From: Chitinophaga pinensis
GTDB taxonomy: Bacteria > Bacteroidota > Bacteroidia > CAMBQF01
Assembly (NCBI GenBank): GCA_945869825.1
Contig: CAMBQF010000006.1
Coordinates: 1 to 42,129, forward strand
Direction: 5' to 3'
DNA length: 42,129 nucleotides
The number at the start of each line of letters is the position of its first letter. Within the stretch, counting starts at the first letter, position 1. This document shows positions 1 through 42,129 of the stretch, one piece after another. A program made the translations under genes and the position numbers. The notes beneath the pieces were generated by a model that worked only from the letters and a program-made list of their open reading frames with translations, did not search any database and was not told the DNA's origin.

Positions 1-3000
1 GACGATGAACTGTTGGTGTATTTACCGCCAATAGATACTGTTGCACTGTTTGCATTTACTGTTGAGGCACTAGAGCTATAATCTCCAACTATTGCAATGG
101 TAGCACCACTGTAGGTAACGGTAGATGATGAAGCATTACTCCAGTTTCCACCTACATTAACAACGCCACCTGCTGTTGTAACGGTTGCACCCGTGTTGGC
201 TACGTTGCCGGTAAGCTCACTTGTACCACCTGCGTGTGTATAAGTAGAGCCGCTACCGTTGGTCAAAGTATTCAGGCTGTCTGTACCTGATGATATATTA
301 TACAAGCCATTGTTGGTTATATTTAAACCAGCAGCTCTAAAGTTACCACCTTGTATATCAATTCCTGCAGTAGAAGCAATGGTAGTTACAGCTAAAGAGT
401 TATCAATAAACAAATCTGTAGATACCTGGAACGTACCATTAGTTGGTATAAGGTTACCATACACAATAGTGTTGGTTTGAATATCAACTGTTGGGGCCGA
501 TGTTGTGCCTTTATCAACTCTAAGGTTATAGAATGTTTGTGGGTCGGTAGCGCCTGTAAGGTTAACGTTGCCTGTACCTTTAAAGGTAACCGTGCTTACG
601 TTAAAGTTTATAGAGCCGCTATTGTTCCAAGTGCCCCAAACATCTAAGTTTCTGTTTGTTGAAATTGTCATTATACCACCGGTATTGATATTAATAGTGC
701 GGCAAACAGCACCATTAGAAGCAATAACAGGATCAAAATCAGTGATAGCACCTGTTGGTATAGTAATATCTGTTGATGATGTTGGAATACCACCACCTAA
801 ACACCAGTTACCACCATCAAACCAGTTGTCGCTTAACGTACCTTTCCAGCTTCCGCTTGTAACAACGTATACACTAACATCAGTACCGTTATTCATATCA
901 AGAGCTGTACAAGGGTTACGGCTTGCAATAATTTTATATGTATTATCAACAAACAGAGCACCCGTGCTGAAACTTAAGTTACCTCCGTTGCCTGTTTGAG
1001 TACCGCCAACGTTTACGTTATCAGTAGTGCTAAACAACTGATAAACAGTACCACTTTCAGACGATTGTAAAGTAACCGTAGCAGAAGAGCCTGAACATAC
1101 TGTGGTTGGGGCACTTACTGTTCTTTGTATTGGGCCAGTTACAACTGTAACTGCCAGGCTATTACTTACAGTGTTACCACAAATATTGGTAGCAGTTGCT
1201 ACATAATTACCTGTAGAAGCACTTGAAGTAATAAACGAAACAGGGTCCTGAACAGAATTGCTGTAGCTATTAGGTCCGGTCCAGCTCCATGATGTTGCTC
1301 CGGTGCCACCAGTGGCTTCTAAATCCAATGGTTGGGTTTCGCATAGGTTTGTAGATGTTGCCGTTGCAGTTACTGCAGATGGCACACCCGCTGTTATCGC
1401 AAGTGCTAATGTATTACTTGTAGTATTACCACATACGTTTGTTGCAGTAGCTGTATAGTTACCACCAGATGCTACAACAGTATTAAACGATGCAGGATCT
1501 TGGTTAGTATTAACATAACCATTAGGGCCACTCCAGCTCCACGATGTAGCGCCAGTGCCACCCGTTGCATTTAAATCAAACGAGCTACCTGCACACAAAG
1601 CTAATGTGTTTGCAGAGGCTGTTACTGCTGATGGAACTGATGCGGTAAGAGCTAATGTAATGGCGCTGCTTGAAGTGCTGCCGCAAACGTTGGTTGCGGT
1701 AGCAGTATAGTTGCCCGCCGATGTTGCAGATGTGCTGAATGCAGCCGGGTTTTGGTTACTGTTGGTATAAGAGTCTGGACCGCTCCAGCTCCACGATGTT
1801 GCACCTGTGCCACCCGAAGCATTTAAATCAAACGATTGACCAGTACATAGTGATAATGAGTTAGCCGATGCTGTAACAGCGCTAGGGGAAGATAATGCAA
1901 GGGCTAAAGCTAACGCGCTGCTTGAAGTACTTCCGCAGGCGTTGGTTGCTGTAGCTGTATAGTTACCTGCCGATGCCGCAACTGTACCGAACGATGCAGG
2001 GTCCTGGTTTGAGTCAGTGTAAGAGTTAGGGCCACTCCAGCTCCAAGATGTTGCGCCTGCGCCACCGCTGGCATTCAAGTCGAACGCGCTGCCAACACAT
2101 AATAACAATGAGTTTGCCGATGCTGTAACCGCACCTGGGGCCGCCGCTGATAATCCTAATGTTAATGTATTACTTGTTGTTGTACCGCAAACATTGGTTG
2201 CCGATACTGAGTAGTTACCAGCCGATGCTGACACTGTTGTAAATGCCGCAGGGTCTTGGTTAGTATTTGTGTAGCTGTTAGGGCCAGTCCAGCTCCAAGA
2301 AGCTGCTCCTGAACCACCCGTGGCATTTAAATTGAATGAGTTGCCAACGCACAATGCCAATGAGTTTGCCGATGCAGTAACTGCCGATGGTGCAGAAGTT
2401 ACCACTGTAACAGTAACAGCAACATCGTTATTCATATTAACATCAGCACATGGGGCAACAGAGGCAACAATTTTAAACGTTTTGGTTGCAGTTAATGAAC
2501 CGGTAGTAAACGTTAAGTTAGAGCCAGTACCTGCCTGGGTTGCGCTAAAGGTATTATCAGTAACGTTCCAAAGTTGATAGGTAACACCATTATCAGAACC
2601 TGTTAAAACTATGTTAGAAGCATCGCCTGTACATATAGTTGGGGTTGATGCTGTAACAGTTCTTTGTGTTGGCGTTGCAATAACTATAAGTGTAACCGGA
2701 GTTGCATCTGCAGCTGCAGCACAACCTGTTACAGTTTGTGTAACCGTGCTGCGGTAGTACCATGTACCTGCAGCAAGGTTTGTTGGCGTGGCATACGTTG
2801 TAGATGATGTGTTTTGAACAGAAGTCCAAGGGCCACCTAATGATGCTGCACGCTCAAAATTTATTGTTGAAATAGTTCCATTACCACCAATTGCAGATCC
2901 TGTAATGTTTGTTGTACTGCCAAAACAAATAGTAGGTTCAAAAACAGCTGTTTCTGAAGTTGGGTCGGCAATTATACTCCATGTAGCCAGGGTTTGATAA

Positions 3001-6000
3001 GAAACAGCAGTGCCATCGCAACCATTGCCGCAGCTATTTGCACGGCGACCTTGTACAATAATACTAGAGCCAGCCGCATTAGGCACAGTGATACCAGCGG
3101 CTGATGTATAGGCGGCCCATGTGCTTCCACCATCTGTTGAAACACGATAATCATCGGTACAGCCTGCACCACCTGAACCTGCTGTAATTGTAGCAGAAAC
3201 CGAACCTCCGATACAAACATCAGTATTAATTACTGGTGAAGACGAAGCTAATGTTGGTGCTACCGGGTCTGCAACTATGGTAAATGTTGTATACCTTGGG
3301 GTGCTCCAACCGCAGCACTGGTTAAGTTCGCTATAGTATATATTATAAGTACCCGGAGATAAAGAGGCTACGTTAATTGTTGGGTTAGCAAGCGATGACG
3401 TTAAACCGCTAATTGGCGTGCGTGCATCAGTATTAAATATCCTCCAATCGTAATTTACTGGCGATGTACCACCCGAGCTTGCAAGCGTAACACTACCTCC
3501 TTGACATATAGTTGTAGTTGAAGCTCCGTTAACTGTAATAGTAGGTAAAGCACGCGTAGTTGGGCTTAGTATTAAAAAAGCTGGCACGTTTGCAGGACCT
3601 GTAAAATCATATCGTGTAGGTGCAGATACCGTACTGGTAGTATTTACCACAACCGGACTGCTTGCCGTTGATTGTCCCGGCGTACCGTTGGCCTGCAAAT
3701 CAACCAAGTTTAAACCACTAGGTAATGTCCAGGTACCAGAAGCTTTTGTTAATGAAATTTGAGAGTTTTGGCAAAAAGCGAATGTATTATAAGGAATAGT
3801 CATAACCGGGCTATTAGCAATAGTGCCTGATTGTGTTGTAGCTCCTGTGCCTACAGTATACATAGAAGCTGTAGCACCCGCTGCTCCGCTTTGACCAGTA
3901 CCACCCCTTGCACCATTGCCACCAGCGCCACCTGCTCCTGCAGTACGCCTGTCGCTATTACAGCTTCCCTGAGCTGGACCTGCAGCACCACCGGCACCGC
4001 CATTGCCTCCCACACCGCCACTGCCACCAGTACCACCGCTACCTGCATTAGCATTTGTATTTGTAAATGTACCAGAAGTAGCATTTGAATTTCTGTAAAT
4101 ACCAAAAGAACCGCCACCGCCACGGCCACCAAAACCGCCCTGACCGCCGCCGCCGCCTTGGCCGCCACCGCCGCCGCCGTTGCCTGGATTGTCGTTATAA
4201 TAACACGCCCAACCTGTATCTTCTCCTCTGGTGCCGCCGCCACCGCCGCCGCCTGCGCCTGAATTACCATGGCCGCCCTGCGCACCTACGCTATTTTGAG
4301 CGTAGTATGCACCGTATGAGTTATTAGCTGCCGCAGTACCACCATTTATGCCAGAAGTGCTCACGGTTGTTGTTGTAAAACCGCCGCCACCACTGCCTGC
4401 AGCAGAGTTACCTCCAGTACCGCAACTACCTCCACCGCTGCCTTGGGCACCGCCAGCGCCGCCAGTTGAACCAACACCAGCAAAACCTTGTTGACCAGCT
4501 ATAGCTACACCATCTCTTCTAGATGAACCACCGCACCCCCCTCTGCCGCCACTATTACCCCAGCTATTGGTGTTTAAGGTATTACTAGTTAAACAAAAAT
4601 TATAATTATCTCCGCAAGAGCCTGATGAAGTTTGGCCACCACCACAACCCCCTCTCCTACAAGCATCACCATTACAATCGCCGTCTGATTCTCCTTGTCG
4701 CCCTGCAGAACCAGTATGGCCCGTTGCTCCAGTGGCACCTGCTTGACCAACACCACCATTGCCCGCTGTTATATTACAACGAACTACATTATATCCACTT
4801 GTATTATTAAGCCAAAGGCCATAATTAGAACAGCCACGGCCGCTGCCATCAGGCGTCATTCCGTTAGCTGTAGTAGTGGTAATATTTAAATCTATTAAAG
4901 ACCAACCTGTTGTACCATCAGCTTTAAAACCCATTCTATGGCAAAAACCACTTACACTTTCAGAGCCACTGCACGTAATTGTACTGGGTGTATTGTTGGC
5001 TTTAACCCACAAACCTCCTGTATTTGTATAACCTCCTTCAATAACAACATTTGTAGGGATTGAAACTACACTTGGTTCAGTTATACTTCCTGCAACCCTA
5101 ATATGACGTCTAGTACCCAATTGTGTTATTGCGTAAGATATTGTAGCATATGGATTATTAGGACCACCGCTTAATGCATTGTCTGTACCACCATTTGCAA
5201 CATAAGCAAAATCGCAATTTGGCGAACCTACGGCTATAGCACAGGTTACGGTTGCTGGCAAACTGCAACCATAATTATAGGTTAAGTTTACATTATAATT
5301 ACCTGCAGCTGTTGGGGCTGTCCATGCAAATGGAGTGCCTGAGCCTGTTGTAGGAGAGCCTGCAGAAGCAGACCATGTTAACGAGGTGTAATTAACAGCC
5401 GCACCCGCATTAGGGCTAAGTAAAACAGGCAGGGTAATAGCCTGACCTGGAAAAACGGTAGAGCCGCAAACACCCGATGGGATAGCCGGAGCAGCATCGC
5501 CGGTAGAATAAGTATAACCACTAACGTTAGAGTATGGACTTGATGTATTAAAAGCATAAGTAACCACGTAATTAGCCGATGTTGTGGTGTAGCTGCCAAA
5601 GTCGTAACCACAGTTTGATGTTGCCTGCAAACGATAGTAGCGGGTGCCTGATATTTGACCAGGGGTAAAGCTTAATGTAGTAGCCGTATTAACACTGCCA
5701 CCATTATTGTTGGCGCCTGTAACATCAACCCACGGGCCTGTTGGGCTGTTTGATATTTGCCAACGGTACCAACGGGCCAACGAACGTCCGTTAGCATCTG
5801 TGCTAATAGTAGCGCTTAATACGCTTGGCGCAGCGCCATTACAACGCATTTGGTTAGTTGGGGTTTCGCCACTAATGCCCGGGCTAAATAAGTAGCTCCA
5901 ATACAAACTCCAGTTTACCTGATAATAACCAATATCACAAGTGCGGCCGCCGGTAAAAAAGTTCCACTGGCACGGGGGGGTTGCCGAAGCTGTAGCTGTG

Positions 6001-6365
6001 CCGTTAACCGTAGCGTAAGAGCCACAATTATTATCATCGCCAAAGCATATACCGCCATCAGACTCAAAACCATTGAGTTGCATTGACGTAGTTGAATTGT
6101 ACGCAACAGATGTGGTAGTGTAAATACCAAAGTTGCTGTTATTGGCAAAACCGCAAACTTCGTCGCGGTCATGATTCCAATCGTAGTTGGTGCCATTTAC
6201 AAACAGCCTGACACGCCAACGGGGATCGGGGTTGCCATTACAATCATCGCAGCCGGGTTCGTCGTAGTAAACATTGTCTACGTCAACATCTAACGCGATG
6301 TTTTGACCAAAGCTTTGAAAAGAAAACAAGAACAAAGCGATAATGACAGGTAAAAATTTTCTCAT
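1..6365 (-). CDS. Giant secreted glycine-rich / Ig-repeat surface protein, C-terminus cut off by window edge
   Basis: The frame stays open from an ATG at 6365-6363 down to base 1, about 2,121 residues with no stop, so the 3' end lies outside the window. Residues 1-21 form a signal peptide ending in SFGQ. A Cys-containing N-terminal region follows. At about 383-530 is a parallel beta-helix-like lead-in (CDFAYVANGG..., then VVIEGGY, then GYNVVRCNITAGNGG). About 530-835 is a glycine-rich block, mostly GG and GGX, with scattered Cys. Ig-like modules follow, including five 84-residue repeats (each with SWSW(T/S)GP and an NxCG near its end) flanked on both sides by a different Ig-like module (QRTV...). 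After them comes a W-F-D-G-G-N-W segment of the kind seen in Bacteroidota adhesins, then a repetitive beta-rich stretch up to the edge. I infer a T9SS-exported adhesin or matrix protein; the expected sorting domain is not visible. No enzymatic motif was seen. Confidence 0.9.
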   Translation of the reverse strand, partial: MRKFLPVIIALFLFSFQSFGQNIALDVDVDNVYYDEPGCDDCNGNPDPRWRVRLFVNGTNYDWNHDRDEVCGFANNSNFGIYTTTSVAYNSTTSMQLNGFESDGGICFGDDNNCGSYATVNGTATASATPPCQWNFFTGGRTCDIGYYQVNWSLYWSYLFSPGISGETPTNQMRCNGAAPSVLSATISTDANGRSLARWYRWQISNSPTGPWVDVTGANNNGGSVNTATTLSFTPGQISGTRYYRLQATSNCGYDFGSYTTTSANYVVTYAFNTSSPYSNVSGYTYSTGDAAPAIPSGVCGSTVFPGQAITLPVLLSPNAGAAVNYTSLTWSASAGSPTTGSGTPFAWTAPTAAGNYNVNLTYNYGCSLPATVTCAIAVGSPNCDFAYVANGGTDNALSGGPNNPYATISYAITQLGTRRHIRVAGSITEPSVVSIPTNVVIEGGYTNTGGLWVKANNTPSTITCSGSESVSGFCHRMGFKADGTTGWSLIDLNITTTTANGMTPDGSGRGCSNYGLWLNNTSGYNVVRCNITAGNGGVGQAGATGATGHTGSAGRQGESDGDCNGDACRRGGCGGGQTSSGSCGDNYNFCLTSNTLNTNSWGNSGGRGGCGGSSRRDGVAIAGQQGFAGVGSTGGAGGAQGSGGGSCGTGGNSAAGSGGGGFTTTTVSTSGINGGTAAANNSYGAYYAQNSVGAQGGHGNSGAGGGGGGGTRGEDTGWACYYNDNPGNGGGGGGQGGGGGQGGFGGRGGGGSFGIYRNSNATSGTFTNTNANAGSGGTGGSGGVGGNGGAGGAAGPAQGSCNSDRRTAGAGGAGGNGARGGTGQSGAAGATASMYTVGTGATTQSGTIANSPVMTIPYNTFAFCQNSQISLTKASGTWTLPSGLNLVDLQANGTPGQSTASSPVVVNTTSTVSAPTRYDFTGPANVPAFLILSPTTRALPTITVNGASTTTICQGGSVTLASSGGTSPVNYDWRIFNTDARTPISGLTSSLANPTINVASLSPGTYNIYYSELNQCCGWSTPRYTTFTIVADPVAPTLASSSPVINTDVCIGGSVSATITAGSGGAGCTDDYRVSTDGGSTWAAYTSAAGITVPNAAGSSIIVQGRRANSCGNGCDGTAVSYQTLATWSIIADPTSETAVFEPTICFGSTTNITGSAIGGNGTISTINFERAASLGGPWTSVQNTSSTTYATPTNLAAGTWYYRSTVTQTVTGCAAAADATPVTLIVIATPTQRTVTASTPTICTGDASNIVLTGSDNGVTYQLWNVTDNTFSATQAGTGSNLTFTTGSLTATKTFKIVASVAPCADVNMNNDVAVTVTVVTSAPSAVTASANSLALCVGNSFNLNATGGSGAASWSWTGPNSYTNTNQDPAAFTTVSASAGNYSVSATNVCGTTTSNTLTLGLSAAAPGAVTASANSLLLCVGSAFDLNASGGAGATSWSWSGPNSYTDSNQDPASFGTVAASAGNYTATATNACGSTSSSALALALALSSPSAVTASANSLSLCTGQSFDLNASGGTGATSWSWSGPDSYTNSNQNPAAFSTSATSAGNYTATATNVCGSTSSSAITLALTASVPSAVTASANTLALCAGSSFDLNATGGTGATSWSWSGPNGYVNTNQDPASFNTVVASGGNYTATATNVCGNTTSNTLALAITAGVPSAVTATATSTNLCETQPLDLEATGGTGATSWSWTGPNSYSNSVQDPVSFITSSASTGNYVATATNICGNTVSNSLAVTVVTGPIQRTVSAPTTVCSGSSATVTLQSSESGTVYQLFSTTDNVNVGGTQTGNGGNLSFSTGALFVDNTYKIIASRNPCTALDMNNGTDVSVYVVTSGSWKGTLSDNWFDGGNWCLGGGIPTSSTDITIPTGAITDFDPVIASNGAVCRTININTGGIMTISTNRNLDVWGTWNNSGSINFNVSTVTFKGTGNVNLTGATDPQTFYNLRVDKGTTSAPTVDIQTNTIVYGNLIPTNGTFQVSTDLFIDNSLAVTTIASTAGIDIQGGNFRAAGLNITNNGLYNISSGTDSLNTLTNGSGSTYTHAGGTSELTGNVANTGATVTTAGGVVNVGGNWSNASSSTVTYSGATIAIVGDYSSSASTVNANSATVSIGGKYTNSSS
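1141..2400 (-). repeat. Five tandem 252-bp (84-aa) Ig-like repeats
   Basis: The plus-strand word agctcc, encoding part of the SWSW(T/S)GP motif, recurs at 1283, 1535, 1787, 2039 and 2291, exactly 252 bp apart each time. Translated on the minus strand, each unit runs from PSAVTA(S/T)A through a Cys, SWSW(T/S)GP, a Q-(D/N)-P and an N-(V/I/A)-C-G. The copies have diverged in synonymous and some coding positions, yet no indel has broken the period. The outer boundaries are approximate. Confidence 0.9.
3835..4790 (-). repeat. Glycine-rich (GGX) low-complexity block of the giant protein
   Basis: On the minus strand this encodes about 310 residues dominated by Gly, with Ser, Asn, Ala and Gln between. 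There are several Gly runs and an aromatic break, GGGGSFGIY, that also occurs in the two other Gly-rich proteins of the window (SFGIF and AFCLY). Cys residues occur in short CGG and GCGG settings. It is inserted directly after the beta-helix-like lead-in. Confidence 0.85.
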
Positions 6366-6712
6366 GGTACTATATATAATAATTTTTACTAAAATAATCA
6401 AATTGGCTAACCACATAAGACCATAATCGTTTAAAATCTTACATAGCAATTTTACTGCAAAGTACAAAAAATAACTGAGACCTCCAAAAAATTAAACAAT
6501 GGGACAAAAAACTTTACAGTAAGTTAATGTGTTTCAGTTGGGTTGAGGTGAAATTAATTGCAAAACAGCGCCTTGCTAACTGTAGAAATATACGGTACAT
6601 AATCCGTAACCCAAACCAATTTTTATTAAATACTTACATAGCAAAATAGGGGATGCTACACAAAAAACGAAATGCCTGAAATAAAAATTTGGAAAACTAA
6701 ATCTACAATACG
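6366..6712. other. 347-bp intergenic region; candidate promoter and a 12-bp direct repeat
   Basis: No ORF of note lies here. It is the 5' region of the giant minus-strand gene. A near-consensus -7 element reading TACTTTG on the minus strand lies at 6464-6458, one base shorter than TAnnTTTG and about 92 bp upstream of the ATG. The 12-mer CTTACATAGCAA occurs twice, at 6438-6449 and 6633-6644. I see no convincing terminator for the upstream leucine-rich-repeat gene. Confidence 0.4.
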
Positions 6713-7627
6713 TTAGTGTATTTTAGAAGAATCGAAGACAAAATTAATAGTTGGATAACGTTTTGCTAAATTTTCCCAATATATAGCATCCGCAACCGTA
6801 TCAAAACATGCCAACATTTGCAAAGAGCGTATTTTACCCAAATCTAAATTAAATGTGGCAATAGGGTTGCGGCCAATGCCCAGGTAATTTATTGCCGGCA
6901 GGGTTTCTACACCAACAGGCAGCTGAGTAAACTTATTGGAGATTAATGACAGGTAACTTAGATTTTTCAACTCAAACAATTCTTTTGGCAAATCAGCTAT
7001 CTGGTTTCCTCTAACACATAAAGTAGTAAGGTTTTTCAGCTGACCAACGCCGGCAGGCAGCGTTGTTAATGTACCATTCCACAAACGCAGGGTTTTCAAA
7101 TTCTGCATTTTCCATAAATTATCTGGTATGGCACTAAGGTTGCTGTAAACCAACTCGTTAAGCTTTTTCCATTTTATAATTTTAGGGCTTAGTACATCTA
7201 GCTTATTGTTATCAGCCCTAAAAACTTCAATGTTTTTTAATTTAAACAACACATTAATATTAGAAATAGCATTGTGGCTAATGTAGATTTTTTTAAGCTT
7301 TTTAAGCTTTTTAAGCTTATTGGGTAATTTTACAATGTTGTTATGAGAAAGGTCTAACTCTTCTAAATTTTTAAACTTAAAAACCTCTTTAGGAATTTCT
7401 GTTAACACCTTGTACTTTAAGTCAAGTTTTAAAATGGTGTCTTTACCGGGCAAAGCATCGGCCAGGTTTTCAAACTTACCACGCTTTGCATTAACATCAA
7501 CCATCAACTTATCAAACGCTTTCCGACTTGCTATTGTGTCTTTAGCAGGGTGCGGGTCAAATTCCGGCGTTTGCCCATAAACAATACGAGATAAAAATAA
7601 TATAATTACTAATAAAAGAGTTTTCAT
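6713..7627 (-). CDS. Secreted leucine-rich-repeat protein
   Basis: 304 residues. A signal peptide (about residues 1-19, ending VYGQ) is followed by a short linker. Roughly nine LRR units run over about residues 64-280, recognised by L-x-x-L-x-L-x-x-N-x-(I/L) spacing, for example LEELDLSHNNI and LTTLCVRGNQI. The short LPx-LxxLKxL pattern resembles bacterial LRRs that bind proteins or peptidoglycan. There is no enzymatic domain, no lipobox and no sorting domain, so it should stay periplasmic or leave by an unseen route. The third LRR carries a 9-bp microrepeat with AAGCTT at 7295, 7304 and 7313, encoding the KKLKKLKK run. The neighbour at 7780 is divergent, so the two share a 152-bp upstream region. 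Confidence 0.85.
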   Translation of the reverse strand: MKTLLLVIILFLSRIVYGQTPEFDPHPAKDTIASRKAFDKLMVDVNAKRGKFENLADALPGKDTILKLDLKYKVLTEIPKEVFKFKNLEELDLSHNNIVKLPNKLKKLKKLKKIYISHNAISNINVLFKLKNIEVFRADNNKLDVLSPKIIKWKKLNELVYSNLSAIPDNLWKMQNLKTLRLWNGTLTTLPAGVGQLKNLTTLCVRGNQIADLPKELFELKNLSYLSLISNKFTQLPVGVETLPAINYLGIGRNPIATFNLDLGKIRSLQMLACFDTVADAIYWENLAKRYPTINFVFDSSKIH

Positions 7628-7665
7628 ATTTATTATTTTGTTGTACTCAAACTAAACGACTCCTT

Positions 7666-7683
7666 TTGAGTTTTTAAACTCAA
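7666..7683. promoter_or_regulatory. Perfect inverted repeat between divergent genes
   Basis: TTGAGTTT, a 2-base spacer (TT), then AAACTCAA. It lies 39 bp upstream of the LRR start (minus) and about 100 bp upstream of the first peroxidase (plus). The size and position would suit an operator, but it could also be a small RNA hairpin. No regulator is identified. Confidence 0.35.
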
Positions 7684-7745
7684 CAATTGTGACATTCCAT
7701 GCATAAAAATACGAATAATTCTAACTTCAATTGAAAAATTTACAG

Positions 7746-7753
7746 TAACTTTA
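7746..7753 (+). promoter_or_regulatory. Candidate -7 box for the peroxidase pair
   Basis: TAACTTTA is one base off the Bacteroidota consensus TAnnTTTG and lies 26 bp before the ATG at 7780. No clear -33 TTG was seen. Confidence 0.35.
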
Positions 7754-7779
7754 ACATAAATTAAAATTTATCCTAAGTA

Positions 7780-8910
7780 ATGATGTTTTGTAAAGTTATT
7801 AATAAATTAAAAATCATCATATTGCTATCTGTAGTATATATATCGCTTGCTTTTATTGGTATTCCAGCAAATGATAATCCAAAGCCATATATTTTAAATT
7901 ACGACACAACGCTACTTGAAAAACCGAATATACCTGCGAACAATCCTCTAACAGTAGAAGGTGTTGAGCTAGGGCGATTGTTATTTTATGATACATTATT
8001 ATCTGGAAACAATACTCAATCTTGTGCAAGTTGTCATAAGCAAGAATTCTATTTTAGTGACGGAAAAACGACAGCAATTGGGAGCCAAGGCCATATTGGC
8101 AAAAGAAACTCTATGGCATTAGTTAATTTAGCATTTAAAAACAGCTTCTTTTGGGATGGAAGAGTTATCAGCCTTGAATCTCTCATAAAATTTCCTTTAA
8201 CAGATTCAATAGAAATGCAGCAAGACACAATTTTATTAATTCAAGAAATTCAAAATCACCCATATTATCCTGATTTATTTAAAAAAGCATTTGGGAACAA
8301 GCAAATAGAATTTAACGACGTTTCTAAAGCTATTGCCCAATTCCTCAGAATTATATATACTAAAGGTACGAGTTTTAATTTCAAAAATGAAAATGCAAGT
8401 AAATCCTTTAAGTTTAAGAGTGCAAAAAACAGTAAAGAAAACGACAGCCTCTTAGCAATTGTAAATGAGATGCACCCTCGTTTTTCTTTAATGTGTACAA
8501 GATGCCATAGAGGGGCTGTTGGCAGGGGAGATTTTTTTGCTGATATTAATATTGATACTAATAAAATTACAGGCAGGTACCTAATTACTAAAAATCTTGC
8601 TGATACGGGTAAGTTTATTATACCTCCTTTAATTAATGTTTTGCATACGGCACCCTATATGCACGACGGCCGATTTAAAACTTTACGAGAAGTATTAGAC
8701 CATTACAGTAATCATATTGGGTTATTAAAAAAACTAAATAGTAGTATTTTGAGCGACTCTATTGAAAATACAATAACTGAAAATGATAAAAAAAATATAG
8801 AGCTTTTTTTTGAGATTTTTGATGATGAGAGTATAAAAACGAATAAAAAATATTCAAATCCTTTTGCAAGTCCTAACTTCAAATGGACTGATTATCCAGA
8901 CTTTAAATAA
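7780..8910 (+). CDS. Di-heme cytochrome c peroxidase family protein (CCP/MauG type), copy 1
   Basis: 376 residues. The family reduces H2O2 in the periplasm using electrons from small c-type cytochromes, or, in MauG-like members, oxidises other substrates. An N-terminal hydrophobic segment at about 10-27 serves as signal or anchor. Two c-heme sites are visible, CASCH at 82-86 and CTRCH at 239-243. The family signature APYMHDGRF at 291-299 supplies a Met candidate axial ligand (Met294), and FFWDGR lies at about 123-128. Translation may begin at either ATG of the adjacent pair, 7780 or 7783. The stop overlaps the next gene's start (TAATG), so the two are coupled. Both genes are visibly more AT-rich than the surrounding genes, so they may have been acquired. 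Peroxidase versus MauG-like activity is not settled by the sequence. Confidence 0.9.
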   Translation: MMFCKVINKLKIIILLSVVYISLAFIGIPANDNPKPYILNYDTTLLEKPNIPANNPLTVEGVELGRLLFYDTLLSGNNTQSCASCHKQEFYFSDGKTTAIGSQGHIGKRNSMALVNLAFKNSFFWDGRVISLESLIKFPLTDSIEMQQDTILLIQEIQNHPYYPDLFKKAFGNKQIEFNDVSKAIAQFLRIIYTKGTSFNFKNENASKSFKFKSAKNSKENDSLLAIVNEMHPRFSLMCTRCHRGAVGRGDFFADINIDTNKITGRYLITKNLADTGKFIIPPLINVLHTAPYMHDGRFKTLREVLDHYSNHIGLLKKLNSSILSDSIENTITENDKKNIELFFEIFDDESIKTNKKYSNPFASPNFKWTDYPDFK

Positions 8911-10010
8911 TGAAAAAGATTAATAATAATTTTTATAAAGCAGTTACATTATCGCTATGTGTTTTTATTTTGCTATCATTTACCTACAAAAACATTGCTG
9001 ATGAGCCCAGTCCGTATAACATAATATATGACACTACCTACTTACCTAAACCTAATATTCCTGAAGACAATCCCTTAACAATTGAGGGTGTTGCACTTGG
9101 CCGTTTATTATTTTATGACTCTTTATTATCAGTAAATAAATCTCAATCTTGCGCATCATGTCATAAACAAAAATTTTTTTTTACTGATGCTGGCAAGAGT
9201 GTTAGTAATGGCGCTTTAAAAATACCTGGCGACTTTAACACTATGCCCCTTGCTAACCTGGCATGGCAAACAGAGTTTTTTTGGGATGGCAGGGTAAAAT
9301 CTCTTGAAGAGCAGGTTTTAGAGCCAATACAAAAACACAATGAAATGGCAAAAGACTTGCGTTTGCTAACTTATCAACTATCAAAACATAAATACTACTC
9401 GGGATATTTTAAAAAAGCTTTTCCAAAAGATAAAAACCCAGTAAACTCAAATAATATTAGCAAAGCTTTAGCACAATTTGTAAGAACAATATACGTGTCA
9501 CCAAAGCCTTTTAAAAATGGTGGATTTGGAGATTTTGAAGGAGATAAGATGCCTGACAGTGTAATGAAGACAATACAATACAAGGCGTTTGTAAACTTAT
9601 CAGATATGTGTTCAGACTGCCACTCTAGCGAATTTTATGGTGGAAAAAATGATGAACTTGCTACAAACGGAACTACATATTTTGATAATGACCCAACAAA
9701 CGACAAATTAAAGTTTAAAGCCCCCTCTTTAATAAACCTTGCTTACACCGCGCCCTATATGCACGATGGGCGTTTTAAAACATTGTATGAGGTAATAGAC
9801 CATTATGACCAACATATTACTGAACTAGACACCTATAACCCTGATATTGTGCAGAATAAAATTAAAAACAAATTCTCAAAAGCCGACAAGACAGAAATGG
9901 TTAATTTTTTATTAAGCCTAAAAGACACCACAATTTTAACTGACACGCGTTTTTCCAATCCGTTTACGAGTAAAAAATTTAATTGGGCAGATTACCCATA
10001 CTTTAAATAA
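8910..10010 (+). CDS. Di-heme cytochrome c peroxidase family protein (CCP/MauG type), copy 2
   Basis: 366 residues, a paralogue of the preceding gene and collinear with it over nearly the whole length. An N-terminal hydrophobic signal or anchor at about 10-26 precedes the mature part. Heme sites are CASCH at 81-85 and CSDCH at 234-238, and the APYMHDGRF signature lies at 281-289. The segment LEEQVLEPI at about 132-140 matches the family better than the equivalent LESLIKFPL in copy 1. Between the heme sites the two copies differ most just before the second heme, where copy 1 has a Lys/Ser/Asn-rich insert. It starts on the last base of the upstream stop codon. Tandem CCP-like pairs may divide labour, for example different redox partners; this is inference. 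Confidence 0.9.
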   Translation: MKKINNNFYKAVTLSLCVFILLSFTYKNIADEPSPYNIIYDTTYLPKPNIPEDNPLTIEGVALGRLLFYDSLLSVNKSQSCASCHKQKFFFTDAGKSVSNGALKIPGDFNTMPLANLAWQTEFFWDGRVKSLEEQVLEPIQKHNEMAKDLRLLTYQLSKHKYYSGYFKKAFPKDKNPVNSNNISKALAQFVRTIYVSPKPFKNGGFGDFEGDKMPDSVMKTIQYKAFVNLSDMCSDCHSSEFYGGKNDELATNGTTYFDNDPTNDKLKFKAPSLINLAYTAPYMHDGRFKTLYEVIDHYDQHITELDTYNPDIVQNKIKNKFSKADKTEMVNFLLSLKDTTILTDTRFSNPFTSKKFNWADYPYFK

Positions 10011-10033
10011 AATTCCTTCTCTTTAATTTCTAC

Positions 10034-10069
10034 TTATACTATAACCTTTTGCAGATGTGGGTAGTATAA
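10034..10069 (+). terminator. Weak hairpin after the peroxidase pair
   Basis: TTATACTA at 10034-10041 pairs with TAGTATAA at 10062-10069 across a 20-base loop. The stem is AT-rich and no T-tract follows directly, so termination here is only a possibility. Confidence 0.25.
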
Positions 10070-10125
10070 TGTGTAAAACCTTCGCGTAGCGACATACCCA
10101 TACCCAACCTAAAAACCTGATAGCT

Positions 10126-11268
10126 ATGTCACTACGCATTATTTGCGGGCTGCTTTTATGCGCCCTGTTAATGGTTTCGTGCAACAACGATGATGTTGAC
10201 ACATCTGCCCCAGCCGGCCCTTATATTGCAAGTGCTGCACCAATACTACAAAACCCCGATACCCATACGGTTATTATCAAAACCGACTCGCTGGCCAAAA
10301 AGGTGCGCCGCTATGTTAAGCCCAAAGACGTTACCGTTAAAGAGGCTTTAAAAGATATGCGCTTTAACCCGCAGGCAGTAAAACTATTTGTATCGTTAGC
10401 AGACAAAACCGGAGGGCAAACCTATTTTGCAAAAAACAGCAAGCTGGTGGCACAAACTATTGTATCTATATTAGATAAACATGCAACAGAAATGACTGAT
10501 GTGGTTTTGCTGATAGATAAAACCGGGAGTATGGATGATGATATTGAAAACGTAAAAAAGAGTGCTTCGCGCATTATATCAACCCTGAAAAAATTTAAAA
10601 ATATACAATTGGGGTGGGGTGCTTATGGCGATAAAAACGACGACCCCGCAAACTGGTTCCAGCTAAATAAGCTATCGGCCAATTTGGACGAGAGCCTTGA
10701 TAAAATTAATGGCCTTTATACAGGTGGTGGTGGCGATTTGCCCGAATCGGTAAATGATGCTATCTATAAAACTGTTGACGAGATGAACTGGAGGCCCGAT
10801 GCGCGGAAAATGATACTGGTGATAGGCGATGCACAATCGCTGGAACCACCTTTGGCCGACAGGAGTATGGGTGAGGTTATTAAAAAGTGTATTTCATCGG
10901 CGGTGCATGTAAACCTATACCCGGTTGTTATAAGTACCGAAGATATTATGGGCGACCTGCACGATGATAGCCGCACATTAACAGAACCAGCAGAAGGTGC
11001 CAGGCTAACAACGCCTGTTAAAACCGGAAATATTATAACCCGTACCTACCCCAACCCAACTACCGACAATGTTTACATTGATTTTACAGGTACCGGGCCA
11101 TATGTGGTTGATGTAAAGTCGTTGCTGGGCAAAACCATCGCATCAGAAGAAATAACAACCAACCGCTATACCTGCAACCTGCTAAATGTACCCGCAGGCA
11201 TATACCTAATTACAGTAACCGATAAAAGTAGTGGTAAAATGGAGGTAAGGCAGGTGGTAAAAAAGTAA
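10126..11268 (+). CDS. VWA-domain lipoprotein with a T9SS type A sorting domain
   Basis: 380 residues. The N-terminus is a lipoprotein signal with lipobox LMVSC (lipidated Cys19), followed by acidic NNDD, which resembles the Bacteroidota lipoprotein surface-export signal. A von Willebrand factor A domain spans about 125-285. Its metal-site motif is DKTGS at 131-135 in place of the usual DxSxS, and GDAQS forms the later strand. Residues ~308-380 are a type A T9SS sorting domain beginning TYPNPTTDN, with the usual GIYLITV and a basic C-terminus. A lipid anchor together with a sorting domain is odd, because each would normally attach the protein on its own. VWA proteins of this kind mostly mediate metal-dependent protein binding; the ligand here is unknown. 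It is terminated by a strong hairpin at 11295-11332. Confidence 0.85.
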   Translation: MSLRIICGLLLCALLMVSCNNDDVDTSAPAGPYIASAAPILQNPDTHTVIIKTDSLAKKVRRYVKPKDVTVKEALKDMRFNPQAVKLFVSLADKTGGQTYFAKNSKLVAQTIVSILDKHATEMTDVVLLIDKTGSMDDDIENVKKSASRIISTLKKFKNIQLGWGAYGDKNDDPANWFQLNKLSANLDESLDKINGLYTGGGGDLPESVNDAIYKTVDEMNWRPDARKMILVIGDAQSLEPPLADRSMGEVIKKCISSAVHVNLYPVVISTEDIMGDLHDDSRTLTEPAEGARLTTPVKTGNIITRTYPNPTTDNVYIDFTGTGPYVVDVKSLLGKTIASEEITTNRYTCNLLNVPAGIYLITVTDKSSGKMEVRQVVKK

Positions 11269-11294
11269 GTTCAACAAACACTAATGGCTAACTA

Positions 11295-11332
11295 AACACA
11301 AAAAGCCGCCCAAAAGGGCGGCTTTTTGTGTT
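11295..11332. terminator. Strong, possibly bidirectional intrinsic terminator
   Basis: A perfect 17-bp stem (11295-11311 with 11316-11332) encloses an AAAA loop. The GC core is GCCGCCC/GGGCGGC, with a T-run on the plus strand and a matching one on the minus strand. It ends the VWA gene and may also stop transcription arriving from the anti-sigma gene. Confidence 0.9.
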
Positions 11333-11406
11333 ATAAAAACCTAAACTACATGAACTACTCATTAACAAATTCTGCAAACTATGCAGAGCCAACTTACATT
11401 CTCATA

Positions 11407-11432
11407 GTATTAGTCGACCAAGGGGCTAATAC
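11407..11432. terminator. Hairpin downstream of the anti-sigma-like gene
   Basis: A 9-bp stem with one G-T pair (GTATTAGTC with GGCTAATAC) lies just past the stop of the minus-strand gene at 11445. There is no T-tract, so it may act as an RNA-stabilising hairpin instead of a terminator. A smaller perfect stem, TCTGCA/TGCAGA, lies at 11371-11387. Confidence 0.3.
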
Positions 11433-11444
11433 CTTACAAAACAG

Positions 11445-11732
11445 TTACATATTATTTAATTTGTTTTCAACCAACTGCTGAATGCGGATTTTAGCATCGT
11501 CGGCAAGGCGCATTTTAGAAAAATCAGTAATATCCATCAGCGATGATTTTCTAATCAGCTCATTTAAAAACACACTTTGCTCATTGTAGCGGCGGCAGCC
11601 ATTACAAACAACAAGATGGAAACGCAACGCCAGTTTTTCATACACATCAAGCTTACGCTCCTGTTTCTTTTCAATCAGAACGGTGGCTTCGCGGCATGCC
11701 ATTATAAATACGTTAAAAATCTTTTTAATCAC
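11445..11732 (-). CDS. Small zinc-finger anti-sigma-like protein
   Basis: 95 residues, 6 bp after an ECF sigma gene on the same strand. Cys13 together with His39-x3-Cys43-x2-Cys46 matches the zinc-binding anti-sigma (ZAS) pattern of HxxxCxxC with an upstream ligand. The remainder is helical and charged. It has no transmembrane segment and no periplasmic part, unlike the FecR-type anti-sigma factors usual in this phylum, so any signal must be sensed in the cytoplasm (redox or zinc are typical of soluble ZAS proteins). The role is inferred from motif plus gene order. It could instead be a zinc-binding accessory protein without anti-sigma activity. Confidence 0.75.
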   Translation of the reverse strand: MIKKIFNVFIMACREATVLIEKKQERKLDVYEKLALRFHLVVCNGCRRYNEQSVFLNELIRKSSLMDITDFSKMRLADDAKIRIQQLVENKLNNM

Positions 11733-11738
11733 TTTATA

Positions 11739-12326
11739 CTATAATTTAAACCAGGTTTTTTCTAAACAAGTACGCAGCATAAGCTTTGCACGGTGCATTA
11801 TTACCCAGTAGTTAGACGCTGATACATTTAATTCCTTACAAATATCATCGCTATCCTTTTCTTCCAAAAATTTAAGTGTAATAGCAGTATGCCAGTTTGC
11901 CGGCAGTTTACCTACGCATTTTTGCATAGCCAGCTGAAAGTCTTTATCATCAAGTATGTTACCCTCATCGGCACTCCATTGCTTTGGTTTTGCCTGCTTA
12001 GTCCACTCTCCGCCATTATCAAAAAACAAGTCAAGAAAAGAGCGGCTTTCATCGCCCTGCATAAAGCTATTGTCAGAAACCTCGTAGCGTGTAGATGCCT
12101 TACGGTAATGGTCGGCAATTTTGTTTTTAAGAATAGAGAACAACCATGTACGTTCTGATGAGTTACCCTTGAAATTTTTTATGCCGTTTAAGGCCGACAG
12201 GAAAGTTTCCTGAACAAAGTCTTCGGCAAGCTCGGTACTGCTGCTTTTAGAAAGGGCATATCCATATAAATCATCCGCATACTTATCCGTCCAGTTCTGC
12301 GGATTTAAAGCCTGTTGTCCTACCAT
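11739..12326 (-). CDS. ECF-family RNA polymerase sigma factor
   Basis: 195 residues. Region 2 is recognisable at about 14-85, with LAEDFVQETFLSAL and a later RTWLFSILKNKIADHYRK that matches the ECF -10 recognition helix. Region 4 at about 130-190 contains LPANWHTAITLKF and a helix-turn-helix (DDICKELNVSASNYWVIMHRAK). The linker of about 45 residues is longer than average and rich in charged and Trp residues. The anti-sigma-like gene follows after 6 bp. The gene is divergent from the Gly-rich surface protein at 12457, with 130 bp between the two starts, so it may control that gene, but no shared promoter motif proves this. Identification as an ECF sigma factor is firm. Confidence 0.92.
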   Translation of the reverse strand: MVGQQALNPQNWTDKYADDLYGYALSKSSSTELAEDFVQETFLSALNGIKNFKGNSSERTWLFSILKNKIADHYRKASTRYEVSDNSFMQGDESRSFLDLFFDNGGEWTKQAKPKQWSADEGNILDDKDFQLAMQKCVGKLPANWHTAITLKFLEEKDSDDICKELNVSASNYWVIMHRAKLMLRTCLEKTWFKL

Positions 12327-12427
12327 AGTCAGTATGCTAAAATAGATAATAATGGTTTATACCTGCTACTTTATTAAGCTTTGGTTATTTAGTTGCCCAA
12401 AAATGTGAAAATAACAGTTACAATTAT

Positions 12428-12435
12428 TAACTTTG
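12428..12435 (+). promoter_or_regulatory. -7 box of the first Gly-rich gene
   Basis: TAACTTTG is a perfect match to TAnnTTTG and ends 21 bp before the ATG at 12457. No clear TTG was seen at the -33 position. Confidence 0.6.
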
Positions 12436-12456
12436 TTACTTTAGGCCTAATGCCTG

Positions 12457-15400
12457 ATGCTTATGTTATTGGCCCGACGTATACTATATAGGTTATATTT
12501 ACCGCTTATTATATTTCTGTTTTCTAGCTTTGTAGCCAAAGGGCAGCAATGCAACATTATATATATAACCCCCACCGGTAATGGTACAGGCACCAAAGCT
12601 AGCCCTGCAAGTATTGCCGGCGGTATTGCGCTGGCAGGGCCAGGCAGCCAGCTATGGCTTGCAGTGGGTAACTACACCATTGATACCCCAATTAATTTAT
12701 TAGATAACGTAACACTTGAAGGCGGTTTTGACCCTGCCAATAATTGGACAAAGGTAAATACCGCGCAAACTATAATAAACCGCACCAATGCCAACCCGCA
12801 AACCAACCCCGAGCGTTTAGTGGCAGTATCGTGCATAAATATTACAGGCTTTACCATACAGGATGTAACAATAAAAACAGCCAATGCGCTAGGCAATGGG
12901 GTAACTACTTATGGGATTTACTTAAGTGGCTGTTCTAATTTTAATATTAGCCGCTGTAATGTTACAGGTGGCAATGGCTCTAACGGCCTGCCCGGAACCC
13001 CGGGAACTAATGGTATTAATGGGGGCAATGGCACAGCCGGTCAAAACGGTAGCGAAGACGGCGGTGGAAACACCAACGGTGGGACTGGCGCATCAGGATC
13101 TTACCCTGGCAGCAGCAATGGTGGCAATGGTGGCAATGGTGGCGCTCGCGGCACATACTCATTTCCGGCAGGAGGCAATGCTCCGGGCGGCACAGCAGGT
13201 TTAAACGGCGGCGGCACAGGCAATGGCACAGGTGGCGTTGCAGGCGTGGGCAACTGTAACTTAATTTCTATAGGGTGCGATGCCGGCCCGGCCCAGTGGG
13301 GTCAACCAGGCACCGATGGGTTAGATGGCGCCAATGGTGCCAACGGTACATCGGGTACCCCATCTTTTGCAGGCGGATTTTTTGTAAACGGCACAGGCCA
13401 AAACGGCGTTGCAGGCCAAAACGGCGGCGGTGGTGGCGGCGGTGGCGGCGGCGGAGCCCAAGGCTGTATACCATTTGGCTTTTTTGTGCCTAACAATAAC
13501 GGATCGGGCGCAGGTGGCGGTGGTGGTGGCGAAGGCGGCCAGGGCGGTGCCGGAGCCTTAGGTGGTACAGGCGGCGGCGGCTCTTTTGGCATTTTTGCCT
13601 GGGCAAACGGAGCCAGCGGACGAGTAAAAGACACTTATACATTTTCAGGCATACCAGGCCAGGGCGGCCTTGGTGGCGCGCCAGGCGGCTTAGGTGGCTT
13701 TGGCGGCAATGGCGGCAACGGCGGCGGACCAGGTTGCGATATTGGCCGCGGGGGCAATGGTGGATCTGGTGGAGATGGCGGAGATGGAGGCAATGGAGGA
13801 AACGGTAGTTTAGGCCTTAGCCTACCCATTTTTGAAGACCCTAATGCTACAGCATTGATACAATCGGACATGCGCACACCAGTAGAACCAGTTATTAATG
13901 TGCTAAATACAGGCTGTACGTTTTCTGATATTGAATTTTCTACCACAGCAAATGGTATAGTACAATGGTTTTTTGATGGAGGAACAATTCCATTGCAGGC
14001 TGTTGGCAACAATGTTACCGTGCAATACACTACCCAAGGGCGCCATACGGTAACTATGGTCCTTAATGGTGTGCCTTATATTTATACCGATTTTATTGGT
14101 ATCTTCTCTAATGGTATACCTTACCTGCCTTCCATTATTCCATCTAACGACACTGTTTGTTTAGGTGGCACGTTAGACTTTACCAGCTCTTTTGCAGGCA
14201 CTAACTACGAGTGGTGGCTTGAGGGCACCACCCCAACAAATTTTAACGGACCACAGTACCAAACCCTAAACGGTGTGCAGTTTAACACCTTAGGCGATTA
14301 CCGGATTTTGCTGCAAACAACGTCGCCCTGCTGCGGACGTTCTACCATAGATACAATTTTAATACACGTTGTGCCTTATGTAAATGCTGATGTTTTTGTT
14401 TTTGCATCATCAACCAGCATTTGTGCTGGCACACAGGTAAACTTTGGCGCATCGCCTGTAAATGCTGGCAGCAACCCTGTTTACACATGGACAGTTAATG
14501 GCGCAACCGTTGGCACCAACAGTAATACCTTCAGCACATCAACCCTAAACAATGGCGATATTGTTGCTGTAAGTATGGGCAGCAACCTGCTTTGCGTAAA
14601 CAACAACCCGGCAGCATCTGTGCCTATTGTAATGACAGTTAACCAGCCGCCAGTGCTAAACTGCAGCTCTATTGGGCAGTTTTTAGGTGCCCCTACCCAG
14701 TTTTCGGTTAACCCAGTAGGCTCTCAACCATTTACCTATGCATGGAATTTTGGCGATGGTGGTATATCAGACCTGCAAAACCCGCCACATACTTATGGCT
14801 CTACAGGCAACTACACCGCAACAGTAACAGTTACCGATGCCAATGGCTGCGAGGCTACCTGCGATGTGCAGGTTACTATTAGCATAGCCCCGCAGGTTAC
14901 AGCCCTGTTTACAGGCAATATTACTGCTATTGGCTGCGGCACAGGCTCTGTTAGCTTTACCGACCAAAGCACCGGCGGCGTTATACAATGGACATGGGAC
15001 TTTGGCGATGGGGTTACCGATGCCAACCAAAACCCTACCCATAACTATACCGCTCCAGGGTATTATGATGTAACCTTAATTGCATCTAACGGTGTATTGG
15101 CCGATACATTGGTGCTTCCCAACTTTATATATATACCACCGCCACCCGTAGCTGAGTTTACCGCTTTAGACAGTATTGAGTGTGAGCCCTATATTTTTAG
15201 GTTCTTAGACCAATCGCTAGGTGGTGTAACTGATTGGTTGTGGGATTTTGGCGATGGTAACACATCGGTACTGCAAAACCCATCGCACGAATATGCGGCA
15301 CCAGGTAGTTACAACGTTACCCTTACCGTAACAACGGCAGATAACTGCACGGCCACGCTTACCACACCTAACTTTATACAATACCTTGAACAGCCCGAAG

Positions 15401-16161
15401 CAGGTTTCTTTACCTTTGACACGTTAATGTGCACAGGCGAGGCTATATCTATCACTGATACCTCTGTTGCAGCTAATAAATGGCTGTATTATTTTGGCGA
15501 TGGCACACCTGTAGATGTAAACCAAAACCCGATACATGTATACACTGAGCCGGGCATTTATACTGTTACCCAAATAGTAGAAAACTCCTCGGGCTGTAGA
15601 GATACTATGATTGCTACGCAGTACATAGAGATTGTACCTTACCCTGAAGCAAATTTTAATGCCGATACCTTTAAACTACAATTGCCTGACACCACGGTGC
15701 AGTTTTTTAACCTAAGCCAGTATTACGATTCACTGGTATGGGTACTGGGCAATGGCGACACCACATGGGTTGATAACCCCGTAGGTGTTTACCAGGATTC
15801 TGGCATTTATGTTATTACCCTTATTGTTAGCAACAGCATTGGATGTGTAGATACTTTGCAAATACCACTGCAGGTTATAGAGCAGGAATCATTCTTTGTT
15901 CCAAACTCATTTACCCCTGACGATGACTTTATAAATGACAACTTTAGTGTGTTTGGCAGGGGAATTGTTAGTGGAGAGATGTATATATACGACAGATGGG
16001 GCCAGCCCGTGTTTACTACCCCCGACCTGTTTACAGGTTGGGATGGTACAACCAAAGACGGGAAGGATGCCATGATTGGCGTATATGTATATGACATTAA
16101 GATAACGTGGTTTACAGGCCGGACGTTTGAAAAGCGTGGCACCGTAACACTTATCAGGTAA
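12457..16161 (+). CDS. Gly-rich beta-helix / PKD surface protein with a T9SS type B sorting domain
   Basis: 1234 residues. The signal peptide covers about 1-29 (hydrophobic core, then AKGQQ). Residues 30-170 resemble a parallel beta-helix lead-in (CNIIYVTPTGNGTGT..., LEGGF, GCSNFNISRC). Residues 170-452 are a Gly-rich block containing an 11-Gly run and the aromatic break GGGGSFGIF. Ig-like segments follow to about 740. Five PKD domains then run over about 745-1140, four with the FGDG signature and the last with GNGD. The end, about 1145-1234, is a type B T9SS domain (gliding-motility-associated C-terminal type) with SFTPDDDFINDNF and YDRWG. The first ~470 residues are collinear with the protein at 18882. 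The start could also be the ATG at 12463. It is probably exported to the surface as an adhesin or matrix protein; no catalytic motif was seen. The lipoprotein gene at 16173 follows after 11 bp. Confidence 0.92.
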   Translation: MLMLLARRILYRLYLPLIIFLFSSFVAKGQQCNIIYITPTGNGTGTKASPASIAGGIALAGPGSQLWLAVGNYTIDTPINLLDNVTLEGGFDPANNWTKVNTAQTIINRTNANPQTNPERLVAVSCINITGFTIQDVTIKTANALGNGVTTYGIYLSGCSNFNISRCNVTGGNGSNGLPGTPGTNGINGGNGTAGQNGSEDGGGNTNGGTGASGSYPGSSNGGNGGNGGARGTYSFPAGGNAPGGTAGLNGGGTGNGTGGVAGVGNCNLISIGCDAGPAQWGQPGTDGLDGANGANGTSGTPSFAGGFFVNGTGQNGVAGQNGGGGGGGGGGGAQGCIPFGFFVPNNNGSGAGGGGGGEGGQGGAGALGGTGGGGSFGIFAWANGASGRVKDTYTFSGIPGQGGLGGAPGGLGGFGGNGGNGGGPGCDIGRGGNGGSGGDGGDGGNGGNGSLGLSLPIFEDPNATALIQSDMRTPVEPVINVLNTGCTFSDIEFSTTANGIVQWFFDGGTIPLQAVGNNVTVQYTTQGRHTVTMVLNGVPYIYTDFIGIFSNGIPYLPSIIPSNDTVCLGGTLDFTSSFAGTNYEWWLEGTTPTNFNGPQYQTLNGVQFNTLGDYRILLQTTSPCCGRSTIDTILIHVVPYVNADVFVFASSTSICAGTQVNFGASPVNAGSNPVYTWTVNGATVGTNSNTFSTSTLNNGDIVAVSMGSNLLCVNNNPAASVPIVMTVNQPPVLNCSSIGQFLGAPTQFSVNPVGSQPFTYAWNFGDGGISDLQNPPHTYGSTGNYTATVTVTDANGCEATCDVQVTISIAPQVTALFTGNITAIGCGTGSVSFTDQSTGGVIQWTWDFGDGVTDANQNPTHNYTAPGYYDVTLIASNGVLADTLVLPNFIYIPPPPVAEFTALDSIECEPYIFRFLDQSLGGVTDWLWDFGDGNTSVLQNPSHEYAAPGSYNVTLTVTTADNCTATLTTPNFIQYLEQPEAGFFTFDTLMCTGEAISITDTSVAANKWLYYFGDGTPVDVNQNPIHVYTEPGIYTVTQIVENSSGCRDTMIATQYIEIVPYPEANFNADTFKLQLPDTTVQFFNLSQYYDSLVWVLGNGDTTWVDNPVGVYQDSGIYVITLIVSNSIGCVDTLQIPLQVIEQESFFVPNSFTPDDDFINDNFSVFGRGIVSGEMYIYDRWGQPVFTTPDLFTGWDGTTKDGKDAMIGVYVYDIKITWFTGRTFEKRGTVTLIR
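12966..13810 (+). repeat. Gly-rich (GGX) block, copy in the 1234-aa protein
   Basis: About 280 residues of GGNG, GGXG and GTNG type repeats, including an 11-residue poly-Gly run at about 13423-13455. Aromatic and Cys-bearing breaks interrupt it: GTYSFPAGG, SFAGGFFV, and GGGGSFGIF. It matches the block at 19372-20230 in order and in the positions of the breaks. Confidence 0.9.
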
Positions 16162-16172
16162 AACAAAAAAAT

Positions 16173-16673
16173 ATGAGAGCATATTTAATTGCCATAGCAG
16201 CCATTGGCTTAGTAGCTGTATCGTGTAAAAGTAAAAAAGAAATGACCGACAATACAGCTAAAGCAGACAGTATTCAGGTAGCAGACAGCATTGCTAAAGT
16301 TTTTGCTGACATAGCTATTGCCGATGCGCAAAACACACCACCAACCATTGCTGTTGGCGAGCCTAACCCGGCAACACCAACACCCAACGATAGCATCCGC
16401 CTAAACGTATCTTTTTACAGCCCGGGTAGCGGTATTAACTACCGCGCAGCCCAATCGCTTGATGGGTTTTTAACTAAATACCAGGCGGCCAACCCGGGTG
16501 CCGTTACCATTTATAAAACCGCATGGGGCCGTGAGGGCGAAGTGGATTATTGCTTTAAAATGAACGACAAAACAAAAGGAGACGACTTTGTAAAACAGGT
16601 AAAAGACCTTTTAGCGGGGCAAGACCGTATTAACTACAAAGAAAATACAACCTGCCGTAAGCCAAGAAACTAA
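16173..16673 (+). CDS. Small lipoprotein of unknown function
   Basis: 166 residues. The lipobox is VAVSC with Cys at 18, followed by a basic KSKKE stretch. A low-complexity Ala/Asp/Thr/Pro linker runs to about residue 72. A compact C-terminal domain of about 90 residues follows (LNVSFYSPGSGINYRAAQSL, then WGREGEVDYCF, then a Cys near the end). I do not recognise the domain, and its two Cys could form a disulfide. It lies 11 bp after the large Gly-rich gene and is probably cotranscribed, so it may be an accessory lipoprotein for that protein. Confidence 0.8.
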   Translation: MRAYLIAIAAIGLVAVSCKSKKEMTDNTAKADSIQVADSIAKVFADIAIADAQNTPPTIAVGEPNPATPTPNDSIRLNVSFYSPGSGINYRAAQSLDGFLTKYQAANPGAVTIYKTAWGREGEVDYCFKMNDKTKGDDFVKQVKDLLAGQDRINYKENTTCRKPRN

Positions 16674-16721
16674 GGCTGCTTTTAATTTCAATTAAGCATA
16701 TTAATATGCTGCCATAGGGCT

Positions 16722-16729
16722 TAACTTTG
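16722..16729 (+). promoter_or_regulatory. -7 box almost touching the GNAT start
   Basis: TAACTTTG is a perfect TAnnTTTG match and ends 4 bp before the ATG at 16734, so the transcript should be leaderless or nearly so. Confidence 0.6.
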
Positions 16730-16733
16730 CCTT

Positions 16734-17201
16734 ATGCAAATTACCATACGCCCTGCTATTCAAACAGATGTGCCTGCCATGCTTGGCCTGGTGCAAGAAC
16801 TTGCCTTGTATGAAAAAGCACCACAGGAAGTAACTGTAACATTAGAAGAAATGACAGCCGCTGGCTTTGGCACCGGCGCCGTTTGGAAAGCCTTTGTTGC
16901 CATTGTTGATGGCAGGTTGGTAGGCATGTCGTTATTTTTTACCAAATACTCAACCTGGAAAGGCAAGTGCATGTATATTGATGATATTGTTGTTACAGAA
17001 AGTATGCGCGGTGCGGGTGTTGGCAAATTACTATTTGAAGAAACCGTTGCCGAGGCTAAACGCACCCATATGCGCCGCTTAGAGTGGCAGGTGCTTGAAT
17101 GGAACTCTCCGGCCATTAACTTTTACAATAAATTTAGTGCCGTATTAGACCCAGAATGGGTTAACGGAAAACTAACGTATGAACAGTTACAGGCTATGTA
17201 A
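16734..17201 (+). CDS. GNAT-family N-acetyltransferase
   Basis: 155 residues, the normal length for a single GNAT domain. The acetyl-CoA binding motif A is RGAGVGKLLFEE at about 91-102, preceded by the strand MYIDDIVVTESMRG. The C-terminal motif NSPAINFYNKFSA gives the conserved N-x-x-A-x-x-F-Y. It resembles the diamine (spermidine/spermine) acetyltransferase group in motif order and the early LALYEKAP segment, but the substrate cannot be fixed from sequence alone. It acts in the cytosol. It appears to have its own promoter (16722-16729). Confidence 0.9.
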   Translation: MQITIRPAIQTDVPAMLGLVQELALYEKAPQEVTVTLEEMTAAGFGTGAVWKAFVAIVDGRLVGMSLFFTKYSTWKGKCMYIDDIVVTESMRGAGVGKLLFEETVAEAKRTHMRRLEWQVLEWNSPAINFYNKFSAVLDPEWVNGKLTYEQLQAM

Positions 17202-17265
17202 AGAACAGGGTGAAAACTTCTAAGGTAATTATTTGCCAAACATTCTACCCTATTTCATTCTACCG

Positions 17266-17273
17266 TATTTTTG
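17266..17273 (+). promoter_or_regulatory. -7 box of aspartate kinase
   Basis: TATTTTTG matches TAnnTTTG and ends 8 bp before the chosen ATG at 17282. It lies inside the longer open frame that begins with GTG at 17210, which argues against that upstream start. Confidence 0.5.
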
Positions 17274-17281
17274 CCCTGCAA

Positions 17282-18550
17282 ATGAAAGTATTCAAATTTG
17301 GAGGAGCATCTGTTAAAGATGCCAATGCCGTTAAAAATGTTGCTGAGATAATTAAATGCTACCCTGGCGATAAGCTGGTAGTAGTTATATCAGCTATGGG
17401 TAAAACCACTAATGCACTGGAAGAAGTTGCCAAAGCCTTTTTTTATAAAAATGGCGATGCTAAAGAAAAGCTACAAGTGGTAATAGATTACCACAATACC
17501 ATTTTAACCGGACTTTTTGAAGATAAAAAACACCCGGTGTTTGAAGATACAAACGGGCTGATAAGCGCATTAGACTGGGCATTGGAAGATGAGCCCATAA
17601 AAGATTATGATTTTGAATACGACCAGATAGTATCCGTTGGCGAATTACTATCTACCAAAATAGTAAGCCACTACTTAAATAGTGTTGGCATAGCCTGCAA
17701 ATGGGTTGATGCCCGCGATATAATACAAACCGATAACACCTACCGCGATGCACGTGTTGACTGGCCTTTGACAGAAGCTGCTACTAACGAAACGGCAGGT
17801 GCTTTGCTTAACACGCATAGTGTATTGATAACACAGGGGTTTATTGGCTGTACATCAGAAAACTACACAACCACTTTAGGGCGCGAGGGGTCTGACTATA
17901 CCGCAGCAATTTTAGCCTATTGCCTTAATGCTGAAAGTGTAACCATTTGGAAAGATGTGCCGGGTGTATTAAATGCAGACCCTAAGTACTTTCCTGATGC
18001 CCAAAAATTTGATAAACTATCGTATTACGATAGTATAGAGTTAACTTATTACGGAGCAACAGTTATCCACCCTAAAACTATAAAGCCATTAGAGAATAAA
18101 AAGATACCGCTATATGTAAAATCATTTATTAATGCGGATAAAGAGGGCACAACCATTAGCGATGCGCCTATGCAACCCCATCTTTCATCGTACATATTTA
18201 AAGTAAACCAGGTGCTGGTTTCTATTTTACCCAAAGACTTCTCTTTTATAGCCGAAGAAAGCCTGAGTGAGATATTCAGTATATTTACTACCTTTAACAT
18301 AAAGATAAACCTGATGCAAAACTCAGCCATTAGTTTTTCTGTGTGTATAGATGATACAGCGCGTTTAGATGAATTGATGGGCGAATTGAAAAAAAGCTAT
18401 AAAGTGCTACATAACAAAGGGCTTGAGCTTATAACAATTCGTAACTACACCAAAGAGGGTTTTGATAAGGTATTAACAGGTAAAAAAATATTGCTGGAGC
18501 AGCGCACCCGAAATACCGCACAATTGGTTGTTCTGCCTGAAAATGAGTAA
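17282..18550 (+). CDS. Aspartate kinase (monofunctional)
   Basis: 422 residues from the ATG at 17282, where the protein begins MKVFKFGGASV, the canonical amino-acid-kinase start. It phosphorylates aspartate at the head of the Lys/Thr/Met/diaminopimelate pathway. The GREGSDYTAA motif at about 202-211 is the conserved kinase segment, and YYGATVIHPKT at about 258-268 is also typical. Residues ~300-422 are ACT-like regulatory domains. No homoserine dehydrogenase domain is fused. A GTG at 17210 would add 24 residues that do not resemble the family, so I reject it. The next gene begins 2 bp after the stop. Confidence 0.95.
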   Translation: MKVFKFGGASVKDANAVKNVAEIIKCYPGDKLVVVISAMGKTTNALEEVAKAFFYKNGDAKEKLQVVIDYHNTILTGLFEDKKHPVFEDTNGLISALDWALEDEPIKDYDFEYDQIVSVGELLSTKIVSHYLNSVGIACKWVDARDIIQTDNTYRDARVDWPLTEAATNETAGALLNTHSVLITQGFIGCTSENYTTTLGREGSDYTAAILAYCLNAESVTIWKDVPGVLNADPKYFPDAQKFDKLSYYDSIELTYYGATVIHPKTIKPLENKKIPLYVKSFINADKEGTTISDAPMQPHLSSYIFKVNQVLVSILPKDFSFIAEESLSEIFSIFTTFNIKINLMQNSAISFSVCIDDTARLDELMGELKKSYKVLHNKGLELITIRNYTKEGFDKVLTGKKILLEQRTRNTAQLVVLPENE

Positions 18551-18552
18551 CA

Positions 18553-18864
18553 ATGAGTGACCTGCCAAGCTATAATAACCCTAAAGAAGTGCCGGGAAAA
18601 TTTACTGTTGTAGATAACGGTGCTAAAGATGAAAAAGGACGCAGCCGGATAAAAATACGTGTTAAAGAACGTATTAAAACCCGCACGCGTACGCGGAAAA
18701 AGAACACAAAAAGCTTAAAAAGGCGCTCGCTTAAAATACTACAGGTAGTTTTATTAATTTTAGCAATTGGGGCATTGTTTTTTGCCGGTTACCAGATTTT
18801 GGTTTCGGATATGAACAGGCCAATTATATACAAGAAAAAAGCAGCCCCCACAGTTAATCCATAA
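18553..18864 (+). CDS. Small basic single-span membrane protein
   Basis: 103 residues, not recognised. Residues 1-60 are hydrophilic and become extremely basic at about 31-60 (alternating Arg/Thr and Lys/Arg). A single transmembrane helix follows at about 61-83. A short tail ends in KKKAAPTVNP. By the positive-inside rule the basic part is cytoplasmic. It follows aspartate kinase by 2 bp and precedes the second Gly-rich gene by 17 bp, so it may be cotranscribed with both. Confidence 0.7.
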   Translation: MSDLPSYNNPKEVPGKFTVVDNGAKDEKGRSRIKIRVKERIKTRTRTRKKNTKSLKRRSLKILQVVLLILAIGALFFAGYQILVSDMNRPIIYKKKAAPTVNP

Positions 18865-18881
18865 GTAAAAAAGATAGCTAT

Positions 18882-21800
18882 ATGCCATTTCGTATTTTTA
18901 TTACCCTGTCGTTTTTGTTTTTAGCCGGCATACTTAGCGCACAAGAGTGTAATATTATTTATGTAACACCAAATGGCGCAGGCACTGGCGTAGCAGGCAC
19001 AAAGGCAACACCTGCAAGTCTTACTTACGCATTAACACTGGCTAATGCACCAACCAATAAAATATACATGGCGGCTGGTACCTATATCATATCGCAGCCG
19101 CTAAGTCTGGTAAGCAATACTACTATTGAAGGGGGCTTTAACAGTAACTGGGACAAAACCAACAACTCGGTAACAACCATACTGCGCGACAACCAAAACA
19201 TTCAACCCAACCCACTAAGGCTGATAGGGCTAATTGGCGCAAACATTAGTAACTTTCGACTACAGGATTTAACAGTGCGCGTGCTTACAACTTTTGAAAA
19301 TTCAGTATCTACATACACAGTATACCTAAATGGCTGCTCTAACTACCAGTTGGTTCGTTGCAAGCTTATAGGCGGCAATGCCGGCAACGGAACCAACGGA
19401 ACCAACGGCGTTAATGGCATAGGAGGTACTGGTGGCGCAGCAGGCTTAAATGGCGATGAAGATGGTACATGCTGCACCAATGGCGGCGCCGGAGGCTCAG
19501 GAAGCTTTCCAGGAAGCAATGCCGGAGGAACAGGTGGTAATGGCGGACAGCGAGGAACCTATGTTTTCCCTACCGGTGGACAGGCTTATAATGGCACCCC
19601 CGGCACCCCCGGACTGGGCCTTAATGGCGGCGGTAACGGTTTTGGCGGCATAGGTATTTTTACTGTTATCCTCTCGCTTAACTGCGACCGTACAGTATCA
19701 TCAGACGGAACAGCAGGCATTGGCGGTATAGACGGGTTACCTGGTACAGTAGGAGCCAACGGTATATCATCATTTAGCGGCGGATTTTTTGTTCCCGGCG
19801 ATGGATTGCCCGGCAACACGGGCCTTAATGGCGGTGGTGGCGGCGGTGCCGGTGGCGGAGGGTCGCAAGGCGGGCTTGCCCACGATATTTTATTTGGCTT
19901 ACCCCCTAACACCAACGGATCTGGAGCCGGCGGCGGTGGCGGTGGCGAAGGAGGCCAGGGAGGCACAGGTGCATCTGGCGGAACAGGTGGCGGTGGTGCA
20001 TTTTGCCTGTATTTATTTAACAATGGAGCTAACGGAATTGTAAAAGATTGCCAGTATACTGTAGGTTTCCCTGGCTTTGGCGGCCAAGGCGGGCAGGGGG
20101 GCATTGGTGGCACAGGTGGTATAGGTGGTGCTGGTGGCGGCCAGTTTAACTGCGATGTGGGTGCTGGTGGCCAAGGCGGTGCCGGAGGAAAAGGAGGTAA
20201 TGGTGGCGCTGGTGGAACCGGAGCTGACGGGGTAAGCTTTGCCGTTTATGAAGATGGCGGCACTCCATTACAACAGTTTAACATAAATGGGTTGCAACAG
20301 CCTATTGTGCAGGTAAACTACTCTGGCTGCACAGGTGTTCCGGTCGAATTTTTTACCACTGCCACAGGCAGTGTAACCTGGTATTTTGGTGCAGGCGCAA
20401 GCCCTGCAACAGGTAATGGCACAACTGGTATTTGCCAGTTTAACACCACAGGGCGCAAAACATTTACAATGGTAAATAATGGGGTAGCTTATACATTTAC
20501 CGACTATATTGATATCTTCAATAACCAGGCTAACCCCGTACCTTCTATTACTGTTGCTGATGATAGCCTTTGCGAGGGCGAAACAACAACACTGGCCAGC
20601 AGTATAGCATCAGACTCTTACAACTGGTTTGTAACAGGGCCAAACGGATATTTTGATATTGTAACGGGAGCTACTAACCAAACATTACCAGGCTATGTTT
20701 TTCCCACTCCGGGAAACTACCGTTTTGTGTTGCAAACAATTAGCAACTGCTGCGGCCCATCGTTTGCTGATACGGCTTTTGTAAATGTGGAAGACATATT
20801 GCCGCCAGCAATTAGCATAGCATCGAGCATTGATACTATATGCCAAAACGAAATTGTAGTATTTACTGCCGAATCTGATAGCGTAGGCACTAACCCAAGC
20901 TACCAATGGTTTGTAAACAGCACCCCTGTTGGTGCAGATGCACCGGCATACTCTAGTTCTAATATTGCCAATGGCGATGTTGTTACCTGCCAGGTAACAT
21001 CCAGCCTGGGCTGCGGTACGGGCTTACAGGCAACGTCAAACAACGTATCAGTATACGTTATAGCACCACCACAGCTTACATGTAATGCAGACTCATTTAT
21101 AACCGGGCAACCAACGTATTTTGATACAGAAGTTACAGCGGGCGGCCTCGCGCCTTTTGACTATATATGGGACTTTGGCGATAACGCCAGCGGCCAGGGG
21201 CCTAGCTTATCGCATATATATGCCGAGCAAGGGCCTTACAGCATAACTGTAACGGTTACTGATGCTAACGGATGCACCAATACCTGTACGTTTGTTATAT
21301 CAGTATCGAGCATACTTGCAGCTAATTATGATTTATCGGCCACAGGTGGTTGTCCGCCATTAACGGTAGACTTTACCAATAACAGCACCAACGCTGTTAC
21401 CTATTTGTGGGATTTTGGCGATGGCTCTACCTCTCCGCAGGAAAACCCAACCCATACCTACAACTCGCCGGGAACATACGATGTAACACTATATGCCTTT
21501 GGCGTAAGTGGCAACGTTAGCACCAGCACGCCTAACCAAATTGCTATATACCCAACACCAACGGCAAATTTTTTGGCGTTCCCTATTAATACAGAAAACG
21601 GTAGCGACTCTATCCAGTTTACCGATAACTCTTTTGATGCAACCACCTGGCTGTGGGATTTTGGCGACCCTGCATCGGGAACTAACAACACCTCTACCCT
21701 ACCCGCCCCAATACACTGGTACGCAGGTAATGGCACTTACAACGTTACGCTGATTGTAAGCAACACCTTTGGATGTACCGACACAGTTAGCAAAAACAAC

Positions 21801-22106
21801 CTGTTTGGTGTAAGTGTGGGCCTTAACGAGCAAAATCAGCCGGTAAGCGGCTTACAAGTATACCCTAACCCTACCACAGGCAACCTAAACATTAGTTTTA
21901 CGCTAAACGAAAAAGGACCTTTAAAAATTGATTTGTATAGCATTGATGGCCGCTTAACTGCTCCATTGTTTAATGCTATGCAAAGCAACGCCGGTGAGTA
22001 TAAGCTTAATTATGCCCTGCCTGCCGACCTGCAAACAGGCCTGTATTTGCTACGTATAGTGCAAAATGGCAAGCTGGGTATTGCAAAAGTAAGCGTAGTT
22101 AGGTAA
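18882..22106 (+). CDS. Gly-rich beta-helix / PKD surface protein with a T9SS type A sorting domain
   Basis: 1074 residues and a paralogue of the 12457 protein. The signal peptide is about 1-20 (LAGILSAQ). Residues 21-163 are the beta-helix-like lead-in (CNIIYVTPNGAGTGV, IEGGF, GCSNYQLVRC). Residues 163-450 are the Gly-rich block, with breaks GTYVFPTGG, SFSGGFFV and GGGGAFCLY in the same order as the paralogue. Ig-like segments with Cys pairs follow. Three PKD domains with WDFGD lie at about 750-805, 820-880 and 905-970. Residues ~990-1074 are a type A sorting domain beginning VYPNPTTGN and ending in GIAKVSVVR. So the shared N-terminal half is joined to a different class of secretion tail from its paralogue. 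Likely a surface-anchored structural or adhesive protein. Confidence 0.92.
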   Translation: MPFRIFITLSFLFLAGILSAQECNIIYVTPNGAGTGVAGTKATPASLTYALTLANAPTNKIYMAAGTYIISQPLSLVSNTTIEGGFNSNWDKTNNSVTTILRDNQNIQPNPLRLIGLIGANISNFRLQDLTVRVLTTFENSVSTYTVYLNGCSNYQLVRCKLIGGNAGNGTNGTNGVNGIGGTGGAAGLNGDEDGTCCTNGGAGGSGSFPGSNAGGTGGNGGQRGTYVFPTGGQAYNGTPGTPGLGLNGGGNGFGGIGIFTVILSLNCDRTVSSDGTAGIGGIDGLPGTVGANGISSFSGGFFVPGDGLPGNTGLNGGGGGGAGGGGSQGGLAHDILFGLPPNTNGSGAGGGGGGEGGQGGTGASGGTGGGGAFCLYLFNNGANGIVKDCQYTVGFPGFGGQGGQGGIGGTGGIGGAGGGQFNCDVGAGGQGGAGGKGGNGGAGGTGADGVSFAVYEDGGTPLQQFNINGLQQPIVQVNYSGCTGVPVEFFTTATGSVTWYFGAGASPATGNGTTGICQFNTTGRKTFTMVNNGVAYTFTDYIDIFNNQANPVPSITVADDSLCEGETTTLASSIASDSYNWFVTGPNGYFDIVTGATNQTLPGYVFPTPGNYRFVLQTISNCCGPSFADTAFVNVEDILPPAISIASSIDTICQNEIVVFTAESDSVGTNPSYQWFVNSTPVGADAPAYSSSNIANGDVVTCQVTSSLGCGTGLQATSNNVSVYVIAPPQLTCNADSFITGQPTYFDTEVTAGGLAPFDYIWDFGDNASGQGPSLSHIYAEQGPYSITVTVTDANGCTNTCTFVISVSSILAANYDLSATGGCPPLTVDFTNNSTNAVTYLWDFGDGSTSPQENPTHTYNSPGTYDVTLYAFGVSGNVSTSTPNQIAIYPTPTANFLAFPINTENGSDSIQFTDNSFDATTWLWDFGDPASGTNNTSTLPAPIHWYAGNGTYNVTLIVSNTFGCTDTVSKNNLFGVSVGLNEQNQPVSGLQVYPNPTTGNLNISFTLNEKGPLKIDLYSIDGRLTAPLFNAMQSNAGEYKLNYALPADLQTGLYLLRIVQNGKLGIAKVSVVR
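19372..20230 (+). repeat. Gly-rich (GGX) block, copy in the 1074-aa protein
   Basis: About 286 residues of GGX/GTNG repeats, matching the block at 12966-13810 in length and in the order of its breaks. The conserved stretch G-S-G-A-G6-E-G-G-Q-G-G is identical in both copies. Confidence 0.9.
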
Positions 22107-22138
22107 ACATAATTGTAAGGGTAGCAGTTTCTATTTCA

Positions 22139-22146
22139 TACCTTTG
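22139..22146 (+). promoter_or_regulatory. -7 box of tatC, with TTG at -33
   Basis: TACCTTTG matches TAnnTTTG. A TTG at 22113-22115 gives a 23-bp spacer, within the range described for this phylum. The box ends 9 bp before the ATG at 22156 and overlaps a TTG at 22144 that could be misread as a start. Confidence 0.55.
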
Positions 22147-22155
22147 GCGGGCTAT

Positions 22156-22995
22156 ATGGCACAAGAAGACGAAGAAAACACAAGTGGACAAGGGGCAGAA
22201 ATGTCGTTTCTGCAGCATTTAGAAGTATTGCGCTGGCATTTAATACGTGCTGCTGCTGCTGTTGTTATATTTGCTGTTACAGCATTTATATACATGGGCG
22301 ATATTTTTAAGTATATATTGCTTGCGCCCAAAAGCTCTGACTTTATTACGTTCAGGCTGATGTGTAAACTGTCGCAAAAATACATGGGCAATGACAACCT
22401 GTGTATGGCCAGTACCGACATCAACCTTATAAATACCGATATATCGGGCCAGTTTTCTTCGCACCTCTACACATCATTAGTAGTAGGTATTGTTATTGCT
22501 TTCCCTTACATTTTGTTTGAGTTATGGCGCTTTATACGCCCGGCATTGAAGGAGAATGAGGCAAAGTCGGCACGCGGCATAATATTCTGGTGCTCTATGC
22601 TGTTTTTCAGCGGGATATTATTCGGTTATTTTATTGTATCGCCACTGGCAGTTAATTTTTTAGGCAATTACCAGATTACCGACGAGATTAAAAACATGAT
22701 TGATTTTAACTCGTACATATCTATTGTAACGGTAACCACCCTGCTAACCGGCTTGGTTTTTGAGTTGCCAATTATATCATACGTTTTATCTAAACTTGGG
22801 ATACTTACTCCGGGTTTTATGCGCACCTACCGTCGCCATGCCGTAGTGGTTATACTTATAGCAGCAGCGGTTATTACACCGTCGCCCGATGTGGTATCGC
22901 AGATGCTGGTAGCCGTTCCGCTATATGTGTTGTACGAAATCAGTATTATTGTATCGGCCAGGATAGAAAAACAACGCGCTAAACAAGCAATTTAA
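22156..22995 (+). CDS. tatC: Sec-independent (Tat) translocase subunit TatC
   Basis: 279 residues from the ATG at 22156. TatC is the polytopic receptor that binds twin-arginine signal peptides of folded proteins. The conserved N-terminal FLQHLEVLRWHLIRA (family HLxELRxRL) lies at about 18-32, and FELWRFIRPALKENE is the conserved segment after the second helix. Six hydrophobic helices are visible, and a periplasmic loop of about 60 residues contains two Cys. A TTG at 22144 would add only four residues and sits in the promoter box, so ATG is preferred. The DedA gene starts 1 bp after the stop. tatA is not in the window. Confidence 0.95.
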   Translation: MAQEDEENTSGQGAEMSFLQHLEVLRWHLIRAAAAVVIFAVTAFIYMGDIFKYILLAPKSSDFITFRLMCKLSQKYMGNDNLCMASTDINLINTDISGQFSSHLYTSLVVGIVIAFPYILFELWRFIRPALKENEAKSARGIIFWCSMLFFSGILFGYFIVSPLAVNFLGNYQITDEIKNMIDFNSYISIVTVTTLLTGLVFELPIISYVLSKLGILTPGFMRTYRRHAVVVILIAAAVITPSPDVVSQMLVAVPLYVLYEISIIVSARIEKQRAKQAI

Positions 22996-22996
22996 T

Positions 22997-23635
22997 ATGC
23001 AGGAAGTTTGGGACTTTATACAAACCCTATTAAGCCCCAAATCAATAATTGAATATGGAGGGCTGGTGCTACTATGCATTGTTGTGTTTGTTGAGAACGG
23101 CGTGTTTTTTGGGTTTTTCCTGCCTGGCGATTCGCTAATACTTACCGGAGGAGTTTTAACTGCCACAGGCATAATAGACCAACCCATAGTTGTAGTAGAA
23201 GTGTGCTTAATAGCATCGGCTATACTGGGCTATTTGGCGGGATACTGGTTTGGCTTTAGCACCGGCCCTGCATTGTACAAGCGCAAAGACAGTTTATTCT
23301 TCAGGAAAAGCTATATAAAATCGGCCGAAGAGCACTACAAAAAATACGGCGGCAGCACCTTAATAATAGGCCGCTTTTTGCCTGTTATCCGTACGTTTGC
23401 CCCTATACTGGCGGGTATAATAAAAATGAAACCCGCCACATTTATGTTTTATAACATTACTGGCTCTTTGCTTTGGATAGGTTCTTTTTGCACCATAGGC
23501 TACATTTTTGGCGACATACTTTCTGACTATATGGGTTATATAGTTGCCGGGCTTGTATTTGTTACCTCCATACCCATTGTGCGCACGCTGATGAAGAACA
23601 GGGCATCGCAAAAGGCAGAGCAAGGCAAGAAATAA
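22997..23635 (+). CDS. DedA family membrane protein
   Basis: 212 residues. The family signatures are present: VENGVFFGFFLPGDSLIL at about 31-48 (E-x8-PGDSLL), and GRFLPVIRTFAPILAG (GRFxPxxRxxxPxxAG). About four to five hydrophobic segments plus the re-entrant loops are visible, with a basic C-terminus. DedA/SNARE-associated proteins in bacteria recycle lipid carriers such as undecaprenyl phosphate or phosphatidylethanolamine across the inner membrane; which one here cannot be told. It is cotranscribed with tatC (1-bp gap). It ends at a terminator that overlaps the stop codon. Confidence 0.93.
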   Translation: MQEVWDFIQTLLSPKSIIEYGGLVLLCIVVFVENGVFFGFFLPGDSLILTGGVLTATGIIDQPIVVVEVCLIASAILGYLAGYWFGFSTGPALYKRKDSLFFRKSYIKSAEEHYKKYGGSTLIIGRFLPVIRTFAPILAGIIKMKPATFMFYNITGSLLWIGSFCTIGYIFGDILSDYMGYIVAGLVFVTSIPIVRTLMKNRASQKAEQGKK

Positions 23636-23660
23636 AAAAGGCCCCTTACGGAGCCTTTTT
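23635..23660. terminator. Bidirectional terminator between dedA-like and dehydrogenase genes
   Basis: AAAAAGGC pairs with GCCTTTTT around an interrupted inner stem (CC...GG). The T-run is on the plus strand, with a matching A-run giving one on the minus strand. The flanking genes converge here. Confidence 0.75.
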
Positions 23661-23681
23661 ATAATAATAAGAAACAACGTC

Positions 23682-25595
23682 TTAATTCTTTATCCAACGG
23701 GCAGCATAGCTTTGTTTGCCATTGCTCAGCAGCACTGAATAAATGCCGGTTGGCAGGGCGTTTACATCAATCTCTATAAGATTTTTGCCGTTAACAGGTT
23801 GGCTCATTACCAATGCACCTGTGCTGTTAAATACCTGCGCTGTAGTAACCTTGCTATTTAGCTTATTAAGGTCGATAAACAAGCGGCTGTTTGCAGGGTT
23901 AGGGTACATATTAATTTTTGATGCGGCAAACTCGCTTACCGAACCTCCAATATCAATAGTAAATGATTCTGTTGTTTGGCAGGTGTTTGTAACACCTCCA
24001 TTGCTAACAACAACGCTGTAAGTGCCAGCTGGCAGGTTGTTAATGCTATCGTTAGACGATAAAGACTGGTTATTTGCATCAAGCCAAACAATAGATGTTA
24101 CATTGGCATAATTACTTAACCATGCGCTACCGTTTGGCCCACCGTTGGCATTAACAGTATTTAGCGTGTAGGTTGGTTGTGGGTATACGGTAAGGTAGCC
24201 GGCAGCCTGGGCCGATGCAGTAATACAACCGTTGCTGGTAACCAATGATAAATCGTACGGGCCGGTTTCAGTTGGGGTAATATAGGCTGTAGCCGTATTT
24301 GATGTAACGGTTTCTGTGCTATTAGGACCTGAAAGGGTAAACTCGTAGGTAAGGTTAGAAGGGTCTTCATTTGCCATAACCATAAAAGAGTCGCCAAGGC
24401 AAACCTCATTAGGCACAATACCAATAATAATATTAGCTGATGGGTTGCCCGGAGGATTAGATGGCCCGATTTTGTATAATCTGCCATTGGGTGCATAGCC
24501 GCCGTTAAGGGCATACAAGTAACCATCGGCACCCTGGTGAAGGGTTGTTAAGCCCAACAAATCAAAAGCCTGCACGCGCGATGTAACCACATCGTAAGCA
24601 GGGGCATTGCCCAAGGTAACATTATATATGTAGCCATTGTCATTATCGCTTACCAATAAATGGTTTTGAAACTCAGGCATTAAACAACTTGTATAATGCA
24701 CTATACCAGTAATAGCAGGCAGGGGAGTTCCCCAAGTTTCAATAGGCGCAGTAAAGTTAACATTAGTGCAGGGGTTGGTAGTGCTGCCATTTAAAAAATC
24801 GCCTTCGCAAGGGTTCCAACCGTAATTTTTTCTGCGGGTAACAATATTCATTTCGTCCCATGTATTTTGGCCGTTTTCGGTTGAATATAACGAATCGTTC
24901 AAAGAGCTAAAGCAGAAGTCGAACGCGTTGCGGTGCCCATAGCTCCAAATACGGTCGTCGTTGCCGGTGGCAGGGTTACCATCATCATAAAAAGGATTAT
25001 CAGTAGGTATAGAACCATCTTTATTTATACGCAAAAACTTGCCATAGGGGTTGGTAAGCAACTGTGCGTTAGCAGGTACAGCAAGCTCGCCAATAGTAAC
25101 ATACAACTTATCTGGCTCTGACGGGCGGAAACGCAAATTGCCACCCACGTGGTTTCCAGCTATAGAATAACCTGGGGTAAGACTCAATATTATTGTTGGG
25201 TTTGTGCCAACATTGTTAACCTCGGTAAACCTTACCACCCTTAGCTTTTGGGTAGTATTACCTGCCGATGTATTTGGGAAGCGGTGGTTATAGTATGCAT
25301 ATACATAGTGGTTGGTAGCAAAGTCAGGGTCTACCTCTATGCCCAAAAGGCCACGTTCAAAATCGTTAAAAGTACTATCGGTAAGGCTATAAAAATTGCC
25401 AATAGTAGAGCCATCAGCATTAAATATTCTAATAGTGCCGGCTTTTAGGGTAACCAATATGCGCCCATCGGGCGTAAAGGCAAAAGCTACGGGGTTTGAT
25501 AAACCAGAAATGTGGTTTGTAGTAGTGTACTGGGCCTTTAGATTGGCTGCAAAAGCAACTACAGAAAAGGCTGCAATAAGTAAAAACTTCTTCAT
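23682..25595 (-). CDS. T9SS-secreted glucose/sorbosone dehydrogenase-like protein
   Basis: 637 residues from the ATG at 25595, which opens a clean signal peptide (MKKFLLIAAF... ending LKAQ); a longer frame from 25658 adds 21 non-signal residues. Residues ~25-370 form a six-bladed propeller of the soluble PQQ glucose/sorbosone dehydrogenase family, with VAFAFTPDGRILV, the catalytic-His segment GNHVGGNLRF, and YGHRNAFDF. Ig-like segments with Cys pairs cover about 385-550. A type A T9SS domain beginning MYPNPANSR ends the protein. Such proteins oxidise sugars outside the cell with PQQ, though many homologues are uncharacterised and the PQQ ligands cannot be checked here. It faces the dedA-like gene across a terminator. 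Confidence 0.88.
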   Translation of the reverse strand: MKKFLLIAAFSVVAFAANLKAQYTTTNHISGLSNPVAFAFTPDGRILVTLKAGTIRIFNADGSTIGNFYSLTDSTFNDFERGLLGIEVDPDFATNHYVYAYYNHRFPNTSAGNTTQKLRVVRFTEVNNVGTNPTIILSLTPGYSIAGNHVGGNLRFRPSEPDKLYVTIGELAVPANAQLLTNPYGKFLRINKDGSIPTDNPFYDDGNPATGNDDRIWSYGHRNAFDFCFSSLNDSLYSTENGQNTWDEMNIVTRRKNYGWNPCEGDFLNGSTTNPCTNVNFTAPIETWGTPLPAITGIVHYTSCLMPEFQNHLLVSDNDNGYIYNVTLGNAPAYDVVTSRVQAFDLLGLTTLHQGADGYLYALNGGYAPNGRLYKIGPSNPPGNPSANIIIGIVPNEVCLGDSFMVMANEDPSNLTYEFTLSGPNSTETVTSNTATAYITPTETGPYDLSLVTSNGCITASAQAAGYLTVYPQPTYTLNTVNANGGPNGSAWLSNYANVTSIVWLDANNQSLSSNDSINNLPAGTYSVVVSNGGVTNTCQTTESFTIDIGGSVSEFAASKINMYPNPANSRLFIDLNKLNSKVTTAQVFNSTGALVMSQPVNGKNLIEIDVNALPTGIYSVLLSNGKQSYAARWIKN

Positions 25596-25626
25596 TTTAT
25601 GTGTATTTGTAATGTAAATATAGTAA

Positions 25627-26073
25627 CTAAAAGGTTGCGTGTGTACCCGAATAATCAATTTGCATAGCCCCTACCTGCTTTAGCTGGGCTTTAACGTCTT
25701 TAACCATTTTCATGCGGGCATCTTTATGTATTTTTAGTGATACGATAAATTTATCCTGCCTGGCCTGTGTAAGCTTACTTTTTACAGCTGTAACAGCAGC
25801 ACCCACTTTATTCAGCTCAACAAAATCTTCGTTAACCTGCACCTGCATACCGTTGGCCCCATTACGCGACTGGCCAATGTAAACAAAGCAAACCCCTTCA
25901 CTATCGGTACGTTTTTCAACCGTTTGGGCAGTAGGCAGCTTTACATTTAGCTTAGCAGTATGGCGGCGTATGGTAGATGTCATCATAAAGAAAAAGAGGA
26001 GCATGAAAATAATATCGGGCAACGCGGCTGTCGATACGGTGGGCATTTCACGGGCTCTTTTCTTTCTAAACAC
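25627..26073 (-). CDS. ExbD/TolR-family proton-channel subunit (second copy in operon)
   Basis: 148 residues. A single transmembrane helix follows a basic N-terminus, with the conserved proton-carrying Asp at about 20 (LPDIIFMLLFFFMMTST). The remainder is periplasmic. The chosen start is GTG at 26073, 2 bp after the stop of the upstream exbD; the next Met is inside the N-terminus (residue 10). ExbD works with ExbB to use the proton gradient to drive TonB-type outer-membrane transport or related motors. It is the last gene of the exb operon. Confidence 0.9.
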   Translation of the reverse strand: MFRKKRAREMPTVSTAALPDIIFMLLFFFMMTSTIRRHTAKLNVKLPTAQTVEKRTDSEGVCFVYIGQSRNGANGMQVQVNEDFVELNKVGAAVTAVKSKLTQARQDKFIVSLKIHKDARMKMVKDVKAQLKQVGAMQIDYSGTHATF

Positions 26074-26075
26074 AG

Positions 26076-26621
26076 TTATTCATTTATGTTTACAGGTACA
26101 CTCTCATCAATGGCTTTGCGGCGGTATTCATCAAGCTTGCCGTAAGTTAGGCCAAACACCTTTTGCGCCTTTTGGTCTTTAAGCTCTAAAAATGTTTTGT
26201 TAATCATATCATTCAACCTGTAGTAAGCTGAATAAGAAGTATTATCATCGGTTTTGATGCTTACTACCCCGGCAGACACCGGCACCTCGCCCAGCAACTT
26301 AACTGTTATTATTGCCTTTTCAGAAAAGGCCTTATCGTTAGCCGGGTTTAGGATAAACTCTTTAATACGGGCATTGACTTTATCAAATGTAGCGGGCTTC
26401 CCGTTTATGCTTAGCTCATCAGCATTGTTAAGGGAAAGCGTTAGTACATTGCGCTCGGCAACGGCGCTGTTGTCGGTACTAACGGCGGGCAAATCGCGGC
26501 GCATGGAGTAGTTACGGTCCATGGTAGAGGTAAGCAGGAAAAATATGAGCAACAAGAAAGCAATGTCGGCAATAGAGCCGGCATTAATCTCGTGCCTTAT
26601 AGACCTGCGTGCACGTAGCAT
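26076..26621 (-). CDS. ExbD/TolR-family proton-channel subunit (first copy in operon)
   Basis: 181 residues. A basic N-terminus with two Arg clusters precedes the helix IADIAFLLLIFFLLTST, with the conserved Asp at 19. A periplasmic domain of about 140 residues follows, longer than in the second copy. Two ExbD genes in tandem behind exbB are common in Bacteroidota. It lies 2 bp after the small membrane gene upstream and 2 bp before the second exbD, so it is tightly coupled. Confidence 0.92.
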   Translation of the reverse strand: MLRARRSIRHEINAGSIADIAFLLLIFFLLTSTMDRNYSMRRDLPAVSTDNSAVAERNVLTLSLNNADELSINGKPATFDKVNARIKEFILNPANDKAFSEKAIITVKLLGEVPVSAGVVSIKTDDNTSYSAYYRLNDMINKTFLELKDQKAQKVFGLTYGKLDEYRRKAIDESVPVNINE

Positions 26622-26623
26622 AC

Positions 26624-26977
26624 TTACTTTTTAAAAGCGCGTTTAACCTCAAAAAAAGCGATGGAAACAAAGGCTGAAGCCATAAGGATATAAACAGTAA
26701 TCAATCCGCCGCCTATTAAACCTGAATCGCGAGAGCCAATACCTTTGTCAATATCAGACAGTTTAAAATCGTGGGGGGCAATAAGCCATGCAAATAAAAA
26801 AACAGCAAGAAGTATACCTGCACCCATTAGCGGTTTAAGGTTTGCCTTGCGGTTTACCACCACCTGCATAACAGAAAAGAAGACTACCAGGCCTATAGCC
26901 AGGCCAAGCAAGGCCATAACCAGCCCTACACCATAATTGGCAACAAACAATTCCCAACCTCCGCCTTCTTCAGCCAT
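26624..26977 (-). CDS. Small three-helix membrane protein of the exb operon
   Basis: 117 residues, not assigned to a named family. Three hydrophobic helices lie at about 14-37, 48-66 and 86-109, separated by a basic loop (VNRKANLK) and a polar loop containing DFKLSDIDKG. It sits between exbB and the first exbD with 2-bp gaps on both sides. That position implies a role in, or stabilisation of, the ExbB/ExbD complex. It ends in a basic KRAFKK. Confidence 0.85.
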   Translation of the reverse strand: MAEEGGGWELFVANYGVGLVMALLGLAIGLVVFFSVMQVVVNRKANLKPLMGAGILLAVFLFAWLIAPHDFKLSDIDKGIGSRDSGLIGGGLITVYILMASAFVSIAFFEVKRAFKK

Positions 26978-26979
26978 TG

Positions 26980-27738
26980 TTAAATTTTTTTGTCGTTATA
27001 GTAGCCGCTTTTCAGCATCATATCTACAAAATCAATAGCTCCCTCTTCCATATCGTACACTATATTATCAATTTTAGATACGATATAGTTGTAGAATATT
27101 TGCAGGATGATTGCCACAATAAGGCCGCCAATGGTGGTAATAAGTTTCACCTTCATACCGCCTGCAACAACTGATACGGCAATATCGCCTGCAACCTCAA
27201 TTTCTTCAAACACCATAAAAATACCTACTACAGTGCCAAAAAAACCAAATATGGGAGCCAGGGAAATAAATAGCGATACCCATGTTAAGCCACGCTCCAA
27301 CAAACTCATTTGCGCGTTGCCTGCAGAGAGGATTGATTTCTCCATAACATCGAGCCCATAAGGTGCACGGTTGAGCCCTTGCAGCAGCATAGTAGCCACA
27401 GGACCGCGGGTGTTACGGCAGGTTTCCATTGCTGCATCAATATTGCCTGCAACAATATCAGGCTCTATCTGGCGCAATAGCTTTTGGCTGTTTATATGGG
27501 CACGGTTCAGGTAGATAATGCGCTCTATACTTATGGTAAGGCCCAGTATAAGTGTTATTAAAATAGGCAGCATATAGGGTACGCGGCCATCAATAAAGCG
27601 CTGCTTTAGTTTTTGGTGCATACCTGGGTTGTCAACCTCCTGCTCGGTGTCAACATCTTTAGCCGCCGGGGTGGGTGCAGTTTGCGCGTATATGCCTATT
27701 GAAATTAATAAGCCAAAAATAATCAGTATAGTCCTCAT
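26980..27738 (-). CDS. exbB: ExbB/MotA/TolQ-type proton-channel protein
   Basis: 252 residues. An N-terminal signal-like segment (to about 19) and a charged linker, which are common in Bacteroidota ExbB, precede the three core helices. The channel signature is APIFGFFGTVVGIFMVFEEI at about 160-179, and GGMKVKLITTIGGLIVAI is the third helix. It forms the pentamer around the ExbD helices in the inner membrane. The start overlaps the upstream stop as TAATG. The product order downstream is small membrane protein, ExbD, ExbD. No tonB is seen in the window. Confidence 0.92.
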   Translation of the reverse strand: MRTILIIFGLLISIGIYAQTAPTPAAKDVDTEQEVDNPGMHQKLKQRFIDGRVPYMLPILITLILGLTISIERIIYLNRAHINSQKLLRQIEPDIVAGNIDAAMETCRNTRGPVATMLLQGLNRAPYGLDVMEKSILSAGNAQMSLLERGLTWVSLFISLAPIFGFFGTVVGIFMVFEEIEVAGDIAVSVVAGGMKVKLITTIGGLIVAIILQIFYNYIVSKIDNIVYDMEEGAIDFVDMMLKSGYYNDKKI

Positions 27739-28808
27739 TAACGTTTTTTAGTAGTTGGTAGTGGCGTTGCCTGTGCCAGCTGTGTTTTACCCATAAGCAT
27801 ATTTCGTGCCTCTTTGCCAATGCCCACAAACGATTGAAAGTTTAGCGGGAACTCTAACAACACATGTAAAAAGCTTAAGAAGTATAAAAATTGCAGGCCT
27901 GTAGTATAATCGTATAAGTAAATACCAACAGCTGTTAACCAAATAACTACTGTACCAAAAAGATATTTTTTAGGCACCAGGTGCCACTTGATAACGTTGG
28001 TTTTTGAGAACCAGTTTAGGTAGTGGTAGGTATAGGCAAAAGCCACAAAGCGCGCTATGGCAAAGCCGTATCCGGTGTTAAATACCAGGTTGTAATATTC
28101 GGGAGAACCTAATGCTATGCCCTTTGCCTGGCTGGGGTTGAAGATTTTTATTAGGGCGAAGTTTAGTTGGTCAAAACCACCCGACCAGCTCTCTAAGCTG
28201 TATTTTGAAACCTGGTAAGCCGGCTGGTTAGGTATTATGAAAAAAAACAACGATGCCAGAATAAACAACATGGCAACAGATACCATACCGGGGATGCTGC
28301 GCACCTTCATAGCGCCAAAAAGCATAAACGCGCCGGTAAACAAAAACACATGGATAATAGTGGGCAGGAATATGCCAAAAAAGCTGTAGAAGAAATTACC
28401 TGTGCTACTTAAAAACAGAAATGATACCCATGTTAAAATAACCAAGGCAATTTTTAGTGTGGTTTCTTTAATAAAAGCGAATATTAGGCCCGATACAAAG
28501 GCCAGGTAGATGAATTTTATACTATAATCAATAACAGCACCGTTAGATAACTTTACTCTAAACCACTCAACAAAGCCAAGGTTAGACAGGGTGATGAAGA
28601 TACCGAAGATGATAAAGAGCACAAAATCGTACTTGCCTTTGGCAAAGTACTGGCGTTGGTGCAGCCAGCCAATCTCCGTTAAATAATGTAATGGTCCCAA
28701 TACGGCGTAAGAGAACAAAAACAGCTCGAAAGGGATGAAAAACGCTATGATGAACGACAATATCATTAAACCGATATTGGCATAGTCTAGGGTGTACGAT
28801 TTGTTCAT
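27738..28808 (-). CDS. Polytopic membrane protein, unknown function
   Basis: 356 residues from the ATG at 28808. The alternative TTG at 28826 would place the -7 box inside the coding region. About ten transmembrane helices are visible, with the first beginning near residue 9 (DYANIGLMILSFIIAF). Notable polar motifs inside or beside the membrane are GPLHYLTEIGWLHQRQYF at about 38-55 and HYLNWFSKTNVIKWH at about 261-275, and several His lie near helix ends, so a metal or cofactor site is possible but unproven. The last base of its stop starts exbB (TAATG). I do not recognise the family. Confidence 0.8.
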   Translation of the reverse strand: MNKSYTLDYANIGLMILSFIIAFFIPFELFLFSYAVLGPLHYLTEIGWLHQRQYFAKGKYDFVLFIIFGIFITLSNLGFVEWFRVKLSNGAVIDYSIKFIYLAFVSGLIFAFIKETTLKIALVILTWVSFLFLSSTGNFFYSFFGIFLPTIIHVFLFTGAFMLFGAMKVRSIPGMVSVAMLFILASLFFFIIPNQPAYQVSKYSLESWSGGFDQLNFALIKIFNPSQAKGIALGSPEYYNLVFNTGYGFAIARFVAFAYTYHYLNWFSKTNVIKWHLVPKKYLFGTVVIWLTAVGIYLYDYTTGLQFLYFLSFLHVLLEFPLNFQSFVGIGKEARNMLMGKTQLAQATPLPTTKKR

Positions 28809-28813
28809 ATTCG

Positions 28814-28821
28814 CAAATCTA
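28814..28821 (-). promoter_or_regulatory. -7 box for the membrane protein/exb operon
   Basis: On the minus strand this reads TAGATTTG, a match to TAnnTTTG, and it ends 5 bp before the ATG at 28808. It gives the operon a promoter independent of the glycerophosphodiesterase gene upstream. Confidence 0.5.
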
Positions 28822-28837
28822 TGCAAAAAGTTTGTTG

Positions 28838-29752
28838 TTAGGGCTTGGCCAGCAATTTTACCACCTTATCAGGATAGTCGGAAATGATACCATCTACCCC
28901 CATTTCGGCCACCCGGCGAATGTCGCGGTCATCGTTTACTGTCCAGGGGATTATCTTTATACCCTTAGCATGCACTTTATCTACCACATCTTTATTCAAA
29001 TACTCAAAGTTAGGACTAAAGACATCAGGGGTAAAACCCAAATGTTTAACAGCATCTCCAATATCAGTAATGCCTGGTTTAAGCATTCCATCAATCATTA
29101 TCAAATCATTCTCAACTAATAACACTAGTTTAACAGGGGCTTTATTATCATTTAGCCAACGCAGGGTTCGCATGTCAAAGCTCTGTATAAATGTGCGTTG
29201 TTCTATGCCCTTACTCTTCACCATATCCAACAGACGTTTAGCAAACGCCCCTGCAGGTGGGTTATACTCACCGTCAAACTGTGCTTCACTTTTTGTTTCA
29301 ATATTATAGTTTAGCGGTTTCAGCCCTTTGGCTTTAATGTAAGCCTCTACAGTATCAATAACATCAGACAACAAAGGCTTGTATGCTACCATCTTTTTTT
29401 GCTTAGGAAAGCGTGGGTGCAGCTTGCTGCCACAATCAAACTGCTTAACGCTATCATACGGAATTTTAAAGATGTTGATTGTCTCCTTTACTGTTCCACA
29501 ATCACAAAACTCGGGGTTTATGTAAGGGTCGTGCGAAACAACCAGTTGGCTGTCGCCGCTAACCACAACGTCCATTTCAAGGGTGGTAACGCCCATATCA
29601 ATAGCACGCAAAAAACCCTCTATTGTATTTTCAGGATACAAGCCGCGTGCCCCGCGGTGGCCCTGAACGTCGATAGCTGGCTTAGGCTGCGGCTGTGGGT
29701 TGCAGGCCAGGAGTGTGGTAATGAAAAGGAATAAAAGTATGTGGGTTTTCAT
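28838..29752 (-). CDS. Lipoprotein glycerophosphodiester phosphodiesterase
   Basis: 304 residues with a lipobox LLAC (Cys17) and a Pro/Gln linker. The GDPD TIM-barrel starts at about 28. Catalytic motifs are GHRGARG with His32, E59-M-D61, and HDP with His74. It hydrolyses glycerophosphodiesters (deacylated phospholipids) to glycerol 3-phosphate and an alcohol, here probably in the periplasm on a membrane anchor. Length and motif order are normal. The downstream gene starts 29 bp after the stop and has its own -7 box. Substrate preference is unknown. Confidence 0.93.
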   Translation of the reverse strand: MKTHILLFLFITTLLACNPQPQPKPAIDVQGHRGARGLYPENTIEGFLRAIDMGVTTLEMDVVVSGDSQLVVSHDPYINPEFCDCGTVKETINIFKIPYDSVKQFDCGSKLHPRFPKQKKMVAYKPLLSDVIDTVEAYIKAKGLKPLNYNIETKSEAQFDGEYNPPAGAFAKRLLDMVKSKGIEQRTFIQSFDMRTLRWLNDNKAPVKLVLLVENDLIMIDGMLKPGITDIGDAVKHLGFTPDVFSPNFEYLNKDVVDKVHAKGIKIIPWTVNDDRDIRRVAEMGVDGIISDYPDKVVKLLAKP

Positions 29753-29854
29753 GGGTTAAATTTATAGATTTTACCTCATCTTCTATTTTTTAGGAGTAAA
29801 GCCTGACGGTATCCAAAAAAATTGTAACTTAACTGTCCCAAATTTAAGTATACT

Positions 29855-30199
29855 ATGGCAAAGGAAAGAAAATACAAAAGCTTTTGGAGTTTTTACCCTT
29901 ATTACCTTACAGAACACTCTAACCCCACCTGCCGTATGCTGCATTTTGTGGGCACATCATTAGCCGTAACCTTAGCCGTATCGGCTTTTGTTTTTAATAA
30001 CTACCTGCTGCTTGCATTTGTGCTGCCCTGTGGCTACGCCTTTGCATGGGTTGGCCACTTTTTTATTGAAAAGAACAGGCCGGCAACCTTTACATACCCT
30101 TTGTGGAGTTTTGCATCAGACTTTGTAATGGCCTGGCATATACTTACCGGCCAGATAGATAAACGCCTTGCCGAAGCACATAAAACCATAAACGCCTAA
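29855..30199 (+). CDS. Mpo1-like / DUF962 membrane protein
   Basis: 114 residues. It matches the DUF962/Mpo1 pattern closely: F-x-x-F-Y-P-Y-Y-L-x-E-H at about 10-21, then RMLHFVGT with His30, then GHFFIEKNRPATF with His68, and YPLWSFASD. Two hydrophobic segments lie in the middle. Yeast Mpo1 is an Fe2+-dependent dioxygenase that shortens 2-hydroxy fatty acids by one carbon during phytosphingosine breakdown, and the conserved His are its candidate iron ligands. Bacterial members are mostly uncharacterised, so the activity is inferred. It is followed by an esterase gene 53 bp downstream that has its own -7 box. Confidence 0.85.
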   Translation: MAKERKYKSFWSFYPYYLTEHSNPTCRMLHFVGTSLAVTLAVSAFVFNNYLLLAFVLPCGYAFAWVGHFFIEKNRPATFTYPLWSFASDFVMAWHILTGQIDKRLAEAHKTINA

Positions 30200-30218
30200 G
30201 GGTTGTTCAATTTTTGAT

Positions 30219-30226
30219 TACATTTG
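30219..30226 (+). promoter_or_regulatory. -7 box before the esterase gene
   Basis: TACATTTG matches TAnnTTTG and ends 26 bp before the TTG start at 30253. A TTG at 30203-30205 is closer than the usual -33 spacing. Confidence 0.4.
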
Positions 30227-30252
30227 CCACCCCTTAAAATTAATCTTAGAAA

Positions 30253-31221
30253 TTGAGCTTTCATAAAACATACCCACAGTTAGGCTTTAGGCAGCGTTTG
30301 GTTAAATTTTTATTCCGCTTTTTGAAGTGGGTACTATACCGCAAAAACGACCCTATACACCGTTTTAGAAAGGGAATGGAGTTTTTAACCGGCTTTTTAG
30401 GTAAACCTAAAGATGTGCAGGCAAAGCTATTTAACATTGATGGCATAGAGGCCGAATGGCTTATACCTGCAGGCTGCGAAAACAGCGAAACTGTAATGTA
30501 TTTTTTGCATGGCGGCGCTTACGGCATGGGTTCAATAACATCTCACCGCCCTATTATAGCCCGCATAGCAAGGCGTTGCAGGGTTAGGGCCCTGCATATA
30601 AACTACCGTTTAGCGCCAGAACACGTTTTTCCGGCTGCTTTAGAAGATAGCGTAGTATGCTACCAATGGCTTCTTAAGCAAGGCATCAACCCAAAAAATA
30701 TTGTAATAGCCGGCGACTCTGCCGGTGGTGGGTTAACCATGGCTACACTGCTAAAGCTGCGCGATGAGGGCATTGCACTGCCGGCGGCAGGTATAGGCCT
30801 ATCGCCGTGGTTAGATTTGGGCACTACCGGCGCATCGTACAACGAGCGTGCCATGCTTGACCCTTACATTGACAAAGACGCTGTTGTTGAATGGGCCATG
30901 CGCTATTTAGGAGATACACATTACAGCAACCCATTGGCATCGCCTATGTATTCTAACCCTGCGGGACTTCCACCTTTGCTTTTGCAGGTTGGCACCCACG
31001 AACTTTTGCACGACGATGCCATTGTTTTTGCCGAAAAGGCAGCATCAGCAGGAGTTGATGTAGAGCTGGAAATTTGGGAAGACATGTTCCATGTTTGGCA
31101 TGCTTTTGCTGGTTTTATGCCCGAAGCCGACATGGCTTTAGACAATATTGGCACGTTTATACGTAACCTGCCGGCACCACAAAAAACTGCACAAGCGGTT
31201 GCTACCACTGCGGCTGCGTAA
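30253..31221 (+). CDS. Family IV (HSL-type) esterase/lipase, alpha/beta hydrolase
   Basis: 322 residues from TTG at 30253. No ATG gives a full N-terminus, and HGG at 86-88 is at the usual family distance from this start. The oxyanion-hole motif HGG and the nucleophile motif GDSAGG at 154-159 (Ser156) define the hormone-sensitive-lipase family. The acid lies in the THELLHDD segment (Glu250 aligns with the usual Asp position; Asp254 is an alternative), and the base is His280 in DMFHVWH. The N-terminal 45 residues are basic and amphipathic, probably the cap or a membrane contact. There is no signal peptide, so it is cytosolic. It likely acts on short or medium acyl esters. Confidence 0.9.
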   Translation: MSFHKTYPQLGFRQRLVKFLFRFLKWVLYRKNDPIHRFRKGMEFLTGFLGKPKDVQAKLFNIDGIEAEWLIPAGCENSETVMYFLHGGAYGMGSITSHRPIIARIARRCRVRALHINYRLAPEHVFPAALEDSVVCYQWLLKQGINPKNIVIAGDSAGGGLTMATLLKLRDEGIALPAAGIGLSPWLDLGTTGASYNERAMLDPYIDKDAVVEWAMRYLGDTHYSNPLASPMYSNPAGLPPLLLQVGTHELLHDDAIVFAEKAASAGVDVELEIWEDMFHVWHAFAGFMPEADMALDNIGTFIRNLPAPQKTAQAVATTAAA

Positions 31222-31287
31222 TTTTTTACATATATCTGTATAGGGCACGCCTAAAATCATAAATTAGCAGGCTGTAATATCCTGCAA

Positions 31288-33720
31288 ATGAAATACATTA
31301 AACCCCTGGTTTTAGCCATACTTACCGTAGCGCTTGTATGGGCATTAAACACCAAAATTGGCGCGGCGCCGCCGTTTGGCAAATTCTTAGACCCTTTTCA
31401 TGGTTTTTGGCAAAATGCCGAAAAAGTTGGCAAGTTTAATCAGGCCGATGTAGACCTGCCCGGCCTTAAAGGCAAGGTAGACGTGTATTACGACGACCGT
31501 CTGGTACCCCACATTTTTGCCGAAAACGATAAAGACCTGTATTATATGCAGGGCTATGTTACCGCGCAGCACAGGCTTTGGCAAATGGAGTTTCAAACTT
31601 ATGCAGCATCGGGGCGGATATCTGAAATACTGGGAAAGAACGACAAGGTGCAGGCCTTTGACCGCGAAAAACGCCGCACAGGCATGGTATATGGCGCTAA
31701 AAACTCGTTGATACGCATTAACGAAGAACCCGAAACCAAAAAGATTCTAACCGCCTATACCGCTGGTATTAATGCCTACATAAACTCGCTTAGCTACAAA
31801 AACCTGCCCATAGAATACAAGCTGCTTGATTATAAGCCTGAGCAATGGGACATGCTAAAAACCGCATTGCTGCTAAAATACATGGCAGAGATGCTTACCA
31901 ACATGGAGAATGATTTTGAGCTGACCAACAGTTACCAGCTTTTTGGTAAGGAAATGACGGATATGCTTTTCCCTGATTATATAGACACACTGGAAAGCCC
32001 TATTATACCTGTTGGAACTGCATGGGATTTTGAACCTGAAAAACAAGACTCTGTACCAAAAATAGGAGCCGAAGGGCTGATACCCGCCAGCTATGCAACG
32101 CTAGACCCTAAAGACCCCGGCACGGGAAGTAATAACTGGGCCGTAGCCGGTAGCAAAACTGCCAGCGGCAAACCTATTTTATGTAACGACCCCCACCTTG
32201 GCCTAAACCTACCATCAATATGGTATGAGATGCAGTTACATGCACCAGGGGTAAACGTTTATGGGGTAACACTACCGGGGTCGCCCGCCATTGTAATTGG
32301 CTTTAACGATTCTATTGCCTGGGGGGTAACCAACGCAGGGCGCGATGTGAAAGACTGGTACTCGGTTAAATTTAAAGACAGCAGCCGCAAAGAATACTGG
32401 TATGACGGCAAATGGGCTGCAACAAAAATTGTAATTGACACCATTAAAATACGCGGCAGCGAACCTCTTTACGATACTATAGTATATACCCACCACGGCC
32501 CTGTAGTGTACGACAAAAACTTTACCGGTGAGTTTAAAGAACGCGTAGGCTACGCCCTTAGCTGGACAGCCCATATGCAGAGCAACGAAATGATAACGCT
32601 GCACAAGCTTAACCGCGCCAAAAACTTTGCTGATTACCGCGATGCCATTAAAACCTTTGCCTGCCCAGGTCAAAACTTTGTGTTTGCATCAAATGCCGGC
32701 GATGTGGCTATTACCCAACAAGGCAAATTTGTAAACCGTTGGCCCGAAATGGGTCGCTACGTTATGGATGGCAGCCTACCCGTTACTACCTGGAGCAAGT
32801 TTATACCTGCTGAACAGAACGCCTATGTTAAAAACCCGCCAAGGGGTTTTGTAAGTTCGGCTAACCAGCACCCTACCGATAAAACGTACCCTTACTACTA
32901 TAGTGGCGGCTTTGAATACTACCGCAACCGCAGGCTTAACGAGGAGCTTACCCGCCTGGATAAGATTACCGTTAAAGACATGATGAAGCTGCAAAACGAC
33001 AACTACAACATGAAAGCTGCCGATTTGCTGCCGCTATTCTTTAAACATATTGACCGCAGCAAGTTATCGCCCGAAGAAAAAGCTATTTTGGCTGATATTG
33101 AGAAATGGGATTATTATAATAACGCCGATGTAACCGCCCCATCGGTATTTGAGGCCTGGTGGAATGGTTTCCAGACAACCACCTGGGATGAATTTGCCGA
33201 TACAACTATTATATTAGAAAACCCCGATATCTTTATCACCACTAACATACTGCGTAAAAACCCCAACTTTGTTTTCTTCGATATAAAGAAAACAGCGGCA
33301 AAAGAAAACGCGGTTGACATTATTACCATGAGTTTTAAAGACGCTGCTAAAAAGGTAAGCGAATGGAAAAAAGAGCATGGCGATAAGGCCTATAAGTGGG
33401 CCGATTACAAAGCCACATCGGTACAGCATTTAACCAAAATACCCGCGTTTAGCGTGTTCGATGTACGCAACGGTGGCAGCAAAAATATTTTGAATGCTAC
33501 ATCAGAGCGCAACGGCCCATCGTGGCGAATGGTGGTGCAACTGGGCGCAGAGCCTGAAGCCTACGGCATATACCCCGGCGGCCAAAGCGGCAACCCCGGC
33601 AGCCCCTACTATAGTAGCATGATTGATGACTGGGCCAAGGGCGAGTATTACAAACTGAACTACTACCGCAAAGCGCCTGAAAAGCCTATGTATAAACAAA
33701 CTTTTAAAGCCGGCAACTAA
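31288..33720 (+). CDS. Penicillin-acylase-family Ntn hydrolase
   Basis: 810 residues with an N-terminal hydrophobic signal or anchor at about 6-22. The pattern is a precursor cut autocatalytically into alpha and beta chains. The expected cut is between Gly280 and Ser281 in GTGSNNWAV, making Ser281 the N-terminal nucleophile. Family segments include VPHIFAENDKDLYYMQGY near residue 72, CNDPHLGLNLPSIWYEM, and GFNDSIAWGVTN. Members hydrolyse penicillins, acyl-homoserine lactones or other N-acyl amides in the periplasm, and sequence does not tell which. The next gene starts on the last base of its stop (TAATG). Confidence 0.93.
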   Translation: MKYIKPLVLAILTVALVWALNTKIGAAPPFGKFLDPFHGFWQNAEKVGKFNQADVDLPGLKGKVDVYYDDRLVPHIFAENDKDLYYMQGYVTAQHRLWQMEFQTYAASGRISEILGKNDKVQAFDREKRRTGMVYGAKNSLIRINEEPETKKILTAYTAGINAYINSLSYKNLPIEYKLLDYKPEQWDMLKTALLLKYMAEMLTNMENDFELTNSYQLFGKEMTDMLFPDYIDTLESPIIPVGTAWDFEPEKQDSVPKIGAEGLIPASYATLDPKDPGTGSNNWAVAGSKTASGKPILCNDPHLGLNLPSIWYEMQLHAPGVNVYGVTLPGSPAIVIGFNDSIAWGVTNAGRDVKDWYSVKFKDSSRKEYWYDGKWAATKIVIDTIKIRGSEPLYDTIVYTHHGPVVYDKNFTGEFKERVGYALSWTAHMQSNEMITLHKLNRAKNFADYRDAIKTFACPGQNFVFASNAGDVAITQQGKFVNRWPEMGRYVMDGSLPVTTWSKFIPAEQNAYVKNPPRGFVSSANQHPTDKTYPYYYSGGFEYYRNRRLNEELTRLDKITVKDMMKLQNDNYNMKAADLLPLFFKHIDRSKLSPEEKAILADIEKWDYYNNADVTAPSVFEAWWNGFQTTTWDEFADTTIILENPDIFITTNILRKNPNFVFFDIKKTAAKENAVDIITMSFKDAAKKVSEWKKEHGDKAYKWADYKATSVQHLTKIPAFSVFDVRNGGSKNILNATSERNGPSWRMVVQLGAEPEAYGIYPGGQSGNPGSPYYSSMIDDWAKGEYYKLNYYRKAPEKPMYKQTFKAGN

Positions 33721-34070
33721 TGAATCTTTTAATAAAAATTGTACTGATAGCCGTATTGGCCCTGTTACTTGAAATGTTTATGCCCTGGTGGAGTATTGCA
33801 GTCGCAGCCTTTGCTGTAGAACTGGCTATGGGCAAACCCAAAGGCAAGGCGTTTGTAGCCGGCTTTGCAGGTATATTTATATTATGGATGGCCAATGCCA
33901 TTATTATTGATATGCAAAACGAACATATACTGGCAGGCAAAGTAGCCAAAGTGTTGCCTATGGGCGGCTCTGTAGTGGTGCTGGTATTGGTAACCGCTGT
34001 TATAGGCGGGTTGGTAGGCGGACTTGCCGCTGCAACCGGCCGCGAACTGAAAAGGGCATTTGTAAAGTAA
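33720..34070 (+). CDS. Small polytopic membrane protein coupled to the acylase
   Basis: 116 residues with three to four hydrophobic helices (about 5-23, 24-36, 45-63, 83-104). It is rich in Ala, Val and Gly, with a basic C-terminus (RELKRAFVK). It overlaps the acylase stop as TAATG, so it is translated together with the acylase. No recognised domain and no catalytic residues were seen. The gene ends in front of a GA-rich hairpin. Confidence 0.8.
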   Translation: MNLLIKIVLIAVLALLLEMFMPWWSIAVAAFAVELAMGKPKGKAFVAGFAGIFILWMANAIIIDMQNEHILAGKVAKVLPMGGSVVVLVLVTAVIGGLVGGLAAATGRELKRAFVK

Positions 34071-34085
34071 GAGCCTAACCACAAA

Positions 34086-34106
34086 CCCCTCTCCAAAAGA
34101 GAGGGG
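34086..34106. terminator. CCCCTCTC hairpin after the small membrane gene
   Basis: A perfect 8-bp stem (CCCCTCTC with GAGAGGGG) encloses a CAAAA loop. It is followed by CTTTAAA, not a T-run. A similar GA/CT-rich hairpin occurs after the pyrophosphatase gene at 41758, so this may be a dispersed palindromic repeat. Confidence 0.5.
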
Positions 34107-34128
34107 CTTTAAACTTTAAATAAACAAT

Positions 34129-34136
34129 CAACTTTG
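34129..34136 (+). promoter_or_regulatory. Candidate -7 box of NAD kinase
   Basis: CAACTTTG is one base off TAnnTTTG and ends 4 bp before the ATG at 34141, implying a nearly leaderless mRNA. Confidence 0.4.
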
Positions 34137-34140
34137 CAGT

Positions 34141-35013
34141 ATGCGTATTGCTATTTACGGTAAACAATCGGCCAGCGATAATATTGAGGCTGTAACAACT
34201 TTTATAGAAAAGCTGTTGCAAAGCCAGGTGGCTATTACTGTATTTGAGCATTTGCGCGGGCCGGTAGCAACAGCTTTCCCCAATAGCGCAATAGAATTTT
34301 TTAGTGCACATAATCAACTTAGCGGCTGCAATTTTTTGGTAAGCTTTGGCGGCGATGGTACATTACTTGATGCTACAACCTTTGTGCGCGACAGCGAGCT
34401 ACCTATATTAGGTATAAACACCGGAAGGCTTGGCTTTTTAACTGAATTTGGTAAAGATGAAGTTGCCGAAGCCTCAGAGGCATTGCTAAGTCAAAACTAT
34501 GTTATAGATAAACGTGCCTTATTAAAAGTTGAGAACAGCGAGAGCGATTTTGACGGGTACCCCTATGCACTGAATGAACTTACGGTGCATAAAAAAGATA
34601 CCACATCTATGATAACGGTAGATGTGCACTTAAATAACATGTTTTTAAATTCGTATTGGGCTGATGGTTTAATAATATCAACGCCAACAGGCTCTACCGC
34701 CTACTCGCTAAGTTGCGAAGGCCCCATATTAACACCCGATAACCAAAGCTTTATAATAAACCCTATTGCACCACACAATTTAAATGTAAGGCCACTGGTG
34801 ATACCTGACAACGGACAGTTGAGCCTTACCATCCAATCGCGCAGTAATGATTTTTTAGCCTCAATAGATTCACGGTCGAAAAGTATAGGTTGCCAAACGG
34901 TAATAAAAATAAGCAAGGCCCCCTTTAGTATAAATCTGGTAAGGCGGCCGGGGCAATCGTTTTTAAACACCCTGCGCCACAAACTGTTTTGGGGAACCGA
35001 CAGGAGAAACTAA
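34141..35013 (+). CDS. nadK: NAD kinase
   Basis: 290 residues, typical of bacterial NAD kinase, which phosphorylates NAD to NADP in the cytosol. The nucleotide-binding GGDG at 70-73 lies in VSFGGDGTLLDA, followed by the NTGRLGFLTEF strand. ALNELTVHK and STPTGSTAYSLS are the conserved central motifs, and the Asp of SYWADGLIIS is conserved. The frame and start are unambiguous, with an ATG close behind a -7-like box. No fused domain is present. Confidence 0.95.
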   Translation: MRIAIYGKQSASDNIEAVTTFIEKLLQSQVAITVFEHLRGPVATAFPNSAIEFFSAHNQLSGCNFLVSFGGDGTLLDATTFVRDSELPILGINTGRLGFLTEFGKDEVAEASEALLSQNYVIDKRALLKVENSESDFDGYPYALNELTVHKKDTTSMITVDVHLNNMFLNSYWADGLIISTPTGSTAYSLSCEGPILTPDNQSFIINPIAPHNLNVRPLVIPDNGQLSLTIQSRSNDFLASIDSRSKSIGCQTVIKISKAPFSINLVRRPGQSFLNTLRHKLFWGTDRRN

Positions 35014-35256
35014 CCTTTTATCGAATAAAACACAAAAACTCACATGGCATATGGGGGTTATTAGAAAACCTGCAAACTGCGTCTGTTTATTGAATTACCG
35101 CAACAAAACCTTGTGTAGGAGCTTATACATACAATTTATGCTTAATTATCGTTGTAGGGAGGGGATAAAAAAAGTTAATATTTTTTAAATTCTCACATAT
35201 TAAATACAATTATTTTGTTATACATTTACTGTCTTAAACAAAATAATTTGAAGCTT
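35014..35256. other. Intergenic leader of the collagen-like operon
   Basis: 243 bp, AT-rich near the start of the next gene, with no ORF, tRNA or strong hairpin. A perfect TAnnTTTG was not found close to the start; TACATTTA (35221-35228) is the nearest form. I see nothing else definite. Confidence 0.3.
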
Positions 35257-37122
35257 ATGAAGAGAATACTACTAGTTTTATCCGTGTTGATTGCGGGTGC
35301 AGTATTTGGTCAAAGTGTTCCACAAGGAATTAACTACCAAGCTGTAGCGCGTAACAACAATGGCTCGTTGTTAGCCAATACGACCTTAGCGGGCGTACGC
35401 TTTTCAATTTTATCAAGTATTAACCCTGATGTGGTTCAATACCAAGAGGTACACAACAGTGTGCCAACAAATCAATTTGGTTTATTTACCAGAGTAATAG
35501 GCCAAGGCACCCAAACCGGTGGCTTAGCACAAAATTTTGCCTCAATTCCATGGGGTTCATCACAATGCTATATTAAAATTGAAGTAGACCAAAGTGGTTG
35601 GATTGATATGGGAACTTTGCCATTTTGGGCAGTTCCTTATGCATTTGTTGCCGGTAACGTAGTAAACGGTGGTGTAGGCCCAACAGGCCCTGCCGGTGCT
35701 AATGGTACTAACGGTATAAACGGTGCTGTAGGCCCAACAGGTCCACAAGGTATACAAGGCCCACAAGGCCCTGCCGGTGTTGATGGCGCTCAAGGTCCTG
35801 CTGGCCCTGCTGGTGCTGACGGTGCTGACGGTGCTGACGGTGCTAATGGTGCTGACGGTGCTGTAGGCCCACAAGGTCCTGCTGGTGCTGACGGTGCTGA
35901 CGGCGCTGCAGGCCCACAAGGTCCTGCTGGTGCTGACGGTGCTGCAGGCCCACAAGGACCTGCTGGCCCTGCTGGTGCTGATGGTGCTGTAGGCCCACAA
36001 GGCCCTGCTGGTGCTGATGGTGCTGATGGCGCTGACGGTGCTGTAGGCCCACAAGGACCTGCTGGCCCTGCTGGTGCTGATGGTGCTGCAGGCCCACAAG
36101 GCCCTGCTGGTGCTGACGGTGTAGATGGCGTAGACGGAGCTGTAGGTCCTCAAGGTCCTGCTGGCCCAACCGGTGCTGGTGTTACTGGCCCTGCTGGTCC
36201 TCAAGGTCCTGCTGGTGCTGACGGTGTTAATGGCGTAGACGGAGCTGTAGGTCCTCAAGGTCCTGCTGGCCCAACCGGTGCTGGTGTTACTGGCCCTGCT
36301 GGTCCTCAAGGTCCTGCTGGTGCTGACGGTATTAATGGCGTAGACGGAGCTGTAGGTCCTCAAGGTCCTGCTGGTCCAACTGGTGCTGGTGCAACTGGCC
36401 CCCAAGGTCCTGCTGGTGCTGACGGTGTTAATGGCTTAGACGGAGCTGTAGGTCCTCAAGGTCCTGCTGGAGCTGACGGTGCTGTAGGTCCTCAAGGTCC
36501 TGCTGGTGCTGATGGTGCTGTAGGCCCACAAGGTCCTGCTGGTGCTGACGGAGCTGACGGTGCTGTTGGTCCTCAAGGTCCTGCTGGCGCTACTGGCCCT
36601 GCTGGTGCTCAAGGTCCTGCTGGTGCTACTGGCGCTGCTGGTCCAACAGGTCCTACAGGTACTCCAACTACTATATCAGCTTTAGTTGATGTTGCCAGCG
36701 TACGCAGCAACGCTACATTGCAACTACCTAGCGGTGGTGCAAACGTTGTTTACACTGCACTTCCGGGTGTTACTTACACTGTAACTGTTCCTGCTGGTGA
36801 AACATATAAGTTATCTGCTGATGCATTTGGTACTACTTACCAAAATGGCGCTCCATTTAACGACGGTTTAGCTCAGTATGAGATATTTGTTGACGGCGTA
36901 GCTTCAGGCTCATTACAACGTGTACAAATGGAGCATTCAGTTTCTCAGTACACTATTACTTACTCTCCCTGGTCAATATCACATGTTGCTACTTTAACTG
37001 CGGGTACCCATACTATTGATGTACGTGGAGCAAACGCTTTAACCGGCACTGCTACTACTGTTAATTTGTGCGATAACACTCCTGGTTTCCAGGCTACATT
37101 AAATGTTGTAGTTTACAGATAA
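35257..37122 (+). CDS. Secreted collagen-like protein
   Basis: 621 residues from the ATG at 35257, chosen because it opens directly into a signal peptide (to about 19, AVFGQ); a frame from 35215 adds 14 residues. Residues ~20-140 are a conserved Bacteroidota N-terminal domain (INYQAVARN..., then [12 protein letters not shown] and WAVPYAF). Residues ~142-470 are about 109 Gly-X-Y triplets, mostly GPQ, GPA, GAD and GAV. Three interruptions of the form G-AGVT-G or G-AGAT-G occur 35 residues apart. The C-terminal domain, about 150 residues, is beta-rich like the C1q/TNF-like heads that trimerise bacterial collagens, but its family is not certain. No T9SS sorting domain is seen. A small partner gene follows 5 bp later. 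Confidence 0.92.
35680..36663 (+). repeat. Collagen-like Gly-X-Y repeat tract with internal 105-bp units
   Basis: The tract is almost pure Gly-X-Y. Near-identical 105-bp (35-aa) units start at tagacggag 36131, 36236 and 36341. The next copy comes after 96 bp (36437), where one triplet has been lost. Each 35-aa unit has 11 triplets plus two extra residues, which comes from the GAGVTG or GAGATG break at 36172, 36277 and 36382. Confidence 0.9.
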
Positions 37123-37127
37123 CAATT

Positions 37128-37415
37128 ATGAAAAAGACTCTATTAGTTTTTGGATTTACAATGCTGGCTTTTATGGGTTACTCTCAATCAGCCGCTAAAA
37201 TAGACTACACTAAAACAGTAGAGGCTAAAACACCTGCTGAAAAAGCAACTGTTGCCCTGGTAACAGAAAGTGTTCCAGCTCAAACTGTAACCTCTACAGG
37301 TACAGCTACTATGGTTAAGCCAGGCAAAAAAGTAGATACTACCCCTTTTGACCCAACTTTACCAAAACCATCTTTAAACATGGCTAACAGCCCACGTAAA
37401 AAAGACGGCAAATAG
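37128..37415 (+). CDS. Small exported protein paired with the collagen-like protein
   Basis: 95 residues with a clear signal peptide (1-19, ending GYSQ). The mature part is Thr/Pro/Lys/Val-rich, low in aromatic residues, and ends in basic RKKDGK; it looks unstructured. It starts 5 bp after the collagen-like gene and is closed by a strong terminator, so the two form an operon. It has no recognised domain. A role as linker, chaperone or wall-binding partner is speculation. Confidence 0.75.
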   Translation: MKKTLLVFGFTMLAFMGYSQSAAKIDYTKTVEAKTPAEKATVALVTESVPAQTVTSTGTATMVKPGKKVDTTPFDPTLPKPSLNMANSPRKKDGK

Positions 37416-37440
37416 TAACTTGTAAGAGTTTCAATATTTT

Positions 37441-37471
37441 AAAAACCCCAAGAGCAATCTTGGGGTTTTTT
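37441..37471 (+). terminator. Intrinsic terminator of the collagen operon
   Basis: AAAAACCCCAAGA pairs perfectly (13 bp) with TCTTGGGGTTTTT around a GCAA loop and is followed by another T. Confidence 0.92.
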
Positions 37472-37574
37472 GTTTACTGTAGTTAAAAACGCTGTAGTGT
37501 TGCTATAGCTATTGTCTTAGATATTGTCAGCAGCGGCAACATACCTTATTAAAGTTACCTAGCATAAGCAAACC

Positions 37575-37609
37575 CAAAAAAAGCCTGCACAGCTACTGTG
37601 GCAGGCTTT
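37575..37609 (-). terminator. Intrinsic terminator of the PLP-lyase gene (minus strand)
   Basis: On the minus strand AAAGCCTGC, with an inner ACAG/CTGT pair and one bulged base, pairs with GCAGGCTTT and is followed by a T-run. It lies about 20 bp past the stop of the minus-strand gene. Confidence 0.8.
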
Positions 37610-37629
37610 ATATACTTACTAATATAGCC

Positions 37630-39147
37630 TTACACTTTATACAATACGTCCATATAGCGGGTTAGCAAATCGGTAACCATGCCGCGGAAAGGTATAGAAG
37701 ATGCCATACCATATACAGGTGCCATACCACCTTCTGATACCGGATTGGCTTTAACAAAAGCTACCGACTCTTTTAAATCGGCTATAAAACGCTCTGCAAC
37801 ACCGGGCATAGTATGGCGCAGGGTAATGGCAATATGCAGGCACGATGGTTTGTGCAAACCGTTTATACTCCAGTGTTTTTGTGCCATTTGGTCTAATACA
37901 CGGTATATGTCCAAATCAGCCGAACTGGTTTTAAAGGCGATAACAAATAAAGGGTTGCCAATAAGCTCAAGTTCAGGTATAGCTTTTATACCGTCTTTTA
38001 TTTTGTCAGATGTTTCTAAAATAGCTTTAGAAGCCTTTAGGTAGCCCTCTTCGCCCATGCTTAGCATCGTGGCCCAGCAGGCAGCACTTAAAGCACCTGC
38101 GCGGCTGCCGGCAAAGGTTGGAGAAAAGTATAATCCACCGGGCCAGTCGGCCATGGTAAAGTACTGATAACGGCGAAGCTCTTCGGTACGGTATAATACT
38201 ACCGATGTGCCTTTTGCAGCATAACCGTATTTATGGGTATCGGCCGACATTGAGGTAACACCCGGCAGGGTAAAATCAAACTTAGGAACGTTGTAGCCTA
38301 GTTTGGCAGCCCAGGGCAGGATAAAGCCACCCAGGCAACCATCGGTATGGAAACCAACACCTTTGCTGCGGGCAATTTCTGATAACTCTTCAATAGGGTC
38401 TATTAACCCGTGAGGGAAAGCAGGGGCTGAACCTATGGCCACAATAGTATTTTCAGTAAATGCGGCACGGTACTTATCTATATCAACCGTTAAATCATCC
38501 TTTAGCGGAATTTTAACCATTTTGATGTTGAAGTAGTGGGCAGCCTTATCAAACGCGGCATGCGCTGTGATTGGCACCACCATTTCGGGCTTGGTAATAC
38601 CTTTTTCCTCGCGGGCACGGTCGCGGTAGCTTTTCATGGCCAACAGGATGCTTTCTGTTCCGCCTGATGATAAAGAGCCGCAAATTTTATCGGCAGTATT
38701 GGTAGCACCCAGCATATTGGCTGTCATGCTTATAATCTCGGCCTCGTATTTATTTATGCTGGGCCAAATATCGCTATGCAGGGGATTGCTCTGGCTGGTA
38801 AGGGCATATACTTTGTTAAGAAACTCAATATGCTCCGCATCGCCATTATATACCGAGCCTGATACAAAACCGTCTTTCCAGCGGTCTTGTTCCTGGTCGG
38901 CCAGTTCGTGCATTTTCCTAAGTACTTCTTCGCGGCTAATGCCGGCAGTAGGCAGGGTTGAATAGGCATCGTACTTGCCCTTGTATGGCTTAAGCGATTT
39001 TTCCAAATCGTCCATCATACCATCATACTGTTTATCAATTTGTTTTTTAACGGCAGGTACCGCTTTCATTTTCTTCTCGATAAACCGTGAAACCCCGGGG
39101 CCTAACCATGTAAGGCGCTTACTAACAAACTCTAAGGTACCGCTCAT
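37630..39147 (-). CDS. Sphingosine-1-phosphate-lyase-like PLP-dependent enzyme
   Basis: 505 residues of the group II PLP decarboxylase fold. The PLP lysine is Lys306 in [12 protein letters not shown]. The pocket segments [15 protein letters not shown] at about 158-172 and FHTDGCLGG at about 266-274 (His267, Asp269) match sphingosine-1-phosphate lyase more closely than glutamate or aromatic decarboxylases, as does [19 protein letters not shown]1P lyase cleaves phosphorylated long-chain bases to an aldehyde and phosphoethanolamine. There is no N-terminal membrane helix, as in other bacterial homologues. Bacteroidota make sphingolipids, so the substrate is available. Another phosphorylated amino alcohol is possible. 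It is divergent from the pyrophosphatase gene and ends at its own terminator. Confidence 0.88.
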
Positions 39148-39244
39148 GTAATAATGTGTATAATTAAGAAAGTGTAAATTTAATCAGTTTACCCTAACAG
39201 ACAGAATGTTATTTAGTTTTATTAAAGGACAAAAATTTTAGGCT

Positions 39245-39270
39245 GTATAATGCAGTAGTATAATGCATTA
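39245..39270. promoter_or_regulatory. Two 10-bp direct repeats and a palindrome upstream of the pyrophosphatase gene
   Basis: GTATAATGCA occurs at 39245-39254 and 39258-39267, a period of 13 bp. The second copy overlaps the palindrome TAATGCATTA at 39261-39270. The group lies in the divergent region about 45-70 bp upstream of the -7 box at 39314, where an activator or repressor could act on either gene. Confidence 0.4.
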
Positions 39271-39313
39271 TGGTTAAATTACAGTTAAAACTCGTATAGT
39301 TTACCATTTTTTT

Positions 39314-39321
39314 TATCTTTG
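39314..39321 (+). promoter_or_regulatory. -7 box of the pyrophosphatase gene
   Basis: TATCTTTG matches TAnnTTTG. The ATG follows 33 bp later. A near-palindrome, CCCTTTTAAAGGG, lies at 39325-39337 in the probable 5' UTR. Confidence 0.6.
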
Positions 39322-39354
39322 CACCCCTTTTAAAGGGAATAAAAACTAATAAAT

Positions 39355-41751
39355 ATGACAGAAATTATTTACCTGATTCCGGCCCTTGGTTTAGTAGGGT
39401 TATTGGTAATGGCAATTAAATCGGCCTGGGTTAACAAACAAGCTACCGGCGATGCCAACATGGTTGAACTATCGGGCTACATAGCCAAAGGCGCTATTGC
39501 CTTTTTGCGTGCCGAGTGGAAAGTACTGGGTTACTTTGCCGTTATTGCCGGCTTGCTATTGGCATGGTCGGGCACTATGACGGGTACCGAAGAGCACCCG
39601 ATACACAGCAGCCCGCTTATTGCGGTTGCCTTTTTAATTGGTGCTTTCCTATCGGCCCTTGCGGGTTATATAGGCATGAAGATAGCTACCAAAAGCAACG
39701 TGCGCACCACACAAGCCGCACGTACCAGCTTAGCACAAGCGCTTAAAGTATCGTTTACCGGTGGCTCTGTAATGGGCTTAGGTGTTGCGGGCTTAGCCGT
39801 TTTAGGTTTAGGCAGCTTATTTATTGTTTTCTTTAAAATATTTGTACCAGAAGGTGCTGAAGTTGGCGGCGTAGAAATGCGCACCGCTATTGAGGTTTTA
39901 ACAGGCTTCTCTTTAGGTGCTGAGTCTATTGCACTATTTGCCCGCGTAGGTGGTGGTATTTACACCAAAGCTGCCGACGTAGGCGCTGACCTTGTAGGTA
40001 AAGTAGAAGCAGGTATACCTGAGGATGACGTGCGTAACCCTGCTACTATTGCCGATAACGTAGGTGATAACGTAGGTGACGTTGCCGGTATGGGTGCCGA
40101 CTTATTCGGATCGTACATTGCTACTATACTTGCTACTATGGTACTTGGCCTTAATATTAAAGCCGACGACCAGTTTGGTGGCTTAAGCCCAATATTACTA
40201 CCAATGCTTATTGCCGGTTTCGGTATTTTGTTTTCTATTGTAGGTATGATGTTTGTGCGTATATCTAAAGAAACAGACAGCGTACAAAAAGCCCTTAATA
40301 TTGGTAACTGGTTATCTGTTATTCTTACGGCCATTGCATCGTACTTTATTGTAACCTACATGTTGCCAGAAACTATGGTATACAACAACGGCATGGGTGG
40401 CGACTCTACCGTTACTGCCATGAACGTGTTCTGGTCTATTATGGTAGGCCTTGTAGTAGGTGGCATTATGTCTATTGTTACTGAGTACTACACCGCTATG
40501 GGTAAACGCCCTGTACAATCTATTGTAGACCAATCATCAACCGGCCATGCTACCAACATTATTGGTGGCCTATCGGTTGGTATGGAGTCTACCGTTATCC
40601 CTATTATCGTTTTGGCCGCAGGTATATACGTATCGTACTACTTTGCCGGTATATACGGTGTATCTATTGCCGCTGCCGGTATGATGGCTACTACTGCTAT
40701 GCAGTTGGCTATTGACGCTTTTGGCCCTATTGCCGACAATGCCGGTGGTATTGCCGAAATGAGCCAGTTGCCTAAAGAAGTACGTGAGCGTACTGATAAC
40801 CTTGACGCTGTAGGTAATACTACTGCTGCTACCGGTAAAGGTTTTGCTATCGCTTCTGCCGCGTTAACCTCTCTTGCTTTGTTTGCTGCCTTCGTAGCAA
40901 CAGCGGGTATTAATGCTATTGATATTTTTAAAGCCGACGTTTTAGCCGGTTTATTTGTAGGTGGTATGATTCCTTTTATCTTTTCATCACTAGCTATTGC
41001 AGCCGTAGGCCGCGCAGCTATGGCTATGGTACAAGAGGTTCGCCGCCAGTTCCGCGAAATACCGGGTATTATGGATTACACAGGCAAGCCTGAGTATGAA
41101 AAATGCGTTGAGATTTCGACCAAAGCTTCTATCCGCGAAATGATTGCCCCCGGTGCTATTGCCTTATTGGTTCCTGTAGTGGTAGGTTTCCTATTTGGCC
41201 CAGAGGTATTGGGTGGTGTATTAGCCGGTGTTACCGTATCGGGTGTGTTGATGGGCTTGTTCCAGTCTAACGCCGGTGGTGCATGGGATAACGCTAAAAA
41301 ATCGTTCGAAAAAGGTGTTGTTATTAATGGTGAGACTTACTACAAAGGATCGGAACCACACAAAGCTGCCGTAACCGGTGACACTGTTGGCGACCCATTT
41401 AAAGATACTTCTGGCCCATCAATGAACATCCTTATCAAGTTAATGTCTATCGTATCGTTAGTTATTGCCCCACACATTGCGGGTGTTGGTGCTAACGGCA
41501 TGAACAGCGCATCTAACGCAAACGCTAAAATGGAGCATTGCGCTGATATGAAAGCGTGTGAAGGCAAATGCGATAAAACCGCTTGCCCTTACGAAGCATC
41601 GGCTAAACCAGCCGCAGAATGCTGCGAAGGCGACGCTAAAAGCTGCGAAGGCATGACCAAAGAAGAGTGCATTAAAATGACAGGCAAAGATTGCTCTGCC
41701 GAAGGTGCTAAAAAAGAGTGCTGCGCTAAAGATAAAGCTGCGGTTAAGTAA
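39355..41751 (+). CDS. hppA: K+-dependent membrane pyrophosphatase with an added Cys-rich C-terminal tail
   Basis: 798 residues, with the family core (about 16 helices) to about residue 720. The enzyme hydrolyses PPi and pumps H+ and/or Na+ across the membrane. Motifs are [18 protein letters not shown] (about 199-216) and [20 protein letters not shown] (about 223-242). [10 protein letters not shown] at 487-496 has Ala/Gly at the two K+-switch positions, so it should be K+-dependent. In place of the usual DLFESY it has DLFGSY at 249-254, and a Glu appears at 190 in TM5 ([10 protein letters not shown]), the pattern of Flavobacteria-type H+ pumps. Residues ~724-798 are a tail with 11 Cys (KCDKTAC, ECCEGD, ECCAKD) that the usual family lacks. 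It has its own -7 box, and two hairpins follow. Confidence 0.95.
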
Positions 41752-41757
41752 TTTACC

Positions 41758-41784
41758 TCTCCCCTTCCCTCTCCCGAGGGGAGA
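41758..41784. repeat. GA/CT-rich palindrome after hppA
   Basis: TCTCCCCT at 41758-41765 pairs with AGGGGAGA at 41777-41784 around a pyrimidine-rich loop. It resembles the hairpin at 34086-34106, and both lie after a gene end. It may be a dispersed REP-like element. Confidence 0.45.
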
Positions 41785-41803
41785 GGGGTAAAAAATATAT
41801 TAA

Positions 41804-41834
41804 GAAGCCCTATCCTGACGGATGGGGCTTTTTG
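41804..41834 (+). terminator. Intrinsic terminator of hppA
   Basis: AAGCCC-TATCC pairs with GGATG-GGGCTT (one T-G pair) around a TGAC loop and is followed by TTT. Confidence 0.85.
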
Positions 41835-41864
41835 TTTAACTTGCAGCACTTTATATCTCTATAA

Positions 41865-42129
41865 TTGCAAGAACTAAAAGCTATAAAAACAATAGACAAG
41901 GTATTTCCCACTCAAGGGAGTATGCCTGTATTAGCTTTATGTAATGATAGCAATTACCATATTTGCAAATATGATGATGAATACAAACTGTTCAATGAAT
42001 ATTTTGCATGTGAAATGCTAAAATTATGGGAGATTTATACCCCCCAGCATTCCTTAGTCTTAATAAAAGATGAGCAGATAGAGAGTAAAAGAAGTAAGAT
42101 AAAGACTATGACATTTCAAAATTACTGTT
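41865..42129 (+). CDS. N-terminal part of a probable HipA-like kinase, cut off at the window end
   Basis: The frame is open from TTG at 41865, directly after an in-frame TAA, to the last base (88 codons), so the 3' end is outside the window. The next in-frame ATG is at 41922 (residue 20). The segments FPTQGSMPVLALC, YHICKY (candidate ATP-site Lys) and NEYFACEMLKLWEIYTPQHSLVLI resemble the N-lobe of short HipA-like Ser/Thr kinases in Bacteroidota. The family call is from pattern memory. No antitoxin gene is seen upstream, so it is more likely a stand-alone member. Confidence 0.55.
   Translation, partial: MQELKAIKTIDKVFPTQGSMPVLALCNDSNYHICKYDDEYKLFNEYFACEMLKLWEIYTPQHSLVLIKDEQIESKRSKIKTMTFQNYC

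Follow-up and report, generated by a model that had tools for sequence, protein, structure and literature searches.

The window (the whole stretch of DNA that was analysed, 42,129 bases) is one entire contig, C6, of a 2.98-Mb genome assembled in 189 contigs (G000). An ORF bearing an array of repeats is located at one end of it, on the minus strand (window 3..6467), and runs off the contig; because the window is the whole contig, this gene is incomplete. The encoded protein comprises a large N-terminal head, five Ig-like units bracketed by two modules of another type, and the start of a C-terminal part (Table 1). Neither Rfam families nor tRNAs were found in the window, and a search of NCBIfam gave no match.

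Within the order, three genomes representing three species were compared, namely that of the window and two others (G001 and G002) whose public records are titled as metagenome assemblies (MAG). The G002 orthologue (L031; public record JAIXUZ010000080.1) is complete, with 2538 aa and five such units. In G001, frame breaks in the adhesin gene and split matches in several neighbouring genes are read as assembly indels. In locus L030 (its positions 4344-12312), from the complete genome CP096135.1, the adhesin frame is broken into several ORFs and several of its neighbours match in split frames, for which assembly indels are the probable cause.

Table 1. Coordinates of the features recognized in the array-bearing gene
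Feature	Window position	Strand	Remarks
Probable signal peptide	6303..6365	-	by eye: Met at aa 35, hydrophobic stretch
N-terminal head	2673..6365	-	aa 35-1265; 24-45% identical to G002 by block, stalk 72-99%
Outer head	3888..6359	-	aa 37-860; nearer the heads of other families; tree conflict tested for aa 37-600
Beta-helix, first part	4740..5219	-	about aa 417-576; low-confidence head model
Glycine-rich insertion	3888..4724	-	about aa 582-860; 23-48% Gly by 60-aa block
Inner head	2673..3887	-	aa 861-1265; strongly diverged; congener clade not rejected
Flanking module A (PTQRTV...)	2388..2672	-	aa 1266-1360; first residues form the conserved/variable border
Ig-like unit 1	2136..2387	-	aa 1361-1444
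Ig-like unit 2	1884..2135	-	aa 1445-1528
Ig-like unit 3	1632..1883	-	aa 1529-1612; modelled with unit 4, mean pLDDT 95.3
Ig-like unit 4	1380..1631	-	aa 1613-1696; modelled with unit 3
Ig-like unit 5	1128..1379	-	aa 1697-1780
Flanking module B (QRTV...)	849..1127	-	aa 1781-1873; 48% identical to A
C-terminal part, start only	3..848	-	aa 1874-2155; cut by contig end

The repeat array and its bracketing modules

On the minus strand, window 1128-2387 encodes an array of five Ig-like units (aa 1361-1780 of the ORF), each of 84 aa and repeated with a period of exactly 252 bp. An earlier reading made from the sequence alone (hereafter the sequence-only reading) had described five repeats at this period with no drift, and with this both the repeat finder (five copies with spacings of 252, 252, 252 and 252) and the self-identity of the stretch 1001-2600 (0.59 at lag 252, 0.55 at 504, 0.53 at 756 and at most 0.35 at the other lags from 30 to 799) agree. 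The anchor words at 1283, 1535, 1787, 2039 and 2291 are all opened by AGCTCCA and are all in register. The bounds given earlier (1141-2400) lie 13 bp out of phase with the units and are corrected here. Pairwise identity among the window units is 56-73% for DNA and 56-77% for protein, so the array is not near-identical.

A different module does bracket the array on both sides, as had been claimed: modules A and B (QRTV..., ~93 aa) share 48% identity, against 16-28% between either of them and the inner units. In amino-acid terms the inner units are closer to one another than are the two bracketing modules, as expected had they been amplified between older copies. That the bracketing type is the older is also supported by genome G137, from another family, in which the ORF has one QRTV-like module (E 7.6e-15) after a related head; this ORF also has a Por_Secre_tail domain. 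The 84-aa array unit was not detectable in this ORF or in the related ORFs of G011 and G005.

The units match Pfam Ig_2 (PF13895) at 42.5 bits, against a cut-off of 27, and a model of two of them (units 3+4) is an Ig beta-sandwich with a mean pLDDT of 95.3. Among the best 50 rows of a Foldseek search with this model, pieces of the protein GhpA came first and were followed by animal Ig proteins (such as Fc receptors and CEACAMs), so that the identification of the modules as Ig-like is upheld by Pfam, model and fold search together. The C-terminus of L031 is a Por_Secre_tail domain (PF18962; E 5.2e-11, 43.1 bits against a cut-off of 27), and the window gene is cut before that point. The T9SS translocon domain SprA_N is encoded in G000 (E 7.2e-122), and none of 14 control genomes matches it. 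The earlier view of the product as a surface protein is supported by this orthologous tail, which we take to be of type A. According to the abstract of PMC9143113, a tail of type A goes with linkage of the protein to the cell surface. From these sequence features, the array is best read as the putative fixed stalk of a large T9SS surface adhesin.

A step in divergence at the border of head and stalk

Between the window and G002, the products of 19 syntenic genes are 82-99% identical in amino acids, with pS values of 0.10-0.55 (median 0.31). For the stalk the corresponding identities are 94% in flank A, 87-99% in the units (pS 0.19-0.53), 72% in flank B and 82-83% in later parts. The 1,230-aa head, compared in 8 blocks, shows identities of 24-45%, with pN 0.38-0.51 and pS 0.43-0.84, the block with pS 0.43 having only 18 aligned residues. 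When identity is followed in 30-aa steps across the PTQRTV border, it rises sharply from 0.20 to 0.90 between the window and G002; over two such steps it rises from 0.29 through 0.50 to 0.77 between the window and G001, and from 0.12 through 0.57 to 0.81 between G002 and G001. The main blastn match stops at window position 2673 for G002 and 2684 for G001.

On the far side of this variable block, a long blastn match to G002 resumes at position 10038. Between the head and this point lie a leucine-rich-repeat gene and two cytochrome c peroxidase genes, which are 43% and 45% identical to G002, the second being 71-73% identical to G001. As members of the variable block, these three genes (6713, 7780 and 8910) do not count towards the 19-gene baseline; nor do gene 31288, which is cut by the end of a G002 contig, and genes 33720 and beyond, for which there was no match in the compared region.

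The leucine-rich-repeat protein (window 6713-7627) is encoded directly upstream of the adhesin, and neither G001 nor G002 has a match to it in the region compared. Both of the adjacent di-haem cytochrome c peroxidase genes (CCP_MauG; window 7780-10010) are matched by a single gene in the G002 region, and at least two copies, with broken frames, are present in that of G001; copy number therefore seems to vary beside the adhesin head. Head and stalk are alike in third-position GC (0.31 and 0.32), and a compositional sign of transfer was thus not found. The adhesin gene as a whole (window 3-6467), head and stalk included, has a third-position GC of 0.30-0.32, against 0.36-0.47 in the 12 neighbours measured.

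Composition and relatives of the head

Judged by sequence, the head contains an N-terminal domain with several cysteines, Ig-like parts (recognized by eye) and a glycine-rich stretch. Its structural model has a mean pLDDT of 44.3 overall, with 14 of the 16 ten-residue blocks at about aa 417-576 reaching 72-92. The VIA-align matches listed for this helix region (Z 8.4-12.9) include the beta-helices of tailspikes, pectate lyases and the adhesin PfbA. As these alignments extend across the glycine-rich stretch, the latter seems to interrupt the helix. A Foldseek search with the head gave no E value below 0.03. The sole match in a search of PDB sequences with the head was weak and Fn3-like (E 0.007), and GhpA gave no match to the head searched alone at E <= 1.

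Matches to the window head at E <= 1e-15 are present in 67 of 395 genomes of the class, its own genome and congeners included. Outside G000 the best are from G137 (family f28; 49% over residues 2-1226), G011 (f10; 48%) and G005 (f4; 42%). Congener heads rank lower (G001 at 40%, G002 in pieces of 40-44%), and the heads of G393 and G070 likewise rank above that of G001. Over aa 37-300, 301-600 and 601-860, the window head is 62, 50 and 57% identical to that of G137, compared with 37, 38 and 41% to that of G002.

In a tree of 10 heads, drawn from the 67 genomes with a match, the window groups with G137 and G011 (99/98). For aa 37-600 with 861-1130, approximately unbiased (AU) tests reject a clade of window, G002 and G001 (p 0.0035) and one of window and G002 (p 0.0029), and the three-member clade is also rejected in separate parts of the outer head (p 0.0023 for aa 37-300, 0.0049 for aa 410-565 and 0.0008 for aa 301-600). 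Three proteins (from G178, G197 and G082) had no blastp match at E 1e-5 and were not included in the tree; G011b (L167) had such a match, yet was left out, and G393 is absent from the tree of aa 37-300 because its locus starts inside that domain.

The inner head behaves differently. Trees of aa 861-1130 and 861-1267 place the three congeners together with weak support (36/73 and 42/75), and their clade is not rejected; over aa 861-1130 the window is 36% identical to G001 and 33% to G137. Given the lack of tree conflict here, the case for exchange with other families is confined to the outer head, and exchange of the whole head as one piece, which we also considered, is weakened by both trees. 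On these alignments the inner head is far more diverged than the stalk, and it is the outer head that fails to follow the species, as is expected of the variable part of a VARTIG-like recombining surface protein. The G002 head tells less about exchange, as no head from another genus is clearly closer to it than those of its congeners: the best match is congener G001 (41%, E 8.5e-83), followed by G123 of another family (40%, E 7.5e-81). The possibility of a silent donor head within the same genome was not supported, since other places in G000 are only 33-42% identical.

It could be argued that the head has diversified in place under very strong diversifying selection, with no exchange at all. 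The three heads do remain homologous and collinear, each of the three pairs is highly divergent, and for the inner head, where a congener clade is not rejected over aa 861-1267, this reading may hold. As an account of the whole we consider it unlikely, since synonymous sites are near saturation in the head and not in the stalk or the neighbouring genes, and since the outer head of the window is nearer to the heads of other families than to those of its congeners. Moreover, in a control pair of congeners from another genus (G070 and G393), identity is 71-89% per 150-aa block along the compared protein, head included, which indicates that heads of this kind need not diverge fast.

Two more T9SS proteins with CHU_C and Por_Secre_tail domains and PKD-domain stalks are encoded at window 12457-16161 and 18882-22106. 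Their N-terminal regions are related to part of the adhesin head (33%). Their identity to G002 is 94-95%, which gives no sign of exchange in either.

Age and number of the stalk units

Between the window units, pS is 0.60-0.78 and pN 0.14-0.32; synonymous sites are saturated and the protein sequence is under constraint. The synonymous divergence by which the sequence-only reading had proposed to date the amplification thus points to an old event, and recent amplification is ruled out. The 260 homologous units from other loci have a median identity of 37% and a maximum of 52% to the window units, which are closer to one another in protein than to any of these; they are therefore not as diverged as unrelated Ig domains, and the duplications took place within this lineage, but long ago. 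The alignment of two-unit stretches has 68 rows, of which 4 are from the window and 64 are of the 82 listed (100 stretches).

All three genomes compared within the order have exactly five units with 84-aa spacing. A DNA tree built from these 15 units pairs those of the window and G002 by position in five of five cases (support 85/89 at position 4, the others being starred). Grouping with the G001 unit has full support at position 5 and no real support at positions 1 and 4 (71/74 and 54/30), and units 2 and 3 of the window and G002 form a group of their own (99/98), apart from those of G001. Saturated synonymous sites together with the positional pairing of window and G002 indicate that amplification predates the split of these species. 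Concerted evolution of the whole array was rejected, as the units of one genome do not form a clade (p 1.3e-38 for the window, 1.6e-7 for G001).

The sequence-only reading held that such an array changes copy number by recombination and so can tune the reach of the adhesin. Active expansion and contraction now seems very unlikely, and the orthologue comparison proposed along with it speaks directly against it, the count being five in three of three genomes (3 genomes only), with saturated synonymous sites and positional pairing besides. In its favour are the exact period and the range of related arrays elsewhere: among 100 loci (L009-L108, those of the congeners included), 97 ORFs have units, 1 to 18 per ORF, these counts being lower bounds as the loci are cut. 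Spacings in these loci are mostly 76 to 89 aa, however, and equal periods occur there too (in L032 all five spacings are 81, in L047 all four are 89), so that for this domain a near-constant period is commonplace and does not point to recent copying. A degree of turnover or gene conversion is suggested by AU tests on DNA, which reject trees that group the three species by position at unit 2 or at unit 3 (p 0.0086 and 0.0094), but the protein tree does not reject the positional grouping of either unit (p 0.25 and 0.31). What survives of the idea of turnover is thus an old event in the DNA tree that is absent from the protein tree: on the sequences at hand, the central units may once, long ago, have undergone homogenisation or turnover, with the count still five in each genome.

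The window also encodes a collagen-like protein (PF01391; window 35215-37122) with tandem GXY repeats (9 to 105 bp). Copies of its 105-bp array match at 89% and look younger than those of the adhesin array, which makes it the better candidate for copy-number change.

A probable exchange of the outer head on a constant stalk

Our preferred interpretation, to which we would give a probability of roughly two in three, is that the gene encodes a T9SS surface adhesin with a constant five-bead stalk and an exchanged outer head. The five rigid Ig-like beads, held between two older modules, would join the C-terminal anchor region to the N-terminal head, with the C-terminal end presumably facing the cell and the head pointing outward, and the stalk has stayed five units long among the three species sampled. 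For the outer head (aa 37-600 at least, and probably to about aa 860), one or more replacements would have taken place since G000 and G002 diverged, the incoming heads being divergent alleles of the same head family that are found on other stalks in other families of the class. Exchange could proceed by recombination between homologous sequences, within the conserved stalk on one side and close to the conserved gene 10126 on the other, and the head would bind a ligand, likely a surface glycan.

Hidden paralogy, in which two genes that differ in their heads arose by an ancient duplication and different copies were then lost, is highly improbable. Other proteins with similar head domains do occur in each of the three genomes, but paralogy predicts stalks as diverged as the heads, and the window and G002 units are far too similar for this (87-99%); in addition, G002 is syntenic beyond the variable block, the stalk has one match per genome at E <= 1e-50 in all three genomes of the order, and an exchange between head and stalk would still be needed. 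An assembly chimaera at the border is scarcely credible, for even with two metagenome assemblies in the comparison and the genome of the window in 189 contigs, the same border occurs in three separate assemblies, the reading frame continues through it, and genus-typical sequence flanks the head on both sides in the window and G002.

The reading of a constant stalk with an exchanged outer head may be extended, more tentatively, to the heads as a mobile specificity cassette of Bacteroidota, which would move between families onto a lineage-specific stalk of fixed length, the five-unit stalk and gene 10126 serving as homology arms. We regard this extension as possible, although at somewhat less than even odds.

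Comparison with known systems

Tandem beta-sandwich stalks of near-identical repeats in varying number are found in the variable-length repeat adhesins of Gram-positive bacteria (the Rib-domain 'periscope' proteins). Compared with these, the units described here are old (DNA identity 56-73%, pS 0.60-0.78) and their number is the same in three of three genomes.

The nearest solved relative is GhpA of Aureispira sp. CCB-QB1 (PDB 9flp and seven further entries), which shares with the adhesin an extended series of homologous Ig-like domains (14 stretches by phmmer, E 5e-91) and provides the top eight Foldseek matches of the two-unit model (E 7e-10 to 7e-9, 22-26% identity). When the whole protein is searched, the best stretch of the GhpA match extends back to residue 1180. 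According to PMC11205867, GhpA is secreted by the T9SS and forms a heptamer. It differs in size, having 5898 aa against 2538 aa for the complete orthologue L031 with its five units.

For exchange at one end of an Ig-domain protein, the VARTIG module of Thermococcales provides a precedent (PMC8416519): a large Ig-domain protein is described there that is conserved at one end and differs between species at the other, recombination being the apparent cause. As presented there, that system is archaeal and its variable part is a C-terminal Ig domain beside a putative sorting signal, whereas here the N-terminal head varies and the Ig array is constant. The tip of phage tail fibres offers a further parallel, gp38 of PP01/S16 combining, at the distal end of the fibre, a beta-helix with a polyglycine domain and bearing hypervariable loops that set specificity (PMC12892980). 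The likeness to gp38 as so described is an analogy only, with no sequence match or confident structural match and with the glycine-rich part of the adhesin modelled at low confidence; gp38 is absent among the fold-search matches listed, which is uninformative either way. Head exchange in a T9SS adhesin was not found in the open-access literature searched, as judged by titles and the beginnings of abstracts; PMC7323717 concerns transfer of T9SS components and not of their cargo.

The repeat arrays of adhesins are often read as evolving in length, and yet in the species at hand it is the length that is constant and the tip that seems to be exchanged. If this were general, the reach of T9SS adhesins, provided by a fixed stalk, would be separated from their specificity, provided by an exchanged head, and steps in divergence at module borders would offer a way to find binding cassettes. 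Were the cassette reading true, the cell would be able to alter what is bound without altering its reach.

Follow-up and report, generated by a model that had tools for sequence, protein, structure and literature searches.

The window, by which we mean the whole stretch of 42,129 nucleotides analysed here, lies on contig C6 of an assembly that comprises 189 contigs and 2.98 Mb in total. On its forward strand we found the two open reading frames on which the original prediction was based: gene Z (12457-16161), which encodes a protein of 1234 amino acids, and gene Y (18882-22106), which encodes one of 1074 amino acids. Both products are putative type IX-exported proteins that consist of a presumed signal peptide, a head, a PKD stalk and a sorting tail. 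In Z, a hydrophobic stretch at the N-terminus ends before residue 31, as far as can be read by eye. The head follows, with a beta-helix part (residues 31-168; 12547-12960) and a glycine block (residues 168-462; 12958-13842), a period-three glycine lattice with a few beta rungs. The Z stalk (13843-15897) includes four PKD stretches, matched by PF18911 and by PF00801 four times each, and is followed by a type B sorting tail (15898-16158). Y is built in the same order on the same strand: a beta-helix part delimited by alignment to Z (18945-19367), a glycine block (19362-20258), a stalk with three PKD stretches, matched three times by each of the same two families (20259-21857), and a type A sorting tail (21858-22088). 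Between Z and Y there are three genes, named by eye as a putative lipoprotein, a GNAT-like protein and an aspartokinase-like gene.

The genome contains five copies of the head. Besides those of Z and Y, a third and diverged copy lies in the window itself, on the reverse strand (3846-5216), with 35% identity to the Z head and a profile score of 440 bits. It is part of the large reading frame 3-6467 (-), which runs off the contig end; a relative in genome G001 (locus L021) has an apparent type A tail at its end, but its frame is broken. The remaining two copies are on contigs C29, in a frame of 1182 amino acids, and C2, in a frame of 2691 amino acids, both with a type A tail. In G001 the counterpart of the C29 paralogue (locus L022, G001:C1:2203000-2215000) is interrupted by stops and changes of frame, which are possibly sequencing errors in that assembly.

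The tail types that had been proposed, B for Z and A for Y, were borne out by the profile models of two libraries. The Z tail scored 46.1 bits with PF13585 (cut-off 27). With TIGR04131 (cut-off 35) the whole Z protein scored 32.6 bits, slightly below the cut-off, the isolated tail 38.2 bits and the tail in the genome scan 37.9 bits. The Y tail scored 38.7 bits with PF18962 (cut-off 27) and 34.0 bits with TIGR04183 (cut-off 23), the latter being listed at 40.4 bits for the tail feature 21858-22088. The relatives described below gave the same result: each of the 60 type B tails was recognised by TIGR04131 and each of the 61 type A tails by TIGR04183, there were no cross-matches, and profiles that we built ourselves split these tails cleanly into two classes. 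A misassignment of the tails is thus ruled out by the two libraries together with the 121 tails of relatives. In the genome as a whole, the matches to sorting tails numbered 31 for type B and 145 for type A.

Z and Y are genuine paralogues over almost the full length of the ectodomain. Their BLASTP alignment has 987 columns with 44% identity and a score of 447 bits, and their heads are about 54% identical. The motifs that had been predicted to be collinear were all found in the same order in both proteins: CNIIYITP in one and CNIIYVTP in the other, EGGF and GCSN...RC, and then the breaks of the glycine block, namely GTYSFPAGG or GTYVFPTGG, SFAGGFFV or SFSGGFFV, and GGGGSF or GGGGAF. The similarity had been placed in the first 470 residues or so. 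It is real there, but this limit was wrong, as the homology takes in the PKD stalk as well and reaches residue 975 or so. Since both glycine blocks are around 40% glycine, one could imagine two unrelated glycine-rich proteins whose likeness is purely compositional. We therefore compared each segment of the alignment with shuffles that preserve composition. The z values were 49 for the beta-helix part, 32 for the glycine block and 73 for the stalk; the glycine block still gave z = 30 with every glycine masked, and z = 16 against 15-residue pieces shuffled in order. The shuffles thus refute a likeness of composition only, and as the homology also extends beyond the glycine block, we regard this explanation as practically dismissed.

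The duplication is not a recent event in this genome. Orthologues of Z and of Y were found in both sister genomes of the genus, and the Z heads of these species are 86-89% identical, as opposed to 44-54% between Z and Y; furthermore, the Z-Y paralogy spans many families (see below), and a recent duplication is therefore rejected. Compared with the orthologues of the genus, dN/dS was below 0.15 in every head, stalk and tail segment of both genes, according to simple Nei-Gojobori counts. A separate observation concerns the type B tail of Z (15898-16158): the protein sequence is identical to that of the orthologue in the sister genome G002, and dS is 0.017, compared with 0.37-1.25 elsewhere in Z. 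Perhaps a recent recombination between species at the 3'-end left this pattern.

Regarding the head, we found no family for it in Pfam, NCBIfam or the PDB sequences, apart from one weak Pfam match in one of 56 members. AlphaFold, given an alignment of 56 rows, modelled it with a mean pLDDT of 96.3. The predicted strands lie in the first 140 residues or so and in a few later rungs, and long stretches are without helix or strand. The nearest solved folds were rhamnogalacturonan and pectate lyases, over about 170 residues and with a best Foldseek E of 8.8e-4. On this predicted fold, the start of the head would be a short right-handed parallel beta-helix of the pectate-lyase kind. The description of both proteins as glycine-rich beta-helices has to be corrected accordingly: in the model the beta-helix makes up about the first 140 residues and some later rungs, and the glycine block is a separate lattice without helix or strand. 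Folded alone, the block was again predicted with confidence (pLDDT 94.8, pTM 0.84) and with nearly no helix or strand. Its sequence contains GXX, GGX and all-glycine stretches, and glycine recurs in it with a marked period of three (power 0.69, compared with 0.24 in shuffled sequences and 0.45 in the highest of 300 shuffles). The block is probably a polyglycine-II sandwich, that is, layers of left-handed glycine helices with three residues per turn. We infer this from the model and the period, because a Foldseek search of the PDB with the block alone gave no significant solved match; the best was a cyanophage fibre with E 8.7.

Two known systems resemble this architecture. In gp38 of phage S16 a polyglycine-II sandwich extends from beta-helix turns (PMC6851490), and here likewise a beta-helix precedes a glycine block, which has period three and interspersed beta rungs. 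However, the block has about 290 residues here as opposed to about 73 in gp38, and searches of the PDB gave neither a sequence match nor a significant fold match; the likeness is one of architecture only. The glycine-triplet blocks of the mycobacterial PE_PGRS proteins, which are exposed at the surface, have also been modelled as a polyglycine-II-type fold with confidence by AlphaFold (PMC9436101). Unlike these, the present head has a beta-helix in place of the PE domain and would be exported by the type IX system, and we do not claim homology.

In order to know how widely the head occurs, we built a head profile from five rows and ran it against 395 genomes sampled from the class; 88 of them had matches with E <= 0.001, some of which were weak. 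A short beta-helix profile, run against 396 genomes sampled from the phylum, gave only weak matches beyond the window's own genome (best E 3e-5), and the head family is therefore patchy. An earlier scan for relatives with glycine-rich patterns gave no usable relative; a scan with the beta-helix part was used instead and gave 73 loci. We read these 73 named loci and 60 regions of class genomes. The loci were selected from the best matches, and the pair counts that follow are not frequencies. The original prediction had asked whether pairs with mixed tails recur, and they do: neighbouring genes that combine one ectodomain design with two tail classes occur in at least 11 families. There were 26 loci, representing 11 family codes and one unplaced record, in which a type B gene comes after a type A gene on the same strand. 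The two genes were within 30 nt of each other in 21 of these 26 loci and overlapped by 4 nt in five, using a simple rule for start codons. In most lineages the pair looks like a single transcription unit. Several lineages have an extra type A gene at the front, giving the order A-A-B (L069, L070, L073 and L074). In the window's genus, Z precedes Y, the two being about 2.7 kb and three genes apart, and this order is the same in both sister genomes. A literature search, whose coverage left out preprints and most subscription journals, gave no description of such a pair.

According to the head tree, each orthogroup has kept its tail type since long ago: on 122 heads the tail label changed only 4 times, while shuffled labels changed 41 times on average and none of 500 shuffles was as low. 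The tree of the beta-helix part alone required 6 changes, and that of the stalk with the tail removed, on 114 rows, required 2. The heads fall into four groups, namely Z (type B, around 1250 amino acids), Y (type A, around 1090), X (type A, around 1165, with the C29 copy among its members) and W (type B, around 1370); members of X and W are frequently encoded apart from the pair. A single origin of all the type B heads of around 1250-1300 amino acids was rejected (AU test, p = 0.005); those of families f43 and f76 do not form one clade with Z. Gene conversion or exchange, or an odd composition, may be the cause of this departure.

One gene combines the two groups. The gene at 10467-13799 of genome G135 (locus L079) is a natural chimera with a Z-like head, a Y-like stalk and a type A tail. 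In segments 151-450 it is 61-77% identical to Z and 41-53% to Y, whereas from about residue 600 (segments 601-750 and 901-1050) it is 40-52% identical to Y and 25-33% to Z; the segment 751-900 is equivocal. It lies within the type B group on the head tree and within the type A group on the stalk tree, with 99% support. To judge from this one gene, the head can apparently be recombined with the stalk and tail.

The genes for both export routes are present in the genome. PorV was matched with 439 bits (cut-off 90) and PorU with 1362 bits (cut-off 420). Six genes were above the cut-off of PF11751 for PorP/SprF-like proteins, two of them fragments at contig ends and none of them in the window. GldJ is on contig C92, near PorU and two PorP/SprF-like genes, and scored 506 bits together with its neighbours (cut-off 458). 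The presence of GldJ allows a movement of Z along the surface, as far as the gene content goes, but it does not demonstrate a role as gliding adhesin. A search of the window for a PorP-like motif also found nothing; a shuttle gene next to its substrate is frequent, not universal. Among the 32 Z loci there was no example of a linked PorP/SprF gene, and the lone match (L109) adjoins another type B gene. In five loci of the W type (L093, L109, L153, L160 and L182) a PorP/SprF-like gene, recognised by motif, directly follows the W gene, and the two are likely to form a pair of substrate and shuttle.

What the tails do is known from other Bacteroidota. In Flavobacterium johnsoniae, tail swaps showed that the tail alone sets the fate of a protein, so that the SprB tail brings other proteins onto the helical track, and that type A tails lead to static anchoring and display or to release (PMC12618676). 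The idea that lipid attachment is the usual outcome of a type A tail was therefore too narrow. For type B proteins, binding to PorP-like barrels has been described (PMC9143113). They are probably not cleaved, and their export seems to require over 200 residues of the C-terminus (PMC10202324), which agrees with a joint passage of stalk and tail in the present case.

We consider it moderately likely that one adhesin-like head is shown at the surface by two type IX routes, Z being held by a PorP/SprF-like barrel and Y being processed through PorV and PorU. Z and Y would be ancient paralogues of one family of surface proteins composed of head, PKD stalk and sorting tail, and both would be exported first by Sec and then through the type IX system, where the tails would direct them to different shuttles. 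Z would exit through a PorP/SprF-like barrel, uncleaved and held at the surface, where it would be fixed or moved by the gliding machinery. Y would exit through PorV, be cleaved by PorU and then be bound to surface lipid or released. These two fates are probable because of the F. johnsoniae tail rules and the genes for both routes in the genome, and the two-way display that the original prediction had proposed thereby gains indirect support. The head, presumably a short beta-helix with a glycine lattice, would most likely bind a surface, a polymer or other cells; that it is a binding domain of the adhesin type is probable, and it is the weakest step of the proposal. Where the pair forms one transcription unit, as appears to be the case in most lineages, the held and the cut form of a similar head would be made together.

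Several results argue for the display of one head by two routes: the homology of Z and Y spans head and stalk, dN/dS is low in all segments of both genes, the tail class was confirmed in every one of the 60 and 61 relatives, the order A-then-B is kept in 26 loci with 21 pairs within 30 nt, and the trees of 122 heads and of 114 stalks need only 4 and 2 changes of the tail, respectively. PorV, PorU, PorP/SprF-like and GldJ genes are in the genome, and the published work indicates that the tail decides shuttle and fate (PMC12618676) and that type B proteins bind PorP-like barrels (PMC9143113). Nevertheless, this reading is weakened by the separation of the pair in the window's genus and by the lack of a PorP/SprF gene linked to any Z gene. 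Furthermore, the published tail rules were worked out in other Bacteroidota, and both routes could end in a similar display, because type B proteins are also static in Porphyromonas gingivalis and in the case of Fjoh_3952.

The close neighbourhood of the genes, often with a 4-nt overlap, and the conservation of the order A-then-B between families could also mean that Z and Y are co-expressed partners in a cooperating complex, for example with a released or lipid-bound Y that docks on a held Z. The result might be a mixed surface fibre or layer, in which the tails set position and stoichiometry within one structure instead of providing independent displays. We consider this unlikely, as the members of groups X and W, which differ in their tails too, are often encoded elsewhere and the pair is separated in the window's genus. 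Somewhat less probable still is that the heads diverged for different ligands and that the difference in tails is an old accident, both routes being ordinary surface display. The Z and Y heads are indeed only about 54% identical and each is well conserved within its own group, but the tail type of each group has stayed fixed over many families and published tail swaps do alter the fate of a protein (PMC12618676).

Returning to the display by two routes, Z resembles type B adhesins such as SprB and Fjoh_3952 in its tail class, its large size and a probably adhesive nature (PMC12618676, PMC9143113), and the genome encodes PorP/SprF-like proteins as in those systems. Unlike them, Z has a different and unnamed head domain, no linked shuttle gene and a type A paralogue as partner. 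Adhesins of both tail classes also occur on one cell of F. johnsoniae, namely SprB (type B) and RemA (type A) (PMC10202324). However, these have not been described as having homologous heads, whereas the paralogues Z and Y do have them and are mostly encoded side by side.

What this analysis adds is that the mixed pair recurs and is old, that a natural chimera exists, and that the head is an unnamed domain. As a tentative and broader proposal, which we find plausible rather than probable, the gene pair may be a conserved unit with two anchors, in which a head of undescribed fold, a beta-helix with a large polyglycine-II sandwich, is offered both as a type B form that is held or moves and as a type A form that is cut and then lipid-bound or shed, and in which recombination can exchange the head against the stalk and tail. 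Such a pair bears on the question why type IX systems retain two routes of sorting. What the tail does has so far been studied by artificial swaps, and Z and Y are the natural version, side by side and in many families, for which the chimera of G135 serves as an internal control. The head itself is an unnamed surface domain whose confident AlphaFold model belongs to the rare glycine-lattice kind.

Other genes of the window are also worth taking into account. A gene at 10126-11268 (+) encodes a protein with a von Willebrand factor A domain, a type A sorting tail and a lipoprotein-like N-terminus; it is kept in both sister genomes, and a lipobox together with a T9SS tail is an odd combination. 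The gene at 35215-37122 (+) encodes a collagen-like protein with a GPQGPAG repeat, in which neither Pfam nor NCBIfam matched a T9SS tail. Finally, two tandem genes at 7780-10010 (+) resemble di-haem cytochrome c peroxidases, with CASCHK motifs, and their relatives are found near head genes in G001 and in G002.
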